Shown here in pieces: positions 1-64,000 of a stretch of 64,000 nt of DNA (position 1 is its first letter; each line of letters begins with the position of its first letter). A model generated the notes under the pieces. The model was given only the letters and a program-made list of their open reading frames with translations, was not told the DNA's origin and did not search any database. The stretch comes from an uncultured Granulosicoccaceae bacterium. Its GTDB lineage: Bacteria > Pseudomonadota > Gammaproteobacteria > Granulosicoccales > Granulosicoccaceae. The position numbers and the translations under genes were made by a program. The stretch spans positions 62,001 through 126,000 of the forward strand of contig CALGLE010000018.1 in the NCBI GenBank assembly GCA_937930305.1, in the 5' to 3' direction.

Positions 1-930
1 ATCATTTTAATGTTCGCCGGGGATGCCTTGGTGCGCGGGGCGATGGGCATCAGTTTACGATCGGGCCTGTCAGCCACCTTTGTCAGTCTAACGGTTGTCG
101 CCTTAGGCACCTCCTTGCCAGAATTATTAGTTAGTGTGCAAGCGGCCCTAAGCGGCTCGCCCGATATGGCACTCGGTAACGTAATTGGCAGCAACGTAGC
201 CAACATACTGTTAATTCTCGGGGTACCCGCCCTCATCTTGGCCGTGCACACTCATGCAACGGAACATCGGCGCAATGTGATGATGATGCTAGCTGCCACG
301 CTGGCATTCGCTGCCGTGGCTTGGACCGGATCCATCAATCGGCTTGCAGGAGTCGGTTTTTTAGTCGCACTGGTTGCCATTATCGCGCTTAGCCTGCATT
401 TCTCTAAGTCCACCGCCGGCAGCGATGAAACGCCCAGCACGGCCGATTCAATCGACCCGCACACAGCTCATGAATCCACCCTAAAATTACTCGGCTTTTT
501 GCTCGTGGGCATTATTGGCTTACCCATTGGTGCGCAGGGCTTGATTGAAGGCGCTCGCGATATCGCGCTCGCGGTTGGCCTATCTGAAAGCGCTGTGGGG
601 TTAACGGTTATCGCGCTGGGCACCTCCCTTCCTGAATTGGCGGCTAGTGTTGCAGCCGCCATGCGCGGGCGAACCGATGTCATCATGGGCAATGTGATTG
701 GGTCCAATTTGATGAACATACTGGCCATCATCGGAATCACCTCCCTAATCTCGCCCTTATCCACTCAATCGGCTTTAGTGAGAATTGACATCGTAATGCT
801 GGTCGGCATCAGCGCGATTTTGGCATTAATCGTTCTGGCTAAATGGTCTATTGGTAAAGGGTTGGGGCTAGCGTTTCTTGGCGGATACGCCGTGTTTACG
901 TGGCTGGCCTTGAGTCACTCAGCGGGCTAA
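1..930 (+). CDS. Calcium/sodium antiporter (CaCA/YrbG family), 5' end missing
   Basis: Inner-membrane cation exchanger of the Ca2+:cation antiporter superfamily, expected to expel Ca2+ in exchange for Na+. The two family repeats are visible. Each contains an alpha-repeat motif, GTSLPELLVS near the start and GTSLPELAAS in the second half, each followed by a GNVIGSN motif that carries the ion-coordinating Glu and Asn. About ten hydrophobic segments surround them. The reading frame is open from base 1 (I-I-L before the first Met at base 10). In this family the segment resembling AGDALVRGA follows an N-terminal helix, so the true start lies upstream of the window and the Met at 10 is probably internal. 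It converges on and overlaps the 3' end of the binding-protein-like gene by 35 bp. Confidence 0.9.
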   Translation: MILMFAGDALVRGAMGISLRSGLSATFVSLTVVALGTSLPELLVSVQAALSGSPDMALGNVIGSNVANILLILGVPALILAVHTHATEHRRNVMMMLAATLAFAAVAWTGSINRLAGVGFLVALVAIIALSLHFSKSTAGSDETPSTADSIDPHTAHESTLKLLGFLLVGIIGLPIGAQGLIEGARDIALAVGLSESAVGLTVIALGTSLPELAASVAAAMRGRTDVIMGNVIGSNLMNILAIIGITSLISPLSTQSALVRIDIVMLVGISAILALIVLAKWSIGKGLGLAFLGGYAVFTWLALSHSAG

Positions 931-1672
931 CCGATAAGCGCCCAGTTACACCGTGATGATCAATGCGCTGCTGAACAAAACCCGAAGCAATGCTGTGTTG
1001 CACAAATTGATGCAGCCAGGTGGAAGCCTCGCTTAGGCCATGACGACAACCAATACTTTGCTGCACTGCCGTAAAACTTTGCTCCACTATTCGGGTGCCC
1101 GGTCGTGCTGCCCGTTCTTTTAACAGGGGCGGACGCAAGCCCGCCAGTGCATCCAGTGGCTTCGTTAAGAATAATTCCACAGAACTTTCAAAACTGTCGG
1201 TGGTTTCAATTTGCGCGTTTTGTAAATTGTCACGCAGCCACAATTCATAGGCTGCACGAGCCTTAGCCGCAATGCGAATACCCGCAGCATCCACATCCGC
1301 CGGTGTTTGGAACGGGCTGTCTTCTAAGACCAGATAAGTTGCCTGTATTTCGCAATAACTGGGTGAGAACGCGATGGTTTTCGCACGTTCAGGTTCGGCC
1401 GCGATGTTACCAATATCCCAGGCGTTCTCGTCAAGCGCATCAGCGACAAAACCGGGACCGGGATAGGGCAACAACTTCACCGGAACATCCAACGCCTGCG
1501 CAATGGCCGCAGCCATATCAGGGGACACCCCAACCGGATCTCCAGCTGCCGACTCACCAGTGACCAACAAACCATTGGTCATATTGATGGCGGCACGTAA
1601 AACCCCCGTTGGGCACAACTGCGAACGAACTCGTTCAAGATCATGTTCAGTCACGATGCAAGTTAACTCCAC
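896..1672 (-). CDS. Periplasmic-binding-protein-like (SBP_bac_3 fold) protein without signal peptide
   Basis: A 258-residue protein resembling the solute-binding proteins of amino-acid ABC transporters. It has the N-terminal pattern G-V-L-R-A-A-I-N, then DPVGVSPDMAAAIAQAL, then a WDIGNIAAEPER segment typical of the ligand-binding lobe. No signal peptide or lipobox precedes it, so it appears cytoplasmic. This argues against an ordinary transport role. It may be a ligand sensor, or an enzyme built on the binding-protein fold, as in cyclohexadienyl dehydratase. The start is GTG at 1672 and overlaps the stop of the 6-hydroxynicotinate reductase gene by 10 bp. It is therefore probably the last gene of the catabolic operon, and no ABC permease or ATPase lies nearby. 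The exact function is unknown. Confidence 0.75.
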   Translation of the reverse strand: MELTCIVTEHDLERVRSQLCPTGVLRAAINMTNGLLVTGESAAGDPVGVSPDMAAAIAQALDVPVKLLPYPGPGFVADALDENAWDIGNIAAEPERAKTIAFSPSYCEIQATYLVLEDSPFQTPADVDAAGIRIAAKARAAYELWLRDNLQNAQIETTDSFESSVELFLTKPLDALAGLRPPLLKERAARPGTRIVEQSFTAVQQSIGCRHGLSEASTWLHQFVQHSIASGFVQQRIDHHGVTGRLSVSPLSDSRPAT

Positions 1673-3156
1673 GAATAGTTTTTAGCCGCCAAGGCCCAAG
1701 GGATATCGGTTTCGTTACTCACAGAACGTTCAAATTCTGCCCGGATGCTATCCAATTCCACGATGGCGTCTTCATAGCCACCAAGCGCTAAAAAGTCCGA
1801 ACGGCGCAAGCTAAATTCTATGGGGGCGACCAGTGCCGGAGTGGGTACATAGCCGAAGGCATGACGGGGCATATCTAACACGTTCGCCATAATCGTGATG
1901 CCGCCACCAGGCCAACGATACACGGGCGCGCCACCACAAGTAATTTGTGTTAACCGTCGCTGCACCGATTGGGTTAATCGTACTGGGTTCTCTGTGACCC
2001 CAGCTCGTAAACTGCCACCAGCGCCACCCATAAACAACACCGTGCATAAAGAGGGTTCGCAGTTTTCAGCAATACGTTCAACCGAGGGTTGCAACGCCTC
2101 GGGCATGGCAACCGGTTGCGGCACCAGGGCTTCATCCAATTCGAAGTAGGCGTATTGTTCCCCGGTGGTGGAAATCATTAACAAGCGCAATCCCGCTTGC
2201 GCTGTTTGTTCTTTAAAGCCTTCAATTAAAGCTAAGGGATCATCAATGTCGGTACCACCCCAACCACTACCGGGTTCGGCGACTTGAAAGTAACGCCCCG
2301 GGGTAGAACGTCGCCCCTTAATTCGAATGCCACTGGGCTCCATCCCCAACATGCGCCCGGCTTGGTGTTCGGATAACACGCCCGTGATGTGATCGTCCAC
2401 CACAACCACCTCATCCACATAGGGCGCCCATTGACGAGCGAACATGCCAATGGTCGCTGAACCACAACCCACTCGCATCACTTCTTCGGTAATGCCATTA
2501 ACCACCGGCGCGCAACCGGCTTGAACTTGCACCGTGGCACCCTCATCAATGTTCATTTCTACAGCTTCACGATTACATAAAGCCAGTAAGGCTTCGCAAG
2601 TAATTCGGCCCTCTTTTTTGGAACCACCCGTTAAATGATTGACCCCACCCAACGACAACATTTGCGAGCCGTATTCGCCGGTGGTCACGTGCCCAACCGC
2701 CTCACCTTCTACTCGCACCAACGCCTGCTCAGGCCCTAAATGACGGTCAGTATCAATTTTGATTTTTACACCGCAGTAACTAAAAATGCCTTCGGTTACT
2801 ACAGTCACCATATCGACGTCATCGATTTGCTGGCTAACAATAAACGGTGCGGGTTTGTAATCGGGGTAAGTCGTACCCGCGCCAATGGCCGTAACAAACG
2901 GTTTACTCGGTTGCAGCCATTGACCATCCCAGTTATCCGATGAGGTGTCTTTGCGCAAAAACTCCACAACCTGAGCATCTTCTTGCTGCTGCTGATGTTG
3001 CAACACCGTAAATGGATCCACTCGGACTAAGTCGCCACCGTCGTTCGCGTAACGATCGCAGGCACCGGTTCGACCATCCTTGATGTAACACAACACAGGA
3101 CAGGCATCACAACGGATTTTTCCGTTCGGTTCGGGAACCACGGATTGACGAACCAT
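1663..3156 (-). CDS. hnr: 6-hydroxynicotinate reductase-like Fe-S flavoprotein
   Basis: Predicted to reduce 6-hydroxynicotinate to 1,4,5,6-tetrahydro-6-oxonicotinate, the dearomatising step of nicotinate fermentation in Eubacterium barkeri. The 497-residue sequence opens with a cysteine cluster C16-x2-C19-x3-C23-x9-C33, suited to a [4Fe-4S] cluster, and has further Cys in the middle (for example C128, C187, C194). A DEGAT segment places Thr208 in a context similar to the (S/T)GAT core that ApbE-type enzymes flavinylate. The E. barkeri enzyme is known to carry covalent flavin and Fe-S clusters. The gene starts with ATG 4 bp after the molybdenum hydroxylase gene and overlaps the next gene by 10 bp. 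Family assignment is by recognition of overall sequence and context. The substrate is inferred from the neighbours (enamidase, Mo hydroxylase) and could be another N-heterocycle. Confidence 0.8.
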   Translation of the reverse strand: MVRQSVVPEPNGKIRCDACPVLCYIKDGRTGACDRYANDGGDLVRVDPFTVLQHQQQQEDAQVVEFLRKDTSSDNWDGQWLQPSKPFVTAIGAGTTYPDYKPAPFIVSQQIDDVDMVTVVTEGIFSYCGVKIKIDTDRHLGPEQALVRVEGEAVGHVTTGEYGSQMLSLGGVNHLTGGSKKEGRITCEALLALCNREAVEMNIDEGATVQVQAGCAPVVNGITEEVMRVGCGSATIGMFARQWAPYVDEVVVVDDHITGVLSEHQAGRMLGMEPSGIRIKGRRSTPGRYFQVAEPGSGWGGTDIDDPLALIEGFKEQTAQAGLRLLMISTTGEQYAYFELDEALVPQPVAMPEALQPSVERIAENCEPSLCTVLFMGGAGGSLRAGVTENPVRLTQSVQRRLTQITCGGAPVYRWPGGGITIMANVLDMPRHAFGYVPTPALVAPIEFSLRRSDFLALGGYEDAIVELDSIRAEFERSVSNETDIPWALAAKNYSWS

Positions 3157-3160
3157 AGCT

Positions 3161-5851
3161 TCAGCCCTTTTCTATGGCCGCAAGCACCGCATCGGGTGTT
3201 GCAGGCAATCGTGAGATACGCGCACCACATGCGTCTCGTATCGCGTTTAAGATAGCGGGGGCTGTGGGGATGAGCACGTGCTCGCCTAAGCCTTTAGCGC
3301 CATAAGGGCCTTCAGCATCCGCCACTTCAACAACGATGGATTCAATCGGCGGAATATCACCAATGGTGGGAATCAAGTAGTCGTGTAAATTCTCTGTGCG
3401 CCCGGGAATATAACGCTCCATTAAAGCCAGTCCAATCCCTTGGGCCACCCCGCCTTGAATTTGCCCTTCCACCAGATCTGGATTGATCGCACGGCCAACA
3501 TCATGTGCGGCCACAAATCGAGTTAACTCCACTTTACCAATAGCCACATCCACACTCAGTTCCACCATTTGCACGGCATAGCCGTACATGGCATAGGGTT
3601 CACCTTGCCCATTATCATCCAGTGGTAAGGTGGGTGGATCGTAGGTCTCACTGACACACGCGATATAGCCTTCTTCATCCACGAGCAGTTCCGCCCGATT
3701 GACTGTGTTATCAAAACGAGCCATTTGTTCACGAAGAGCAAGCCCTGCAAGACGCGCTGCATTGCCCGACACAAATGTTTGACGTGAAGCCGACGTTTTA
3801 CCCGCATCGGGGGTGATGTCGGTATCGCTACTCACCAATTGAATTTGATCCAGCGGCACACCAAACGCATCCGCAAAGATTTGTGCAATAACCGTGTTCG
3901 AACCTTGCCCGATGTCTACCGCACCTTGATGCAAACAAACACTGCCATCCAATTTAACACCCGCCTTAATGGTAGATGGGTTGGGCAATGACGTATTCCC
4001 ACAGCCGTACCAACCACTGGCAATACCGACGCCGTATCGCACACTAGAACCTGTTTGCGCAGCGTTTGCATTGGCTTGTTTGGCATTATTTATTGCGCTA
4101 TCCCAATGCGTTTGCACCGCATTCAAACATTCGGTAATGCCAACGGAGTCTTTAAATATTTGACCCGTCACTGTGGGTTGCCCATTTTTTAACGCATTGT
4201 GTTTTCGGAACGCCAAACGATCCATACCAAGCTGGATAGCTAAGTCATCAAACGCGCTTTCTTGTGCAATGGTTGCCTGCGGCACACCGAAGCCACGAAA
4301 GGCACCGCTGGGCGCGCAATGCGTAAAGACCGCTTTGGAATTAGCTTGATAATGGGGAATTAAATAGGGGCCGGACGCGTGTATGGGCACGCGATTCGCC
4401 ACTGTTGGCCCCCAAGAGGCGTAAGCACCGGTATTAAATAGGCCGTTAAACGTAGCGGCGGTCAGTGTGCCATTTTCGTCACAACCAAAGCGCACTTGTA
4501 TAGCTGCCGGATGTCGTTTAGTGGTGGATTGCATCGATTCACGCCGGGTGAACGTCACGCGCACGGGACGATTTAAATGCCAAGCGGCGATGGCGACCAA
4601 GGGTTGCCAAGACAAATCTAACTTCGATCCAAATCCGCCACCGGTTGCACTGGACACCATGCGCACAGCCGATTCTTCTAACCCCAGCACATCAGCCACC
4701 GCGTTGCGATTCATAAAGGGCGCTTGCGTGCAACCGAACATGGTCAAGCGTTCGCCGTCTCGCACCGCATAGCCGGCTTCAGGTTCCAAGTAGGCATGTT
4801 CAACAAAGCCCGTGTCGATACTCACTTGCGCCGTGTAGCGCGACTGGTTCAACGCCTGTTCAGGATCACCGCGTTTTACTAAGCCTTCACACATCGCGTT
4901 GTTCGGTGCGTATTCATGCAAGATCGGAGAGCTGGGTTCCAACGCAGATGCAGCGGTTAAGACGCATTCCAATTCCTCAAACTGAACCGGAAAGTCTTCG
5001 CCAGAAAAAGCCGCCATGGCCTCGGCCTCCCCCACTACAGCCGCAACCGCCTCACCTTTGAAGCGAGTTTCTTTTTCTGCAAACACCGGTTGATCTAAAA
5101 ACGGCGGAATCACACCAAAGGCGTTTTTTCCTGGCACATCCGAGGCGGTGAATACACGCAGAATGCCCTCATGGTTTGCAAGGTAACGGGTCAAATCTCC
5201 GAACGAAAATTTGGCTCGATGAAATGGTGCACGGATGACCTTTAACACCAAAGCGTTATGCGGCGCCACATCATCACCGAAACGTTCGGTGCCGATCACT
5301 TTGGGTACACCATCGAGTCGTATGGGTGACGTGCCGACACTGTCAGCCTCAGGATGGGCACCGAGCGAATTCAGCAACGCATTTGGATTTGCCGGTGCGT
5401 TTTCCGCTTCGCAAACCGCTGTTAAAATCTTGCGATAACCCGTGCAGCGACACAGAACCCCACCGAGTGCATCTTTGGCAGCTTGCTCGCACGGCGATGG
5501 ATTTTTTCTGAGTAAAGGTGTTGCAGCTACCAATAATCCAGGCGTACAAACCCCACATTGCGAGGCACCGTGCTGCAAAAACGATGCAGCGAGTTGCTGG
5601 GTTACCGTCTCAGATTCCATTAAGCCTGCTACCGTGTCCACTCGTCGCCCAGAGACCTGACCCACCGGCACCAAGCAGGCACACACCACTTCACCATCTA
5701 ACAGAACTGAGCACAGTCCACAATCGCCCGCATTACAACCCACTTTCACATCTTGGCAATGGGCGTGCTCTCGTAATGCATCACTCAATCGATGCGTTGA
5801 TGGGAGCTGTACTGACGTCACTTGACCATTCAGTGTAAATTCGATGCTCAT
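3161..5851 (-). CDS. Molybdenum hydroxylase, fused 2Fe-2S and molybdopterin subunit (nicotinate dehydrogenase-like)
   Basis: An 896-residue xanthine-dehydrogenase-family oxidoreductase in which the iron-sulfur and molybdopterin subunits are one polypeptide. Residues 1-150 hold two [2Fe-2S] clusters: C39, C44, C47 and C59, then C99, C102, C134 and C136. From about residue 175 the Mo domain follows, with TGGGFGSK, GAFRGFGVPQ, a DIGQGSNT motif, and near the C-terminus GAKGLGE, which carries the catalytic Glu. It should hydroxylate a nitrogen heterocycle such as nicotinate at C-6, with electrons passing to the FAD subunit encoded just upstream (7-bp gap). The start is ATG at 5851. The neighbouring reductase and enamidase genes make 6-hydroxynicotinate the likely product, but the sequence alone does not fix the substrate. 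Confidence 0.88.
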   Translation of the reverse strand: MSIEFTLNGQVTSVQLPSTHRLSDALREHAHCQDVKVGCNAGDCGLCSVLLDGEVVCACLVPVGQVSGRRVDTVAGLMESETVTQQLAASFLQHGASQCGVCTPGLLVAATPLLRKNPSPCEQAAKDALGGVLCRCTGYRKILTAVCEAENAPANPNALLNSLGAHPEADSVGTSPIRLDGVPKVIGTERFGDDVAPHNALVLKVIRAPFHRAKFSFGDLTRYLANHEGILRVFTASDVPGKNAFGVIPPFLDQPVFAEKETRFKGEAVAAVVGEAEAMAAFSGEDFPVQFEELECVLTAASALEPSSPILHEYAPNNAMCEGLVKRGDPEQALNQSRYTAQVSIDTGFVEHAYLEPEAGYAVRDGERLTMFGCTQAPFMNRNAVADVLGLEESAVRMVSSATGGGFGSKLDLSWQPLVAIAAWHLNRPVRVTFTRRESMQSTTKRHPAAIQVRFGCDENGTLTAATFNGLFNTGAYASWGPTVANRVPIHASGPYLIPHYQANSKAVFTHCAPSGAFRGFGVPQATIAQESAFDDLAIQLGMDRLAFRKHNALKNGQPTVTGQIFKDSVGITECLNAVQTHWDSAINNAKQANANAAQTGSSVRYGVGIASGWYGCGNTSLPNPSTIKAGVKLDGSVCLHQGAVDIGQGSNTVIAQIFADAFGVPLDQIQLVSSDTDITPDAGKTSASRQTFVSGNAARLAGLALREQMARFDNTVNRAELLVDEEGYIACVSETYDPPTLPLDDNGQGEPYAMYGYAVQMVELSVDVAIGKVELTRFVAAHDVGRAINPDLVEGQIQGGVAQGIGLALMERYIPGRTENLHDYLIPTIGDIPPIESIVVEVADAEGPYGAKGLGEHVLIPTAPAILNAIRDACGARISRLPATPDAVLAAIEKG

Positions 5852-5858
5852 GACTTAC

Positions 5859-6704
5859 TTAGGCTCGACTGGATTGACTTAAAGAATCACAAAGCGACAA
5901 TAACGTACGTTCCACAATCGATCGCACGACGGTTAATCGATAGGCCGCTGAACCGCGCACATCATCGATGGGTGATAATTCCTGGAATGTACAAGCGGCC
6001 ACACAGGCTTTCAACGATTCAACGTCACGCACAGCCAATCCGATGAGCGATTGCTCTAGTTGTTTAAGACGTTCTGCAACAGGAGAACAAGACCCCACGG
6101 CGATCGCGCAATGATTTATTCGTCCCTCATCATCACAATCGATATTAATCGCCAACATGGCGATGGATATCACTAAATATTTGCGTGCACCCAACTTGAT
6201 GAATTCACTGCATTGCGACACAGTGGGTGCAGGAATTTTGATGGCCGTGATCAATTCATCGGGTTGGCGCTGAGTGCTGCGAACACCAAGAATAAACTCG
6301 GATAATTCAAGGGTGCGTGTCATACCCACTTTTTGCAGTTCCACGGACGCATTCAAAGCCAACAAAACCGGTACACCGTCGGCCGCAGGCGATGCATTGC
6401 ACAAATTGCCCACAACCGTGGCTCGATTTTGAATCTGCACCGATCCCACTTCACGAGCTGCAGCTTTCAAGCCATCAAACGCGGGGGGTAAATCAGCGTT
6501 TATCACTTCAGTCCACGTCACCCCAGCACCAATCGTCCACACCCCATCAACGCACTCGATACGTTTCAACTCATCACAAGCCATGATGTCTATCGCATCA
6601 AGGGGTGCAGGTTCATCCATCAGCGCCGGGTAAAAATCTGTACCGCCTGCAATGATGGGCAGTGGATTTTCAGATAGGCGCTTTAGGGCGTGTTGCAGAT
6701 TCAT
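5859..6704 (-). CDS. FAD-binding subunit of molybdenum hydroxylase (CoxM/XdhB type)
   Basis: A 281-residue FAD subunit that would take electrons from the Fe-S clusters of the adjacent hydroxylase. The N-terminal PIIAGGTDFYPAL segment and the TVVGNLCNASPAAD segment near residue 100 are the two FAD pyrophosphate- and flavin-contacting motifs of the CO-dehydrogenase flavoprotein family. A CO_deh_flav_C-like C-terminal part follows. Its ATG overlaps the stop of the upstream PF06684 gene by 4 bp (ATGA), so translation is probably coupled. With the fused 2Fe-2S/Mo chain it would form a two-polypeptide enzyme, unlike the usual three separate chains. Confidence 0.88.
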   Translation of the reverse strand: MNLQHALKRLSENPLPIIAGGTDFYPALMDEPAPLDAIDIMACDELKRIECVDGVWTIGAGVTWTEVINADLPPAFDGLKAAAREVGSVQIQNRATVVGNLCNASPAADGVPVLLALNASVELQKVGMTRTLELSEFILGVRSTQRQPDELITAIKIPAPTVSQCSEFIKLGARKYLVISIAMLAINIDCDDEGRINHCAIAVGSCSPVAERLKQLEQSLIGLAVRDVESLKACVAACTFQELSPIDDVRGSAAYRLTVVRSIVERTLLSLCDSLSQSSRA

Positions 6705-7288
6705 TGCAAGCCGTCCTTACCCTCTGCCTCTTCGTGTGTAAGCCCACCTACGCGCGGTAACGGTCGACCCGAATCGGTTACCGCCACAGCCACCAGAATT
6801 TCATTGGCTCGCGGAGCATCATTTATGGACACTTCCATGCCATCAAAATGTGAGCGCACATAAGCTGCGTCTTTATGCCCAAGCGGCACATCCAAGACTT
6901 GTCCCATCGACCCCATTTTTTTACTGGAAGCCACTAAAGCTGCGCCTTTTTGCACCGCTGCACGTAACGGTTTTCCTAAGCGCGGGTGAAGAATGGCGGC
7001 GGCGTGCTCAAGTTCTCCGTTTTCACCTACCATCGCAGACTTACCATAGCTTTGCGCCGCTTCAGGTTCTATGCCCAATGCTTCAACAGCGCGTCGACCC
7101 AGCAAGTCCCCCAGTTCCTCGCCAATCACCATGAGTGCTTCAAGGTCTTCAACATATTCTTGAGCATGGGGGTTTTCAATCACCGCCACCGCCGCAGCTC
7201 GCCGCGTTGGTGGGTTGATGGCTTGGCCCATTTCCTGGTGTATTTCATCAACAAACACCGCGATTTTTCGTATTTTTGCGCGACTCAT
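6701..7288 (-). CDS. Amino acid synthesis family protein (PF06684, DUF1185), copy 1
   Basis: A 195-residue member of the poorly characterised 'amino acid synthesis' family. Recognisable features are the N-terminal RKIAVFVDEIHQE, a central GKSAMVGENGELEHAAA and the C-terminal DVPLGHKDAAYVRSHFD and INDAPRANEILVAVAV segments, all shared with the second copy at 8216-8812. The name is historical and no reaction is established. The start chosen is ATG at 7288. It has a good AGGAG ribosome site and a 4-bp ATGA overlap with the upstream UPF0280 gene, whereas an in-frame start 36 bp further upstream has neither. Tight coupling to the hydroxylase and reductase genes suggests a role in this catabolic enzyme system, perhaps as an accessory or metabolite-processing protein. 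Confidence 0.82.
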   Translation of the reverse strand: MSRAKIRKIAVFVDEIHQEMGQAINPPTRRAAAVAVIENPHAQEYVEDLEALMVIGEELGDLLGRRAVEALGIEPEAAQSYGKSAMVGENGELEHAAAILHPRLGKPLRAAVQKGAALVASSKKMGSMGQVLDVPLGHKDAAYVRSHFDGMEVSINDAPRANEILVAVAVTDSGRPLPRVGGLTHEEAEGKDGLQ

Positions 7289-8241
7289 GCACACTCTCCT
7301 ATAGACATACGCTGCCCTTGGCAATCGATGAACACCGCCTTGATGGTGGCTTCTTGCATAATCGTTTTCGCCGCTTTCAACCCTCGCTGCAATGCAGCGT
7401 GACGATGTTGTTTGGGTAATTTATCAACGTGCGTGGTAACCCATGCGTCACCCAAATCTGAGTCTGGCTGTAACTCAACCGCCTGCACACGACGTACGAA
7501 TGTTCTGTCTAATTCGTCACTGGGTAATTGCACTTCATTCGCGATCAGTGTGGCAGCAACATCGGCTGATGCAGCGTTGGGTGCCAACACCGTCACCGCA
7601 TCGGCGATACCGAAGCTGTGACTTCTGCCGGCCCAACCGCTGGTGGCAATCCCACCAATTCCGTCGCCAGAGCGTATTCGGATCTGCGCCGATGGTGTTC
7701 CTTGATGCGTGCAGACAGTAAGTTTTGTATGCGCCCCGTCTGACAACATGAAAGCGATATCACCGCCATTGTTTACCCAAGCCCGTTTTAACGTTGGCAC
7801 CGTTTGCACCATACCGTTTAAAACATGATCGGCCACCGCCCCAGCGACCGCTGCCATGGGAGTCACAAATCGTGCTGAGTGTGGCAAACACGCCTGCCAC
7901 ATCGAAAAAGCCACAACACCAGTAGGCACTGTAGACGCGCTCGTTATCGCACGCCTTAAGTCAGGTAATTCACTAACTAAATCTTCCAACACACCTTCAA
8001 AGACGTCCGTCGCCGCTTGATGGGCCAGCGCAACTTCTGCAGCTGTGCCATCCACATCGATCAACAAATCGATGGGGCCGTAGTGAAGGTGTAAACGTTC
8101 GCGCGATTGTGACGCGCGCCCTCGTGTTTGCGATGGTGTCTCGCATAGCCTGGACTGCGATGGCGAGTTGGGTGCCAGTTTTGTGGCAACAGGCGCCCAG
8201 CCACGAGGCTTGGGTTTAGCGCAAACCGTCGGCACCGACAA
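7285..8241 (-). CDS. UPF0280 family protein (ApbE-like), candidate flavin transferase
   Basis: UPF0280 proteins belong to the ApbE-like fold superfamily, whose characterised members attach FMN covalently to Thr or Ser of target proteins. The 318-residue sequence shows HYGPIDLLIDVDG near residue 55, WVNNGGDIAF, and GIATSGWAGRSHSFGIADAVTV, the segment that corresponds to the metal/flavin site of ApbE relatives. The first 50 residues are variable, so the start is uncertain: TTG at 8241 overlaps the preceding gene by 26 bp, and downstream GTG codons are alternatives. Its position between two PF06684 genes, in an operon with a reductase whose known relative carries covalent flavin, suggests it flavinylates that reductase. 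That link is inference. Confidence 0.8.
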   Translation of the reverse strand: MSVPTVCAKPKPRGWAPVATKLAPNSPSQSRLCETPSQTRGRASQSRERLHLHYGPIDLLIDVDGTAAEVALAHQAATDVFEGVLEDLVSELPDLRRAITSASTVPTGVVAFSMWQACLPHSARFVTPMAAVAGAVADHVLNGMVQTVPTLKRAWVNNGGDIAFMLSDGAHTKLTVCTHQGTPSAQIRIRSGDGIGGIATSGWAGRSHSFGIADAVTVLAPNAASADVAATLIANEVQLPSDELDRTFVRRVQAVELQPDSDLGDAWVTTHVDKLPKQHRHAALQRGLKAAKTIMQEATIKAVFIDCQGQRMSIGECA

Positions 8242-8812
8242 TCTCAGCCGCTTTCAGCCCGCCCACGCGTTCATGGACACGCGCACCGGTGCTCATAACC
8301 AGGGCTAATAACATCTCGTTGGCGCGGGGTGCATCGTTCACACCCACGGTCACAGTGTCAAAGTGACTGCGCACATAGGAGGCATTGATATGTGTTAAGG
8401 GCACGTCCAACTGCGTGCCCGGGCTACCCACCTTTTTGGTGGACGGCACGATGGCTTTGGAATCGCCCAATAATTCACGCATGGCGTAGCCGCCAGGCAC
8501 ATGCCATAGCGCGCCGTGCTCCAGTTCCCCAGCGCCACCCACAATCGCACCTTTACCAAAGCCTTGAACCTTGTCCGGCCCACCTAAGGCATCAATTAAT
8601 CGTTGGGCCATGGTTAAGCCCAACGGCTTAAGCGTGTCCATAAATCCCTCAATATCGGCCGTATAGGCGCCCGCAAAAGGGTTCGCTATAACCGCCAAAC
8701 AGGCCGCTTTTCGCAGCGGCGATGCAGCCACAGGGCCGCCTTCGTGGAAAATCTCTTCCACAGACAGGGCAAATTTTCGCACTTCTATTTCGCTGGGTGA
8801 GGAGGGGCTCAT
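8216..8812 (-). CDS. Amino acid synthesis family protein (PF06684, DUF1185), copy 2
   Basis: A 198-residue paralogue of the 6701-7288 product, with matching landmarks: RKFALSVEEIFHEGG at the N-terminus, GKGAIVGGAGELEHGAL in the middle, and DVPLTHINASYVRSHFD and VNDAPRANEMLLALV near the end. It is the first gene of the minus-strand catabolic operon. The ATG at 8812 faces the MarR regulator across a 93-bp intergenic region that carries a candidate promoter and operator. Its end overlaps the UPF0280 gene. Two diverged copies flanking one ApbE-like gene suggest a heteromeric complex or sequential roles. No biochemical activity can be assigned from sequence. Confidence 0.82.
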   Translation of the reverse strand: MSPSSPSEIEVRKFALSVEEIFHEGGPVAASPLRKAACLAVIANPFAGAYTADIEGFMDTLKPLGLTMAQRLIDALGGPDKVQGFGKGAIVGGAGELEHGALWHVPGGYAMRELLGDSKAIVPSTKKVGSPGTQLDVPLTHINASYVRSHFDTVTVGVNDAPRANEMLLALVMSTGARVHERVGGLKAAEIVGADGLR

Positions 8813-8826
8813 ATTTGCGTTTCATC

Positions 8827-8848
8827 GATCATTGGTGTACGAATGATC
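8827..8848. promoter_or_regulatory. Candidate MarR operator (22-bp dyad)
   Basis: An interrupted palindrome with 7-bp perfect arms GATCATT and AATGATC (8827-8833 and 8842-8848), plus symmetric GT/AC pairs inside. It lies in the divergent region between the operon's first gene and the MarR gene, just downstream of a minus-strand -10 box, where a bound repressor would cover the transcription start. The size and symmetry suit a MarR dimer. Binding is inferred. Confidence 0.55.
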
Positions 8849-8850
8849 TT

Positions 8851-8879
8851 ATTGAAACCGTTGGTTGCTCTAGGGTCAA
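8851..8879 (-). promoter_or_regulatory. Putative sigma-70 promoter of the catabolic operon
   Basis: On the minus strand a TTGACC -35 box (8879-8874) and a TTCAAT -10 box (8856-8851) are separated by 17 bp. The -10 box ends 2 bp before the palindrome at 8827-8848. It would drive the seven-gene operon that begins at 8812. No equally convincing promoter was seen for the forward MarR gene. Confidence 0.45.
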
Positions 8880-8905
8880 CCTTTTTTTGCAAGAATCCGA
8901 ATTCT

Positions 8906-9316
8906 ATGTACCAACTCGACAAGCAAATTGGTTACAAATTGCGCTTGGCGCAGCAGCGACATGTGGAAATTTTTTCAGCGCGCTTGCCAGAAATAACCCC
9001 AATGCAATTCAGCATTATGGTGCGCCTGCGCGATGAGCCAAATGTCTCTCAAAACCAACTCGGCCGATTAGTGCAAATGGATGCTGCTACCACGAAAGGT
9101 GTGGTGGATCGATTGATTGAACGAGGCTGGCTACGATCCCGCCCCAGCGAAACCGACAAACGGCGCAGGAACATTTCATTAACGGCTCGCGGCCACGAAT
9201 TTTTAGAATACGCCATAGTTGCGGCCGCTGACATCACGAAAAAAACGTTGCAGCCCTTAAACAACGCTGAGCAGAACCAATTGCTAAACCTGCTCGACCG
9301 ATTAAAATCTGATTAA
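8906..9316 (+). CDS. MarR family transcriptional regulator (NicR-like)
   Basis: A 136-residue winged-helix regulator. The recognition region reads NVSQNQLGRLVQMDAAT followed by KGVVDRLIERGWLRS, and the wing contains RSRPSETDKRRRNISLTARG, as in MarR proteins. The ATG at 8906 is preferred because MarR proteins begin with a helix like YQLDKQIGYKLRLAQ, and an upstream in-frame start at 8843 would add 21 unrelated residues. It is divergent from the catabolic operon and 33 bp upstream of the enamidase gene, with which it is probably co-transcribed. In Pseudomonas putida the MarR protein NicR represses nicotinate genes and responds to 6-hydroxynicotinate. A similar role here is a reasonable inference. 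Confidence 0.85.
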   Translation: MYQLDKQIGYKLRLAQQRHVEIFSARLPEITPMQFSIMVRLRDEPNVSQNQLGRLVQMDAATTKGVVDRLIERGWLRSRPSETDKRRRNISLTARGHEFLEYAIVAAADITKKTLQPLNNAEQNQLLNLLDRLKSD

Positions 9317-9349
9317 TTCTTTACCGTTAACTTTTGTGGAAAAACCAGT

Positions 9350-10528
9350 ATGAGCGAAGCCACCCAGAAACTCGTCATTAAGAACATTGGTCGTATGTTA
9401 TCGGGCAAGCTCGAAGAACCGCTAATTGACGGCAATTGTATTGTGGCGATTGACGGCAAGATCACAGAAATTGGTGACTATAAAACCCTAAACACAGATC
9501 AAGCAACAACCGAAATTGATGCTAATGATGTTTGGGTAGCACCCGGTCTAATCGATAGCCACGTACACCCCGTCATTGGTGATTACACACCAAGACAACA
9601 ACAAATTCATTGGATTGATTCCTGTTTGCATGGTGGGGTAACCACCATGATTTCAGCAGGCGAAGTGCACATGCCTGGTCGCCCAAAAGACATCATTGGT
9701 TTAAAAGCAATGGCAATTGCCTCGCAACGTTGGTATGAAAATTTTCGCCCCAGCGGGGTGAAAATGCACGCAGGGGCTCCCGTGCTTGAAGAAGGCATGG
9801 AAGAGCACGACTTTAAAGAGTTGGCTGAAGCCGGTGTAAAACTCCTGGGCGAAGTGGGTTTAGGGTCTGTGAAAGCCGGTGAAACCGCAGCGCAAATGGT
9901 TAAGTGGGCTCGTAAATACGGCATTCAATCCACGATTCATACCGGTGGCCCGTCAATCCCCGGTTCTGGTTTAATCGATAAGGATGTCGTTCTAGAAGCG
10001 GACGCTGACATCATCGGCCATATCAACGGAGGCCATACTGCCCTACCCGATGACCAAATCATGTGTTTGTGTGAAGGCTGCCAGCGCGGTATTGAAATTG
10101 TGCATAACGGTAATGAGCGCGCCGGTCTTTTAGCAATGCGCACCGCATTTGAATTAGAACAGTCAGAACGCGTCATTTTAGGTACCGATTCGCCGGCAGG
10201 ATCTGGCGTGCAACCGCTTGGGATTTTGCGCATGATTGCGATGTTGTCTAGTCTCGGTAATGTGCCCGCAGAAATTGCATTTTGTTTTGCTACCGGCAAC
10301 ACCGCGCGCATGCGAGAGTTGGATACCGGTGTATTGGAAGTGGGTATGTCAGCAGACTTTATCTTATTAGATCAAGCGCAGCACTCACCCGGAAAAGACA
10401 TGCTTGAAAGCATCGAACAAGGCAATCTACCGGGTATTGGAATGACCGTGATTGATGGTGAAGTGCGTTCTCATCGCAGCAGAAACACGCCACCTGCGAC
10501 CCGATTACCTTCTGTGGTTAGCGCTTAG
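9350..10528 (+). CDS. ena: Enamidase-like amidohydrolase
   Basis: A 392-residue amidohydrolase-superfamily enzyme, close in length and architecture to Eubacterium barkeri enamidase, which opens 1,4,5,6-tetrahydro-6-oxonicotinate to 2-formylglutarate and ammonia. Metal-ligand candidates are H71 and H73 in the GLIDSHVHP motif, E168 in GEVGLGS (in the place often held by a carboxylated Lys), H197 in IHTGG, H224 or H229 in GHINGGH, and D280 in GTDSPAG. It follows the MarR gene by 33 bp on the plus strand and faces away from the hydroxylase/reductase operon. Pairing with a 6-hydroxynicotinate reductase-like gene is the main reason for choosing enamidase over a general imidazolonepropionase- or dihydroorotase-like amidohydrolase. 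Confidence 0.82.
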   Translation: MSEATQKLVIKNIGRMLSGKLEEPLIDGNCIVAIDGKITEIGDYKTLNTDQATTEIDANDVWVAPGLIDSHVHPVIGDYTPRQQQIHWIDSCLHGGVTTMISAGEVHMPGRPKDIIGLKAMAIASQRWYENFRPSGVKMHAGAPVLEEGMEEHDFKELAEAGVKLLGEVGLGSVKAGETAAQMVKWARKYGIQSTIHTGGPSIPGSGLIDKDVVLEADADIIGHINGGHTALPDDQIMCLCEGCQRGIEIVHNGNERAGLLAMRTAFELEQSERVILGTDSPAGSGVQPLGILRMIAMLSSLGNVPAEIAFCFATGNTARMRELDTGVLEVGMSADFILLDQAQHSPGKDMLESIEQGNLPGIGMTVIDGEVRSHRSRNTPPATRLPSVVSA

Positions 10529-10550
10529 TCGTTGCTTTAGGGTAGTTCTA

Positions 10551-10572
10551 GCGTTGCGTGTTTTCGCAACGC
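10551..10572. terminator. Hairpin after the enamidase gene
   Basis: A perfect 8-bp stem (GCGTTGCG with CGCAACGC) around a 6-nt loop begins 22 bp after the enamidase stop. No T-run follows on the plus strand, so it may be a weak or Rho-assisted terminator or an mRNA-stabilising structure between the convergent genes. Confidence 0.4.
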
Positions 10573-10665
10573 GGTATCCAGCATGAACTGGTAGAGCTCT
10601 GGATGGAGTGTTAAGGCGGAATCAGCTCTGAACTTCCTATGTGAAAACTTTTTTATGTGAAATTT

Positions 10666-11787
10666 TTAATCTCTGAAAATAATACGTTCATCAAGCTCAG
10701 CAATGGAAGCACAACCCACCTGCGCCATAACCGTACTGATTTCGTCTTCTAAGATATCGAACACCTGATCCAGACCACGAGCACCATTAGCGCCAATAGC
10801 GTAAAGAAACGGACGACCCAGAAATACAAAATCCGCTCCCTTAGCAAGCGCTTTGACGATGGAATCGCCGCTTCGTACGCCGCTATCGATCATGATTGGA
10901 ATATGGCTCGGCAACGCGTCTCGCACATGTGGCAGCTGATCAATGGGGGCAACCGCGCTGTCCAGTTGTCGACCGCCATGATTGGATAGATAAACCGCAT
11001 CCGCGCCATGTTCCACGGCATGCAAAGCGTTGTCCACTGTGCAGATTCCCTTGATGACTAGCTGGCCTGGCCAAGCTTTGCGCAGCCGTTTCAAAAATTC
11101 TTCATCCAATAAGCCGCGCGTGGCGGTTCGGGTAAATGAGGCATCGTTCGGATCATTCGAAAAATTCGCAAGTTCAGGCTTCCCCTTAATTAAAGTGGTA
11201 AGAGACCACTCCGGGTGCAGTGCTAAATCAAAAAATTGGCGAGGACCAATTTTCAACGGCGCTTGGAAACCATTACGAATGTCTCGTGCACGGCGTGCGA
11301 CTTTCTGAGCATCCACCGTCAGAATGAGCGTTTTATAGCCTGCTGTTTTTGCTCGCTCCACGAGTTTCATCGCCTCGTCGACAGAGGGGCCGACATAAAG
11401 TTGAAACCAGGCATTATCGTTCGCCCATTGCGCCATGTCCTCTAACGATGCAGAGGCTGCGGTGGATACACCGATTGGAATTTCTCGATGTACAGCCGCT
11501 TCGGCCAATAAGCGATCCGCCCCATGCCAAGACAGCGCACACATACCCATGGGCGCAATTCCAAAAGGCAACTTGTATTTGTGCCCCATCAACGACGTGG
11601 AAAGATCTCGTTGGTTGATGTCATTAAAGGAACGCGGCAACAGCCGAATGTCACGGTATCGTTGCGTATTGTTCGCAGCAGCGCTTTCTTCACCGGCCGC
11701 CCCATCGATGTAGTCAAACATGAGTTTGGGCACTCGCCTACCCGCTCGTTTTCGGGCATCGTCGATGGAATAGATTGGATTACGCAT
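10666..11787 (-). CDS. FMN-dependent alpha-hydroxy acid dehydrogenase/oxidase (L-lactate dehydrogenase LldD-like)
   Basis: A 373-residue TIM-barrel flavoprotein that oxidises an (S)-2-hydroxy acid to the keto acid. It has the N-terminal segment FDYIDGAAGEE, the FMN-binding APMGMCAL, QLYVGPSVDEA, LTVDAQK and VIKGICTVDNA, and the active-site signature LSNHGGRQLD, whose His is the catalytic base and whose Arg binds the substrate carboxylate. IDSGVRSGDSIVKALAKGADFVFLGRP then binds the FMN phosphate. The start is ATG at 11787. Its 3' end converges on the enamidase gene, leaving 137 bp. The substrate cannot be told from sequence; lactate, mandelate or glycolate are typical for the family. A role downstream of the neighbouring nicotinate-type pathway is possible but unsupported. 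Confidence 0.88.
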   Translation of the reverse strand: MRNPIYSIDDARKRAGRRVPKLMFDYIDGAAGEESAAANNTQRYRDIRLLPRSFNDINQRDLSTSLMGHKYKLPFGIAPMGMCALSWHGADRLLAEAAVHREIPIGVSTAASASLEDMAQWANDNAWFQLYVGPSVDEAMKLVERAKTAGYKTLILTVDAQKVARRARDIRNGFQAPLKIGPRQFFDLALHPEWSLTTLIKGKPELANFSNDPNDASFTRTATRGLLDEEFLKRLRKAWPGQLVIKGICTVDNALHAVEHGADAVYLSNHGGRQLDSAVAPIDQLPHVRDALPSHIPIMIDSGVRSGDSIVKALAKGADFVFLGRPFLYAIGANGARGLDQVFDILEDEISTVMAQVGCASIAELDERIIFRD

Positions 11788-11865
11788 ACCGAATAGTTTA
11801 CTTCGAATAGGCCCCGCATCCGAAATTTTTAGTTATTCCATTCAGGATGGCGTGTCTCGTGCTTT

Positions 11866-12645
11866 GTGACCATTGCCCCAATAAAAAATGGACTCGATGT
11901 GTATTTGTTACAACAAACATTGATCTCCCGCTGTCTACAGATGGTTATCCCGGCGCTGGGACTGCTGTTGTTGCAAGCCGCTCAGTCTGCCAGCGCACAG
12001 CTTTTACTGAATGAGTCAGTGATTGAAATGGATGCCAACCAAGCCAGGGGGTCCATTCAGATGAGCAATACCGGCTCAACGCCTATTCAGGTGTCAATTG
12101 ATTTACAAGAAGTGTTAGCGCCCGGCACCTTTGGCCCGCTGGACGAAGTCACGATACCGGTTCAGCCCTCCATTCTACAAATAGAGCCCAATCATTTCGA
12201 GCTGCCACCCAACGATAAAGTAACCGTTGCCATACATCACTCAGTAAGAGCCCTGCAAGACGATGAGGCGTATCGATTGTTGATACAGCCGACGACGACA
12301 TCCCAACACTCTGGGATGAATATTTTATTGAACTATGACCTGATGTTATTGGTGCGACCCGCAGACTCTGAACCGAAAGTTCGACTGATAAAAACCCATG
12401 AAGGTGTGGCTTTTGAAAATCAAGGCACCACCAACGCCCTGCTAACCAAATTACAAGTGTGCGACGAATCTAAGAACGTGTGCCAGTCATTGCCCAGCCA
12501 ACGCTTATATGCAGAGCAACATTGGCCAATTGTTCTTCCGGAAGAATTTGATATTCACCATACTCAAATTAAAACCCATCAACGGCAACGCGGACAATAC
12601 AAGAGCATTGACTATCGCATTCCAGTGGATTTTGCGAGCAAATAG
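11866..12645 (+). CDS. PapD-like (fimbrial chaperone-type) periplasmic protein
   Basis: A 259-residue secreted protein with a PapD-like immunoglobulin fold: SVIEMDANQARGSIQMSN is the typical first strand pair, and FELPPNDKVTVAIHHSVR resembles the chaperone segment preceding the conserved Arg. A hydrophobic stretch around residues 26-42, ending in a plausible signal-peptidase site (QSASA before Q), indicates export. Two starts are possible, ATG 11866 or ATG 11941. The first leaves a long n-region, but the second leaves almost no positive charge. There are no pilin, usher or other chaperone genes nearby, so a role in a chaperone-usher system is doubtful. The C-terminal half carries two Cys, probably a disulfide. 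Function unknown. Confidence 0.65.
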   Translation: MTIAPIKNGLDVYLLQQTLISRCLQMVIPALGLLLLQAAQSASAQLLLNESVIEMDANQARGSIQMSNTGSTPIQVSIDLQEVLAPGTFGPLDEVTIPVQPSILQIEPNHFELPPNDKVTVAIHHSVRALQDDEAYRLLIQPTTTSQHSGMNILLNYDLMLLVRPADSEPKVRLIKTHEGVAFENQGTTNALLTKLQVCDESKNVCQSLPSQRLYAEQHWPIVLPEEFDIHHTQIKTHQRQRGQYKSIDYRIPVDFASK

Positions 12646-12694
12646 TTACTCGGCAAGCCTTGCTTTTATTTCTTTGTTCTTAGCCATTCGAATT

Positions 12695-13552
12695 TCATAT
12701 TCCGTGGGATCGTGAATACCCATTCACCCCACCCGCACTCCACTCAGACATCACGGCTGACTTCGATCGATACACGTCTACCTGCAACGGATAACAAGGC
12801 GTGGTGTCGTCGGAATGGCTGCTGCCACAATCGCCACCTGGGCATGTAGACAAGGCACCGAGCAGATCAGTTTCAGCGAAAAACTCTAAATAGTCCCCTG
12901 GGCGAACCGGGCTGGCTTTCATAAAGTATTGCTGTGTGGTTCGCGTAAAACCGGTGCACATGAAGACATTTAAAACATCATGAATATGATGTTCCACATC
13001 TTTGGGGTCTTCTTGAAGGTACTCAGCCAGAGCCCGAGTAAGATTGGAGTGGCAGCAATAGTGGTAATCAACACCGTTTAGCATTCGGTTTGTGTAAGGG
13101 TCACAACGTGTTCCAATAACATCGTGAATTCCACCGCCATCGTCATCGAAACCATACCAATCCAGGGTATTTTGAGTCAGAGTGGCAAGGGGCCGTAAAT
13201 ACGGCACATTGCTCCACAGCCGGTCTCCAGTGGTGACGTGTGTGGCGTGCAGTTGTCTGGTCTTGCCGCTGAAGAAGCGTTCCGATAAATTCGTCGCGTT
13301 CCACAGGTTCAAGTCTCCCACTTGTGGTCCGACCACACTCACAATTCGCGCAATATGACCAGCAGGCACAGAAATGGTTCGCGCATCTCGGGGAGGAACT
13401 GTGACCGTGTTCACCAATTCCAAATCGCTTCGAACGGCGTCGTAAAATGACGCATTGTAAACTGGCAACTGACTGATTTCGTAGCATATTTTGGCGGGCT
13501 TGGTACGTCTTTCCGCGGCATCTTTGGGCTCCGAATACATCGGCTTATGCAT
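12695..13552 (-). CDS. DUF1989 (urea carboxylase-associated family) protein, C-terminus possibly frameshifted
   Basis: A 285-residue protein of the DUF1989 / urea-amidolyase-associated family. Recognisable are VTVPPRDARTISVPAGHIARI near residue 60, VGDLNLWNATNLSERF, and GGIHDVIGTRCDPYTNRML with YHYCCHSNL. Conserved Cys and His in the last segment suggest a metal site. Relatives often sit with urea carboxylase genes, but none is nearby. The frame ends with SRSHGI at 12695. In the next frame the same stretch continues as DPTEYEIRMAKNKEIKARL and more up to a stop at 12646, directly against the stop of the convergent PapD-like gene. This suggests a frameshift near the 3' end. The start is ATG at 13552. 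Confidence 0.78.
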   Translation of the reverse strand: MHKPMYSEPKDAAERRTKPAKICYEISQLPVYNASFYDAVRSDLELVNTVTVPPRDARTISVPAGHIARIVSVVGPQVGDLNLWNATNLSERFFSGKTRQLHATHVTTGDRLWSNVPYLRPLATLTQNTLDWYGFDDDGGGIHDVIGTRCDPYTNRMLNGVDYHYCCHSNLTRALAEYLQEDPKDVEHHIHDVLNVFMCTGFTRTTQQYFMKASPVRPGDYLEFFAETDLLGALSTCPGGDCGSSHSDDTTPCYPLQVDVYRSKSAVMSEWSAGGVNGYSRSHGI

Positions 13553-13570
13553 TAAAAACCATCCTTTTAG

Positions 13571-13620
13571 ATCATTGACTATTAAGCAATGTTCGTCAAT
13601 GATTGTAAACTGTTGTAAAC
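13571..13620. promoter_or_regulatory. Dyad and direct repeats upstream of the response regulator
   Basis: A 9-bp inverted repeat ATCATTGAC (13571-13579) and GTCAATGAT (13595-13603) with a 15-bp spacer. It is followed by two direct copies of TTGTAAAC (13603-13610 and 13613-13620) exactly 10 bp apart, one helical turn. The array fills the 85-bp gap between the divergent DUF1989 and response-regulator genes and probably binds one or more regulators. Confidence 0.45.
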
Positions 13621-13637
13621 GCTAGGGAAGGAAGTTG

Positions 13638-14306
13638 ATGAATATCCTGCTCGTTGAAGACCACCGCTTGGTCGCTGACGCTATGCAGATCATGCTCAAA
13701 CAGCTCGGATCTGATGTCACAGTTACAGCCTGCTACTCCACGCAGCATGCCTTATCTCTCCTGGACGAGCAGCCGCGTTTCGATCTTATATTGTCCGATC
13801 TAATCATGCCGGGCATTGATGGTTTGGGTTTATTGGTTGGCTTAAACAACCGTGGGGTTCGCGTTCCTGTGGTCATGATCTCGGGCGTGGACGATGAGCG
13901 TGCCATTCGCAATGCTTATGACAATGGCGCAGCCGGTTTTTTTAGTAAAAGTATGCCTAGCGTTGAGTTGGTCAATGGCCTAAAGCGTGTTCTAGCCGGT
14001 AAACGATGCTTTCCAGAACGCATGACAATGGAAGACTGCTCCTCCGTAGGTCAATCGCGTAACAGCACGCGTACCGCCGCCGATGGATTTACTCGCAAGC
14101 CAGGTGAGAAACAATTACAGGTTCTTCGCTTAATGGCAGATGGCAATTCCAACAAGCAGATCTCGCAAATTGTGGGTATCAGTGAAGCCACGGTGAAATA
14201 CCACACCTCTCAGTTATTCAAGCTGTTGTCAGTGAAAAACCGCACCTCATGCGTGCGAGAAGCGCATTCGCGCGGCTTATTGAGCAGCTACGAAAACGCG
14301 TCTTGA
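13638..14306 (+). CDS. NarL/FixJ-family response regulator (REC-LuxR HTH)
   Basis: A 222-residue two-component response regulator. The receiver domain (1-120) shows the acidic pair in VEDHR, the phospho-acceptor Asp54 in LILSDLIMPG, a conserved Ser in MISG and the Lys in FFSKSMP. A LuxR-type helix-turn-helix spans about 150-210, with NSNKQISQIVGISEATVKYHTSQLFKLL. ATG 13638 is chosen: a GGAAGGAAG ribosome site precedes it and a TTG lies just one codon upstream. No histidine kinase gene is adjacent, so it is an orphan. Its 3' end overlaps the convergent queuosine transporter gene by 19 bp. Confidence 0.9.
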   Translation: MNILLVEDHRLVADAMQIMLKQLGSDVTVTACYSTQHALSLLDEQPRFDLILSDLIMPGIDGLGLLVGLNNRGVRVPVVMISGVDDERAIRNAYDNGAAGFFSKSMPSVELVNGLKRVLAGKRCFPERMTMEDCSSVGQSRNSTRTAADGFTRKPGEKQLQVLRLMADGNSNKQISQIVGISEATVKYHTSQLFKLLSVKNRTSCVREAHSRGLLSSYENAS

Positions 14307-14836
14307 GAGTCCCCGCCATTTTTGCCTGACCAGTTCTTCGCAATAACGCCGTAAGGTACCAAAGCCACCAAAGCAACACCCCATTTCACCAATAAGTCGG
14401 TGACCATGGGCATGTGCCACCAATCCCCTTGCCCAAAAAACGCTAGCACCCAGAACAGCGTGTTGTCGATAAATGAACTCAGTGCTGATGAGACAATTGG
14501 TGCAACCCACCATGCATGCTGGCGTAAACGATTGAACACGGACACATCCAGCATTTGTGCGACGAGAAAAGCGGTGCCCGAGGCCAATGCAATGCGTGGA
14601 TCGGCCAAGATCAATGAGGCGACAACGCCGACGACAAACCCTACCGCCACGACCTTTCTCGCGGTACTGGCGCCATAGATTCTGTTGGTCAAGTCCGTCA
14701 CCAAGAACGCGACTGGATAAGTTAACGACCCCCAAACCAACCACTCGGTGATTTTGATTTCAACTAGGTAATTCGAAGCGGCAACAATAATCGCCATGGC
14801 CAGCACATAAACCCATGGGAATCGAGATAACGTCAT
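14288..14836 (-). CDS. yhhQ: Queuosine precursor transporter (VUT family, YhhQ)
   Basis: A 182-residue inner-membrane protein of the VUT/YhhQ family, which takes up queuosine precursors such as preQ0/preQ1 for tRNA modification. Five to six hydrophobic helices are visible. The family core WGSLTYPVAFLVTDLTNRIYG near residue 40 contains the conserved Asp and Asn, and DNTLFWVLAFFGQGDWW lies in the C-terminal half. The start is ATG at 14836. It is convergent with the response regulator (19-bp overlap) and 44 bp downstream of the DUF1045 gene, so it may be transcribed with the phn pair. Confidence 0.88.
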   Translation of the reverse strand: MTLSRFPWVYVLAMAIIVAASNYLVEIKITEWLVWGSLTYPVAFLVTDLTNRIYGASTARKVVAVGFVVGVVASLILADPRIALASGTAFLVAQMLDVSVFNRLRQHAWWVAPIVSSALSSFIDNTLFWVLAFFGQGDWWHMPMVTDLLVKWGVALVALVPYGVIAKNWSGKNGGDSQDAFS

Positions 14837-14880
14837 ATCGGGTGTTCAAAATTGCAATGCGGCGGCGACCGCGAGGGCTG

Positions 14881-15564
14881 CTAGTTTACTGGAAACTCTG
14901 CCAGTCGAGTAAAAGCGGTGGATCGATCCGGTTGCCAAAATACCGCGATTCGATCCAGCCGCGGCAATTCTGTGACCGTGTTGGAATACAACTGCACCAG
15001 CCAATCGTGATAGCTGTCTGAAGCACTCTTATCGCTCATGCGGTTTGACAGGGTCATGTGAAAACGAAAGTCATCAAGCACGTACGGGTAGCCGTAGGCA
15101 TCCAGATATTCTCGTTGCCGCGGTGATAATTTTTCCGGCTCACGACGATCCCGATCATCTTTGCCCAGCGCGGCACGGAAGGGCTCAAACACCTGTAATA
15201 CGTTAGCAGCAAACGCATTGATCTCAGTCGCGCCTGCAGGAAGGGTGAGCGCATGGAATCCATCCAACACCCTCGGTGCAAGGCCTGTCAAATCGGTTGC
15301 TTGTTGGGTTTGGACATACTGAGCCACGGCATCAATCAATGCTGACTCATTCACACCCTTAGCCAATTCCATGGGGGCTTTGAGTGTGGCATGAAAACCA
15401 TAATATGCCGCTTTTTGAATAACGCTCAATCGCTGCGAATGGTCATCATCTAAGCCATCGGCACAAAGTACTCGACGGCCAAATTCAGCCAACTCAGTGT
15501 TGTCTGCTGGAGAAAAATACAGCGCGTAGCGGGCTTTTGCTGTTGCGGATTGATCGCGACTCAC
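14881..15564 (-). CDS. DUF1045 2H-phosphoesterase-like protein (putative phosphonate metabolism protein)
   Basis: A 227-residue protein of the DUF1045 family, found in many carbon-phosphorus lyase operons and related to 2H phosphoesterases. Two H-x-T motifs are present, FHATLKAP near residue 60 and FHMTLSNR near residue 165. They are the paired catalytic His-Thr elements that hydrolyse or ring-open cyclic phosphates. Translation starts at GTG 15564 with a 4-bp GTGA overlap with the end of phnM. A role in processing the ribosyl (cyclic) phosphate intermediates of phosphonate breakdown is plausible. The C-P lyase core genes phnGHIJKL are absent from the window. Confidence 0.82.
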   Translation of the reverse strand: MSRDQSATAKARYALYFSPADNTELAEFGRRVLCADGLDDDHSQRLSVIQKAAYYGFHATLKAPMELAKGVNESALIDAVAQYVQTQQATDLTGLAPRVLDGFHALTLPAGATEINAFAANVLQVFEPFRAALGKDDRDRREPEKLSPRQREYLDAYGYPYVLDDFRFHMTLSNRMSDKSASDSYHDWLVQLYSNTVTELPRLDRIAVFWQPDRSTAFTRLAEFPVN

Positions 15565-16718
15565 GCGACGCGTTGCCCACCAACATACACTTCACGAACG
15601 ATGGGCGTGTTGTTGATAACAGTCACTCGAATTAAGTCACCTCGCAATCCATTAGCGATGCGACCCCGGTCGTCCATATTAACCATCGCCGCGTTATTGC
15701 AGGTAACCAGGGCAGCCGCTTTAGGCAAACTCCATCCTTCCAACTCGGCCAACACAAACACCGCTTGCAGCAAACTGGCTGGCACATAGTCAGAACTTAA
15801 GCCATCGAGTACATCCGCGTGCACCAAATCCAATGCACTCACATTGCCAGAATGCGACCCCCTTCTGACCACGTTAGGTGCACCCGCTATGGTGAATAAT
15901 CCATGCTGTTTCGCGGTTTTAGCCGCTTCCAAAGAACAGGGGAATTCAGAAATTTGCACACCATCTCTAACCCCATCAAGCACATGCTGTTCGGTTGTGT
16001 CATCGTGACTGGCTAACACCAGGGGATGGTGATTTTTAAATCGCTCCAACACCATTTCACGATTAATACTCACGTGCTTTTGACCCAATGCAATCCGTTC
16101 TTGAATCATATGTTCGATTTCACTGTCCGCGCGCTCGCTGCGGCTATTGTGACGACGCAGCTCGTCTAAGTCACGCCATTGCCGCTGCCCAGGGGTGTGA
16201 TCCATCAACGACACCAAACTTAATAAAGGGGCATCGGCCGCCGGTTCAAGTACGTCCATGATGTTGGGATCGGTTAATTCGCAACGAAAGTGTAAACGAT
16301 GATCAATTCGGAAAACGCCGGCATTGTGCGCATCGTGAATGGCTTGCTGGAGTTCCATGAACAATCGGTTTTGCGGCTTATCTTCATGCGGAATGGCGCC
16401 CACGCGTGTTGAATCAAACACGGTCGTTACCCCACTGGCCGCCATCTCGGCATCGTGAGCGACGGCGGCGGCCGTTACGTTTGGCCAAAATGTTTTGGGC
16501 CTGGGAATAACATGGCGTTCCATGTTATCGGTGTGCAGCTCTATCAAGCCCGGCAGAAGGTAATCACCTTCACAATCGAGCCCAGCAATGGGTGCTGAAG
16601 AGCTCGCGAAATGAGCGGATTCAATGATGTCGCTGATGACACCATCGCGAACACACAAGGCCCCGCTCAAAAGTTGATCGGGTAAAACCAGTACCGCGTT
16701 ATGAAAATCTTTGTTCAT
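15561..16718 (-). CDS. phnM: Alpha-D-ribose 1-methylphosphonate 5-triphosphate diphosphatase PhnM
   Basis: A 385-residue amidohydrolase-fold enzyme of the carbon-phosphorus lyase pathway. PhnM removes pyrophosphate from ribose-1-phosphonate 5-triphosphate to give the 5-monophosphate used by C-P lyase. It shows the family pattern GLIELHTDNMERHVIPRP (metal-binding H-x-D variant typical of PhnM), GVTTVFDS, RIDHRLHFRCEL, a central MDHTPGQRQW, LASHDDTTEQHV, and EFPCSLEAAKTAKQHG with GAPNVVRRGSHSGN. The start is ATG at 16718. It is coupled to DUF1045 and lies 38 bp downstream of the aminotransferase gene. It stands apart from other phn genes, so either the rest are elsewhere or this pair has been recruited to another use. 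Confidence 0.93.
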   Translation of the reverse strand: MNKDFHNAVLVLPDQLLSGALCVRDGVISDIIESAHFASSSAPIAGLDCEGDYLLPGLIELHTDNMERHVIPRPKTFWPNVTAAAVAHDAEMAASGVTTVFDSTRVGAIPHEDKPQNRLFMELQQAIHDAHNAGVFRIDHRLHFRCELTDPNIMDVLEPAADAPLLSLVSLMDHTPGQRQWRDLDELRRHNSRSERADSEIEHMIQERIALGQKHVSINREMVLERFKNHHPLVLASHDDTTEQHVLDGVRDGVQISEFPCSLEAAKTAKQHGLFTIAGAPNVVRRGSHSGNVSALDLVHADVLDGLSSDYVPASLLQAVFVLAELEGWSLPKAAALVTCNNAAMVNMDDRGRIANGLRGDLIRVTVINNTPIVREVYVGGQRVA

Positions 16719-16756
16719 ACCGCATCAGAAGTTGTGTTCAAAAAAAATATCAACGC

Positions 16757-17755
16757 TTATTCAACCGGAGTTAACCAACCGTACGGGTCGGGTGCGTTGC
16801 CCCATTGGATGGCGTTGAGTTGCTCGCGTAAAGCTCGAATCTTTGGCCCAGGTTGCCCCGATCCGACCGCGTAGTCCCGACCTTTATGAATAAAAGTGCC
16901 TACCGCTGCCAATACGGCAGCCGTACCAGCAAGCCCGGCTTCACACTCAGGGTTTTCGGCACGCTGCAATAATTCTTCAATGGTGATGTCGCGTTCGGAT
17001 ACTTGCATTCCATTATCACGGGCCAAGGTCAAAATAGAATCGCGAGTTACGCCATGCAGGAAGGATTCATCCAGAGGCTTGGTGATTATTTCGTTACCGT
17101 CTATGAGAACAAAGTTTGCAGCGCCCGTTTCACTCACGCCCTTCTCATTAGCAAAAAGTACTTGTTGTGCATTGTGGTCTGCAATGGCACGTTGGATATG
17201 TTTAAGAGCACTGGCGTAGTTACCGCCGCCTTTCACCATGCCGTGATCATCACCACAACGCATACCCACATCGTCTAACAATAAACGCAGCGACACTTCA
17301 CCACCGGTGAAGTAGTCACCCACTGGCGATAACAACACGTACATTAATGAAGTGTCAGTGGGCTCAGCCGCTTTTCCGATAGCGGCCTCCAAGCCAATGT
17401 GCGTTGGGCGAATGTACATGGATGCCGGTGGCGACGGAACTTCATCGCGAAAGCGTTTCACGATATCGGTAATCATTTGGCTGGCGTGTTCGTTCGAGAA
17501 GGCCGGTAAATACAACAGTTGGCTGCTTTGAGAAAAACGCATGACATTTTTATCCATGCGAAATATTTTCACGCTCCCGTCGTCATGACGAAACGCTTTT
17601 AAGCCTTCAAAGCAGGTACTGGCATAGTGCAATACATGCGCTCCGGGATGCATAGAAATGCTATCGGAAAGTTGCACGCCGATGGGGCTCCAATCGCCGT
17701 CGAACTTACTCACCGTCATTTCAGGCATGAAGCGTGTGCCAAAATCGCGGGCCAT
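16757..17755 (-). CDS. ilvE: Branched-chain amino acid aminotransferase
   Basis: A 332-residue fold-type IV PLP enzyme that transaminates Leu, Ile and Val with 2-oxoglutarate. Features include GAHVLHYASTCFEGLKAFR, the Arg in SMYIRPTHIG, the PLP-binding Lys175 in MVKGGGNYASAL, NEKGVSETGAANFVLIDG and GVTRDSILTLARDNG, and a GTAAVLAAVG segment that binds the cofactor phosphate. The start is ATG at 17755. It lies upstream of phnM on the same strand and 49 bp downstream of the ABC ATPase gene. Assignment to ilvE rather than D-amino-acid transaminase rests on the overall pattern and on length. Confidence 0.9.
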   Translation of the reverse strand: MARDFGTRFMPEMTVSKFDGDWSPIGVQLSDSISMHPGAHVLHYASTCFEGLKAFRHDDGSVKIFRMDKNVMRFSQSSQLLYLPAFSNEHASQMITDIVKRFRDEVPSPPASMYIRPTHIGLEAAIGKAAEPTDTSLMYVLLSPVGDYFTGGEVSLRLLLDDVGMRCGDDHGMVKGGGNYASALKHIQRAIADHNAQQVLFANEKGVSETGAANFVLIDGNEIITKPLDESFLHGVTRDSILTLARDNGMQVSERDITIEELLQRAENPECEAGLAGTAAVLAAVGTFIHKGRDYAVGSGQPGPKIRALREQLNAIQWGNAPDPYGWLTPVE

Positions 17756-17804
17756 GAGATTCCTCGTTACGTATTGCCAAATTTAATGAGACTGCTGCAG
17801 CAGG

Positions 17805-18557
17805 TTACAACAACAACTCCCCTGCCAACCACTGTTGTGCAGCAAGGCTCTTTGGCGTTTCAAAAAACGGCGCGGCGGCTTGCTGCTCTACCAGCGCACC
17901 TTGATTCATCAACAACACCTCGTCAGCCAAGCGCTTAACTTGATTTAAATCATGACTGACAATCACGATTCGACACCCTTGATTCGCCGCTTGTTTTAGC
18001 ATCGCCTCAATGGGGGCCGTAGAAACAGGATCTACGCTGGCAGTCGGTTCGTCCAAGAACAGTATCGCAGGTTCAAGCACTAATGCACGCGCCAAAGCCA
18101 ACCGCTGTTGTTCCCCAGCGGAAAGACGCTGTGCTGGGGTGTTGACAATAGCGGCTAATCCAGCGGTCTCCAAAGCCTGGAGCGCTTTTTCCTTGGCCTC
18201 TCTGTGTTCGTATCCGCGGGCTTTGAGGGCATAGACAACGTTGTTTGTAGCCGACCGAGCCAACAAAGCCGGTCGCTGGCTAACAAACCCCACCGCTAAG
18301 CGGGTGGTTTGTTGCGTGGCATGCACTGCCGCGGTTGGACTCAATGCTGGCTTGCCGCCCCAAGTGACACGTCCAGTGTCTGGTTGCAATAGCCCGCCTA
18401 AAATTCTTAATAGCAACGATTTTCCCGCACCGTTCGGCCCGATGATCGCGGTGCATGGAGCGGTTCCAACGCATACGGATTCTACCGAGAGTAACTGGCG
18501 CTCTTGCCGCTTAACCGAGAGGTCATAGGCCTCAATGGGCAATACCGATTCAGCCAT
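17805..18557 (-). CDS. tupC: ABC transporter ATP-binding protein (tungstate/molybdate type, TupC-like)
   Basis: A 250-residue ATPase of a small importer. Walker A is GPNGAGKSLLLRIL, the Q-loop is in VGFVSQRPALLARS, the signature is LSAGEQQRLALARAL, Walker B is ILFLDEPTASVD and the switch His is in IVSHDLNQ. It overlaps the permease gene: a GTG at 18560 would give a GTGA overlap, and the ATG at 18557 coincides with the first stop-codon base. The partner permease is most like tungstate TupB. Supply of molybdate or tungstate would suit the molybdenum hydroxylase encoded in this window, but specificity is inferred. Confidence 0.82.
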   Translation of the reverse strand: MAESVLPIEAYDLSVKRQERQLLSVESVCVGTAPCTAIIGPNGAGKSLLLRILGGLLQPDTGRVTWGGKPALSPTAAVHATQQTTRLAVGFVSQRPALLARSATNNVVYALKARGYEHREAKEKALQALETAGLAAIVNTPAQRLSAGEQQRLALARALVLEPAILFLDEPTASVDPVSTAPIEAMLKQAANQGCRIVIVSHDLNQVKRLADEVLLMNQGALVEQQAAAPFFETPKSLAAQQWLAGELLL

Positions 18558-19276
18558 CACAGAACATCTACCGATGTACTGTTTCGCGATACCGCCCGCG
18601 TGCCGAGCATGACTAAAATATTCACTATGATGGCGATGGAAACCAACACCATGCCCAAACCCAAAGCTAAGCTCAGATTCCCTTTAGAGGTTTCCAACGC
18701 AATGGTGGTTGTCATCACGCGCGTCACGTGGTTGATATTGCCACCCACAACGATCACTGCCCCCACCTCAGCAATGGCGCGTCCAAACCCTGCCAACAGT
18801 GTGGTGGCCAAAGCCGCCCGTGTCTCCCACAACAATGTCAGCATGCGCTGCCAACGGTTAACCGCAAACAACGTTAGCTGGTCTGACAATTGTTCGTGTG
18901 AGCGAGCGATGTGTTGACGCGATAGGGCCGCCACGATGGGGGTGACCAACAACGCTTGCGCGATAACCATCGCAGTGGGTGTGTACAACAACTGCAAGGG
19001 CCCAAGCGCGCCGGCATTCGACAACAATAAATACACCACTAAGCCAACCACCACCGGCGGCAAACCCATGAGAGCCGTAATGAGCAAAACCACGACCCCA
19101 CGGCCTGGAAATCGATGCACCGCCAACCAAGCCCCCAGTGGCAGCCCAAGAATCGCTGCGATGAGTACGGCTGCTCCGCTAACCTGCAGCGAGAGTATGA
19201 TGATTTCGGCCAAGCTGGCGTCAAACTCTGTGATGAGCCGGACCGCCTCAGCGATGGCACCCGAAAAGCCTGCCAT
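18557..19276 (-). CDS. tupB: ABC transporter permease (tungstate TupB-like)
   Basis: A 239-residue inner-membrane permease with about five hydrophobic segments. The binding-protein-dependent transport signature is seen in LLAGFGRAIAEVGAVIVVGGN, which pairs with the ATPase through its EAA-type loop. The sequence resembles TupB tungstate permeases, with the characteristic NINHVTRVMTTTIALETSKGN after the loop. ATG 19276 is chosen; a longer frame reaching 19396 would overlap the divergent mbfA gene and adds an arginine-rich leader unlike the family. No tupA binding-protein gene is adjacent, which is unusual for this transporter. Confidence 0.82.
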   Translation of the reverse strand: MAGFSGAIAEAVRLITEFDASLAEIIILSLQVSGAAVLIAAILGLPLGAWLAVHRFPGRGVVVLLITALMGLPPVVVGLVVYLLLSNAGALGPLQLLYTPTAMVIAQALLVTPIVAALSRQHIARSHEQLSDQLTLFAVNRWQRMLTLLWETRAALATTLLAGFGRAIAEVGAVIVVGGNINHVTRVMTTTIALETSKGNLSLALGLGMVLVSIAIIVNILVMLGTRAVSRNSTSVDVL

Positions 19277-19313
19277 GTTAACTTGTCGTTGGAAGTTGAG
19301 TAACGAAGTCTGA

Positions 19314-20303
19314 ATGATGACACAAACCCGCTGGATACCTTCACGTCGGCGCCGATTTCGAAGCTTAAGTGAGCAAGAAATACTGGCGTTAGCCATATCG
19401 TCAGAGGAAGACGATGGTCGAATCTATCGCGCCTATGCGGATGGCTTAAGGGGCGATTTTCCTGCCAGTGCCAGCGTTTTCGATGCGATGGCCGATGAAG
19501 AGGACAACCACCGTCAGCTCCTGATCGATCTGCACCGCGAGCGATTTGGCGACACGATTCCGTTAATTCGGCGTGAGCACGTCAGTGGTTACTATGAACG
19601 CAGCCCCGATTGGCTAATGCGGCCTTTATCACTGGAAAAAACGCGCGAAGTAGTGGAAAAAATGGAACGCGACGCGGAACGTTTTTATTTAGCCGCCGCC
19701 GCTCAAACCAGCGATGCCTCCACCCGCAAGCTGCTCGGTGACTTGGCCCATGCCGAAGGCAACCATCAATCGATGGCGGTCAACCTGCAAACCGAGCTTC
19801 TACCCGATGATGTGCGTGCGGAGGAGGACGATAAGGCTGAGAAACAATTTCTTCTCACCTATGTTCAACCTGGGCTCGCGGGGTTGATGGATGGCTCAAT
19901 TTCTACGCTAGCGCCCATCTTCGCTGCTGCTTTTGCCACCGGCAGAACCTGGGAAACCTTTCTGATTGGTTTATCCGCATCGGTGGGCGCTGGTATTTCC
20001 ATGGGCTTCACGGAAGCTGCACACGACGACGGGGTATTAAGCGGTCGCGGCTCACCTATAAAACGCGGATTTTCATCAGGAATCATGACGCTAATTGGTG
20101 GTCTAGGGCATACCTTGCCTTATCTCATTCCCGATTTTAAGATTGCCACCACGGTAGCCATTGCCATTGTGTTCGTCGAGTTGTGGCTGATCACCTGGAT
20201 ACAAAACAAATACATGGAGACCCCTTGGGGACGAGCCATGTTTCAAGTGTTGCTTGGCGGCTCTTTAGTGTTTGCTGCTGGCATCTTGATTGGCCACGCC
20301 TGA
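19314..20303 (+). CDS. mbfA: MbfA-like ferritin-VIT1 membrane iron exporter
   Basis: A 329-residue two-domain protein. The N-terminal domain (about 20-165) is ferritin-like, with iron-ligand Glu residues in SSEEDDGRIYRAYADGL, MADEEDNHRQLL, EKMERDAERFYLAA and LAHAEGNHQSM. The C-terminal domain (about 180-325) is a VIT1/CCC1-type iron/manganese transporter with PGLAGLMDGSISTLAPIFAAA and a GFTEAAHDDG loop. MbfA proteins export iron or protect against peroxide. The start (ATG ATG at 19314) is 37 bp from the divergent tupB start. The stop TGA at 20301 is in the same frame as the following MFS gene. Confidence 0.9.
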   Translation: MMTQTRWIPSRRRRFRSLSEQEILALAISSEEDDGRIYRAYADGLRGDFPASASVFDAMADEEDNHRQLLIDLHRERFGDTIPLIRREHVSGYYERSPDWLMRPLSLEKTREVVEKMERDAERFYLAAAAQTSDASTRKLLGDLAHAEGNHQSMAVNLQTELLPDDVRAEEDDKAEKQFLLTYVQPGLAGLMDGSISTLAPIFAAAFATGRTWETFLIGLSASVGAGISMGFTEAAHDDGVLSGRGSPIKRGFSSGIMTLIGGLGHTLPYLIPDFKIATTVAIAIVFVELWLITWIQNKYMETPWGRAMFQVLLGGSLVFAAGILIGHA

Positions 20304-20354
20304 CGATCACACATCATCAACACCTTACATTTTATTAAACACAACCTGCGCTGG

Positions 20355-21524
20355 TTGGTGGGTGGTTTGTTGCTGACTGTTTTCTCAAGTTTTGGGCAAA
20401 CCTTCTTTATCGCCTTGTTCGCCAGTGATATTCGCGCGGCGTTCAATTTGTCTCACGGCGGCCTGGGCTGGGTTTATATGATTGCCACAGTGGCGAGCGC
20501 GACTACCCTCATCTTTGTGGGTAAAGTCGTTGACCATGCGCCCGTGGCTGTTGTCGCCGGCGGTGTTTGCCTGGGCTTATCGCTCGTTTGCTTCAGTTTG
20601 GCTTGGGTGGATTCTGTGTTCGGATTGGTGCTGACCTTGTTCGGCTTGCGCTTATTTGGCCAAGGCTTGATGACACACACTGCGATGACCGCGATGGGAC
20701 GCTGGTACGCTCAAGAACGCGGGCGGGCGGTATCCTTAACCGGGCTAGGGCATCAAATCGGCGAAGGAGTGCTGCCCTTATTGGTGGTGTCTTTGTTGTC
20801 AGTGGTGGCTTGGACCCAGGTTTGGCAAGGGGCCAGCCTCATGATGTTACTCGTCGCCTTGCCGCTTATTGTGCTGCTTATGCGAGTCGAACGCTTACCA
20901 CGCGGCACAGCCCCCGAAAGCGAGGCATCGAGCCAGCGTCAATACACTCGATCGGAAGTTTTACGTGATCCCCTTTTTTGGGTGCTGTGTTCCACCACTT
21001 TAATGCCGGCGTTCATCGGCACCTCTTTTTTCTTCCACCAACAACACGTTGGCGACGTAAAAGATTGGTCCTACACCTTCATAGCCACCACGTTCTCTGT
21101 CATGGCCGTGTCGAACATTCTTTTTGCCCTACTCGCTGGCGTACTCATCGACAAATTCTGTGCCACGCGATTGCTGTCAATCTACTTGCTGCCATTGGCC
21201 TGCGCGTGCCTTGTGATGTATCAATTTAATCACCCCAATGCATTGTGGGTTTACATGATCCTGCTCGGAGCATCCGGTGGCACCGCTAATACCCTACTGA
21301 ACGCAATTTGGCCCGAAATTTATGGCACAAAACATTTAGGTTCCATTCGTAGCCTCGTCATGGCAGGCATGGTTTTCAGTTCTGCCCTAGGCCCAGGCGT
21401 GACAGGTTGGTTCATTGATCAGGGCGTGGACTTTCCCTCACAAACGTTGGTTATGGCCGTTTGCTGCCTCTTAGGCTCCATAGCGTTGATGCGTGTGTCC
21501 ACCACACTTCGCACCAGAGCCTAG
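20355..21524 (+). CDS. Major facilitator superfamily transporter (start codon unclear)
   Basis: About 390 residues with twelve predicted membrane helices. An MFS loop 2-3-like motif is seen at GKVVDHAPV and an 8-9 loop motif near LLAGVLIDKF. Monocarboxylate/OFA-type permeases look similar; the substrate is unknown. The frame is open from 20304, immediately after the mbfA stop and in the same frame, and contains no ATG or GTG before the first helix. TTG at 20355 is the first ordinary start codon but already lies within RWLVGGLLL. An ATT at 20334, giving KHNLRWLVGG, would fit the family N-terminus better. Translation may depend on coupling with mbfA. Confidence 0.85.
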   Translation: MVGGLLLTVFSSFGQTFFIALFASDIRAAFNLSHGGLGWVYMIATVASATTLIFVGKVVDHAPVAVVAGGVCLGLSLVCFSLAWVDSVFGLVLTLFGLRLFGQGLMTHTAMTAMGRWYAQERGRAVSLTGLGHQIGEGVLPLLVVSLLSVVAWTQVWQGASLMMLLVALPLIVLLMRVERLPRGTAPESEASSQRQYTRSEVLRDPLFWVLCSTTLMPAFIGTSFFFHQQHVGDVKDWSYTFIATTFSVMAVSNILFALLAGVLIDKFCATRLLSIYLLPLACACLVMYQFNHPNALWVYMILLGASGGTANTLLNAIWPEIYGTKHLGSIRSLVMAGMVFSSALGPGVTGWFIDQGVDFPSQTLVMAVCCLLGSIALMRVSTTLRTRA

Positions 21525-21585
21525 TTACGCGGTGTGGTCCGCTTTGGGCCATACTTAGATCAAATACAAACGTTATAGTGTTGCC

Positions 21586-23370
21586 ATGAATACATTGGTT
21601 ATAAATTGCGGCTCCTCCAGCGTGAAATATGCGTTGTTCGATGCTCATGAATCGGTATTACTCCAAGGTAAGCGCGAGCGCCTATCGGCAAATGAAGGCA
21701 AAAGCCATCAAGACGCTTTGAACGAATTGTTCAAAGAACTCGAAGCGTTTGACATTAGCGCCATTGGTCATCGTGTGGTGCACGGTGGCGACGCGTTTCG
21801 AGCGCCGACCCCCATTGATGTCGATGTGATTTCCGCGATAGAACGTTGGTGTCCTGCGGCCCCCATGCACAATCCTTACGCCTTAATGGCCATACAGGAT
21901 GCACAATCACGTTTTCCCGACTTACCCAATGTGGCCGTGTTCGACACCGCGTTTCACGCGCGTATGCCACGCCGCGCATCCACCTACGCAATTGATCATG
22001 ATGTGGCCCAAAAACACGACATTAGACGATTCGGTTTTCATGGCATTTCTCATGAATACGCAGCTGGCGTGGCCGCTGGTTTTCTACAAAGGCCATTGGA
22101 CTCTCTGCGCTTGGTCACCTTGCACTTAGGCAACGGTGCCAGCGCCTGCGCGGTTGAATACGGGCGCTCCGCAGAAACCAGTATGGGAAACACACCACTG
22201 GAAGGTTTAGTCATGGGCACGCGTTCTGGCGATGTGGATGCCGGTGTTTTACTCGGTCTGTGCCAGTCGGGCGGCTACAGCATTGAAGAATTAAACACAC
22301 TGCTCAATCGCAACAGCGGACTGAAAGGATTATCGGGGATCAGTAATGACTTACGCGATATTGAAGAAGCGGCCGCGCAAGGTCACGATCGCGCGCAATT
22401 GGCCATTAATGTGTTTGCGCATCGCGCCAGAAAATATGTGGGTGCTTATGCCGCGGCAATGGGCGGCATTGACGCCATCGTTTTCACCGGCGGCATCGGC
22501 GAAAACAGCGCAAGCATGAGAGAGCGCATATTGCAGCGCTTAGAATTTTTAGGCGTGCAATTAGATTTAGATCGAAACCGGCGCAGCCAAATTGCTAAAG
22601 ACGAAGAGTACGCCGTTATTTCTGAGCCGCATTCCAGAGTGGATGTGATCGTGGTTAAAACCAACGAAGAGCGCATGATTGCGCGTGAAACTCAACGGGT
22701 TGTTGGCACTGAAACACCGTCGGATGTGCCCAGTATTCCCATCGCTGTAAGCGCTCGCCATTGTCATCTCACTCAAGAGACGTTTGAGAAACTTTTCGGC
22801 GCTGGTGCTGAACCGACAATGGACAAACCGCTCGTCCAACCAGGGCAATTCGCGTGCAAAGAACGCGTGAATTTAATCGGCCCAAGAAATCGCATTGACG
22901 GCGTACGGGTACTGGGCCCACTGCGATCGGTGGATCAAGTCGAGGTGGCGAGAACCGATGAGTTTCGTTTAGGTGTCGACGCACCGGTGCGAGACTCTGG
23001 GAAAGTATCTGGTTCCGCCCCCATCACGCTTGAAGGACCTGCGGGTACCGTGAAACTTAAAGAGGGTTTAATTTGCGCTCGCCGGCATATACATATGCAC
23101 CCCGACGACGCGACTCAGTTTGGCGTTAACGATAAAGATGAGGTGTCGGTGTCCATTCTAGACGGAGAACGCAGTCTGATTTTTGGTGACGTCTTAGTGC
23201 GAGTAAAAGATAGCTACGTTCTAGAGATGCACATTGATACCGACGAAGCCAACGCAGCTGAACTCGGTCGTGGCGCATCCGGTGGCTTATCAGTGAATGA
23301 CATTGACAGCGATGGTGGTGTTAAGCAGCTGGGTAAAGGGGCTTACCAAAAGAAGGAGAAAACGGTTTGA
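21586..23370 (+). CDS. Acetate kinase fused to PduL-type phosphotransacylase
   Basis: A 594-residue fusion of two consecutive enzymes. Residues 1 to about 370 are a full acetate/propionate kinase: NCGSSSVKYAL, GHRVVHGG, FHGISHEY, LHLGNGASACAV, MGTRSGDVD and FTGGIGENSASMRER. Residues 395-590 are a PduL (PTAC) phosphate acyltransferase: IAVSARHCHLT with paired His, FACKERVNLIGPRNRI, VLGPLRSVDQVEVARTDEF, and CARRHIHMHPDDA with the second zinc His cluster. Together they would interconvert acyl-CoA + Pi + ADP and acyl-phosphate intermediate with acid + CoA + ATP on one chain. The start is ATG at 21586. It overlaps the DUF924 gene by 4 bp. PduL is otherwise a separate, often microcompartment-associated protein; no microcompartment shell genes are present here. 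Confidence 0.92.
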   Translation: MNTLVINCGSSSVKYALFDAHESVLLQGKRERLSANEGKSHQDALNELFKELEAFDISAIGHRVVHGGDAFRAPTPIDVDVISAIERWCPAAPMHNPYALMAIQDAQSRFPDLPNVAVFDTAFHARMPRRASTYAIDHDVAQKHDIRRFGFHGISHEYAAGVAAGFLQRPLDSLRLVTLHLGNGASACAVEYGRSAETSMGNTPLEGLVMGTRSGDVDAGVLLGLCQSGGYSIEELNTLLNRNSGLKGLSGISNDLRDIEEAAAQGHDRAQLAINVFAHRARKYVGAYAAAMGGIDAIVFTGGIGENSASMRERILQRLEFLGVQLDLDRNRRSQIAKDEEYAVISEPHSRVDVIVVKTNEERMIARETQRVVGTETPSDVPSIPIAVSARHCHLTQETFEKLFGAGAEPTMDKPLVQPGQFACKERVNLIGPRNRIDGVRVLGPLRSVDQVEVARTDEFRLGVDAPVRDSGKVSGSAPITLEGPAGTVKLKEGLICARRHIHMHPDDATQFGVNDKDEVSVSILDGERSLIFGDVLVRVKDSYVLEMHIDTDEANAAELGRGASGGLSVNDIDSDGGVKQLGKGAYQKKEKTV

Positions 23371-23972
23371 GCTCAACCACACTGGGGCCTGAGCTTTGGG
23401 AAGAGGTACTTAATTATTGGTTTCAAGAACTCAAACCGCTGCAATGGTTTCGATCGTCCGCTGAATTGGACAACACCATCACATCAAAATACGCAACCGC
23501 CCTAGAAGCACTCGCCTCTAATCCGTATCTACCGCCGGTAAACGATGACACCTTATTGGCTTGTGGCATCACCAGCGCTCATGAAGTACTGGCCGCCATT
23601 ATCATCACAGATCAATTTAGTCGAAACATTCATCGCGGCTCAGCAGACGCTTTTGCTACCGATCACATGGGTTTGGCCTTGTCCAATTACTTAATTGCCA
23701 CAGGAGCGCTGCAGCAATTTGAAACGGATGAAATTCAATTCGCAGTGATGCCTCATATGCATGCTGAAAGTGAGCAAAGCCAAGCGAGCTGTGTGCAACT
23801 GTTCACTGAATACGACATTGAATATGGCATGGAGTCAGCGATCGAGCATCAAAAAATAATTGAGCGATTTGGCCGTTTCCCACATCGCAACGCGGTACTC
23901 AATCGTGAATCTACTGATGCTGAGAAAAACTATTTAGTGGATGCCAAGGCATTCGGGCAAGCTTCGGGCTAA
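23367..23972 (+). CDS. DUF924 family protein
   Basis: A 201-residue soluble protein of the DUF924 family, annotated elsewhere as a putative transmembrane or TPR-like protein but with no assigned reaction. Recognisable are WFQELKPLQWFRSS near the start, IIITDQFSRNIHRGSADAFATD in the middle, FAVMPHMHAESEQSQ and ERFGRFPHRNAVLNRESTDAE at the end. The start is TTG at 23367. It forms a TTGA overlap with the acetate kinase-PduL stop and is preceded by an AAGGAG site inside that gene, so translation is coupled. Confidence 0.85.
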   Translation: MSSTTLGPELWEEVLNYWFQELKPLQWFRSSAELDNTITSKYATALEALASNPYLPPVNDDTLLACGITSAHEVLAAIIITDQFSRNIHRGSADAFATDHMGLALSNYLIATGALQQFETDEIQFAVMPHMHAESEQSQASCVQLFTEYDIEYGMESAIEHQKIIERFGRFPHRNAVLNRESTDAEKNYLVDAKAFGQASG

Positions 23973-24065
23973 CGATTTTTAAAAATCCAGGCGCATCGCC
24001 AACTCCTCACGGTTCTCGATTACACTGCGAGCAAATATTGTCGATTTTCTAGAGAGCTTGGGGCG

Positions 24066-25196
24066 ATGAGCAACACCGTAGTCAATTCTTGGAACGAATT
24101 TGATCCGCTAAAACACGTCATTGTGGGCCGCGCGGATCACACCTGCATCCCGCCAAGTGAGCCAGCAACCGAAGCCAAGGTTCCAGAAGACAGCGACATG
24201 CGCGGCATGTGGGGCCCTCGTCCTCTCGAGACGGTTGAAAGAGCAAATGCGCAACTGGATAACCTGGCGAAAACCCTTGAAGATCGTGGTATCAAGGTGG
24301 ATCGACCGACGCCCATTCAATGGAACCAAGCTGTTAACACACCAGATTTTTCAACCGCTAGCCAATTCGGGTGTATGCCACCGCGGGACGTTTTACTCAC
24401 CATCGGCAGTGAAATCCTGTCAGCGCCCATGTCGTTTCGTTGCCGCTATTTTGAGTACCTGGCCTATCACGACTTAATGCAGCGCTACTTCGATGAAGAC
24501 CCTAATTTCCGCTGGGAGCAAGCCCCTCGTCCCCGATTAGATGATCGCTCTTACCAATCCGGCTACTTTGATGAAATTACGATTGATGAACGCTTAAGTC
24601 GCACGGCCGCCTTAGATTTTGTAACCACAGAACAAGAACCCTTATTCGATGCGGCCGATGTCTGTCGTTTAGGTAAAGATCTGTTCATACAACACGGTTT
24701 AACAACCAATCGGCGCGGCATGGAATGGTTGCAACGACATTTTCCAAACCATCGGGTCCATGCCGTGAATTTCCCAGGTGACCCTTACCCCATACACATT
24801 GATGCCACCTTCGTCCCACTGCGCCCTGGACTCATCATAAACAACCCGAATCGCAAACTACCAGAGGCTCAGCGTAAGATCTTCGCAGAGAACGATTGGG
24901 AAATTGTGGATGCGGCACCGCCTTCTCACAACCAACCCCCTCCACTGTGTTATTCAAGCATTTGGTTATCAATGAATTGTTTGATCATCGATCATAAAAC
25001 GGTGGTGGTTGAAGCCAGTGAGGTGTATCAACAAGAGCAAATGGATAAGCTGGGCATGAACGTTATTCCAGTGCCCTTTCGGGATGCCTACCCGTTTGGT
25101 GGCGGGCTGCATTGTGCCACTGGAGATGTACATCGGGAAGGCAGCTGCGAGGATTATTTTCCGAAACAAGTGCCTGGCACCTTGCTGCGCAGCTGA
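24066..25196 (+). CDS. Glycine amidinotransferase (AGAT-like)
   Basis: A 376-residue amidinotransferase of the guanidino-group-modifying superfamily, which moves the amidino group from arginine to an acceptor amine such as glycine (giving guanidinoacetate and ornithine). The catalytic triad is present: Asp198 in DAADVCRLGKDL, His244 in YPIHIDATF, and nucleophile Cys350 in GGGLHCATGDVHREG. Family N-terminal residues NEFDPLKHVIVGRAD are also clear. The start is ATG at 24066. It ends with TGATG, overlapping the start of an EamA-type transporter by 1 bp, which may export the product. Acceptors other than glycine, as in natural-product amidinotransferases, are possible. Confidence 0.88.
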   Translation: MSNTVVNSWNEFDPLKHVIVGRADHTCIPPSEPATEAKVPEDSDMRGMWGPRPLETVERANAQLDNLAKTLEDRGIKVDRPTPIQWNQAVNTPDFSTASQFGCMPPRDVLLTIGSEILSAPMSFRCRYFEYLAYHDLMQRYFDEDPNFRWEQAPRPRLDDRSYQSGYFDEITIDERLSRTAALDFVTTEQEPLFDAADVCRLGKDLFIQHGLTTNRRGMEWLQRHFPNHRVHAVNFPGDPYPIHIDATFVPLRPGLIINNPNRKLPEAQRKIFAENDWEIVDAAPPSHNQPPPLCYSSIWLSMNCLIIDHKTVVVEASEVYQQEQMDKLGMNVIPVPFRDAYPFGGGLHCATGDVHREGSCEDYFPKQVPGTLLRS

Positions 25197-26155
25197 TGAC
25201 AAATTCCATGCGAGCGATCGTGTCTCTGTCGCTCGCCATGTTATTTTTTGCCATTCAAGATGCGTTGTTCAAACACCTTGTACAAGACTACGCCGTGTTA
25301 CAACTCCTACTGGTGCGGATGTCGCTAGTGGTATGTGCGTTGTTAGCCGTCTTTGTTTTTCAAAGAAGAAAATTACAGTTGCGCACTCAGCATTGGAAAC
25401 CGATGATGCTGCGAGGTTGCCTCGCATTCACCGCATTCACTTTGTATTATTTGGCGCTGCAAAAAATACCGCTGGCAGAAGGTGCGACGGTATTAATGAG
25501 CGCGCCCCTCTTTGTTACGGCGCTGTCGGTCCCTTTGCTGGGTGAGAAGGTTGGCATTCATCGCTGGATTGCGGTGTGTGTCGGTTTTATTGCAGTGCTG
25601 TTTATGCTAAAGCCGGGTACCGGTGTTTTTCGGGCCATCATGATATTGCCACTCATTAGCGCGGTAGTGTATTCATTCATTCCTATCATTACGCGTAAAA
25701 TTAAATCCACAGAAAGCGCCTTTACCATTACCTTTTACACCACCGTCGCCTACTGGCTGCTTTGTGTTTTGTCGGCCGTGCTGGTGCACAGCGTACCAGC
25801 CACTGAGAACAGTTCAGACTTTTATTCCGCGATAGCGCAACCGTGGAGGATGCTCAAACCGCAATCCCTGATTTTCGTAGGCTTCACTTCTGCGCTTTTT
25901 TGCATATCGATCTTGTTGATTACCGTCGCCTATCGATCAGCACAAGCGAGCGCCATCGCATCGTTTGAATACAGCTATTTAGTTTGGGCCATGCTGGTGG
26001 GCTATCTCTTGTTTGGTGATATTCCCACTGTGATAACTTGCTTGGCTGCAGCCGTTATCGCTGGATGTGGTATCTATATTACCTGGCGCGAACATCGACT
26101 CAACGTTCGAAGCCAAACGCCTGCGGCAGCCGTTGCCGAAACTAACGTTCGTTAA
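25196..26155 (+). CDS. EamA/DMT-family transporter
   Basis: A 319-residue inner-membrane permease of the drug/metabolite transporter superfamily, with ten hydrophobic helices and two EamA repeats. The first contains LALQKIPLAEGATVLMSAPLF followed by LLGEKVG; the second contains VAYRSAQASAIASFEYSYLVWAMLVGYLLFGDIP. ATG 25196 overlaps the amidinotransferase stop (TGATG). A longer frame starting at 25112 would lie inside that gene and is rejected. Co-translation suggests the pair handles a guanidino compound, with this protein as exporter. Confidence 0.87.
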   Translation: MTNSMRAIVSLSLAMLFFAIQDALFKHLVQDYAVLQLLLVRMSLVVCALLAVFVFQRRKLQLRTQHWKPMMLRGCLAFTAFTLYYLALQKIPLAEGATVLMSAPLFVTALSVPLLGEKVGIHRWIAVCVGFIAVLFMLKPGTGVFRAIMILPLISAVVYSFIPIITRKIKSTESAFTITFYTTVAYWLLCVLSAVLVHSVPATENSSDFYSAIAQPWRMLKPQSLIFVGFTSALFCISILLITVAYRSAQASAIASFEYSYLVWAMLVGYLLFGDIPTVITCLAAAVIAGCGIYITWREHRLNVRSQTPAAAVAETNVR

Positions 26156-26172
26156 ACGATAAGGAAAAACCT

Positions 26173-27123
26173 GTGTTTTTATGCTGTGGCGATTCATTGT
26201 TTGATTTGTTTGTTGACTCAGACTCCCAGGACAACGATATTGCGTTGTCCGGTGGCGTCGGTGGTTCCCCACTTAATGTTGCGATTGGCTTGTCACGCTT
26301 AGGGCACCACAGCCGCTATTTAACACGGCTCAGCACCGATCCGTTCGGACAGCGCATGCAGCGGCACTTGGATAACAATCAAATCGATACATCGTTGTGC
26401 GTGCAAACCGGCCAAAACACCACCTTGGCCATTGTGGAAAAGCAAAATGATGGCTCAGCAAAATACGTTTTCTACACCGATAACACCGCTGATGCCTCGA
26501 TAAATCCGGCCGACATACCCGATACACTTCCAGCAGACATTCAGGTCTTGCACGTAGCCTCTTATTCAACCGTGCTGCCTGAAACGGGCGCTACGTTACA
26601 AGCTTTAGTGGAACGTGAAAGCCAACATCGCGCCATCAGTTTTGACCCAAACTTACGCTTAATGGTAGAACCTGACCTCACCCTTTGGCGCCAAGCTTTT
26701 AAAAACATCGGCCAGCATGCCTTCTTTATAAAAGCCAGTGATGAAGATGTGGATGCCCTAGTAGGCGAAGGCCAATATGAAAAGTTTTTGCAACAATGCC
26801 TGCAACTCGGTGCCCAAGTGGCGGTGGTCACTCGGGGCCCTAACGGGGCCATGGCGGCAGACGCCAACGGTCAAACCGTCACGCTGCCCGGCTTGGAAAT
26901 CGAGGTGGAAGACACGGTAGGTGCCGGCGATACCTTTCAAGCGGCGGCGTTGCATTGGTTAGTTTCAAATCATCATATAGGTGCGTTAGACCATGGCCGC
27001 ACTCAGTTGACCGGGGAGCTGGATTTAGCGGCGTGCGTAAGCTTTGCAATAAAAGCTGCCGCGGTAACCTGTACTCGTCGCGGAGCGGATTTACCACGAC
27101 TAAACGATATAGAATCGAGTTAA
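26173..27123 (+). CDS. PfkB-family carbohydrate kinase (fructokinase-like)
   Basis: A 316-residue sugar kinase. The N-terminal GGVGGSPLNVAIGLSRLG is PfkB signature 1, and the catalytic motif VEDTVGAGDTFQAAALHWL near residue 245 holds the base Asp and anion hole. AVVTRGPNGAM precedes it. It starts at GTG 26173, 12 nt after an AAGGAA site and 17 bp downstream of the EamA gene. The substrate is most likely fructose or another ketose, but sequence does not exclude ribokinase-type substrates. No sugar transporter is adjacent. Confidence 0.83.
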   Translation: MFLCCGDSLFDLFVDSDSQDNDIALSGGVGGSPLNVAIGLSRLGHHSRYLTRLSTDPFGQRMQRHLDNNQIDTSLCVQTGQNTTLAIVEKQNDGSAKYVFYTDNTADASINPADIPDTLPADIQVLHVASYSTVLPETGATLQALVERESQHRAISFDPNLRLMVEPDLTLWRQAFKNIGQHAFFIKASDEDVDALVGEGQYEKFLQQCLQLGAQVAVVTRGPNGAMAADANGQTVTLPGLEIEVEDTVGAGDTFQAAALHWLVSNHHIGALDHGRTQLTGELDLAACVSFAIKAAAVTCTRRGADLPRLNDIESS

Positions 27124-27377
27124 TGAGCCAATCGGGCCGTCTCATTACACAAGTTTACAATTTGCGGTTTTAACAAGCTATTCGTAAGATTTTTCCGCAA
27201 AAAGGCCTAAAACAGGGTGTTATTGGTCATATCAGCACAATATTTGAACAAAAATTTACCAAATTAAAACTGGCCTGAGCTGTATACGCACCAGAGGCTT
27301 TCAGATGGTTCACGAGTTGCATTTCACACTGCTGTTAAACTCTCGTCTTCAGTATCCTTTCATATCAGGAGTATCCC

Positions 27378-27926
27378 ATGTTCTTCATCCTGGCTATTAT
27401 TCTATTCGCTGCACTAATTGTTTGGCTTGTCTTAAACGGCATCAACGAGATGCGTTGGGTTCAAGCCCACCTTCACGATGAAGAAGTTGCCAATGACCCT
27501 GGCATCATTCCGAAAATGTCCGAGCTCTCTGGCACAGGACAAAAAATTAAAGAAAAAACTCAAGCCGCTTTTCAGGAAGATGGCGCCTTGGGTAAAGCGA
27601 AACAACACGCTCAAAATGCCATGAAGGACGACGGCGCATTAGGTAAGGCGAAACAGAAAGCGCAAGACTCGATGAAGGATGATGGACTGTTAGGCAAGGC
27701 CAAGCAAAAAGCGCAAGACTCGATGAAGGACGACGGACTGTTAGGCAAAGCCAAGCAAAAAGCACAGGACGCGATGAAAGACGATGGTGCTTTAGGTAAA
27801 GCGAAGCAAAAACTTCGCGAAGGTGACTACGTCAACAAAGCCAAAGACCTAACCAAAGGTGCGGGTGAGAAAATTAAAGGCGCTGGAGCTGCGGCCCGAT
27901 CACGTGCCGAAGACATGCGTAACTAA
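27378..27926 (+). CDS. Membrane-anchored protein with 17-residue tandem repeats
   Basis: A 182-residue protein not recognised as a named family. Residues 2-20 form one hydrophobic helix, followed by a cytoplasmic- or periplasmic-facing part. From about residue 68 a 17-residue unit of the form DGxLGKAKQKAQDxMKD is repeated four times with a fifth partial copy. The repeats are Lys/Asp/Gln/Ala-rich, lack Cys, and would form an amphipathic, highly charged helix like LEA or CsbD stress proteins. A Gly/Ala/Lys-rich tail ends in SRAEDMRN. The start is ATG at 27378 behind an AGGAG site, with a strong terminator after the gene, so it is monocistronic. A 254-bp AT-rich region upstream gives room for regulation. 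A stress or envelope role is a guess. Confidence 0.78.
   Translation: MFFILAIILFAALIVWLVLNGINEMRWVQAHLHDEEVANDPGIIPKMSELSGTGQKIKEKTQAAFQEDGALGKAKQHAQNAMKDDGALGKAKQKAQDSMKDDGLLGKAKQKAQDSMKDDGLLGKAKQKAQDAMKDDGALGKAKQKLREGDYVNKAKDLTKGAGEKIKGAGAAARSRAEDMRN
27579..27815 (+). repeat. 51-bp in-frame tandem repeats
   Basis: Four full 51-bp units and one partial unit encode the 17-residue repeats of the membrane-anchored protein. The third and second units are nearly identical at DNA level, indicating recent duplication. Such an array can vary in copy number by slippage or recombination. Confidence 0.8.
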
Positions 27927-27947
27927 GCCGAAGACGTGCGTAATTAA
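27906..27947 (+). repeat. 21-bp tandem duplication spanning a stop codon
   Basis: The last 21 bases of the repeat-protein gene, including its TAA (27906-27926), are followed directly by a copy with two differences (27927-27947), again ending in TAA. The second copy lies outside the coding frame's end and looks like a local duplication. Confidence 0.75.
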
Positions 27948-27991
27948 TAGGGATTAGTTTCCTTACTAAGAAGCCGTATTCACGCAGTATC

Positions 27992-28031
27992 GGGGCTGAA
28001 CGCAATGTGTTGCGCTCAGCCCCTTCTTTTT
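27992..28031 (+). terminator. Rho-independent terminator
   Basis: GGGGCTGA pairs with TCAGCCCC and the inner CGCAA with TTGCG, separated by one A-C mismatch, closing a TGTG loop; TTCTTTTT follows. It terminates the repeat-protein gene. On the other strand, transcription of dgcA starts away from it, so it also insulates the two convergent units. Confidence 0.88.
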
Positions 28032-28044
28032 ACCCGAGAATTTA

Positions 28045-29022
28045 TTAGCCCCACAACGCTCTGGGCGCTGGGCGCATGACGCTGCCATCGTATTGAATCG
28101 GCGACTCTCGATCCTCCCCAAGCAACAGCGGCCCATCCAGGTCCGTCACCTTGGCGCCTTCAGCGACGAGCATCGCCGGAGCCATCGCCAGTGAGCTGGT
28201 GACCATGCAACCCACCATAATGTCAAATCCGCGTTCAATCGCGGCACGCTTGACATGCAGTGCTTCGGTTAAGCCGCCGGTTTTATCCAGTTTAATGTTG
28301 ATCATGTCGTACTTGCCGACTAACGCGTCCAGTGAATCGAGCCCATGACAGCTTTCATCAGCACAAACCGCTAACGGGCGTTCACGACCCAGTAGCTCAG
28401 CATCATCTGATTGCGGCAGGGGTTGTTCAACCATGGACACGCCAAGTTCCAACATGACCGGCGCTAATGAATCGTAGTCTGCAGCTGACCAACCTTCATT
28501 GGCATCCACAATGAGAGTGGCGTTCGGTGCCCCTTCTCGAACCGCAGTCAGGCGTTCTAAATCTCCAGTGCCACCCAGTTTTATTTTTAGTAACGGCCGT
28601 GCCGCATGTTGGGCAGCCGCTTCACGCATAGCGTCGGGTGTATCCAATGACAAAGAATAGGCTGTGGTGATCGAGCCCGGTGCGGTTAAGCCGGCTAACT
28701 GCCAAACGGGCTGACCTGTGCGTTTGGATTCTAAATCCCATAAGGCACAATCTAGTGCATTACGAGCGGCACCCGCTGGCATAGTTTGACGCAGAGTCTC
28801 TCGATCCATACCAGCCAGTATGTCTTGCTGGATGGCTTGAATTTGAGCCGTCACGCTATCCAAAGACTCGCCATAGCGAGCATAGGGATAACACTCCCCA
28901 CGACCCACCTGTGAATCATCGCCAATATGAACCGTCAGCACTTCGGCCACATCTCGAGAGCCTCGAGATATGGTGAACGTTTGCTTGAGTTTAAACGCAT
29001 CTCGAGTGATGGTTAGCTGCAA
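28045..29022 (-). CDS. dgcA: N-acetyl-D-glutamate racemase DgcA / dipeptide epimerase-like (enolase superfamily)
   Basis: A 325-residue enolase-superfamily enzyme resembling L-Ala-D/L-Glu epimerases. Visible are the Lys pair in LLKIKLGG, metal ligands in LIVDANEGWS, VEQPLP and CADES, and the second catalytic Lys in INIKLDKTGG. In marine bacteria the DgcN-DgcA pair degrades D-glutamate: DgcN acetylates it and DgcA racemises N-acetyl-D-Glu to the L form. Immediate linkage to the DUF1611 gene (12-bp gap, same strand) favours this role over murein-peptide epimerisation. The start is given as 29022. Confidence 0.82.
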   Translation of the reverse strand: MQLTITRDAFKLKQTFTISRGSRDVAEVLTVHIGDDSQVGRGECYPYARYGESLDSVTAQIQAIQQDILAGMDRETLRQTMPAGAARNALDCALWDLESKRTGQPVWQLAGLTAPGSITTAYSLSLDTPDAMREAAAQHAARPLLKIKLGGTGDLERLTAVREGAPNATLIVDANEGWSAADYDSLAPVMLELGVSMVEQPLPQSDDAELLGRERPLAVCADESCHGLDSLDALVGKYDMINIKLDKTGGLTEALHVKRAAIERGFDIMVGCMVTSSLAMAPAMLVAEGAKVTDLDGPLLLGEDRESPIQYDGSVMRPAPRALWG

Positions 29023-29034
29023 AAGATTCGGCCC

Positions 29035-30033
29035 CTACTTCAGTTCAGCAATGAGCCTTTCGGCACCGTGACGGAAAGGATCGACCGTGGGTAAGCCCAA
29101 CTCCGTTTCGATGCTTTTGCATAAAGCCGTTGCCGCAGCATCGTCCAATGCGGCAGTATTAACCGACACACCCACCACTTTGCATTCTGGGTTAACGACT
29201 TTGGCCAACGTTAACGCAAGCTCACGCAGTTCAGTCAGTGAGGGCAAGCTGTATTCGGGTAATCCTCGCATGTGTGTGCGGGTAGGTTCATGGCATAAAA
29301 TCAAAGCGTCTGGGGCCCCGCCATGAATCAATGCCATCGTTACACCACTGTAGGAGGCATGGAACAAACTGCCCTGGCCTTCAATCATGTCCCAATGGTT
29401 TTCATCATTGTCTGGGGTTAAATATTCAACCGCTCCTGCCATGAAATCTGCCACAACCGCATCCAATGGCACACCGTCGCCTGTGATCAAGATACCGGTT
29501 TGACCGGTGGCTCTAAAACTGGACGCTCGCCCCGCATCGCGCATGGCTTTATCCATAGCGAGCGCGGTATACATTTTTCCAACAGAACAATCGGTGCCAA
29601 CAGCTAAACAACGTTTACCCGCGCGAGGTTTGCCGTTTGCGATGGGGTATTCCACCTGCGGAATCCGCACATCTATCAGCTGTCGGTTTCGAGAATTGGC
29701 CACTTCAACTAACTTCGATTCATCGGTCAGCAAGTTATGCAAACCTGAGGCGATATCAAGACCCGACTCTAAGGCTTCCACGAAAACACTGAGCCATGAT
29801 TCGCTGATGACGCCACCCCGATTGGCCACACCCACAACCAAGGTTTTTGCCCCGGCATCAATGGCTTCTTGCACCGTCATATCGGGAATGCCCAAATCGG
29901 CTTGACAGCCGGGCTGACGCAACTGCCCCACACAAGCGTCAGGACGCCAGTCTTTAATGCCTTGGGCCACTTTGGCCGCCAGCGGATCCACCGCGTCCCC
30001 TAAAAACAGGAGATAAGGAGATTGAATGATCAT
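29035..30033 (-). CDS. dgcN: D-glutamate N-acetyltransferase DgcN (DUF1611)
   Basis: A 332-residue DUF1611 protein. The N-terminal part is Rossmann-like (residues 1-125, with TLVVGVANRGG). The C-terminal part has the P-loop-like VGTDCSVGKMYTALAM near residue 145, ATGQTGILITGDGVPLDAVVADF, and EGQGSLFHASYSGVTMALIHG. Members paired with an enolase-superfamily racemase act as D-Glu N-acetyltransferases in D-glutamate catabolism. The ATG at 30033 starts the two-gene operon with dgcA. Some DUF1611 proteins are annotated as possible kinases or NAD-dependent enzymes, so the assignment leans on context. Confidence 0.82.
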   Translation of the reverse strand: MIIQSPYLLFLGDAVDPLAAKVAQGIKDWRPDACVGQLRQPGCQADLGIPDMTVQEAIDAGAKTLVVGVANRGGVISESWLSVFVEALESGLDIASGLHNLLTDESKLVEVANSRNRQLIDVRIPQVEYPIANGKPRAGKRCLAVGTDCSVGKMYTALAMDKAMRDAGRASSFRATGQTGILITGDGVPLDAVVADFMAGAVEYLTPDNDENHWDMIEGQGSLFHASYSGVTMALIHGGAPDALILCHEPTRTHMRGLPEYSLPSLTELRELALTLAKVVNPECKVVGVSVNTAALDDAAATALCKSIETELGLPTVDPFRHGAERLIAELK

Positions 30034-30094
30034 ATGCCAAACCTCATAAAAACGCGGGCGAGTGTACCACCGACTCCCCTGCAGAATCTGTCTA

Positions 30095-31519
30095 TTAAAG
30101 CGTTTTCAAATACTCAAGTAGCGCGCGGCGCTGCGCTTTGCTGAGTTGATCACCAAATGCATGCCCGCCGTTGCCATATCCAGCCTGCGTGGTGTCGTAC
30201 ACCCAGGTGTCATTGGGATCTTGCTCAGCCTGTCCCACGGTTTCAAATTTCCAACCTAGTTGGCCCGTATCATAACTCTCTGGATCACTCGCATCTGCTG
30301 CCAGGTGCCGCCAACGAGTAGGCCGTTGATCGCTTTGCAGCAACAATCCGATACTGGGTACTGACCCATTATGCAAATACGGTGCGGTGGCCCAAATACC
30401 ATCCAGTGGCGGCGCTACATAGCCTTTGGCCGGCGCCGCATGCGACAACTCACCAAACCAGGAATCGTTAAACCACTGTGCGTAGGCTTGGCCAAACGCA
30501 CCCGTCGCCACCTCCATTAATCGGGCGTCCGTATTTATGGTTTCAATGGGAATGACCACATTGGGGTAGTCGGGCGTGTCCCCGTAGGTGCCATGGCAGG
30601 CAGAGCAGTGCGTTTCAAACACGTCCTGGCCCGAGTTTGCCAAGTCTTTCTCGATTTGAAACGGATACTGCGGCGGCTCAATGCTGGCTAAATAGGCTCG
30701 AATATCGGGTGCATACTGATCGATCTCATTTAGCTCGCTTACGCTATCTGCACACAGCATCGAGGCTGCCAACATAATGCGCGCATGGTCACCGCGGCCT
30801 TCACCTAAATTGAACATGGCGTGCTTTTTCGACATTCGCCACCAAGGCGGTACGCTAACCGGAGGCGGATCGGTTGGCGGTAAAGGATTTTGCGGCTTAT
30901 CAAGCCAGGTATGGGTGTCCACATCGCGATGAGCAATTAAAGCGGCGGTTAAATTATTTGCAGAATTTACCCCAACCGTCTTTAACTGGATGTAAGGTGC
31001 GATGGCAGCCACACGATCAGCAAAGCGTTCCCATTCAGCCGTTTCATCAGCGCCTTGCACCAAAGCACCAGCGCGTTCCACAGCAACCGACGGGTTTTGT
31101 GTGAAGTCAGCAAATTCGTTACCCAAGCCGATAACCAATTCTCCAAACAACACAGTGCCATGACACGTTAAGCAGTTTGAACTGACCACGGGAATCCCGG
31201 TTTTGCCGATCACACGATTCGTAAAATACGGCAGCCCGTCCATGGAAGCATCGCGTTCCACAGCGATCGCTGCATTTTGATCATTACCGAACGATTGTTG
31301 CAGTTCTCGAAAAACACGCTCGGGTGTCCCGCAATTTACATAGGGCGCATGCAGCAGTGCGTGTCGCCCTTTTTCTACATCCCCCGAGCGTTGCGTAAAC
31401 GCAGGTATTGGCCCTGTTTGCGATAACCAATCCGTGTTTTTATCGATTGTGTTCTGCTCTGCATTGTTGCCGCATGCCGTTAACACCACACAGAACGTGA
31501 ACCACCCCAAACGACGCAT
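30095..31519 (-). CDS. Di-haem cytochrome c lipoprotein
   Basis: A 474-residue c-type cytochrome carrying two CxxCH haem sites, SNCLTCHG near residue 138 and THCSACHG near residue 310. The N-terminus MRRLGWFTFCVVLTACGN has a lipobox, so it should be an envelope-anchored lipoprotein. The C-terminal segment GYVAPPLDGIWATAPYLHNGSVPS is typical of di-haem peroxidase- or rubber-oxygenase-like cytochromes, where it bears haem-ligand residues. Starting at ATG 31519, it is the third gene of a minus-strand set with an unknown lipoprotein (12-bp gap) and a phospholipase D-like protein. It might pass electrons or act as a peroxidase; the substrate is unknown. Confidence 0.82.
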   Translation of the reverse strand: MRRLGWFTFCVVLTACGNNAEQNTIDKNTDWLSQTGPIPAFTQRSGDVEKGRHALLHAPYVNCGTPERVFRELQQSFGNDQNAAIAVERDASMDGLPYFTNRVIGKTGIPVVSSNCLTCHGTVLFGELVIGLGNEFADFTQNPSVAVERAGALVQGADETAEWERFADRVAAIAPYIQLKTVGVNSANNLTAALIAHRDVDTHTWLDKPQNPLPPTDPPPVSVPPWWRMSKKHAMFNLGEGRGDHARIMLAASMLCADSVSELNEIDQYAPDIRAYLASIEPPQYPFQIEKDLANSGQDVFETHCSACHGTYGDTPDYPNVVIPIETINTDARLMEVATGAFGQAYAQWFNDSWFGELSHAAPAKGYVAPPLDGIWATAPYLHNGSVPSIGLLLQSDQRPTRWRHLAADASDPESYDTGQLGWKFETVGQAEQDPNDTWVYDTTQAGYGNGGHAFGDQLSKAQRRALLEYLKTL

Positions 31520-31531
31520 ATATTAAAACTC

Positions 31532-32611
31532 CTATCGACGTGGAAATAAACGAATGAGCCCGGGATAAACCGATTCATCATTGCCCAGTGACTTAACCAG
31601 CACACCGTGCTGAACACCTAAGGGTGAATCATTCGCATTCGTTGTCCATTGCTTAGGCAACTGAACTAGCAAAGTACGCGATAACGTCGGTAAGGAAATT
31701 TTTATCGATGCGGGAAAGGGAGACAGCTTTTGGGCTTCCTCCTCCCAAAGCGCATCGCGAAGTGAGGTTTCACGACCTTCATCAACCTGTGCCGCGGAAA
31801 CCGTTACCGGCCCTGTGCCACTGCGCCGGCGGCTGCGAGTGATGCGTAACTGCTGATTGTCAGGCATCACAACACGTAACTCTTCGATGATAACGGGGCC
31901 AGTCAATTTAGGCAGTTGACCATAAGTATGTGTCACCCAACCGACCCCATTTTCAAACTGAGTGAACGCATTGGCGATGACCGTACTGCCAATTTGTGTT
32001 CGCTGCGGACACTGATCAAAATTCCAGGTGAAATGTTCAGATGGCTGTTTCAGCGTGATTTTGGAAGAGCAGCCCTGGCTATGAAATTGCGCACTTACCC
32101 CTCTGACGAACACGGATTCTTCTGTGACATCCGAAAGCGATAAGGCTCTGCGTTCAGCAGCTTGCAGCGTTTCTCTTTCTTCCGTTTGAAAATCATAACG
32201 TTGAAACTGATGCATCATGACATCACGAAAAGCCCAATTCGATTCCACATTCGCTTCTGCCGCCAATGCCACTCGAACAAATTGTTGCTCAATCCAGCGC
32301 CACTCGTCGGTGTCGTTAGATTGAGTTAATGCAGACAACGTCCACTGTTCAAAGCGTTGTTCGGGTTCAGGCTTAAACGCCTGAGGCGCTGCGGGAAGCG
32401 TTGGCGTAGGGAAACTTGCCGCAATTTCCTTTGCTTGTGGAGCGTTCAATAGCTCCATCAGAGACGCACCATTTCCACCGAACAACAACGATGCGTTTGC
32501 TGAATTGAGTGACGGCTTATTGAGTTGATGCCCAGAATCTGTAGAGACATCACAAGCGGTGATGCAAAATGAACCCGCGAACAGAGTCAGTAGAAATTTA
32601 AAAGGTTGCAA
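31532..32611 (-). CDS. Unknown lipoprotein
   Basis: A 359-residue protein of no family I recognise. With a TTG start at 32611, preceded by GGAAAG, the N-terminus becomes QPFKFLLTLFAGSFCITAC, a standard lipoprotein signal with lipobox ITAC. This start overlaps the phospholipase D-like gene by 14 bp. Longer in-frame starts (32662, 32764) bury the signal in 17 or more extra residues and are less likely. The mature part is mostly soluble, with two Cys around residues 195-215 (possible disulfide), a basic RSRRRSG patch and a proline-rich N-terminal region. It lies between a PLD-like enzyme and a di-haem cytochrome and probably works with them in the periplasm. Confidence 0.65.
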   Translation of the reverse strand: MQPFKFLLTLFAGSFCITACDVSTDSGHQLNKPSLNSANASLLFGGNGASLMELLNAPQAKEIAASFPTPTLPAAPQAFKPEPEQRFEQWTLSALTQSNDTDEWRWIEQQFVRVALAAEANVESNWAFRDVMMHQFQRYDFQTEERETLQAAERRALSLSDVTEESVFVRGVSAQFHSQGCSSKITLKQPSEHFTWNFDQCPQRTQIGSTVIANAFTQFENGVGWVTHTYGQLPKLTGPVIIEELRVVMPDNQQLRITRSRRRSGTGPVTVSAAQVDEGRETSLRDALWEEEAQKLSPFPASIKISLPTLSRTLLVQLPKQWTTNANDSPLGVQHGVLVKSLGNDESVYPGLIRLFPRR

Positions 32612-34184
32612 GACCAGAACTTTCCAAAAAGCGGTATTGCAAACGCTTAAAAAAGGATTCATCGGCAAAGGTTGAATAATCCACACTGTACTGTCGATCA
32701 CCTTCATTTGACCACTGATCATTAAAGTGGTTAACAAATCGTGCAATCGACTGAGTGTTGCCACGAACCTGAATGTCTACGTTCGTTTCAAGGTTAAGGT
32801 TATCCAAATTGCGCCGTGTGTAATTGCCCGAGCCTAAAATTAAACGCTGCATTTCCCCACGCTTGGTGTGTATCACTTTGGCATGACATTGCTCGCCCAA
32901 TGTATTGCACCAACGCACCTGGACTCCCGCTTGCACTAATTCATGTGCCACAGGACGATTAGGCACCCCGTTTTTAGAACGCCCAAACGCGTCTTTGTTC
33001 GCATCCAACAGTACACGAACTGATACGCCGCGATCGGCAGCTTGGGTTAATGCGTTCACAATGGAGCGATGCGATAAGTAGAACATCAAAACATTCACAT
33101 CGTCACCCTCGTTGGTCGCATCAATGGCGGCCAACACAGCATCCAAAATTGCCGTCTCAGTAAGAATGCGAATGAAGGCGGTGTTCATTGCATTGTTAGC
33201 GAACTGCTCCGCTTGCCTTTGAGTGGGCTCCGCGGGGGTGCGTTCACTAAGATCCCCCACCGCCGAATTTGCATCCATCGCCATCACGTTTTGAATCTCT
33301 GCAATGGCAGCCGAGGCCGCATCCGCGATTCCTTTATTTTTAGTACCGGCAGCCAATGCCAGTAACCGGAATTCGGTGAGCAGTAAATCAGTCACGGCCC
33401 TACCTGAGAACTGCAGGCCAACGTTTCTATGGGCGCTACTGCCGTCGTGTGGATTAGCCGAACTCACAATGGCTTGCCAACCGGCTAGGGCTGGGTTGTC
33501 CGAATTTTGAGAGCTCGTTGTCGGTGCAGCTGAGTCGTTGAATGTGATCAATAGTTTTCTGTGATTCGCTTTAAAATTCAGCAGCGCCAACCAACTACGG
33601 ACCGAAACCTTGTCATGACCAAACGGCGGTGGCACCGAAGGCTGGTTAATTTCATTACCAAAAGGACGAATCAGCCCTCGCCAAATGGCTGAATACACCG
33701 GGTTGCTGTCTTGCAATTCCACTAAGGGTGTTGTGATGAAATGAATGCCTGCGGCCTTGATTTGCCGGATGTGGGCTGGCTCGACCCCACCGTACAGCGT
33801 GTTGACTGGGTCGGTGATAACAACGATGGGCATGGAGGGTTCGCGCGATTTTGCCGCCACCAATGCATGCGTTAATTCAGACGTGAGCGCTCGATGGGTT
33901 TCAGGCGTGGGGCCCTGCCAATCATTAAACAAAAAAATATCCAACACTATCAACCGGTTAGCGTTGTCAATTTGAGTCAATACCGCATCGAATAGCGATT
34001 GCTCAAGCACTCGAGCTCCGGGCTGAGATTGCCAACTACTGTCAATTAACAGTTTGGCATCGGACAAAGGGTGCCATGAAGTGCGATTCTCCACCGCATC
34101 TGGCGGCGGTATAACGGCACGTACCGCGTAAACTGAAGCCACAAACAGCAAACAAATGACAAGTACCCGTTTACCACGCTTCAT
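32598..34184 (-). CDS. Phospholipase D-like protein (two HKD motifs), membrane-anchored
   Basis: A 528-residue PLD-superfamily protein. The first catalytic half-site is NHRKLLI with H208 and K210. The second, near residue 430, is CHAKVIHTK followed by LGSGNYTRRNLDNLN, the usual H-x-K...G-S-x-N arrangement. The N-terminus, KRGKRVLVICLLFVASVYAV, is a signal anchor, so the domain is periplasmic. ATG 34184 is chosen over a TTG two codons upstream. It could cleave phospholipids, transfer phosphatidyl groups (cardiolipin-synthase-like) or cut other phosphodiesters. It is longer than typical cardiolipin synthases and leads a three-gene envelope operon with a lipoprotein and a cytochrome. Confidence 0.82.
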   Translation of the reverse strand: MKRGKRVLVICLLFVASVYAVRAVIPPPDAVENRTSWHPLSDAKLLIDSSWQSQPGARVLEQSLFDAVLTQIDNANRLIVLDIFLFNDWQGPTPETHRALTSELTHALVAAKSREPSMPIVVITDPVNTLYGGVEPAHIRQIKAAGIHFITTPLVELQDSNPVYSAIWRGLIRPFGNEINQPSVPPPFGHDKVSVRSWLALLNFKANHRKLLITFNDSAAPTTSSQNSDNPALAGWQAIVSSANPHDGSSAHRNVGLQFSGRAVTDLLLTEFRLLALAAGTKNKGIADAASAAIAEIQNVMAMDANSAVGDLSERTPAEPTQRQAEQFANNAMNTAFIRILTETAILDAVLAAIDATNEGDDVNVLMFYLSHRSIVNALTQAADRGVSVRVLLDANKDAFGRSKNGVPNRPVAHELVQAGVQVRWCNTLGEQCHAKVIHTKRGEMQRLILGSGNYTRRNLDNLNLETNVDIQVRGNTQSIARFVNHFNDQWSNEGDRQYSVDYSTFADESFFKRLQYRFLESSGLATF

Positions 34185-34269
34185 AGACAAAATTCATAGG
34201 TGAAAACCGGTATGAGCGGGATGGCTCAAGCCGCACAAGTTTACCTTTATTAAAACAACGTCACAAATA

Positions 34270-34344
34270 AAGGAGGTTACGTTGTTAGAATTCCGCCGAT
34301 AAGAATAAGAACAAAGTACTCCGGCGTTTCGTTGGTAGCGAAAC
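34270..34344 (+). promoter_or_regulatory. Leader region of the exopolysaccharide operon
   Basis: The 216-bp gap before the Wzc-like gene contains a perfect Shine-Dalgarno (AAGGAGGT, 34270-34277) with only a six-codon frame after it (TTG at 34282, stop TAA at 34300). A hairpin GTTTCG/CGAAAC (34326-34344) follows whose 7-nt loop and right arm contain GGTAGCG, the core of the ops element recognised by RfaH in polysaccharide operons. A leader peptide or antitermination control is possible; neither is shown. Confidence 0.35.
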
Positions 34345-34400
34345 TATGCTCAATGTGGTGCTGCCGACGCCTAACAGGACGGAAAGAAGATCATACATTC

Positions 34401-36647
34401 ATGAAACAAGTCAATTACATGCAACCCGGCGCCGGACTCCAGGGCTATGCCACTGTCCCAGCGACCAGTGACGCAAAGGAATATTTGCGCCTCATTTTGC
34501 GGCATAAGTTGGGCATTTTGCTCACCCTGTTATTGGGCGTCGGCCTGGCCACGTTGTATCTGATCAGCACAACGCCTGTGTACCAATCCGAAGCTCTGAT
34601 CGAGGTGGATTCAAAAAACCCGCTCGATGACAGCACTGTGGTGGATTGGACCGCACCGACGATCAAAGAAGAAACCAATATCCTGCGCTCGCGTCGGGTG
34701 TTGCAGCCGGTCGTGGATTTGTACCAACTGCGCAACGAAACTCAGGCGAAAAAAGTCAAAGTATTGGGCGATGTAACCGAACGCGTCCCGGCGCTGGGCA
34801 GTTGGATCTCCGGGCTGGATTTTGCGAAATCCTACGCCTGGCATGGTGAATCCCTGGAGATTTCAAACTTATCTGTGCCTCGCGCTTGGGAAGACAATCC
34901 CCTCACACTCACCTCATTGGGCGAAGGTCGTTACAACCTGGCGCGCGAAGGCCGCACCTTGGTGGAATCGGCCATGGTGGGTGAAGACTTACAACTGGAT
35001 GTGGGCGACACCTCCCCGTTAGTGTTAACCGTGACAGAAATGGATGCACCCGAAGGCGTGGAATTTTCTGTTCTTCGTCGTTCTTTGGAATCCACAATTA
35101 AAGGGGTACAGGCCAGCCTTGCGGCCGAAACCTCCGACTCTAAGTCCCGCATGATTACTGTGAAGTACTTGGGCGTTGACCCAGTAGAAACTACCGACAT
35201 AACCAATCAGATCGTTCAGGTGTATAAGGATGTCAAACTTGCTGACGCCTTAGGTGACACGGTCAAAGAACGCGAGATTTTCGAATCCAGCTTGCCTGAA
35301 TTACGCACGGAACTGGAAGCGGCTGAGAACGCACTCGCCTCGTTTCGTCGACGCACCGGTGCAATCGATACCTCACTGCAAGCCAGCAACATTCTGGGCC
35401 AAATCGACATATTGCAGCGCCAACTTACAAAACAAGAAATCGAGCGTGACGAACTGAAAGAGCGTTACACCGATATTCACCCCAGTACGAAACGACTCGA
35501 CAAAGAAATTGGCATCATCGAGCGTAAAATACGGCAGCTTCGCGGACGTGTCAGCGCCACGCCAAACAACGAACGCGATTTAGAGCAACTGCAGCAGGAA
35601 GTGGATGCGAAGCGAAAGATTGTTAACGAGCGCACCGAACGTTTAGAGCAAATTCGCTTAAGAGAAGGAATCACCTCGGGCAGTGTAAAAATTTGGGATA
35701 CCGCCATTGTGCCCGAACGCCCGATGTCGCCTAACAAGTTATTAGCCCTGGTTGGTGCAACGCTTGGCACGCTGTTCTTATATATGTTGTACCTAACGCT
35801 ACGTTCTGCTCTGTCTACGCTGATTTCTGACCAAGAATCTTTGGAACGTGCATCAGGTTTACCGGTGTACATGACCATACCTAAGAGTAATGCGCAAAAA
35901 CGTTTGGCCTCAGCCCCCACGGTTGACCCAAGACGCTTACTACCAGGCAGCACCGAGAAGAGCGACAGCAAAGCGCTCGCCAATGTTTTGGCCGTGGGTA
36001 AGCCCGACGATTATTCGGTTGAAAGCCTGCGCGGCTTGCGCTCCATGCTGGAAGACGTCATGGACGGTGCCAAGAACAACATCTTGATGATCACCAGTCC
36101 ATTACCCAGCATGGGCAAATCGTTCATTAGTTTGAACCTTGCGGTACTGCTGGCGCAGTCCGGCAAACGCGTGCTGCTTATTGATGCCGATTACCAGCGC
36201 GGTCAGCTGCACAAACAATTTGGATTGAAAATGGGCCCCGGCTTACCCGAGGTGGTTCGCGGCAAGTCTGAACTGAAAGAAACCGTAAAAGCTACTCAGG
36301 TGGAAAATTTGTATTTGATTCCACGAGGGTTCATGGGCGATGGCAGCGGCCGCGAAATGCCCGGGGATCGAGAATTCGGCCGATTTATGGACGTGGTCGC
36401 ACACCGCTTTGATATCTGCATCATTGATACACCGCCGGTGCTGAGTGTTTCCACAGCGGCCAGTTTGGGTAAGCAAGCCGGCTCAACACTAATGGTCGTG
36501 AAGGAAGGGGAAATCAAAGAGCCACAATTGGCAGAATCCTTGAAACGATTAAGTTTCTCAGGCATTCGGGTCAACGGTTGCATATTAAATGGCTCATCGA
36601 CCCCTACACCTAGGCATTACGCCTACTACAGAGAACAGATTGATTAA
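34401..36647 (+). CDS. wzc: Polysaccharide co-polymerase / tyrosine autokinase (Wzc-like)
   Basis: A 748-residue inner-membrane protein controlling exopolysaccharide polymerisation and export. Order: a Wzz chain-length domain from about residue 25 with first TM (LGILLTLLLGVGLATLYLIS), a long periplasmic region with coiled-coil heptads (about 300-430), the proline-rich second TM area (PERPMSPNKLLALVGA), and a cytoplasmic BY-kinase domain. The kinase has Walker A SPLPSMGKSF (first Gly replaced by Ser), Walker A' VLLIDADYQRG and Walker B FDICIIDTPPVL. The C-terminus has a short tyrosine cluster YAYY, fewer than in E. coli Wzc. ATG 34401 follows GGAAAGAAG. It is the first gene of the locus. Confidence 0.92.
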   Translation: MKQVNYMQPGAGLQGYATVPATSDAKEYLRLILRHKLGILLTLLLGVGLATLYLISTTPVYQSEALIEVDSKNPLDDSTVVDWTAPTIKEETNILRSRRVLQPVVDLYQLRNETQAKKVKVLGDVTERVPALGSWISGLDFAKSYAWHGESLEISNLSVPRAWEDNPLTLTSLGEGRYNLAREGRTLVESAMVGEDLQLDVGDTSPLVLTVTEMDAPEGVEFSVLRRSLESTIKGVQASLAAETSDSKSRMITVKYLGVDPVETTDITNQIVQVYKDVKLADALGDTVKEREIFESSLPELRTELEAAENALASFRRRTGAIDTSLQASNILGQIDILQRQLTKQEIERDELKERYTDIHPSTKRLDKEIGIIERKIRQLRGRVSATPNNERDLEQLQQEVDAKRKIVNERTERLEQIRLREGITSGSVKIWDTAIVPERPMSPNKLLALVGATLGTLFLYMLYLTLRSALSTLISDQESLERASGLPVYMTIPKSNAQKRLASAPTVDPRRLLPGSTEKSDSKALANVLAVGKPDDYSVESLRGLRSMLEDVMDGAKNNILMITSPLPSMGKSFISLNLAVLLAQSGKRVLLIDADYQRGQLHKQFGLKMGPGLPEVVRGKSELKETVKATQVENLYLIPRGFMGDGSGREMPGDREFGRFMDVVAHRFDICIIDTPPVLSVSTAASLGKQAGSTLMVVKEGEIKEPQLAESLKRLSFSGIRVNGCILNGSSTPTPRHYAYYREQID

Positions 36648-36752
36648 AAACTGACCAGACACTAAACTATGAGATTTAGTACCCAAAAAACAACAAGTAA
36701 GACCGAGCCATCATCCCAGCGGCCGTCAAATCGTCAACATTTGTGAAAGGGA

Positions 36753-36767
36753 TTACCTATTAGGTAA
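36753..36767. promoter_or_regulatory. Small palindrome upstream of the phosphoglycosyl transferase gene
   Basis: TTACCT and AGGTAA flank a 3-bp centre in the 218-bp gap between the Wzc-like gene and the phosphoglycosyl transferase gene. No terminator-like T-run follows it. The gap shows nothing else convincing. It might be an operator or an mRNA structure. Confidence 0.25.
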
Positions 36768-36865
36768 AAATCACACCAACTTAACAACATGAAATCACAG
36801 ACGAAGGCTAAAATTAGATCAAATGGATGGTGGCGAAAAAAGCTACCTAGCTTTAGGAGAAGTCT

Positions 36866-37615
36866 GTGTCAGGCGTAAAGTTGGAAAAAAACAACAATCC
36901 TCAACCCGTCAGCCTATTCAGTGACGAGTCGGCCAACGCATCAACAGTTCTAAGAACTGTCGGTGATTCTCATTGGCGCTCAATTGCGACCAGTGATAAT
37001 ACGTCTTTGCGCCCACTCTCAGGCATCGGGTGCGCATTGAAACGCGGCTTCGATTTCGTGGCTGCTTCTATTGCCTTGGTTCTGTTATTTCCCGTAATGG
37101 TCATCATCTCAATCGCAGTCAAGCTAGACAGCACGGGACCAGCGTTGTTTTGTCAGCCCCGCAGTGGTCGTAACCGCGAAGTCATTAAGGTGTATAAGTT
37201 TCGCACCATGTACCAATCCAACCCATCGGCTAAATTTGTTCAAGCTCAAAAAGACGATCCACGCATCACACGCATTGGCGGATTCCTACGTCGCACCAGC
37301 TTGGACGAATTACCTCAGCTGCTTAACGTCATTCAAGGTTCTATGTCTTTAGTGGGTCCACGGCCTCACCCGCTGAAATTGGACGAAGACTTCCGCCATG
37401 TTATTCCAGCGTTAAATTCACGCTACTGCGTAAAACCCGGTATCACCGGTTGGGCGCAAATTAACGGCTATCGTGGCGAAACTCGTCAGCTGAAAGACAT
37501 GCTCGGCCGAATCGAACACGACCGCCACTACATCCGTAACTGGAGTGTGTGGTTAGACTTACGTATCCTAGTGTTGACAGTTTTCAAAGGCTGGACTCAC
37601 GAAAACGCATACTGA
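36866..37615 (+). CDS. Undecaprenyl-phosphate sugar phosphotransferase (bacterial sugar transferase family)
   Basis: A 249-residue monotopic phosphoglycosyl transferase that starts a polysaccharide repeat unit by moving a sugar-1-phosphate to undecaprenyl phosphate. After a variable 55-residue N-terminus comes CALKRGFDFVAASIALVLLFPVM (reentrant membrane helix with basic motif), GPALFCQPRSGRN, VYKFRTMY, DDPRITRIGGFLRRTSLDELPQL with the catalytic Asp-Glu, and SLVGPRPHPL. It resembles the C-terminal half of WcaJ/WbaP but lacks their N-terminal membrane domain. GTG 36866 is preceded by AGGAGA. Confidence 0.9.
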   Translation: MSGVKLEKNNNPQPVSLFSDESANASTVLRTVGDSHWRSIATSDNTSLRPLSGIGCALKRGFDFVAASIALVLLFPVMVIISIAVKLDSTGPALFCQPRSGRNREVIKVYKFRTMYQSNPSAKFVQAQKDDPRITRIGGFLRRTSLDELPQLLNVIQGSMSLVGPRPHPLKLDEDFRHVIPALNSRYCVKPGITGWAQINGYRGETRQLKDMLGRIEHDRHYIRNWSVWLDLRILVLTVFKGWTHENAY

Positions 37616-37616
37616 A

Positions 37617-38405
37617 TTGAGTGTGAGCGAGCAACCTCTTCCGCATTATCGTCTGCTCGGCTTTGACGTAAACCCCGGTACCCTGCAAGAGTATCTGAAC
37701 CTGATAAAACACGGTGTAGCGCACGAACAGCGCTACACCGTGCTGTACCACAATTTGCATTCTCTCTACAGCTACTTCACCTCGAAGCAACTGCAGGCAG
37801 ATTATGAAAATTGCACCGTCTTAGTCGACGGCATGCCTGTCATTTGGCTGATGCAGGCCAATGGCATTCCTGTCACTCGCGATCACCGTCTGACCTATGT
37901 CGATTTCATCATGCCCATGATGGAACTGGCCCGCGATGAAGGTCTGAAAGTGTTCCATGTGGGCCAGAAAGCTGAAATTCAGCAAGAGGCGATGAACCGG
38001 ATCCGGGAACAGGTTCCAGGTATCGAGATTGCGGGCCACGACGGATATTTCGATCAAAGTTCGGACAGCGTTGAGAGCCAGCGCGTGATCGAGGAAATGA
38101 ATCAGTTCGAAGCGGACATCGTCCTGGTAGGATTCGGTGCACCAAAACAAGAAGCGTGGCTAGCTGCAAACCGTGAAAAAATTACTGCTTCAACCGTCTT
38201 TGCCTGTGGCGCGTGTATGGAATACGTCGCTGGCGCCGTCAGCACTCCGCCACGTTGGATGGGTCGCACCGGGCTCGAATGGCTCTTTCGACTCGGGGAA
38301 AACCCGCGCCGGTTTGCGTTTCGCTATCTCATCGAACCCCTCTTACTTGCCGGCATTCTTGGCAAAAGATGGCTAATTGAAAAATTCCAGCGCAGATCCG
38401 CGTGA
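37617..38405 (+). CDS. WecG/TagA/CpsF family glycosyltransferase
   Basis: A 262-residue GT26 glycosyltransferase that adds the second sugar to a lipid-linked intermediate. Motifs: VLVDGMPVIWLMQANG with the catalytic Asp, VTRDHRLTYVDFIMPMM, FHVGQKAEIQQEAMNRI, ADIVLVGFGAPKQEAWLAANR, and ACGACMEYVAGAVSTPPRWMGRTGLEWLFRL. The C-terminal arginine-rich segment attaches to the membrane. It starts 1 bp after the phosphoglycosyl transferase stop (TTG 37617, or GTG 37623). Confidence 0.9.
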   Translation: MSVSEQPLPHYRLLGFDVNPGTLQEYLNLIKHGVAHEQRYTVLYHNLHSLYSYFTSKQLQADYENCTVLVDGMPVIWLMQANGIPVTRDHRLTYVDFIMPMMELARDEGLKVFHVGQKAEIQQEAMNRIREQVPGIEIAGHDGYFDQSSDSVESQRVIEEMNQFEADIVLVGFGAPKQEAWLAANREKITASTVFACGACMEYVAGAVSTPPRWMGRTGLEWLFRLGENPRRFAFRYLIEPLLLAGILGKRWLIEKFQRRSA

Positions 38406-38426
38406 ATCTGGCTACGCTGAACTTAG

Positions 38427-38717
38427 CCTAAGCTAACGGTTGCGAAGAAACTCCAACAGGCTCTAGCGGCCACATGGCAGGCTTTCAAGGATTTCCAAGG
38501 GTTAGTCGTAAGCTGCGTATACGGCATCCCAATAAGTGCCATTATGGTCAGTGTTTTGCTTTGTTTCACAGCACCTGAGTATAGATTACTCGGCATTCTG
38601 GCTGCTGAAGCGCTTATGGCGGTCTATCTTTTACGTATCGTTTTTTTTAGCCGACTAAGCTCGACTTCATCATTGGGTTCGAATCAGCTGCTGCCTTATT
38701 GTGCCAGCAGCGCATAA
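38427..38717 (+). CDS. Possible small membrane protein without a canonical start (gap 38406-38722)
   Basis: The 317-bp gap between the WecG-type and GT2 genes holds a 96-codon open frame ending in TAA at 38715. It reads as two membrane helices, GLVVSCVYGIPISAIMVSVLL and LLGILAAEALMAVYLLRIVFF, joined by TAPEYR, with a short basic/amphipathic N-terminus (KKLQQALAATWQAFKDF). The first ATG is within the first helix, and no GTG or TTG precedes it in frame; ACG at 38436 or a coupled start would be needed. It may be a small EPS-locus membrane protein, or the tail of a decayed gene. I see no named family. Confidence 0.4.
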   Translation, partial: PKLTVAKKLQQALAATWQAFKDFQGLVVSCVYGIPISAIMVSVLLCFTAPEYRLLGILAAEALMAVYLLRIVFFSRLSSTSSLGSNQLLPYCASSA

Positions 38718-38722
38718 AAATC

Positions 38723-39649
38723 ATGCACACAGCCATCGCCATATGCACCTACCGACGACCTGCTGGGCTGAATCGATTGCTCGAGCATATCGCGCAATTG
38801 GAGCTGCCTTCGAATGTCGCTGATCGAGACATCGCCGTTGTGGTGGTTGACAACCACGAAGACGGTGAAGGCGTGGATGTCTGCGAGCGAGTGGCCCCTG
38901 ATTATCGCTTCGCACTGAGAGCCATCTGCCAACCTGGCAATGGCATCTCAGAAGCACGCAATGCTTCCGTTGAAATGGCCTTGGCAGTTGACCCCACCTA
39001 TATCGGATTTTTAGACGATGACGAATGGCCAGAACGTGTTTGGTTGGTTGAATTAGTCCGCGTGATTGAATCAGCCGAAGCCGATGTGGTCGGTGGGCCC
39101 ACCCGATCTGTTTTTCCCAAAAGTGCGCCAACGGAGTTGGTCAACAACCCCTATTTTGGTGCCGATATGAAGTTAACCGATGGGGAACGTTGCGAGTTGC
39201 AGGCGGCCGGTAATTTTTTAATCAAAGCCGACACCCTCGCTTCCACTGCGCCAACCAGCTTTCATCCAGATTTCGCTCAAAGCGGTGGCGAGGATTTGGC
39301 TTTTTTTACTCAACTCGCGCAAGCAGGTGCCAACATGGTTTGGGCGAGCGCCGCTGTTGTGCATGAAGAGGTGCCTGAGAATCGTTTAACAAAAGCCTGG
39401 TTACGTACTCGCATTATTGGTGTGGCAAATTCGCGCGTACGCGTGATGCAAATGCTAAAGCCCGGAGTGATACCTTCATTAATTCGCGGCGCTAAAACCG
39501 TTGCATTGTTTGGACAAGCGGGATTAATGAGCCTGATAGGCTTGGCATCACCGAACTTGGCGAACGAAGCTGAACAATTGCGTTGGAAATTCTTGGGGAA
39601 ATTCAGCGCTCATTTAAATCGCAAAACCACGCGTCCTGAGGGGCACTGA
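38723..39649 (+). CDS. Glycosyltransferase family 2 protein (first)
   Basis: A 308-residue GT2 enzyme. N-terminal AIAICTYRRPAGLNRLLEHI is the nucleotide-sugar-binding start of the GT-A fold. GNGISEARNASVEMA and the metal-binding FLDDDEWPE (D-x-D) follow near residue 100. SGGEDLAFFTQLAQAGANMVWASAAVVHEEV contains the ED catalytic-base motif. The Met at 38723 is chosen because the fold starts there; an in-frame GTG at 38699 is too far upstream. It overlaps the second GT2 gene by one base (TGATG). Confidence 0.9.
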   Translation: MHTAIAICTYRRPAGLNRLLEHIAQLELPSNVADRDIAVVVVDNHEDGEGVDVCERVAPDYRFALRAICQPGNGISEARNASVEMALAVDPTYIGFLDDDEWPERVWLVELVRVIESAEADVVGGPTRSVFPKSAPTELVNNPYFGADMKLTDGERCELQAAGNFLIKADTLASTAPTSFHPDFAQSGGEDLAFFTQLAQAGANMVWASAAVVHEEVPENRLTKAWLRTRIIGVANSRVRVMQMLKPGVIPSLIRGAKTVALFGQAGLMSLIGLASPNLANEAEQLRWKFLGKFSAHLNRKTTRPEGH

Positions 39650-40587
39650 TGCCACGCTTCTCCATCATCATTCCAACGTATAACCGAGCCGATTCGGTTG
39701 CCAATACGCTGGAGAGTTGTTTCTCACAATCGTTCGAAGATTTCGAAATTGTGGTGGTTGACGACGGCTCCAAAGACAACACCGTCGCTGTGCTCCAAGA
39801 CATCGACGAGCCGCGTTTGAAAGTCATAACTCAGGCTAATGCAGGACCGGCGGCGGCGCGCAATACCGGCATGGACAACGCCAGTGGCGAGTTCATAGCC
39901 TTTTTGGATTCTGATGATGTGTGGTACCCAGAATTCTTAGCATGCGCAGATCACATGCTAAGCGAAGACCCCAAGCAAATTCTTTACGGTCAAATTATTG
40001 TGGATCGGGGCGTAGGCCGATATTGGGTCAAGCCCGATCGAGTCATTCAACCCGACGAATCGATTTACGACTATTTGTATGTGGATGGCATGTTCATTCA
40101 AACCAGCACCATCGTGATGCCTGCCACATTGAAAGATAAAGTGCGCTGGGATGAAGCGGTCACCTTCGGCGACAACGATCAATTTGCTATTGATCTATGG
40201 CACACCGGCACCCGGTTTGCGATGCTACCCAAACCTTTAACACTCTACGCCGACATCATGAGCCCTGATGCCTTGTCACAGCTACCGATTTTCGGTGGTG
40301 ACACATCAGCTCACACTAATTTCTTTGATTGGATGGCAACGCAGAAGTCTCACATGAGTGAGCGCGCCTGGGCAGGATATTTAGCTCGCTTTGAAAGCGT
40401 GGCCATGGCGCGTAAATCACCCATGAAAACGTTGCGGCTTTTGTGGCGCGCAAAGCGTGCCGGCGCGATCAGCATGAAGGGCGCGATTCGCCAAGGGCTA
40501 CAGTGCTTTTTCCCAACCTACTACCGGCGTTTGGTTGATCAGTATGTCCGCCTACGCGGCCAAGCTTTGAGCGAAATTCAGCGATAA
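39649..40587 (+). CDS. Glycosyltransferase family 2 protein (second)
   Basis: A 312-residue GT2 enzyme. FSIIIPTYNRADSVANTLESCFSQSFEDFEIVVVDDGSKDNT is the classical N-terminal GT-A pattern in pieces, followed by AGPAAARNTGMDNASGEF and the D-x-D region IAFLDSDDVWYP. RWDEAVTFGDNDQFAIDLW carries the acidic catalytic segment. It adds another sugar to the repeat unit made by this locus. The gene starts at an ATG that shares a base with the previous stop and is followed 3 bp later by the Wzy-like gene. Confidence 0.9.
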   Translation: MPRFSIIIPTYNRADSVANTLESCFSQSFEDFEIVVVDDGSKDNTVAVLQDIDEPRLKVITQANAGPAAARNTGMDNASGEFIAFLDSDDVWYPEFLACADHMLSEDPKQILYGQIIVDRGVGRYWVKPDRVIQPDESIYDYLYVDGMFIQTSTIVMPATLKDKVRWDEAVTFGDNDQFAIDLWHTGTRFAMLPKPLTLYADIMSPDALSQLPIFGGDTSAHTNFFDWMATQKSHMSERAWAGYLARFESVAMARKSPMKTLRLLWRAKRAGAISMKGAIRQGLQCFFPTYYRRLVDQYVRLRGQALSEIQR

Positions 40588-40590
40588 ATT

Positions 40591-42039
40591 ATGTTGCCGA
40601 ACTATCTTTCAGCATATCGCGTACCGGCATTAGCCTTGTTGGTATTGTTGATTGCGTTAGTGCAAGGCACCAGCACGACTTTGTCTCTGGCTTATCATTT
40701 TGCACGCCCGCTTGAATCTTTAGTCAATGTCGTCTGGCTAGGCACATACGTGCTTGCCACCGCTGGGTTGTTTGCCAGTTTTGGTATCAACTGGATTACG
40801 TGGTTATTTCGCTACCGATTACTGCTCATGATATTGCTGGTCGGTGTCATAGCCTCCACTTTATGGTCTTTAGATAATATTTTAACGCTTGAGCGCTCCG
40901 TTCACTTAGTGGGCTCAACAATGATCGCGTTTTATATTGGTTTTTCCGTGCCGCTGTCTCGTATCGTATCCATCAGTGCGTTGGTGTTTTCAATTCTTAT
41001 GGCTGCCAGTGTGGCTATGGCACTGGGTTTACCCGAATACGGCACTGAGAGCTATGAAGGCTCGATTGTTTGGCGTGGGGTCATGACTGCCAAAAATACC
41101 TTAGGTTTCTGGTCGTGTATTTCCTGCATGTTGTGTGTGGCTATGATGTGGCGAACATCAAAGGTCTTTTTGAAAACGATGCTTTGGTGTTTGGGCCTTG
41201 GCCTTTCATTGTTATGTTTGTATAAAAGTGAATCTGCCACCTCATTACTGGCATTGGGCATATCCGGTGTGATTGTGTCAGGACTCGTCATTGCTCACCG
41301 GTTTCGCTTAGGCTTAATTTCCACACTGGCACTGGCCCTACTTGCCGTGGGAGTGGTGGTCATTATGTTCCAGCAAATCAATACCGCAGAATTAATTGGA
41401 CGTTCAGGCGATTTAACCGGCCGTGGTGACGTGTGGCAACAAACATGGAAGATTATCTTAGATCGCCCGTTAACCGGCTACGGTTACGGAACACTGTGGT
41501 ACCCAACCGAAAGTTCGCAGTATATTCAGCAATCGTTATTGGACTTCACGTGGTTGGTATATCACGCCCATAATGGATTCTTACAGGTCGCCTCAGAAAT
41601 CGGTTTGCCCCTGGCATGCATTGCTCTGTTAATGGTGTTGCAGCAAATGATTGAAGTGGTGTATTGCCAATACCAACGACAACAAAGCGGCACGCTTTTC
41701 GTTATTGCTTTTAGTGCCGCGCTGCTACTGAGCAATTATTCTGAAGCCAGATTTCTTGTCAATCGCGAAATGTACTGGATTTTCTTTATCGCGATGCCGA
41801 TAAGTATGTTGCAACAAGTCAGCGTTGTGATGCGCGATGGTCAGCTTAACCCTCTGCCCGTTCCGCTTAACGATAAGCAGCGTGTAAAAACACAAGAGCG
41901 TGTGGCTGAACGCAGCCGCAATCGAGAAATGAAATCACGATTGAAAAGCGCACGTCAGATAAATCCTGAATTACCCGATTCATCCGAACCGGGCCAAGTT
42001 ATAGACGGTCAAGCGACCCATAAAAGGAGCAAACCATGA
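40591..42039 (+). CDS. O-antigen ligase / Wzy polymerase-like membrane protein
   Basis: A 482-residue polytopic membrane protein with about ten to eleven helices. The family signature region is the periplasmic loop after ELIGRSGDLTGRGDVWQQTWKIILDRPLTGYGYGTLW, ending in YHAHNGFLQVASEIGLPLA, in which the H-A-H-N-G-F motif is typical of Wzy_C/O-antigen ligase proteins. The last 70 residues are a charged cytoplasmic tail. In this locus it probably polymerises the lipid-linked repeat unit. Its stop overlaps galE by 4 bp (ATGA). Confidence 0.87.
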   Translation: MLPNYLSAYRVPALALLVLLIALVQGTSTTLSLAYHFARPLESLVNVVWLGTYVLATAGLFASFGINWITWLFRYRLLLMILLVGVIASTLWSLDNILTLERSVHLVGSTMIAFYIGFSVPLSRIVSISALVFSILMAASVAMALGLPEYGTESYEGSIVWRGVMTAKNTLGFWSCISCMLCVAMMWRTSKVFLKTMLWCLGLGLSLLCLYKSESATSLLALGISGVIVSGLVIAHRFRLGLISTLALALLAVGVVVIMFQQINTAELIGRSGDLTGRGDVWQQTWKIILDRPLTGYGYGTLWYPTESSQYIQQSLLDFTWLVYHAHNGFLQVASEIGLPLACIALLMVLQQMIEVVYCQYQRQQSGTLFVIAFSAALLLSNYSEARFLVNREMYWIFFIAMPISMLQQVSVVMRDGQLNPLPVPLNDKQRVKTQERVAERSRNREMKSRLKSARQINPELPDSSEPGQVIDGQATHKRSKP

Positions 42040-43070
42040 GCGCTAGCGCTTCTGAACAGACGGTACTCGTGACTGGAGGTGCAGGCTACATTGGCTCACA
42101 CATGGTGCGTCAGTTACTCACAGGCGGATTCAATGTGGCGGTGTTCGACAGCTTGTCGCGCGGCAACCGTGATGCCATACCGGAAACAGTAGAATTAATT
42201 GAAGGGGATTTAACCCAAGCTGAAGATATCGATGCCGCTTTCAAAGGGCGCAACTTTGATGCTGTAATGCATTTTGCCGCCCTGGCCTATGTGGGTGAAT
42301 CGGTTGAACAACCCGACCTGTACTATCGTAACAACGTCATGGGTTCACTGAACTTGGTCGATGCCATGCGAAAACACGGTGTTAACAAACTCGTGTTTTC
42401 CTCCACTTGTGCCACATACGGCACGCCGGAAAGTTTACCCATCACAGAAAGCACACCGCAAGCGCCCATCAACCCGTACGGACAATCAAAGCTAATGGTT
42501 GAACACGTACTGAAAGACTATGCAGTGGCCTACGGATTAAGGAGCATAGCGCTAAGGTATTTCAATGCATCCGGTTCTGCCAGCGATGGCAGTTTAGGCG
42601 AACGCCACGATCCAGAAACACATTTAATTCCATTAATATTGTGGGAAGCTTTACGAGTGAAAAACGGCGGCGACCCAAAAGGCACGAATTTGCGCGTGTT
42701 TGGTAGTGACTTGCCCACGCCCGATGGCACTTGTGTTCGAGATTATATTCACGTCGAGGATTTATGCTCAGCGCACATCAAAGCCTTTGAACGCATGTGC
42801 AAAACCCCCGAAGCAGGAGCTGAGCAATTCAACCTCGGTGTAAACCAAGGCTTTAGCGTATTAGAAGTCATTAATACCTGCAGCGAGGTAACGGGCATTG
42901 ATATTCAATATGACTTAGTGGGAAGACGCGCAGGAGACCCGGCAGAATTGGTGGCAGATGCCTCTGCTGCAATGCAAAAACTGCAATGGACCCCAAATTA
43001 CCCGAACGTCAGGGCAGCGATCGAGCACGCTTGGCAGTGGTACCTTGAGCATCCACCTGAGTCGGTTTAA
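42036..43070 (+). CDS. galE: UDP-glucose 4-epimerase GalE
   Basis: A 344-residue short-chain dehydrogenase-type epimerase interconverting UDP-glucose and UDP-galactose, with NAD bound at VTGGAGYIGSHMVRQLL. The catalytic Ser-Tyr-Lys set is in VFSSTCATYG and NPYGQSKLMVEHVL. ALRYFNASGS and VRDYIHVEDLCSAH are GalE hallmarks. The start ATG 42036 has an AAAGGAGC site within the preceding gene. It supplies galactose donor to the EPS locus. Confidence 0.95.
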   Translation: MSASASEQTVLVTGGAGYIGSHMVRQLLTGGFNVAVFDSLSRGNRDAIPETVELIEGDLTQAEDIDAAFKGRNFDAVMHFAALAYVGESVEQPDLYYRNNVMGSLNLVDAMRKHGVNKLVFSSTCATYGTPESLPITESTPQAPINPYGQSKLMVEHVLKDYAVAYGLRSIALRYFNASGSASDGSLGERHDPETHLIPLILWEALRVKNGGDPKGTNLRVFGSDLPTPDGTCVRDYIHVEDLCSAHIKAFERMCKTPEAGAEQFNLGVNQGFSVLEVINTCSEVTGIDIQYDLVGRRAGDPAELVADASAAMQKLQWTPNYPNVRAAIEHAWQWYLEHPPESV

Positions 43071-43078
43071 CCCATTTC

Positions 43079-43939
43079 ATGATTTCAAAATTTCACAAAG
43101 CCTTACTAGCAACCACTATCACAGCTACCCTGCTCGGCACCAGTTCGCTGGGTGCTGCGTCGCAACGCACCTTAGACGACAGCTGTTGGGAAACGACATT
43201 CTTCGAACCTTTCGATGCATTAACACTGGCATCAAATGAAGACCCCAATGGCTGGACTACCCAATACATTTGGGATAGAGACACCATTATCAATCAGGAA
43301 ATGCAGTACTACGTTAATCCTAATGAACACCCGGTTAACCCGTTCAGTGTAAGTGATGGCGTACTCACCATCTCTGCAACGGAAACACCGCAAGACTTAC
43401 TGCAAAGCACACAAGGCCAACCGTTTATATCGGGCGTGCTGACCAGTCGCAATTGGTTTGAACAACAATATGGACGTTTTGAAGTGCGTGCACAGGTGCC
43501 CAAAGGCCAAGGGCTATGGTCTGCGTTTTGGATGCTGCCGACACACGCGCAATGGCCTGAAGGTATCGCAATTCTGCCAGAATTGGATGTTATGGAACAG
43601 CTTGGCCATCAACCCGGCACTTATCACACCACGCTGCACACCAACCAAACCGGTAAATTAACCTCGCATCCGTACGATCATAATCGCTTGGGTGATTTAA
43701 CCGCAGGGTTTCACTTATATAGTGCGGTATGGACTGAGCAACAGGTCAGTTGGTATTTGGACGGTAAACGTGTGGCAACACACCCAAGCCCAAAGGATTT
43801 CAATCATCCGAAGCATTTCTTATTGAATTTAGCGGTGGGAGGTTCTTGGCCCGGTAGCCCCAACGCCCAAACTCAGTTCCCGGCGGAGTACAAAATTGAC
43901 TATGTGCGCGCAATGGTGCCCAACGGCAGCTGTTCTTAA
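43079..43939 (+). CDS. Secreted glycoside hydrolase family 16 protein
   Basis: A 286-residue secreted endo-beta-glycanase. The signal peptide is MISKFHKALLATTITATLLG and onward, with cleavage likely after LGAAS. The GH16 active-site strand is ILPELDVMEQLG, giving E168 (nucleophile), D170 and E173 (acid/base). GRFEVRAQVPKGQGLWSAFWMLP and HTNQTG are also typical of laminarinase/succinoglycan-depolymerase relatives. It lies 8 bp after galE at the end of the EPS operon and probably trims or releases the polymer. Its 3' end converges on a truncated LTA-synthase-like gene. Confidence 0.92.
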   Translation: MISKFHKALLATTITATLLGTSSLGAASQRTLDDSCWETTFFEPFDALTLASNEDPNGWTTQYIWDRDTIINQEMQYYVNPNEHPVNPFSVSDGVLTISATETPQDLLQSTQGQPFISGVLTSRNWFEQQYGRFEVRAQVPKGQGLWSAFWMLPTHAQWPEGIAILPELDVMEQLGHQPGTYHTTLHTNQTGKLTSHPYDHNRLGDLTAGFHLYSAVWTEQQVSWYLDGKRVATHPSPKDFNHPKHFLLNLAVGGSWPGSPNAQTQFPAEYKIDYVRAMVPNGSCS

Positions 43940-43947
43940 CTTATAGG

Positions 43948-44700
43948 TTAAGGCGCCGCTGCCAGAGGTACAAGCGACCACGCAGCCTTATACGCACTGT
44001 TCAACGTAAGCTCATTCACCAAGGTATCGGCCGAAATTAATGATGCATTGGGGTGCAGCGCCTTTGGCAATTGATCAGGCGTTTTAACAAACTCAATGTT
44101 GGAGATGATGGCGAACAAGCACAACGCGCCGCCCACAATTAACAAGGGTATGCCTGATACGGGTGAGATTCGGTAACGTAAAAAACGCGATGTTTCTAAC
44201 CGGGCGATGAACGCGATAAAGATCAGAATCAACAGAACAAGACCCACAACCGCTGGAATCATTTGTGTAGACCACAACCCAGCAACCGCTTCGACTGGAT
44301 TTTTAATGGCTTGAATGGCGGCAAGATCAGGGCGCGAATCATTGGCGTGTAAGAAATACGGTGTCACGTATTCGGTTACCAAGATGAACAGCATACCTAG
44401 AATCAGAAACAGCAAGATGATCCATCGAGCTAAGATTCGAAGTGGCCCTAACATAGCGAGCAAGGTGCCCACGGTTACCGGTATTAATAGCACCGCACCA
44501 ATCAAAGCCAGATCAAAGCGCCATCCCATGATGAAAAGATCAGCAAAGCCTTGCAGTTGACTAAACCCCTCAACCGACTCAACCCGACTCAACTGCCACA
44601 AGCTGAAACCGGCTCTGGTTAACGTCAGTAAGAATAGAACGGCAAGTGCAAACAATGCATACACGCGCAGTAGATGAGTGGCAGAAAGACTTGACTTCAT
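43948..44700 (-). CDS. Truncated LTA-synthase-family membrane domain
   Basis: A 250-residue protein with five membrane helices that matches only the N-terminal half of the phosphoglycerol-transferase (LtaS-like) family found in Gram-negative bacteria. GFADLFIMGWRFDLALIGAVLL, EYVTPYFLHANDSRPDLAAI and the ending NASLISADTLVNELTLNSAY correspond to the helices and linker that precede the sulfatase-type catalytic domain. That domain is absent: the frame stops at 43948 beside the convergent GH16 gene. It is probably a remnant left when the EPS locus was placed or rearranged here, though a free-standing membrane domain cannot be excluded. The start is ATG at 44700. Confidence 0.65.
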   Translation of the reverse strand: MKSSLSATHLLRVYALFALAVLFLLTLTRAGFSLWQLSRVESVEGFSQLQGFADLFIMGWRFDLALIGAVLLIPVTVGTLLAMLGPLRILARWIILLFLILGMLFILVTEYVTPYFLHANDSRPDLAAIQAIKNPVEAVAGLWSTQMIPAVVGLVLLILIFIAFIARLETSRFLRYRISPVSGIPLLIVGGALCLFAIISNIEFVKTPDQLPKALHPNASLISADTLVNELTLNSAYKAAWSLVPLAAAP

Positions 44701-44724
44701 GAGCTGTTTGAACGTCGTTTTAAA

Positions 44725-46845
44725 CTACTTGTCAGTATAGCAGTGAAGCAGAACCACAGTTTTGGCTTCTAGTAAGAACGTCGTCGAGTTGTTCAAAGGT
44801 GAATCAGTGCAGGCCGGATCGGCAGTGTCAACACAACGACTCCACTGCCCTACGGGTAAAACCGATGTGTTCAACGGCACATCGAACGTCGTTTCTGCAT
44901 TATTAATCGCTATCAATGCGGCATTGGCTTTGCCATTGTCTGAATTTTGATCAACCAGCAGCATTAGCATTACCTGACGATACGGATCAGCCCATTCCTC
45001 GGAGCTCATGATTTGCCCATATTCGTTTAACCAGCTGATGTCGGGTAACTGCCAGTGCTTATCTCGCACACCACCGTGCAACCACAAGTTCTGACGCAGC
45101 AAGGGTAAGCGTTTGCGCACTTGAATTAAATGCCGAACAAACTGATATTGCGGATGGTTTTTTGGGCTGTTCGGCCACGTCACCCAACCCAAGGGGTTGT
45201 CTTGACAATAGGCGTTGTTGTTACCGGCTTGGGAGTTTTGTAATTCATCGCCTGCCAGTAGCATCGGCACACCCTGCGATAACAGCAGCGTGGCTAAGAT
45301 ATTTCGTTGAGCACGATCACGATCGGCCACAATATCCGGGTCATCCGTCGCCCCTTCCACACCATGATTGAATGAATGATTCGTGCCGTGCCCATCGCGA
45401 TTGTTCTCACCGTTGGCTTGGTTATGCTTGGTTTGATAACTCACCAAATCATTCAAAGTGAACCCATCATGCGCGGTAACAAAATTAACGCTGGCTGACG
45501 GTCCTCGTTGATTGGCAAAGAACGATTGGTAGCTGCCCAGCAGCATGTCGGCCAGTGGGGATAAGGTGCCCTCCTCATTCGCCCAAAACCTTCGCACCCC
45601 GTCGCGGTACTTATCATTCCACTCGGACCACCCCGCAGGATAAGAACCCAACTGGTAACCACCCTCACCGATATCCCAAGGTTCTGCAACAAAACGTGTG
45701 TTTTGTAATTCTGGGTCTTGGCGAAGGGTGGAAAAAAACGCGCACCGACGATCGAATGAGGTTGGATTTCTTCCTAAAATGCTAGCCAAATCAAATCGAA
45801 AACCATCAATGCCGATTTGATTGACCCAATAGCGTAACGAATCCAAAACCATTTGCAGCACACGAGGATGAGATAAATCTAACGTGTTACCGCAACCACT
45901 TTCATTTAAGTAGTTTCGATTATCGTCGGTAAGACGATAGTAGCTTTTGTTATCTAAGCCGCGAAAGCATAAGGTGGGCCCTTCTTCATTGCCTTCTGCG
46001 GTGTGGTTGTAAACAACATCCATCCAACATTCGATGCCACTTGCATGCAAAGCATTCACCATCGCAACGCACTGCGCAGTGGCTCGCCCACCTGATGGAT
46101 TTTCCATAGCAGTGGTTGCAAAGCGTTGGCTGGGAGCAAAGAAGCCTAAGGTGTTGTAGCCCCAATAATTGGTTAAGCCACGGGTAACTAAAAAATCATC
46201 GTCCACACCGGCTTGGATGGGAAGCCATTCCACAGCGGATACGCCTAAGTCTGTTAAGTAATCAAGAACCCGTGGATTGGTTAGCGCAGAGTAACGACCT
46301 TTTTCTGCCTCGCTCAGCCCCGGAAATTGTTGGGTAAAGCCTTTCACATGCGCTTCGAATATCACGCTGTTTTGAATCGGCTGTTTGGCATTTTTTAACG
46401 CAATAAGCGGCGGTAATGCCCCCGTGACCTGACTTTTGGGAACGTAGGGGCCGCTGTCACGAGAGTCAAACGATCGGCACCCATCCGCATGCCCGCGCTG
46501 ATACCCAAAAATGGCATCGTGCCACTGCAACTTACCTTGCCATTCACGGGCATAGGGATCGAGCAAGAGCTTATTAGGGTTGAAACGATGGCCGGCATCG
46601 GGGTTGTATTCGCCATGCACACGGTAGCCGTAAACCAGACCTTCCCCAGCCTGCGGCAGAAATCCGTGCCAAATCTGCTCGGTGGGCCCATAGAGCTCAT
46701 GGCGCGCCATTTCCTGTTGCCCTGATGCGTCATAAACGCACAGCTCGACACGCTCAGCATGCTCAGAGAATACCGCGAAATTTACGCCAGAGGAATGTAG
46801 GTTCGCCCCCAAAGGGTACGCTTGGCCAGATTCTAGAACAGTCAA
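44725..46845 (-). CDS. glgX: Glycogen debranching enzyme GlgX
   Basis: A 706-residue GH13 isoamylase-type enzyme that removes short alpha-1,6 branches during glycogen breakdown. An N-terminal CBM48 domain ([24 protein letters not shown]) is followed by the barrel: [23 protein letters not shown] with the nucleophile Asp, [16 protein letters not shown] with the acid Glu, and [15 protein letters not shown] with the transition-state Asp. The start is TTG at 46845; no better ATG or GTG precedes the domain. It is divergent from glgC with 122 bp between the chosen starts. Confidence 0.94.
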
Positions 46846-46967
46846 AACAGCGATTAACTCTCAAAATAGTACGCCCGAAGAGGGCTTGGACCCAAACAAC
46901 AACGCGATTCTCGTGCCGAACTAGGTTAGTCTTGGGGACACACTCTGACACATTACAGGCTAGCTGG

Positions 46968-48239
46968 ATGACCGAAGCAAGTGATCGCAGAATCTCACAG
47001 CTCACCAAAAGCACGTTAGCTCTCATACTCGCTGGCGGTCGCGGAAGCCGATTACACGAACTCACCGATTGGCGTGCAAAACCCGCGGTACCATTTGGCG
47101 GCAAATTTCGCATCATCGACTTCCCGCTGTCCAACTGCGTGAATTCGGGCATTGATCGCATGGGTGTGATAACGCAATACAAATCCCACTCATTAGTCCG
47201 ACATTTGGTCAGAGGTTGGTCTAACTTTCGATCAGAATTTGGCGAGTCCATGGATATATTACCCGCCTCCATGCGAGTAGGTGACGAGTGGTACAAAGGC
47301 ACCGCCGACGCGGTATTTCAAAACCTCGACATAATCCGCACTTACAAGCCCGAGTTCGTTTTGATCTTAGGCGGTGACCACATCTACAAAATGGACTACG
47401 GCCCTTTAGTTGCCCGGCACGCAACGCTGGAGGCGGACATGACCGTCTGCTGTGTGGAAGTATCGGTGGAAGAAGCCGCTGGGTCTTTCGGGGTCATCGA
47501 GATAGATGACTCGGGCCGTGTCATCGGCTTTGAAGAAAAACCAGCGCAGCCTAAAGAGATTCCCGGTAAGCCCGGCCGAGTTATGGCATCGATGGGTAAC
47601 TACTTATTCAGCACAAATTTTTTATACGATGAGCTCATTAACGATGCAGATGATCCGGGCAGCGCTCACGATTTTGGTAACGATATCTTGCCCCGCTTGG
47701 TAAAATCTCACCGGGTGTATGCTTTTCGTTTAGGCGAAGATCGACCGCATGAAAGCCCGTACTGGCGGGATGTGGGCACCTTAGATGCGCTGTTCGATGC
47801 CAACTTAGAGTTAGTCGAACTCTCCCCGCAGCTGGATTTATATGATCATGAGTGGCCAATCTACACGCACCAACAGCAATTACCGTCGGCGAAATTTGTG
47901 CACGATAAGGAAGGGCGCACGGGCATGGCCATTAACAGCATTGTGTCCGGCGGGTGCATCGTGTCTGGGGCTGAGCTAAATCGCTGTTTATTGTTCTCAA
48001 ACGTTCGCATCAACTCCTACAGCCGCGTACGCGAGTCGGTCATCATGACGGATGTGGAAGTCGGCAGAAATTGCCGCATAGAACGTGCGATCATTGACCG
48101 TGGTGTGATATTGCCTCCCGGCACTGATATTGGTTTGGATCGTGCAGCAGATGAAGCCAAAGGCTTTCGGGTTACCGAAAACGGGGTGACCTTAGTCACA
48201 CCAGATTTTCTAGGTCAATCACTACACCGCTTCCGCTAG
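46968..48239 (+). CDS. glgC: Glucose-1-phosphate adenylyltransferase GlgC
   Basis: A 423-residue ADP-glucose pyrophosphorylase that makes the glucosyl donor for glycogen. [35 protein letters not shown] in pieces is the nucleotidyl-transfer motif with regulatory Lys. [27 protein letters not shown] and [17 protein letters not shown] bind substrates, and a left-handed beta-helix forms the C-terminus. ATG 46968 is chosen because the protein family begins close to it; a longer frame back to 46725 would run inside glgX and add 81 unrelated residues. Allosteric control by glycolytic intermediates is usual for the family. Confidence 0.95.
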
Positions 48240-48262
48240 AGAAAAACGTTCTAATAAAACCT

Positions 48263-49855
48263 ATGGCTTCCCAACCGCACATTTGCATGTTGGCCGCTGA
48301 AAACGATGCACTGCCCGGTGGAAAAGTCGGCGGCATCGGCGATGTCGTGCGCGATTTACCTGGCGCACTGGCTCAAACCGGCGCAACCATCACCGTCATC
48401 GTTCCCAGCTATGGCGTGTTCCATAAGTTAGCAGGCGCGAAAAAAATCGCATCCGTCACGGCAGAATTTATGGGCCAAGACGAAGCCATCGATGTGTACA
48501 CCCTAACCTCAGGCAGTTCACCCTGTGTGCAACAAATCTGTTTAGAACATCCGTTATTCAGTGCCTGCGGTGCTGGCAACATCTATTGCAATGACGGCGC
48601 AGATCGACCCTTTGCTACCGATGCAAACAAATTCGCTTTGTTCTCGACGGCCGCTCTTGCCGCTATTACCGAAGGCGTGTTTGATGAGGTTGACGTAATT
48701 CATTTACACGATTGGCACGCCGCATTCGCTGCCGTTCTTGCATTCTACGCACCCCGCTATGCCCCCATAAAACACATACCACGCGTATTCAGTATCCATA
48801 ACTTAGCGATGCAAGGCATTCGGCCATTAGCCGGGGATGTCTCGTCATGGCAAAGCTGGTACGGCGACGTTGCGGTCAGCTTGGACTCAATTTCCGATCC
48901 GCGTTGGCCTTCTTGTGTTAACCCCATGGCGTCAGCAATTCGGCTGAGCGATAAGGTGCACACGGTTTCACCCACTTACGCTAAAGAAATTCAACAACCC
49001 AATGAAGTACTGCGAGGCTTTCATGGTGGCGAAGGCTTAGAAGCTGACCTACAAGCGGCGGCTCGAGAGAATCGCTTGGTAGGAATATTAAACGGCACAG
49101 AATATCCAAAGGCAACGAGCAAACCGCCTGTTAAAACACGCGCAGCTCGCTGGGAAGCGCAGCTAAAAATGATTCGCGACGTCACTTTGAACTGGTTAGG
49201 TAACACCGACCCCATGCCAACCGTTCACTATGTCGCGCATCATCGCACGCTGACTTGGCTTGAAAAGAAAACCCCAAAACACATTGTTACCAGCGTTGGT
49301 CGTCTTACCGATCAAAAGATGGCAATTGCCCTGCACGTCATGAGCGATGGCCGTACCGCGTTAGAACATATGCTGGACACGCTGGCTGAGGATAATGGTG
49401 TGTTAATACTGCTAGGCTCGGGCGACCCTAAGCTTGAAGCCCAATGCCAAAAAGTTGCAGCAGCTAACGATAATTGTTTATTTTTAAATCGATACGCCGC
49501 CGCCGTCGCTGATTCATTATTTGAAATAGGCGATTTATTTTTTATGCCAAGCAGTTTTGAACCGTGCGGCATCAGTCAAATGGTGGCCATGCGCTTTGGC
49601 CAACCGTGCTTGGTTCATGCGGTGGGCGGTTTAAGTGACACCATAGTCGATGGTGTGGATGGCTTTCAATTCACAGGCACATCACCGAAAACCCAAGCTG
49701 AGAATTGTGTTGCTCGTTTTAACGAAGCTATCGACCTGCATGCAAACCATCACGTTCGCTGGCATGCTGTGCAGGCGGCAGCAAAATCTCGGCGCTTTAC
49801 CTGGTCGGCTAGCGCAGAACAATACCGCGAACACCTTTACCGAGAGGCTGGATGA
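48263..49855 (+). CDS. glgA: Glycogen synthase GlgA
   Basis: A 530-residue GT5 enzyme elongating alpha-1,4-glucan from ADP-glucose. It shows the KVGGIGDVVRDLPGAL motif near residue 21 (the K-x-G-G signature binding ADP-glucose), HLHDWHAAFA, and in the C-terminal domain TSVGRLTDQK and the donor-binding FMPSSFEPCGISQMVAMRFG. It starts 23 bp after glgC and overlaps glgB by 4 bp. At 530 residues it is slightly longer than the usual 475-500, with the extra in the N-terminal half. Confidence 0.94.
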   Translation: MASQPHICMLAAENDALPGGKVGGIGDVVRDLPGALAQTGATITVIVPSYGVFHKLAGAKKIASVTAEFMGQDEAIDVYTLTSGSSPCVQQICLEHPLFSACGAGNIYCNDGADRPFATDANKFALFSTAALAAITEGVFDEVDVIHLHDWHAAFAAVLAFYAPRYAPIKHIPRVFSIHNLAMQGIRPLAGDVSSWQSWYGDVAVSLDSISDPRWPSCVNPMASAIRLSDKVHTVSPTYAKEIQQPNEVLRGFHGGEGLEADLQAAARENRLVGILNGTEYPKATSKPPVKTRAARWEAQLKMIRDVTLNWLGNTDPMPTVHYVAHHRTLTWLEKKTPKHIVTSVGRLTDQKMAIALHVMSDGRTALEHMLDTLAEDNGVLILLGSGDPKLEAQCQKVAAANDNCLFLNRYAAAVADSLFEIGDLFFMPSSFEPCGISQMVAMRFGQPCLVHAVGGLSDTIVDGVDGFQFTGTSPKTQAENCVARFNEAIDLHANHHVRWHAVQAAAKSRRFTWSASAEQYREHLYREAG

Positions 49856-52017
49856 GCCAACTACACACCGATGAAGTCAACGCGCTAGCTGCAGGTCAGC
49901 ACGGCTCACCGTTCGCGGTTTTGGGTTGTCACCCTATCGACAATGACACCGCTATAGTACGAACATTTCAGCCAAAAGCGACCGCCGTTACGTTTATTGG
50001 AGCGGACGAACAACCCGTGCCCTTAAATCGTGTGCACGATGGCGGCGTGTTCGAAGCCATCGTGTCACGACCGGTTTTGCAATACAGCCTGCAATGTTCA
50101 AGGGACGAATACCAGTGGGACACGATTGATGCCTACAGTTTCCCAAGCCTACTCGGTGACACCGATCGGTACCTTTTTGCCGAAGGCAACCACTATGAAT
50201 TACATCATCACCTAGGCTCGCACCTCACCTCGAATCAAGGGGTGGATGGGGTGCAGTTTGCGGTATGGGCACCCAATGCAAAACGCGTCAGCGTGGTCGG
50301 CCCATTCAATGAATGGGATGGTCGAGTCCATGTTATGCGCTCTCATCCTGGCAACGGATTATGGGACATCTTCATACCTAGGTTAGCCTCAGGCACTTTA
50401 TACAAATTTGAAATCATCGACGCCCACGGCACATGCTTACCCTTAAAACATGATCCCTACGCGCCCTATTTTGAACAACCTCCAGGCAATGCCTCCATCG
50501 TTTTTGAATCGGCGTTTGTTTGGAGCGACCATGAGCATATGGCTTCTCGCGCCGACGCCAATCCTTTGCAACAACCCATCTCTGTCTATGAGGTACACGC
50601 CGGTTCGTGGCAACGCAACGTGAACGGTGATTCGCTTAACTACCGCGAATTGGCCGATACATTAATCCCCTATGTTCTAGACAGTGGCTTTACCCACATC
50701 GAGTTATTACCGATAACCGAACACCCACTAACCGCCTCTTGGGGCTACCAACCTATCGGCATGTTCGCCCCTACCTCTCGGTTCGGCTCGCCTGATGATT
50801 TTCGCTACTTCGTTGATTGCTGCCACAACGCAGGACTGGGCGTCATTATGGATTGGGTACCGGCTCACTTTCCCAGCGACGCACACGGTTTAGGGCAGTT
50901 TGATGGCACAGCCCTTTATGAACATGCAGACCCTCGCCAGGGATTGCATAAAGACTGGAATACGCTGATTTTTAATTTTGGTCGCAATGAAGTGGCCAAT
51001 TATTTGATCAGTAACGCGTTGTATTGGATACAAGAATTTCACTTAGACGGTTTACGCGTCGATGCTGTCGCATCCATGTTGTATCTTGACTATTCACGCG
51101 AACACGGCGAATGGATACCCAATGAACACGGCGGCAATCACAACAACGATGCCATCGTGTTTTTAAAACGCATGAATGAAGCGGTGCATTTGGCCGGAGG
51201 CCTAACCTTTGCCGAAGAATCAACATCATTCCCACAGGTTAGCCACCCCACCTACGACGGTGGCTTAGGCTTTACGTTTAAATGGAACATGGGATGGATG
51301 CACGACACCTTGGAATACTTTCAACGAGATCCAGCGCATCGTCAATATCACCAAGATAATTTAACCTTTGGTTTGTTGTATGCATTCAGTGAAAATTTCC
51401 AGCTGCCGTTCTCACACGATGAAGTGGTTCACGGCAAAGGCTCATTGCTTAACAAAATGCCCGGTGACGATTGGCAAAAGCGCGCAAACCTTCGAGCGCT
51501 GCTTGCGTTGATGTTTACTTATCCTGGTAAAAAATTGCTGTTTATGGGGTGTGAAATTGGGCAATACACCGAGTGGGCACACGATGGCAGCGTGCATTGG
51601 GACTTGTTAAACAACGAAGGGCATGCCGGGTTACATCAGTTGGTAAAAGACTTAAACACCTTATACAAAACCAACCCCGCATTGCATTCGAGCGATTGTG
51701 ATCAAAGAGGGTTTGATTGGATTGATTGCGCCGATGCTGAGCACAGTGTGATTTCGTTTAAACGAACATCCACTGTAAACGATGAACAATTGGTGGTTGT
51801 GTGTAACTTTACACCCGTCGTTCGAGACGCCTATCGCATTGGTGTGCCCAGCTCTGGTACTTGGAAAGAGGTGTTGAATTCAGATGCTAGTGCCTATGCA
51901 GGAAGCGGTGTGGGTCACGCCGGTGCGGTTGAATCAACCGGCGTTGCGTGTCATGGGCAACCGGATTCTTTGGAGTTGAAATTGCCGCCTTTGTCGGTGT
52001 TGGTTTTTCAAGCCTGA
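49852..52017 (+). CDS. glgB: 1,4-alpha-glucan branching enzyme GlgB
   Basis: A 721-residue GH13 branching enzyme creating alpha-1,6 branches. Two N-terminal beta-sandwich domains (the second with GVQFAVWAPNAKRVSVVGPFNEWDG) precede the barrel. Catalytic residues sit in DGLRVDAVASMLYLDYSRE (nucleophile Asp), FAEESTSFPQVS (acid Glu) and FSHDEVVHGKGSLLNKMPGD (Asp). Its ATG overlaps the glgA stop (ATGA). It is the last gene of the plus-strand glgCAB operon and converges on the ABC-2 permease gene with no clear terminator in the 69-bp gap. Confidence 0.95.
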   Translation: MSQLHTDEVNALAAGQHGSPFAVLGCHPIDNDTAIVRTFQPKATAVTFIGADEQPVPLNRVHDGGVFEAIVSRPVLQYSLQCSRDEYQWDTIDAYSFPSLLGDTDRYLFAEGNHYELHHHLGSHLTSNQGVDGVQFAVWAPNAKRVSVVGPFNEWDGRVHVMRSHPGNGLWDIFIPRLASGTLYKFEIIDAHGTCLPLKHDPYAPYFEQPPGNASIVFESAFVWSDHEHMASRADANPLQQPISVYEVHAGSWQRNVNGDSLNYRELADTLIPYVLDSGFTHIELLPITEHPLTASWGYQPIGMFAPTSRFGSPDDFRYFVDCCHNAGLGVIMDWVPAHFPSDAHGLGQFDGTALYEHADPRQGLHKDWNTLIFNFGRNEVANYLISNALYWIQEFHLDGLRVDAVASMLYLDYSREHGEWIPNEHGGNHNNDAIVFLKRMNEAVHLAGGLTFAEESTSFPQVSHPTYDGGLGFTFKWNMGWMHDTLEYFQRDPAHRQYHQDNLTFGLLYAFSENFQLPFSHDEVVHGKGSLLNKMPGDDWQKRANLRALLALMFTYPGKKLLFMGCEIGQYTEWAHDGSVHWDLLNNEGHAGLHQLVKDLNTLYKTNPALHSSDCDQRGFDWIDCADAEHSVISFKRTSTVNDEQLVVVCNFTPVVRDAYRIGVPSSGTWKEVLNSDASAYAGSGVGHAGAVESTGVACHGQPDSLELKLPPLSVLVFQA

Positions 52018-52086
52018 CGGTACTGTCCCAACAGATGGAGTCGTCCCACTGAGATAGCATCGCAAGACACACTTAGTTAGGGCAGT

Positions 52087-53082
52087 TCAGCTGCCTTCCC
52101 ATCGAAACAACCGCGCCCCAAAAAATAAACAAACAACCGTAAACCCAATCAACAAAAGCAGCCGTGGAGCGATATCCACGAACCCTGCGCCATCGATCAT
52201 CACAGCGCGGGCCGCAGCAATGACTTGCGTCAGCGGTAACGCTTCTGCGGCCAATTGCACCCACCGAGGGGCCGCATCCAACGTGAACCAAGCCCCCGAT
52301 AGCAACATCATTGGCCACGTGCATAAATTCAACAAGCCACCTGCGAGCTCCTCACTGGGAGTTCGGGAAGCCATCAGCAAACCCAGGCTTATTAAACTTA
52401 GTGCACCCAGCAGTAGCACGATAAACAGCAAAAAGTAACTGCCTCTAACCGTGAAATCTAAAAAGATATGCGTGCCAACAAATACGGTGGTTGCAACCGC
52501 CAATATTAACCAAAGCCGAGACATAACCTGAGCTGCAAGAAATTCAAACGCGGTTAGTGGGGTGGCCTTTAAGCGTCGCAACACACCGCTTTTGCGGTAA
52601 CGCACAATGACATAACCGACGCCAAACAATGAGGCAAACATCATGTTCACGCCTAATATGCCAGGCAGCACCCAATCAATGTATCGCACCGCGTCCCCGG
52701 TTACCGGTTCTCTTTTATAGTCAGCGCTGCTGAGTAATTGGTCTAACACGTAACCGTTAGGTGACGTTTCATTCACCCAATATCGTTGCGCCGAGCCGTC
52801 TATTAACGCATCCAGTTGATGACGTTCCACTTTACGAATACCGATCGCATCCGACTCGACAGTGACAAATGAGGTGTAGCGTTGATCGGATAATGCGTGG
52901 GTAACATCATCAGACAAAACCCCGACACGAAAACGGGTTTGGTCTTCCCCACTGAAAACAATCGACAATCCGATAACCAAAAGAACAGGAAAAATAACAT
53001 TCCATGCCCAGCTGGAACGATCTCGGATGAACTCTCGGTTCCGCGCCGCTAGCACGGCCAAAAATCGACGCAATGCAATCAC
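52087..53082 (-). CDS. ABC-2 type transporter permease
   Basis: A 331-residue exporter permease. One N-terminal helix after RDRSSWAWNVIFPVLLVIGLSI is followed by a periplasmic domain of about 140 residues. Five helices come next, with LRRLKATPLTAFEFLAAQ (the coupling region) and MLLSGAWFTLDAAPRWVQ, both typical of ABC-2 transporters such as drug or lipid exporters. GTG 53082 overlaps the ATPase stop (GTGA). Substrate unknown. Confidence 0.87.
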   Translation of the reverse strand: MIALRRFLAVLAARNREFIRDRSSWAWNVIFPVLLVIGLSIVFSGEDQTRFRVGVLSDDVTHALSDQRYTSFVTVESDAIGIRKVERHQLDALIDGSAQRYWVNETSPNGYVLDQLLSSADYKREPVTGDAVRYIDWVLPGILGVNMMFASLFGVGYVIVRYRKSGVLRRLKATPLTAFEFLAAQVMSRLWLILAVATTVFVGTHIFLDFTVRGSYFLLFIVLLLGALSLISLGLLMASRTPSEELAGGLLNLCTWPMMLLSGAWFTLDAAPRWVQLAAEALPLTQVIAAARAVMIDGAGFVDIAPRLLLLIGFTVVCLFFGARLFRWEGS

Positions 53083-53981
53083 AAGGCATCCCCTTCGGCA
53101 GCCAACGACATAAACAAATCATCTAAGGTGGGTTTGGATACATCCAGTTCAGACAAATTAGCCCCAGTTTCCACCAAAAAGCCCAGCACACTGTTCAATT
53201 CGGACGTAGTGAAGCCTACCGTGTTCTCATCCTCGTCGATATGAGCCTCTGGAAAGCGCAAGCGTAAGTCGTTAAGCAATGGTGTGACCACCTGCTTGGG
53301 CAAGGTCAGTGTGGCGTCTTGAAATCGTTCAGATAACAACGCATCGGGTGTGCCTTGCGCTAGGATATTTCCTTGATGCATGAATACCAATTCATCACAC
53401 AAAACCCGCGCCTCTTCCATGTAATGCGTGGTTAATACGATGGTTTTACCCTCGGCCTGAATCGATTCAATCAAATGCCAAAAACGTTGCCTGGCGTCGG
53501 GGTCGAGACCGGTGGTGGGTTCATCCAAAAACAGAACATCGGGGTTATTCACTAATGCGATCGCAAGCAACAACCTTTGGCGTTGTCCACCCGAGACTTT
53601 GCGCGTGTCTTGATCGAGAAAGTTGCCCAAGGCGCATTGTTCAACCAATTGATCAAACGCCACTGGCTGATCATAAAAGCGGCTGAACATAAGCAGAGCT
53701 TCTCGCACCGTCATGTAGTCCTGCAGTGCGGTGGACTGGAACATAATGCCTGCGGCTTCGGCCAGTTGGTCGCCCAACGGTTCTCCACGAAAAAGCACCT
53801 CGCCACTGCTGGGCGGCACCAACCCTTCCAGCATTTCTACGGTGGTGGTTTTACCGGCGCCGTTGGGGCCTAGCAATCCAATGCAACAACCTGTATGAAT
53901 TTTGAACGATATAGCATTTACCGCCACTAAATCGTCGTATCGGCGGGTAAGCTGTATCGCTTCTAGCAGTGGCGGATTCAT
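53079..53981 (-). CDS. ABC-2 type transporter ATP-binding protein
   Basis: A 300-residue ATPase partnered with the ABC-2 permease. Walker A GLLGPNGAGKTTTVEML, Q-loop IMFQSTALQ, signature VSGGQRQRLLLAIAL, Walker B VLFLDEPTTGLD and switch His in LTTHYMEEA are all present. A C-terminal extension of about 80 residues is typical of drug- or polyketide-exporting ABC proteins (DrrA-like). The start is ATG at 53981. It is divergent from the OmpA-domain gene with 123 bp between. Confidence 0.9.
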   Translation of the reverse strand: MNPPLLEAIQLTRRYDDLVAVNAISFKIHTGCCIGLLGPNGAGKTTTVEMLEGLVPPSSGEVLFRGEPLGDQLAEAAGIMFQSTALQDYMTVREALLMFSRFYDQPVAFDQLVEQCALGNFLDQDTRKVSGGQRQRLLLAIALVNNPDVLFLDEPTTGLDPDARQRFWHLIESIQAEGKTIVLTTHYMEEARVLCDELVFMHQGNILAQGTPDALLSERFQDATLTLPKQVVTPLLNDLRLRFPEAHIDEDENTVGFTTSELNSVLGFLVETGANLSELDVSKPTLDDLFMSLAAEGDAL

Positions 53982-54104
53982 GACGAAGCTGACTTCTTAG
54001 GGAGCAGGATGAAGGTTTACTTAGTTTGGCACGACGCAGATCACTCGCCGCAACGAACTAACCTTGTATACTTCATTTGTTATTGGCATTTGCTCTAAAG
54101 ATCA

Positions 54105-55844
54105 ATGAAAACTCTGATCGCGTTATTGCTCGTTACCCTCGGCCTGGGGGCAGCCTACTGGAAACTTCAACACCCAGACGCCACGTTGGACGACGTGAAG
54201 CTGGGCGCTAACCATACGCTCGAACGGGCAAAAACGGGATTTGCCGCCTTTCGTAGTGGGTCGCCTGCGGATGCATCCACGACGGCTGAGGCAAACGCCG
54301 AGGCACAAGCGCAACAAGCGGAACAGCAAGCCGCGATCAACGATCGCATTCTTGGGCTGGAAGGCAAGTTCGAGGATCGATTAGCCGCCATCGAAGCCGG
54401 CACACTTGACCTGGATGGAACGGTGATTAACGGCCGCTTAACTGATGCTGAACGGCGCATGGACGCCAACGATCAAAAATTCACCCAAATCAATGATTCC
54501 ATCGACGCCTTAGCAGAAGAGATCGATACAGTTTCCAGTAGCTTAGGCAATTTAAATGACAACGTGGCTGCATCCGCCACACAAGAGGATGACTTCAAAA
54601 GCCAATTGGGCACCCTCAGCCGGCAGGTTAGCGACTTAAAAAACCAGGTTAGCGAGCAAGATGCTGAACAAACTTTAACCAATATTGGTACCCGCATCGA
54701 TTCCATTGACTCCCGACTCACTGAACTCAGTGGTAGCAAAAGCCTTGGATTAGACGAATTAAACGCAAAAATGACACTCATCGCCGATCAAACGTCGGCA
54801 CTTGAAGGGCGTATTAACACGTTATCGGTTGATTCCAATGGGGATGGCAGCACGTCGGAGAATCTCAGTATTCAAGTTGATCAGCGCCTGCAACAGATGG
54901 AAAACAAGTTAGCAACCGCCAATGCCGATGCCTTGCGGGTCAACAGTTTGGTGGAACGCCTGAACGCAGCGAATGATCAGATCAGCAGCCTAAATGCCGC
55001 ACAGACGGACACAGCGAGCAACAACGAACGAGTGGATGCCTTACTGAAAGCGCTGGATTCGAATACGAAAAAAACGGCTGTTTTAGAAAGCCAACTCAAC
55101 GAGGCGAACGAGAAGTTAGCCAGCTTGAGCGATGAACTCGCTGAGTTAAAAAATACCGGCTCTAAAGTTAGCGTTGAGTCCTTACAGGCAGAACTCAATG
55201 AACAGCTGGAGTTGCTCAAAACTCGCATCGAAAATACAAACGATAACACCGACATTGCTACCCTAAATCAAACTTTAGCCACTACACGCGATCGCATCCA
55301 ACTACTGGAAAGTCGCGTGCAGGAATTGCCATCGGATGGGGACAACGCCGAAGCCGCCCAGGTCGCACAGTCCGAGCTGCAACAACAAATTTTAGCGATG
55401 GAAGAACGCTTACGCGCATTACCCCAACAGACCGATCCTAAATTACTCAGCACGCTTAACCAAGTTCAAGCTGAGGTGGCTGAGCTGCGAGATCGCGACA
55501 ACAGCGACGGTATAGAATACAAGGTGTACTTTGGCAACGGCAGTATCGCGATAAGCGATGATGCGGCTGTGGTGTTGAAGTCGTTCATCAAACAAGAGCA
55601 AAACCGAACAACGGGTGTGAACATTTACGGCTTCACCGATCGCCGCGGTGATGCAGCATACAACCAACGTTTGGCGTTACAGCGCGCAACGGCAGTGCGT
55701 TCCTTTTTAATTCAAAATGGATTCGACTTCACCAAAATCAAATCACTCAGCGGCCTGGGTGAGGATGCCGCGGCAGCGACGCTCGACGACGGCGCAGCAG
55801 ATGCTGACCAACGAACCGTTGTGTTGGTGGCAGATCAGCCCTAG
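54105..55844 (+). CDS. OmpA-domain protein with long coiled coil
   Basis: A 579-residue envelope protein. Residues 1-20 form a single hydrophobic anchor or signal. From about residue 60 to 465 the sequence is Ala/Glu/Gln/Leu-rich and heptad-like, with repeated N-x-x-x-S-x-L patterns, indicating a long coiled coil. Residues 470-579 are an OmpA/MotB peptidoglycan-binding domain: VYFGNGSIAISDDAAVVLKSF, NIYGFTDRRGDAAYNQRLALQRATAVRSFLI and DQRTVVLV. The GFTDRRGDxxYNxxLALxRA core has the Asp and Arg that bind diaminopimelate. It could tether inner membrane to peptidoglycan over a long distance. It is monocistronic. Confidence 0.87.
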   Translation: MKTLIALLLVTLGLGAAYWKLQHPDATLDDVKLGANHTLERAKTGFAAFRSGSPADASTTAEANAEAQAQQAEQQAAINDRILGLEGKFEDRLAAIEAGTLDLDGTVINGRLTDAERRMDANDQKFTQINDSIDALAEEIDTVSSSLGNLNDNVAASATQEDDFKSQLGTLSRQVSDLKNQVSEQDAEQTLTNIGTRIDSIDSRLTELSGSKSLGLDELNAKMTLIADQTSALEGRINTLSVDSNGDGSTSENLSIQVDQRLQQMENKLATANADALRVNSLVERLNAANDQISSLNAAQTDTASNNERVDALLKALDSNTKKTAVLESQLNEANEKLASLSDELAELKNTGSKVSVESLQAELNEQLELLKTRIENTNDNTDIATLNQTLATTRDRIQLLESRVQELPSDGDNAEAAQVAQSELQQQILAMEERLRALPQQTDPKLLSTLNQVQAEVAELRDRDNSDGIEYKVYFGNGSIAISDDAAVVLKSFIKQEQNRTTGVNIYGFTDRRGDAAYNQRLALQRATAVRSFLIQNGFDFTKIKSLSGLGEDAAAATLDDGAADADQRTVVLVADQP

Positions 55845-55923
55845 TTAAGAGTCTGCGCCGCAGATAAATTTTCTATTAGAAAATCGAATCTAGAGACACC
55901 ACGACATCCAGAGAATTGCTTTG

Positions 55924-56553
55924 ATGATCGACGAGAAAATCACGGACACCGATTGTTTATTAGTTATTGATGTACAAAATGATTTTTGTGCAGGTGGTGC
56001 CTTGGCTGTGCCCGATGGCGATGCGGTGGTGCCGGTTATCAATGCGCTTATCCCACAATTTCAAACTGTCGTGCTCACTCAAGACTGGCACCCAGCTGGC
56101 CATAGCTCTTTTGCCAGCCAACACCCCGGCAAGAATCCGCTCGATACGGTGAGCTTTCCCTATGGTGAACAAACCCTGTGGCCCGATCATTGTGTGCAAG
56201 GTTCAGCTGGCGCTGAGTTTCATGCCGACCTGAATGTTCATGCTGCTCAAATGATCGTTCGTAAAGGTTTTCGACAACCGATTGATTCCTACTCTGCATT
56301 TTTTGAAAACGATAAGACCACGGCCACAGGCCTGTCGGGTTACCTTAAAGAGCGCAGCGTTCAGCGCGTATTCTGTGTGGGTCTGGCCACCGATTTTTGT
56401 GTTCGGTATTCAGCAGAAGATTCCAAACGCGAGGGCTTTGATACGGTGCTACTAACCGCCGGGTGCCGCGGCATCGACATCGAAGGATCTGTTAATGCGG
56501 GATTGACAGCGATGGTAGAACAAGGCATCGTGATCAGCAATTCACCCGCTTAG
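55924..56553 (+). CDS. pncA: Nicotinamidase/pyrazinamidase PncA
   Basis: A 209-residue cysteine amidohydrolase converting nicotinamide to nicotinate for NAD salvage. The catalytic triad is Asp16 in VIDVQNDF, Lys114 in IVRKGF and Cys159 in GLATDFCVRYSA. The metal site is Asp54, His56 and His89 (TQDWHPAGHSSF and WPDHC). ATG 55924 is preferred to the TTG just before it. The VOC gene follows in the same direction after 14 bp. Its product nicotinate would be the likely substrate of the hydroxylase operon near the start of the window. Confidence 0.94.
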   Translation: MIDEKITDTDCLLVIDVQNDFCAGGALAVPDGDAVVPVINALIPQFQTVVLTQDWHPAGHSSFASQHPGKNPLDTVSFPYGEQTLWPDHCVQGSAGAEFHADLNVHAAQMIVRKGFRQPIDSYSAFFENDKTTATGLSGYLKERSVQRVFCVGLATDFCVRYSAEDSKREGFDTVLLTAGCRGIDIEGSVNAGLTAMVEQGIVISNSPA

Positions 56554-56567
56554 ATCAACTTACTCCC

Positions 56568-57215
56568 GTGGAAATTTCTCACCCCTTAACAATCGATCAC
56601 TTAGCGGTGGTTGCTAGCTCTTTGTCTGAGGGCTGTGAATACGTTAAAGATTGCTTAGGTATCGATATTCCATTCGGCGGTGAACATCCGCACATGGGCA
56701 CACACAATTGCTTGGCAAAATTAGGCGATGATGAATTTCTAGAAATTATTGCCATAAACCCCGATGCCCCCCAACCCAGTCATGCTCGCTGGTTCAACCT
56801 AGACAACCACGGCAATCGAGCCCCCTATTTGGCGCACTGGATTGCACGAACCGATAGCCTGGCGGATGCCATGGAATTTTTACCCGCCGAGGTAGGCACC
56901 CCAAAAACCTGCTCCCGCGGTGATCTGTCATGGCAACTGACGGTTCCCGATGATGGAACCTTTGCTTTCGGTGGCGCGTTCCCATCGGTAATCGAATGGC
57001 CGATGCGCCCATTTCCAGGCGCAGGCATGCAAGAGGTAGGCTGCAAGTTGATGTCGCTGAGGCTACTGCATCCCCATGCACCCGTACTTCAGCAGGCACT
57101 GCAACCGGTACTGGAAAAAACCGTGTTCAACGATCGCATCCAAGTCATGCAAGCGGACAGAGTGAAACTAAGCGCTGAAATCAAAACACCGGTGGGTATT
57201 CGAACATTAGGCTAA
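56568..57215 (+). CDS. VOC (glyoxalase-like) family protein
   Basis: A 215-residue protein of the glyoxalase/bleomycin-resistance fold, probably a Glyoxalase_3-type member. IDHLAVVASSLSEGCEYVKDCLG contains the first metal-binding His, and GTHNCLAKLGDDEFLEIIAINPDA its usual partner segment. A WPMRPFPGAGMQEVGCKLMSL strand repeats the half-fold. Starts at GTG 56568, 14 bp after pncA. Its last 4 bp overlap the convergent cyclase gene. Reaction unknown. Confidence 0.8.
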   Translation: MEISHPLTIDHLAVVASSLSEGCEYVKDCLGIDIPFGGEHPHMGTHNCLAKLGDDEFLEIIAINPDAPQPSHARWFNLDNHGNRAPYLAHWIARTDSLADAMEFLPAEVGTPKTCSRGDLSWQLTVPDDGTFAFGGAFPSVIEWPMRPFPGAGMQEVGCKLMSLRLLHPHAPVLQQALQPVLEKTVFNDRIQVMQADRVKLSAEIKTPVGIRTLG

Positions 57216-58192
57216 GCGAATTCGACGGAAAATCGCAAGGTTGCTGCCGCGGCATCATCCGCTTCGCCACTGTCATTGCAAGCTAACAAGGCGGTTGGGT
57301 CTGTTGGTTCTATGCCCACACCGATGGCCCCGCGCCCATCTAGAATGACCGATTCTCTTTGCACCGCATACACCGGCTGACCGTCTTTACGAATGAAGGT
57401 ACCGTTGGTGCTGGTATCGGTTAGGGTGAATTGACCATTTCGGTATTCCAGCAATGCGTGCTCTCGACTGGCTCTGTCGCTGACCACACAAACATCCGAC
57501 AATTCCGTGCGACCAATATTCAACACCGTTCGTGCTGAACCCAAAACCCACAACTGCCCATTGAAGGTAATTTCTAACTGCTGAACTATGGATGCGGCAT
57601 TTAATTCGGTGGACGATGCCACGCGGGTTGCAATGCGTGTGGCAGCTTCTCTGTCTGCTTGCCAATCGATTCGAAAAATATCAATGTCTTCTTCATTTCC
57701 ACGTGAACTGGACTGCTTTAATAAGGTGGCGCTGGTTTTGTATTCTTTGCCTAAGCGATGCACCGTACCACCCGAGGTGGTTATTTCATTCACGCGAGCG
57801 AACGAGGCAATGCGCGCCGCAATGTTTACCGCGTTGCCGTAAACATCACCTTTGTCTTCAATGACTGGACCGCAGTGAAACCCCACTCGAACCGACAGCG
57901 GCGAAGACTGATGAGCAAGTTGAATGGCGATCGCCGCGCGCACGGCCGCATCGGGTTGTTCAAATCGAGCTAAGGATGCATCCCCGACCGTACGAAGCAA
58001 GCTGCCGCCTTCGGAGGCGATGGCGTTTGCCATGCGCTCTAAGCTTTCGCTGACAAATCGATGGCCAGCCACATCGCCCACGTCCTGATACAGGCGCACG
58101 CTGCTGCCTATGTCAGCAAAAAGAATGGTGGCTTCGTCTCCGCGGCTTGCGCTCACAGTGAATAGTCTCGAGGGATCGTCTGGTATTATCAC
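57212..58192 (-). CDS. Class III adenylate/guanylate cyclase with C-terminal FHA domain
   Basis: A 326-residue soluble protein. The N-terminal cyclase domain (about 20-190) has TILFADIGSSVRLYQ with the first metal Asp, TVGDASLARF with the second Asp, VGFHCGPVIE, and YGNAVNIAARI with the transition-state Asn and Arg. A C-terminal FHA domain (about 220-300) follows: NIGRTELSDVCVVSDRASREHALLEY and DTSTNGTFI, binding phosphothreonine. The product is cAMP or cGMP; substrate-selecting residues cannot be judged reliably. The GTG start at 58192 is provisional; a further GTG lies 12 codons inside. The architecture links phospho-signalling to cyclic-nucleotide synthesis. Confidence 0.85.
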   Translation of the reverse strand: MIIPDDPSRLFTVSASRGDEATILFADIGSSVRLYQDVGDVAGHRFVSESLERMANAIASEGGSLLRTVGDASLARFEQPDAAVRAAIAIQLAHQSSPLSVRVGFHCGPVIEDKGDVYGNAVNIAARIASFARVNEITTSGGTVHRLGKEYKTSATLLKQSSSRGNEEDIDIFRIDWQADREAATRIATRVASSTELNAASIVQQLEITFNGQLWVLGSARTVLNIGRTELSDVCVVSDRASREHALLEYRNGQFTLTDTSTNGTFIRKDGQPVYAVQRESVILDGRGAIGVGIEPTDPTALLACNDSGEADDAAAATLRFSVEFA

Positions 58193-58220
58193 CCCCTATT
58201 GTATTGGAAGGAATGTGGTC

Positions 58221-59072
58221 ATGGCAGAACTGATTGCGGTGGATTACGAAGCGCCCAACGCTGCCCAGCAGTTTGTGCAATCGCTGCGCGACACCGGATT
58301 TGGTGTGCTCAAGAATCATCCCATCCAATCAAGCACTCTAACCGCCATGTACAAGCATTGGGCAGACTTTTTCGCTGGTAACGAGAAGGAAACCTTCTTA
58401 TTCGATGCGGATAAATTTGATGGATTTTTCCCAACTCGCCTGGCAGAAACGGCAAAGGGACATAGCGTAAGAGATCTAAAGGAGTACTTTCACTACTACC
58501 CTTGGGGTCGTTGCCCGGACGCTCTAAAAACCGCAAATCAAGACTACTACGACCAAGCGGTTACCTTTGCTGCGCAATTGCTGGGCTGGGTGGAAGAAAA
58601 CACGCCCGCTGACGTGGCAACTCGCTACAAAGAACCTTTATCAACCATGATCCAAGGTAGCGAGCAATCCTTATTGCGGGTTCTGCATTACCCGCCGTTG
58701 CCTGAAAACCGGGAACCCGATGCCATCCGCGCCAGTGCACACGAAGATATCAACCTACTGACCGTGTTGCCCGCGGCCAACGAACCAGGCTTACAAGTGC
58801 TGGCCAAAAATGGCGAGTGGTTAGATGTTCCGTGTGATTTTGGTAATTTAATTATCAACATTGGAGATATGTTGCAAGAAGCCAGTGGTGGCTACTTTCC
58901 ATCCACCACGCATCGAGTGATCAACCCAGAGGGTATGGATGCCGGTCGCAGCCGAATTTCTCTCCCTCTGTTCTTACACCCCAGGCCAGACGTCGTGTTG
59001 TCTGATCGTTACACTGCTGGGGAGTATTTAACTGAGCGCTTAAATGAGCTGCGCAAGAACGATTCGGCTTAA
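58221..59072 (+). CDS. 2-oxoglutarate/Fe(II)-dependent oxygenase (isopenicillin N synthase-like)
   Basis: A 283-residue oxygenase. The iron-binding facial triad is H174 and D176 in SAHEDINLLTVL and H231 in STTHRVINP; the 2-oxoglutarate-binding R-x-S is R245/S247. A DIOX_N-like first third includes LRDTGFGVLKNHPI. ATG 58221 follows a GGAAGGAA site; a longer frame from 58110 would run into the divergent cyclase gene. The substrate is unknown. Tandem direct repeats begin within its last codons. Confidence 0.87.
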   Translation: MAELIAVDYEAPNAAQQFVQSLRDTGFGVLKNHPIQSSTLTAMYKHWADFFAGNEKETFLFDADKFDGFFPTRLAETAKGHSVRDLKEYFHYYPWGRCPDALKTANQDYYDQAVTFAAQLLGWVEENTPADVATRYKEPLSTMIQGSEQSLLRVLHYPPLPENREPDAIRASAHEDINLLTVLPAANEPGLQVLAKNGEWLDVPCDFGNLIINIGDMLQEASGGYFPSTTHRVINPEGMDAGRSRISLPLFLHPRPDVVLSDRYTAGEYLTERLNELRKNDSA

Positions 59073-59109
59073 CGATTCGGCCAAAACGATCTGGGTCAAA
59101 CGATTTGGC
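59058..59109 (+). repeat. Four short direct repeats at the oxygenase 3' end
   Basis: Copies of AACGATTCGGC or close variants start at 59058, 59071, 59085 and 59099, with spacings of 13, 14 and 14 bp. The first lies within the last codons of the oxygenase gene, and the rest fill most of the gap before the convergent antiporter gene. A weaker copy (AACGATTTATC) starts at 59131 inside the antiporter gene end. Confidence 0.7.
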
Positions 59110-59123
59110 TGAATCACCATAGC

Positions 59124-60689
59124 CTAACTGAACGATTTATCCAAGGCGTGTCTGGCAAAGTCTTCACCCAAGTTTTCGTACAGGTAATACGGTTCGCAGC
59201 CCAGCGCCCGAAGCTCATCGCTTTCATCAGGAAAACGTGACACGACTGTGATCTCACCTTTAAAGCCCAACTCACGAGCTAGCGTAACCACGTCTAGATT
59301 TTCTCGGTGATTACTTAAACACACCAGAATGTGTTCAAGTTCAGCCAGGCCAGTGCGGTCCCAAAAATCGATATCGGCGGCATCGCCGTGTACAGTTTGA
59401 AACCCTTCTTCTTCCAGCGCAAGATGACGTGACCACTTCTCTTCAATTCCTACCAACGGTCCCACTTCTTTGGCTTCTAGCGTGCGATAGGCGGCCCGAC
59501 CGATGCGGCCCATACCCAATACGGCAACGCGCCCACCGCCTAATGATCCGATCACTTCCTCAGGCAAGCGCTCATCGCTTTCATGACTACTGAAAAGCGG
59601 TTTATGCCGTCGATACCATTCGTGTGCGCGATTGTTAATGGGCGTGGCAATAAAAAATGACATGGTCATGGCAAGCGCTAGTGTGGTTACCCATTCCGGG
59701 TTTAGCAATCCATCGGTAACAGCAGCCGCTGCGATGATTAAACCAAACTCACTGTAACTGGATAACGATAACGCGGCTAACCATCCGGTTCGAGCCCGCA
59801 GTTTGAACCGCGTCAACACGGTGAAGTACACGATAGGCCGTAAAGCGATTAATACCGAAAGCGCTGCGGCCACTACAACAAGCGCAGGATCTGGCCAACC
59901 GTAGTATCCGATCTGTACAAAAAATCCAATAAGCAATAAGTTCTTGACGCCCAACAGCTGATTGGCGAGCTCTTTCGCCCGCACGCGGTCCCCAGCCCCT
60001 AACCACGCGCCAAAAACCAGCGCACCCAAGCCGCCTTTTAATTCCAAGGCTTCAAATACACCAGCCGATAGCAGTGCTGCCACCACTCCACCAAACAATA
60101 ACAATTCGCCATGCCCGACCGTTTTAAAGAACACCGTAGCAAAGCGGACAGTGAACGGTAGCAGCAATAACAAGGCAGCCCATGGGGACGGGTACTGCCC
60201 CGAAGCCATCACTAACCAAATTACGGCTAAGACGTCCTGCACAACCAAGATACCCACGGCAATGGTTGCGTAGAACGAGGTGCTGTCGCCCCGTTCTTCG
60301 AATATTTTTATGGCCAAAACCGTACTGGAGAATGACAAAGCAAAGGCCAGCGTCCATGCGGTGAACGCATTGTCGAAAGACAAGGGCAGATATAGCGCAC
60401 CAACAATGAAAATAACTGCAGCGGTAAGCGGCACAACAATCAGCATGTGCAGCACCGCAGCGCCCCACACATAAATTGGCTTTAATTCATCAACACGCAA
60501 TTTTAAACCGATGGTGAATAGCAGCAGAATGATGCCGACATCAGCCACGATCTGCAAAGAGCCCTGATCACCTACACCCAGAGCATGAGCAACAAAGCCC
60601 GCGATGAGGTAGCCCATTAAGGTTGGATACCCCAGTTGGCGAAACGCGGCACCGGCCAGAAACGCAATGAGCAGGACGACCGGCTCCAT
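59124..60689 (-). CDS. Cation:proton antiporter with TrkA-N domain (KefB/RosB-like)
   Basis: A 521-residue monovalent-cation antiporter of the CPA2 family. Twelve or so helices cover residues 1-365. LGYPTLMGYLIAGFVAHALG and the exchange motif ALSFSSTVLAIKIFEERG are KefB/KefC-like, and GILVVQDVLAVIWLV contains the conserved QD. A cytoplasmic TrkA-N (RCK) domain from about residue 390 has the nucleotide-binding VAVLGMGRIGRAAYRTL and GDAADIDFWDRTGL. It probably exchanges K+ for H+ under nucleotide control. Convergent with the oxygenase gene and 30 bp downstream of pyrE. Confidence 0.88.
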   Translation of the reverse strand: MEPVVLLIAFLAGAAFRQLGYPTLMGYLIAGFVAHALGVGDQGSLQIVADVGIILLLFTIGLKLRVDELKPIYVWGAAVLHMLIVVPLTAAVIFIVGALYLPLSFDNAFTAWTLAFALSFSSTVLAIKIFEERGDSTSFYATIAVGILVVQDVLAVIWLVMASGQYPSPWAALLLLLPFTVRFATVFFKTVGHGELLLFGGVVAALLSAGVFEALELKGGLGALVFGAWLGAGDRVRAKELANQLLGVKNLLLIGFFVQIGYYGWPDPALVVVAAALSVLIALRPIVYFTVLTRFKLRARTGWLAALSLSSYSEFGLIIAAAAVTDGLLNPEWVTTLALAMTMSFFIATPINNRAHEWYRRHKPLFSSHESDERLPEEVIGSLGGGRVAVLGMGRIGRAAYRTLEAKEVGPLVGIEEKWSRHLALEEEGFQTVHGDAADIDFWDRTGLAELEHILVCLSNHRENLDVVTLARELGFKGEITVVSRFPDESDELRALGCEPYYLYENLGEDFARHALDKSFS

Positions 60690-60719
60690 GTTCGGTATAG
60701 ACCCCTAAATTAAATGGCT

Positions 60720-61406
60720 TTAACGGGTGTATTCCCCGCCATGTTCGGTGGACCAAGCCACTGGATCGTTTAGAAAACGTTCGACTTGCTCGTGTGTTTT
60801 CTCATCGAAATGACCCGCTGCCCGGCTTTCTGCCAAGACGTCCCACCAAGTGGCTAAGTAATGCAACTTCAGGCCCGCATCTTCCAGTTGCTGAGGTGCG
60901 TCCTTAAAAATATCGTAATAAAACACCACAATCGTGTGGGCCACCTCAGCGCCGGCCTCACGGATGGCGTTGGCAAAGTTAACTTTTGACCCACCATCGG
61001 TGGTTAAGTCCTCCACCAACAAGACGCGTTGGCCTTCTTTTATATCACCTTCAATTCTTGCATCTCGACCAAAACCTTTGGGCTTCTTGCGAACGTATTG
61101 CATCGGTAGATCCATTCGATCGGCAATCCATGCCGCAAACGGAATGCCTGCGGTTTCCCCTCCAGCTATGGCATCAAACTGCTCAAACCCCGCATCGCGA
61201 TACACTGTGGATACCGCAAAGTCCATCAATGTGCGACGAATTCTAGGGTAGGAAATCAACTTGCGGCAATCGATATACACCGGACTTTTCAGCCCAGATG
61301 TAAAGGTATAGGGTTCATCCGCACGAAAGTGCACCGCTTCAATTTCTAGCAGCATCCGAGCGGTCAAACGCGCCATTTCATCACGTGTTGTAAACGATTC
61401 AGTCAT
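60720..61406 (-). CDS. pyrE: Orotate phosphoribosyltransferase PyrE
   Basis: A 228-residue type I phosphoribosyltransferase, joining orotate and PRPP to OMP in pyrimidine synthesis. The PRPP loop is [43 protein letters not shown] precedes it, and [17 protein letters not shown] is the mobile catalytic loop with Lys. It starts 12 bp after pyrC, so the two likely form an operon. Confidence 0.94.
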
Positions 61407-61418
61407 GAAGAGGATCTC

Positions 61419-62513
61419 TTAAACAACCTGCCAATGCAAAGGCATGCCGGGGTCAAACACGGTAATGGTTTCATCACCGCAAGTGAGAGTGTCGGGAAAA
61501 GTTACTGCCTCAGTCTCACGGCGCAAAGTAATTTGCTCGCGGTTCTCACGCAAACCATAAAACTTAGGGCCATTTTTTGAAACAAACGCTTCCAAATTAT
61601 CCAACGCATTCGCCGCTTCGAACACCGTTGCCAGAACCGATAACGTATTGGGTGCGTTGAACACACCGGCGCAACCACAAGCGCTTTCTTTGGTATGGGT
61701 TACGTGTGGTGCGCTGTCGGTGCCCAAGAAAAAACGCGCATCGCCACTGGTGGCGGCCTTCACCAACGCTTGCTGATGTTCACGGCGCTTTAAGATGGGT
61801 AAGCAATAATAATGCGGCCGAATGCCCCCCACCAGCATATGATTTCGATTAATCACCAAATGATGTGGCGTTAGGGTACACGCTTGGTATTGGGTTTGCG
61901 ATTGAACATAGGCCACCCCATCGGCAGTGGTGACATGCTCCAACACCATTCTAAGTTCTGGAAACGCGGTTCTAAGAGGTGTTAACACACGGTCAATGAA
62001 AACCGCTTCACGATCAAATATATCCACATCAGGATCTGTGACCTCACCGTGCATGCACAAGACCACACCCGCGCGTTGCATGGCTTCTAACACTGGGTAC
62101 ACCGCCTCGATATTGTGCACACCCGAGGACGAGTTCGTGGTGGCACCAGCCGGATAGAGTTTGACCGCTTGAATAACGCCTGCTGCGTGCGCGGCGATTA
62201 AGTCAACTGGATCGGTTTGCTCCGTGAGATACAACGTCATCAGGGGTTCAAAGTGTTGGGCTGCACCCGTCAGCTTGGAGCACGCTGAGCGAATGCGCTG
62301 CCGATAGTTTTCCGCATCTTTTCGGGTCACAACTGGCGGCACTAAGTTCGGCATGATAATCGCGCGAGAAAAATCCTCGGCACTGGACGCGATGACCGCA
62401 TCAAGCACCGCGTCATCGCGCAAATGTAGATGCCAATCATCGGGTCGAATTAAGGTGAGTTCTTTCAAGGCAGACAGCGTTGCAGGATATCGGAGAAAGC
62501 CATTATCTCCCAC
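61419..62513 (-). CDS. pyrC: Dihydroorotase PyrC (class II)
   Basis: A 364-residue dihydroorotase making dihydroorotate from carbamoyl aspartate. [18 protein letters not shown] carries the HxH metal pair. [23 protein letters not shown] (the Lys is the carboxylated bridging ligand), [15 protein letters not shown] and GTDSAPHV complete the site. The chosen start is GTG 62513, but the family usually begins right before RRPDDW. A TTG at 62468 giving [11 protein letters not shown] is at least as good, so the N-terminus may be 15 residues shorter. Confidence 0.93.
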
Positions 62514-62548
62514 CTGAGCCTGAGCTGCACCACCGATGTGGCACCGAC

Positions 62549-63022
62549 TTAAGGCTTTGCCTGAGAATCAATGATGCGTTGGAAAGCTTCCAGCGTCTCT
62601 TTTGAAACATGGTGCTCCACGCCTTCCGAATCGCGCTGCGCTGCCTCTTGGGAAACACCAATGCACAGAAGAAATTCGTACACCAAATTGTGCCGCTCCC
62701 GAGAGGCTTGAGCCAAGTCTCGGCCTTTTTCCGTTAGGAATATGGAACGATAGGGTTCGCTGGTAACAAATCCGTCGCGCTGCAGCCTGGCAATGGTTTT
62801 GCTCGCGGTGGGCTGCGAAACACCCAAGCGTTCGGCCAAGTCCACCAGTCGCGCCTCACCGTGCGATTGAATTAAATCATCAATCAGCTCGGCGTAATCT
62901 TCCGTGGTTTCCATCTGATGCGCCTGACGCACGTGGTCAAACACTTCCGCCTGACTCTCCGCATCGCTGCGCCAACGCCGTTCCTCGGTATTGTGTTGCT
63001 CTTTTTTCAAACCCTTGGACAT
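62549..63022 (-). CDS. mntR: Manganese-responsive regulator MntR (DtxR family)
   Basis: A 157-residue metal-sensing repressor. After a charged N-terminus, the winged helix includes [30 protein letters not shown] and a wing [13 protein letters not shown]. The dimer/metal domain contains [14 protein letters not shown] and [14 protein letters not shown] with the His-Glu ligands of MntR. ATG 63022 is preceded by AAGAG. It is divergent from a metal-binding ABC protein gene, which it probably controls through the dyad in the shared region. The gap to pyrC is 35 bp, but the function is unrelated. Confidence 0.9.
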
Positions 63023-63062
63023 CTCTTGTCGTGTGTTGAGAGGTGGTGAGTTTATCCCACAC

Positions 63063-63090
63063 TTGATATTTTAGCCGATGTACGTAAAAT
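63063..63090 (+). promoter_or_regulatory. Putative promoter of the metal-binding ABC protein gene
   Basis: TTGATA (63063-63068) and TAAAAT (63085-63090) are separated by 16 bp, about 30 bp before the ATG at 63121. The -10 box overlaps the inverted repeat that may bind MntR, so repression when manganese is plentiful would be simple to explain. Confidence 0.5.
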
Positions 63091-63110
63091 AAGCCATGGC
63101 TAACTTATTT
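63087..63110. promoter_or_regulatory. Candidate MntR operator
   Basis: AAATAAG (63087-63093) and CTTATTT (63104-63110) form a 7-bp inverted repeat with a 10-bp spacer containing the palindrome CATG; the GCC...GGC core extends the symmetry. It lies between the divergent mntR and metal-binding-protein genes and covers the -10 box. Confidence 0.5.
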
Positions 63111-63120
63111 GACATTTGGA

Positions 63121-64000
63121 ATGTTTAAGCAATTCTTAGTATTTTTAGTGCTTTCACTGGCATCAGGCGCAGCGCTTGCCGATGAAGATCGCCTGAAAGT
63201 GCTCACATCTTTCACAATCCTCGCCGATATGGCGTCCAATGTGGCCGGTGACGCCGCCGATGTGGTTTCGCTCACAAAACCGGGTGCGGAAATCCACGGC
63301 TACCAGCCCACCCCAAAAGACATCGCCAAAGCGCGCGATGTGGGTTTAGTGCTTTATAACGGCATGAACTTAGAAATTTGGTTCGAGAAATTTCTTCGTC
63401 GGCTTAAAGACGTACCGGCCGCCGTCGTTAGCGATGGCGTCGAACCGATGAACATCTTGGAAGGCAGCTACAAAGGAAAGCCTAACCCGCATGCCTGGAT
63501 GAGCCCAACCAACGCACAAATCTATGTTGACAATATCGCCGCCGCCATGGCGTCAGTGGATGCGAAAAACGCCAGTGTGTACCAAGCCAACGCACACGCC
63601 TATAAGCAAACCATCCAAGCCTTAATCGAACCGTTAAGACAGAAAATGAATGCGTTACCAGAAGAACGTAAATGGTTGGTCACCAGTGAAGGTGCGTTTA
63701 GTTATTTAATTCGCGACTTTGGTTTGAAGGAATTGTATATATGGCCAATGAACGCAGACCATCAAGGCACACCACAACAAGTTCGACGGGTCATCGATAC
63801 CATCCGAGCGGAAAACATCACCGCGGTTTTTAGTGAAAGCACCGTGTCACCCAAGCCTGCCAAGCAAGTAGCTCGCGAAACTGATGTGCAATACGGCGGC
63901 GTATTGTATGTCGACTCCATCAGCGATGAAAACGGCCCAGTGCCAACCTACCTCGATTTGATTCAGGTGACTACCGAGACCATTTTGTCGGCACTCAGTG
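63121..64000 (+). CDS. Metal ABC transporter substrate-binding protein (Mn/Zn, PsaA/SitA-like), 3' end outside window
   Basis: A periplasmic binding protein of cluster 9 (Mn2+/Fe2+/Zn2+), at least 293 residues, reaching the window end without a stop. The signal peptide is MFKQFLVFLVLSLASGAALA. Metal ligands fit the family: His in PGAEIHGYQPTPKD, His in NPHAWMSP, Glu in TSEGAFSYLIRDFG and, near the end, Asp in LYVDSISDENG. The SHSE-like segment is NITAVFSESTVS. ATG 63121 begins about 30 bp downstream of a promoter. Divergent from mntR, so manganese is the likeliest metal. The permease and ATPase genes should follow beyond the window. Confidence 0.92.
   Translation, partial: MFKQFLVFLVLSLASGAALADEDRLKVLTSFTILADMASNVAGDAADVVSLTKPGAEIHGYQPTPKDIAKARDVGLVLYNGMNLEIWFEKFLRRLKDVPAAVVSDGVEPMNILEGSYKGKPNPHAWMSPTNAQIYVDNIAAAMASVDAKNASVYQANAHAYKQTIQALIEPLRQKMNALPEERKWLVTSEGAFSYLIRDFGLKELYIWPMNADHQGTPQQVRRVIDTIRAENITAVFSESTVSPKPAKQVARETDVQYGGVLYVDSISDENGPVPTYLDLIQVTTETILSALS

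Follow-up and report, generated by a model that had tools for sequence, protein, structure and literature searches.

The nicotinate fermentation of Eubacterium barkeri was reportedly described by Alhapel in 2006, in work that is also said to have found a covalent flavin in its 6-hydroxynicotinate reductase (HNR) and to have already listed nine Proteobacteria; the structures 2vun, that of its enamidase, and 3hrd belong to this system. Azorhizobium reportedly (Kitts, 1992) degrades nicotinate by way of glutarate. A homologous cluster occurs in Bradyrhizobiaceae SG-6C, a strain for which both nicotinate and 6-hydroxynicotinate serve as carbon sources; an ending through glutarate has been proposed for it, and its HNR is placed at 42% against that of E. 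barkeri (PMC3511419).

The window analysed here is a stretch of 64,000 nucleotides from an uncultured Granulosicoccaceae bacterium. Its host is a marine bacterium, with a cluster by which it would eat nicotinate (vitamin B3). Positions 896-10528 hold a seven-gene minus-strand operon, encoding a DUF1185 protein, UPF0280, a further DUF1185 protein, the FAD and the Fe-S/molybdopterin subunits of a molybdenum hydroxylase, HNR and a protein resembling substrate-binding proteins (SBP-like), divergent from a MarR-enamidase pair on the plus strand:

896..1672, minus strand: SBP_bac_3-fold protein, terminal gene of the operon (PF00497, 41.6 bits)
1663..3156, minus strand: HNR homologue, 497 aa (alignments and names of plasmid homologues)
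3161..5851, minus strand: molybdenum hydroxylase, fused [2Fe-2S] and molybdopterin subunit, putative nicotinate dehydrogenase role (Pfam; NdhL, NdhM and NdhS bit scores)
5859..6704, minus strand: molybdenum hydroxylase FAD subunit (PF00941, PF03450)
6701..7324, minus strand: DUF1185/AA_synth paralogue b (PF06684, 235.8 bits)
7285..8241, minus strand: UPF0280/COG2122, ApbE-like fold, proposed HNR maturation factor (NF003322, structural model, co-occurrence)
8216..8812, minus strand: DUF1185/AA_synth paralogue a, opening the operon (PF06684, 239.4 bits; 3byq, E 3.5e-59)
8827..8848, no strand: candidate operator, an inverted repeat (GATCATT-N8-AATGATC) between the divergent arms; single case
8843..9316, plus strand: MarR regulator with motif Y-x7-Y-x2-R-x5-H, likely start 8906
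9350..10528, plus strand: enamidase, amidohydrolase superfamily (2vun, E 8.6e-105, 382 residues aligned)

The molybdenum hydroxylase, HNR-like protein, enamidase-like protein and MarR gene named in the initial annotation, together with their divergent arrangement, are all present on the strands it implied, but its account of the gene content passed over the two DUF1185 genes, UPF0280 and the SBP_bac_3-like gene of the same operon. The true start of UPF0280 probably lies inside the listed frame (7285..8241). The SBP-like gene (896-1672) overlaps the HNR stop and has no obvious signal peptide by eye; matches to it are confined to the two closest relatives in the genus (76% in L003, 74% in L004), with none in 41 other HNR loci (about 1.5 kb flanks), the 80 named loci described below, or 14 enamidase-less and six other loci.

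These genes very probably serve nicotinate catabolism, as an operon of the kind known from Azorhizobium and Bradyrhizobium, under MarR control and with UPF0280 as a proposed maturation factor for HNR. Gene identities, conservation, effector residues and the presence of a glutaryl-CoA dehydrogenase (GcdH) come from sequence, and we infer each reaction in the organism, the electron donor, the repression and the roles of UPF0280 and the DUF1185 pair. The molybdenum hydroxylase (3161-6704) would convert nicotinate to 6-hydroxynicotinate, which HNR would reduce to 1,4,5,6-tetrahydro-6-oxonicotinate, perhaps drawing its electrons from NADPH by way of ferredoxin, and the enamidase would open the ring, giving ammonium and 2-formylglutarate. 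Decarboxylation and oxidation would then lead to glutarate and on to glutaryl-CoA, which glutaryl-CoA dehydrogenase (encoded at G000:C20) would convert to crotonyl-CoA. MarR would repress both arms until relieved by 6-hydroxynicotinate, while UPF0280 would act as a dedicated maturation factor for HNR, most likely for its flavin.

The later steps had been noted as missing from the window, and genes for those of E. barkeri (formylglutarate reductase, dehydratase and B12 mutase) were not recognised by eye among the window's listed reading frames. A GcdH-like protein is encoded in the same genome outside the cluster (651.9 bits to the Burkholderia enzyme and 596 to the human one), which fits the Azorhizobium ending through glutarate and suggests an ending other than that of E. 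barkeri. Among the 80 named loci, a GcdH-like gene lies near HNR in five (at least 60% identity), a ferredoxin-NADP-reductase-like gene in 17 (at least 45%) and a succinate-glutarate CoA-transferase-like gene in three (at least 55%; L067, L075 and L100), the last suggesting free glutarate. The proposed use of nicotinate by ring reduction, through 6-hydroxynicotinate and the tetrahydro-oxonicotinate, is well supported by homology and effector-pocket residues, and also by nicotinate use in the strain with a homologous cluster (PMC3511419).

The name of the reductase rests on public annotation and PMC3511419. Neither Pfam nor NCBIfam yielded a match to HNR (1663-3156) at E ≤ 0.001; the protein is 62-85% identical to 15 other HNRs, and among 26 records of plasmid homologues (63-67% identical) 17 are named 6-hydroxynicotinate reductase, the remaining nine being ‘hypothetical protein’ or lacking annotation. 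Eight cysteines (C16, C19, C23, C33, C128, C187, C231 and C366) are kept in 48/48 sequences (alignment A3). The HNR model (pLDDT 73, pTM 0.70) had no Foldseek match in the PDB at E ≤ 0.001, and a GCV_T_C barrel signal, found in 16/16 members at a best E of 0.00094, is weak and was not relied on. This redox enzyme of nearly 500 residues lacks a Pfam match over cut-off, and neither its sequence nor a middling model led to a solved relative. For the hydroxylase, the summed score to NdhL (253.5), NdhM (204.5) and NdhS (106.5) is 564.5 bits, above that of any other molybdenum enzyme among 58 listed (best single aldehyde oxidoreductase, 393.6 bits), making nicotinate dehydrogenase its nearest solved relative by this sequence measure. 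Alignment of the enamidase to its E. barkeri counterpart (2vun) spans the full length.

The regulator resembles BpsR, a MarR-type protein that represses the nic cluster in Bordetella (PMC6837509), in keeping the Tyr, Arg and His contacts of the 6-hydroxynicotinate pocket in the same register; the nic genes under BpsR belong to the aerobic NicC-type route, whereas the MarR gene here adjoins a reductive cluster. The contact set of BpsR (Tyr15, His23, Arg26, His32) is incomplete, His23 being replaced by Tyr, and with three of four contacts kept the regulator is described as working like BpsR and is not classed as BpsR. The Tyr, Arg and His contacts are retained in 62/69 MarR hits in cluster loci, where the His23 position is Phe in 42, Tyr in 17 and His in three, and in a comparison of 30 MarR loci across five genomes the pocket residues occur only in the three cluster regulators. 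No motif common to relatives was found in the divergent region for the 8827-8848 repeat. A shared operator, TTGCATACAAA, found before FNR and HyuA reading frames and exactly matched in 12/211 loci, was rejected here, the window having one match with one mismatch against 2.4 expected by chance. The commonest 9-mers upstream of MarR (up to 17 in 69 regions, against background maxima of 6-10) resemble coding sequence and were likewise set aside.

In a Granulosicoccus relative, a Rieske oxygenase and its ABC transporter are contiguous with the cluster, which suggests trigonelline as a source and ties the cluster to a system with a possible role in marine trigonelline demethylation. A Rieske oxygenase would also suit another pyridine carboxylate as the true substrate, such as picolinate or demethylated homarine, homarine being a diatom metabolite (PMC9723723, PMC9038784); the same enzymes would then form 6-hydroxypicolinate, its tetrahydro form and 2-oxoadipate, a route that also reaches glutaryl-CoA, and glutaryl-CoA dehydrogenase is compatible with both routes. 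This alternative is nevertheless improbable, given that the hydroxylase is closest to nicotinate dehydrogenase, the MarR pocket is of the 6-hydroxynicotinate type, the CoA-transferase-like genes suggest free glutarate and SG-6C uses nicotinate (PMC3511419).

The cluster had initially been regarded as unusual for a proteobacterium, but it is a common proteobacterial cluster, with at least 591 loci, occurs also in Acidobacteriota and has been in print since 2012. With HNR as query 80 named loci were retrieved, a good many of them truncated at contig ends, and in these loci matches were found to the molybdenum subunit in 77 (ten or so weak), UPF0280 in 76, the two DUF1185 queries in 72 and 71 (these cross-hit each other), the FAD subunit in 63, MarR in 49, the enamidase in 42 and the SBP-like gene in none. 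The association of these genes is not due to chance. In 14/32 genomes with HNR no enamidase match reached E ≤ 1e-60, so HNR does not necessarily act with enamidase in every case. Across the survey the reductase core is fixed, whereas the hydroxylase can be exchanged, and so can the enzyme that opens the ring (enamidase or a caprolactamase-like HyuAB pair).

As a pathway this is nothing out of the ordinary, and the interest lies in the constant COG2122 partner of HNR. UPF0280 matches NF003322 over cut-off (313 bits), and across 398 genomes such matches coincide exactly with the 32 in which HNR is strongly matched, the two genes almost always being neighbours. E. coli, which has an ApbE of its own, is not one of the control genomes that NF003322 matched. 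This co-occurrence is new; no UPF0280-HNR link was found in the open-licence literature searched, though one may still exist. The UPF0280 model (pLDDT 88) matches the ApbE flavin-transferase fold: at E ≤ 0.001, Foldseek returned 29 hits, comprising 27 ApbE-type flavin transferases (probability 0.97-1.00, with TM-scores of only 0.27-0.44 indicating a partial match) and two of DVU1097. The catalytic His of ApbE (H257 of V. cholerae) lies in an HxxDP loop, and no invariant or nearly invariant His was found in UPF0280 alignment A2; the motif that ApbE targets in its clients, D-x2-[ST]-G-A-[ST], occurs in 0/48 HNRs. In Acidobacteriota, another COG2122 subfamily adjoins the DUF39 enzyme, which is apparently unrelated to HNR. 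Taken together with the co-occurrence and the fold, this makes COG2122 look like a client-specific maturation factor, and a role as a general Rnf/Nqr-type flavinylator was ruled out because UPF0280 over cut-off tracks HNR only.

The missing His and target motif, the partial resemblance to ApbE and the eight conserved HNR cysteines would suit a sulfur-trafficking or persulfide factor for HNR Fe-S clusters, as archaeal MA1715 has been termed, in place of a flavin enzyme. This reading is a serious competitor, falling somewhat short of even chances: nearly all structural matches are flavin transferases, the E. barkeri HNR is reported to carry a covalent flavin, and alignment A2 has no invariant or nearly invariant Cys, as one would expect of a persulfide carrier. 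UPF0280 and DUF1185 could also catalyse later pathway steps (hydrolysis of the enamine or decarboxylation of 2-formylglutarate) and not be accessory proteins, as both overlap pathway genes within the operon, and DUF1185, which has a BCM-like fold (PMC2954203), occurs in 31/32 HNR genomes and beside a 40-41% enamidase-like gene in two HNR-less genomes. This is unlikely, since UPF0280 is never over cut-off without HNR in the 398 genomes yet is retained where no enamidase was found, and so follows the reductase and not the later steps, while DUF1185 is absent from genome G192 and, in L067 and L073, was not seen in the 10 kb around HNR. Maturation of HNR by UPF0280 remains the preferred reading, and a wider version of it, more doubtful, is that COG2122 is a cofactor-attaching ApbE relative with a new target motif, client-specific and recruited both to HNR (covalent flavin) and to an unrelated family, the DUF39 (DVU2938 family) homocysteine synthase. 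DUF39 would in that case carry a covalent flavin, or a similar cofactor, that has gone unrecognised, and assigning ‘sulfur trafficking’ to MA1715 would be a misreading. Homology of HNR and DUF39 was separately rejected for now: hmmscan of 16 HNRs gave no HcyBio match at E ≤ 10 (HMMER filters discard most weak matches), and in hhalign the 48-row HNR alignment matched HcyBio with a probability of 0.1%, a weak test given that the HNR alignment is shallow (Neff 1.9) and that one of the seven HcyBio rows (L265) was wrongly cut to 17 residues. The function of COG2122 in methanogens and sulfate reducers is disputed; its pairing with HNR makes the question testable and offers a handle on the old puzzle of how some enzymes are finished.

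Compared with E. barkeri, the hydroxylase and enamidase are homologous and HNR is alike by name and by PMC3511419, but the Fe-S/molybdopterin subunit is fused here. Compared with the cluster of Azorhizobium caulinodans ORS571 and SG-6C, for which the glutarate ending was proposed (PMC3511419), the locus has its hydroxylase genes preceded by UPF0280 and two DUF1185 genes and closes with the SBP-like gene, no transporter of the kind flanking other clusters being recognised in 896-10528; its hydroxylase is of the FAD type, whereas Rhizobium loci have the cytochrome c type. UPF0280 shares family and fold with the COG2122 proteins DVU1097 (2o34, the best hit), DvMF_0044 and MA1715, but DvMF_0044 and MA1715 serve DUF39-based homocysteine synthesis (PMC5764234), whereas the subfamily found here tracks HNR.

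The initial annotation had described a hydroxylase, a reductase and an enamidase at 896-10528, divergently arranged with a MarR regulator, and all of these genes, with the arrangement, were confirmed in the host genome (4.2 Mb, 55 contigs; the window is C18:62001-126000). The host is most likely a Granulosicoccus or close to that genus, since Granulosicoccus MAGs gave the best named matches. A seven-gene run reads from 8812 to 896 on the minus strand, with neighbouring genes overlapping or at most 7 bases apart, and the regulator and enamidase genes diverge from it on the plus strand:

8216-8812 (-), DUF1185 a
7285-8241 (-), UPF0280 protein (COG2122 family, NCBIfam NF003322)
6701-7324 (-), DUF1185 b
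3161-6704 (-), molybdenum hydroxylase: FAD subunit, then fused Fe-S/molybdopterin subunit
1663-3156 (-), 6-hydroxynicotinate reductase homologue (HNR)
896-1672 (-), SBP_bac_3-like protein
8843-9316 (+), MarR regulator
9350-10528 (+), enamidase

The SBP_bac_3-fold protein overlaps the HNR stop, has no obvious signal peptide and could either be an enzyme or bind a ligand within the cytosol; among the loci compared, homologues occurred only in the two nearest relatives.

HNR was present in 27 of the 57 genomes in the search of relatives and matched at E <= 0.001 in 35 of 398 Pseudomonadota genomes (host included in both), 32 of them at E < 1e-90. Scanning genome contigs confirmed at least 591 HNR loci, the best 80 of which were retained as the named loci and include Acidobacteriota (L106, L108, L109, L114 and L125). 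UPF0280 exceeded its cut-off in 32 of the 398 genomes, the same 32 with strong HNR matches, which are related and therefore do not represent 32 independent events; two further genomes gave weak partial matches. By match coordinates, the two genes lay within 165 nt of each other in 29 of these genomes, 316 nt apart in G435, 561 nt in G220 and 4.1 kb, in the same operon, in the window. Among the 76 named loci offering 1 kb or more of room, UPF0280 followed HNR within 400 nt downstream in 67, overlapped it slightly in L051 and L090, lay elsewhere within the locus in L048, L049, L089 and L091, and was not found in L046 and L047 (both left-cut) or L096. The last, left-cut loci aside, is the sole full-length locus of the 80 lacking UPF0280 nearby; this Acidisphaera sp. 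L21 locus carries HNR (10.0-11.5 kb) and one DUF1185; UPF0280, hydroxylase and enamidase were all missing from the 10 kb around. In L172 (G071), the HNR match at 9.3-10.8 kb is spread over two frames, indicating a split gene or an assembly error, and UPF0280 comes next, with no stop inside its match.

The UPF0280 structure model (pLDDT 88) gave 29 matches at E <= 0.001, with the COG2122 structure DVU1097 first and only ApbE/Ftp/FmnB flavin transferases thereafter. TM-scores by model length were 0.51-0.53 to DVU1097 and 0.27-0.44 to the ApbE types, the latter indicating a partial likeness. Conserved motifs include NNGGDI, ATSG and AD-x-AAT; the alignment held no invariant His or Cys. One study (PMC5764234) reports that DvMF_0044 and MA1715, the latter at low sulfide, are required for homocysteine synthesis based on DUF39 (HcyBio), with a DUF39 co-fitness of 0.98. 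DUF39 occurred in 7 of 199 Acidobacteriota genomes, all seven with a COG2122 match (62-86 bits, below cut-off) about 500 nt or less from it, on the opposite strand in G459. Within a set of 29 genomes that included these seven, COG2122 exceeded the cut-off in all three behind HNR loci; in the remaining 19, where HNR was outside the comparison, the best match had E 1.8e-5 and three lay at 0.05-0.07. These patterns point to two COG2122 subfamilies, each travelling with a different client, and no homology between HNR and DUF39 was detectable by hmmscan or hhalign (the HNR alignment being shallow). The E. barkeri HNR reportedly carries a covalent flavin (Alhapel 2006); taken with the two clients, cofactor attachment is the simplest common function, despite the canonical ApbE target motif being found in none of 48 HNRs.

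Around a fixed core, the ends of the cluster appear exchangeable. DUF1185 was found in 59 of the 398 genomes, comprising 31 of the 32 with HNR (absent from G192) and 28 others, and a close enamidase (61-100%) in only 18 of the 32. Across the 80 loci, 42 had an enamidase, seven HyuAB, none both and 31 neither within the available DNA. Of the 14 HNR genomes that lack a close enamidase, eight carry HyuA or HyuAB in the roughly 20 kb examined, and in the other six neither was found there. HyuA and HyuB have caprolactamase subunits as their nearest relatives (492 and 327 bits, both under cut-offs), suggesting that an ATP-dependent lactamase may stand in for the enamidase. A 40-41% enamidase relative adjoins DUF1185 in two HNR-less genomes (L188 of G342, 4.1-5.9 kb; L189 of G291, 5.1-6.8 kb), a pair that would belong to another pathway sharing the ring-opening half. 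Hydroxylase types were mutually exclusive (FAD type in 67 of the 80 loci, cytochrome c type in nine).

A Rieske oxygenase lay close to HNR in 12 of the 80 loci (>=50% identity to that of L105). In Granulosicoccus MAG-44 (L046), one run holds DUF1185, Rieske, SBP, permease, two ATPases, FAD, Mo and HNR genes; in Sagittula stellata, an annotated ring-hydroxylating dioxygenase alpha subunit immediately follows the DUF1185 pair. The host carries its Rieske gene (PF00355 and VanA_C) with the whole transporter at 155-161 kb of contig C1, the Rieske and SBP proteins being 78% and 80% identical to those of L046. This linkage would be explained if the Rieske step demethylated trigonelline (N-methylnicotinate), the likely natural source. 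A non-exhaustive search of open-licence literature returned no print record of the constant HNR-UPF0280 link, the ring-opening enzyme exchange, the regulator pocket in these clusters or the Rieske connection, and no published trigonelline demethylation link.

For the end of the pathway, PMC3511419 reports that an HNR cluster is conserved in A. caulinodans and Bradyrhizobiaceae and that strain SG-6C uses nicotinate and 6-hydroxynicotinate; it considers it likely that the route finishes through glutarate. A host protein (C20:64683-65876) is 70% identical to the acyl-CoA dehydrogenase adjoining the L055 cluster and scores 651.9 bits to the Burkholderia and 596 bits to the human glutaryl-CoA dehydrogenase, but only 222.8 bits to the sole NCBIfam model listed for that enzyme (cut-off 470). 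Close to HNR, the 80 loci held genes resembling glutaryl-CoA dehydrogenase in five (>=60% identity), succinate-glutarate CoA-transferase in three (>=55%; 530.8 bits, under the 750 cut-off) and ferredoxin-NADP reductase in 17 (>=45%).

Elsewhere in the window, a single 594-residue ORF (21586-23370, +) unites the two halves of acetate/propionate activation: acetate kinase (PF00871, 424.9 bits) and a PduL-type phosphate propanoyltransferase (PF06130, 249.3 bits). An ABC permease and ATPase (17805-19396, -) could supply Mo or W, conceivably to the hydroxylase. The permease exceeds the cut-off of a general model for ABC permeases, and its likeness is to tungstate permeases of the TupB type (149.7 bits, below cut-off) or molybdate permeases of the ModB type. 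DgcA and DgcN (28045-30033, -; N-acetyl-D-Glu racemase and N-acetyltransferase, both over cut-off) form a D-glutamate catabolic route. PhnM (over cut-off) and a DUF1045 protein (14881-16718, -) are arranged as in phosphonate clusters, although inspection by eye of the listed window ORFs revealed no C-P lyase core. The ARAGORN tRNA-Ala(cgc) call at 13825-13919 (+) is probably spurious because it lies inside a response-regulator ORF (13635-14306; PF00072 and GerE).

The proposal that these genes serve reductive nicotinate breakdown was probably right, but the pathway is already known and common. Between the window enamidase and that of E. barkeri, the alignment spans 382 residues. In a comparison devised for this analysis, with bits summed over chains, the hydroxylase scored 564.5 (253.5 + 204.5 + 106.5) against E. 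barkeri nicotinate dehydrogenase, 396.6 against two chains of 4-hydroxybenzoyl-CoA reductase and 393.6 against the best single aldehyde oxidoreductase. The MarR regulator is an independent line of evidence. Tyr, Arg and His were kept in 62 of 69 MarR matches from 102 loci; four of the other seven lay in HyuA or HyuAB loci (L176, L177, L185, L228), two accompanied an enamidase but lay apart from HNR (L186, L187) and one was in L074. As a control, 30 MarR matches were inspected out of 140 from five genomes; the pattern occurred in three, which are the three HNR-cluster regulators, and the 27 without it include L245, read out of frame. In BpsR, 6-hydroxynicotinate contacts Tyr15, His23, Arg26 and His32 (PMC6837509). 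The window regulator, with the spacing unchanged, reads Tyr, Tyr, Arg and His, sharing Tyr, Arg and His with BpsR but carrying Tyr at the His23 position, which is Phe in 42, Tyr in 17 and His in three of the 62 pattern-keeping matches. Not every nicotinate regulator has this pocket, since P. putida NicR, according to the same paper, lacks the BpsR residues (PMC6837509).
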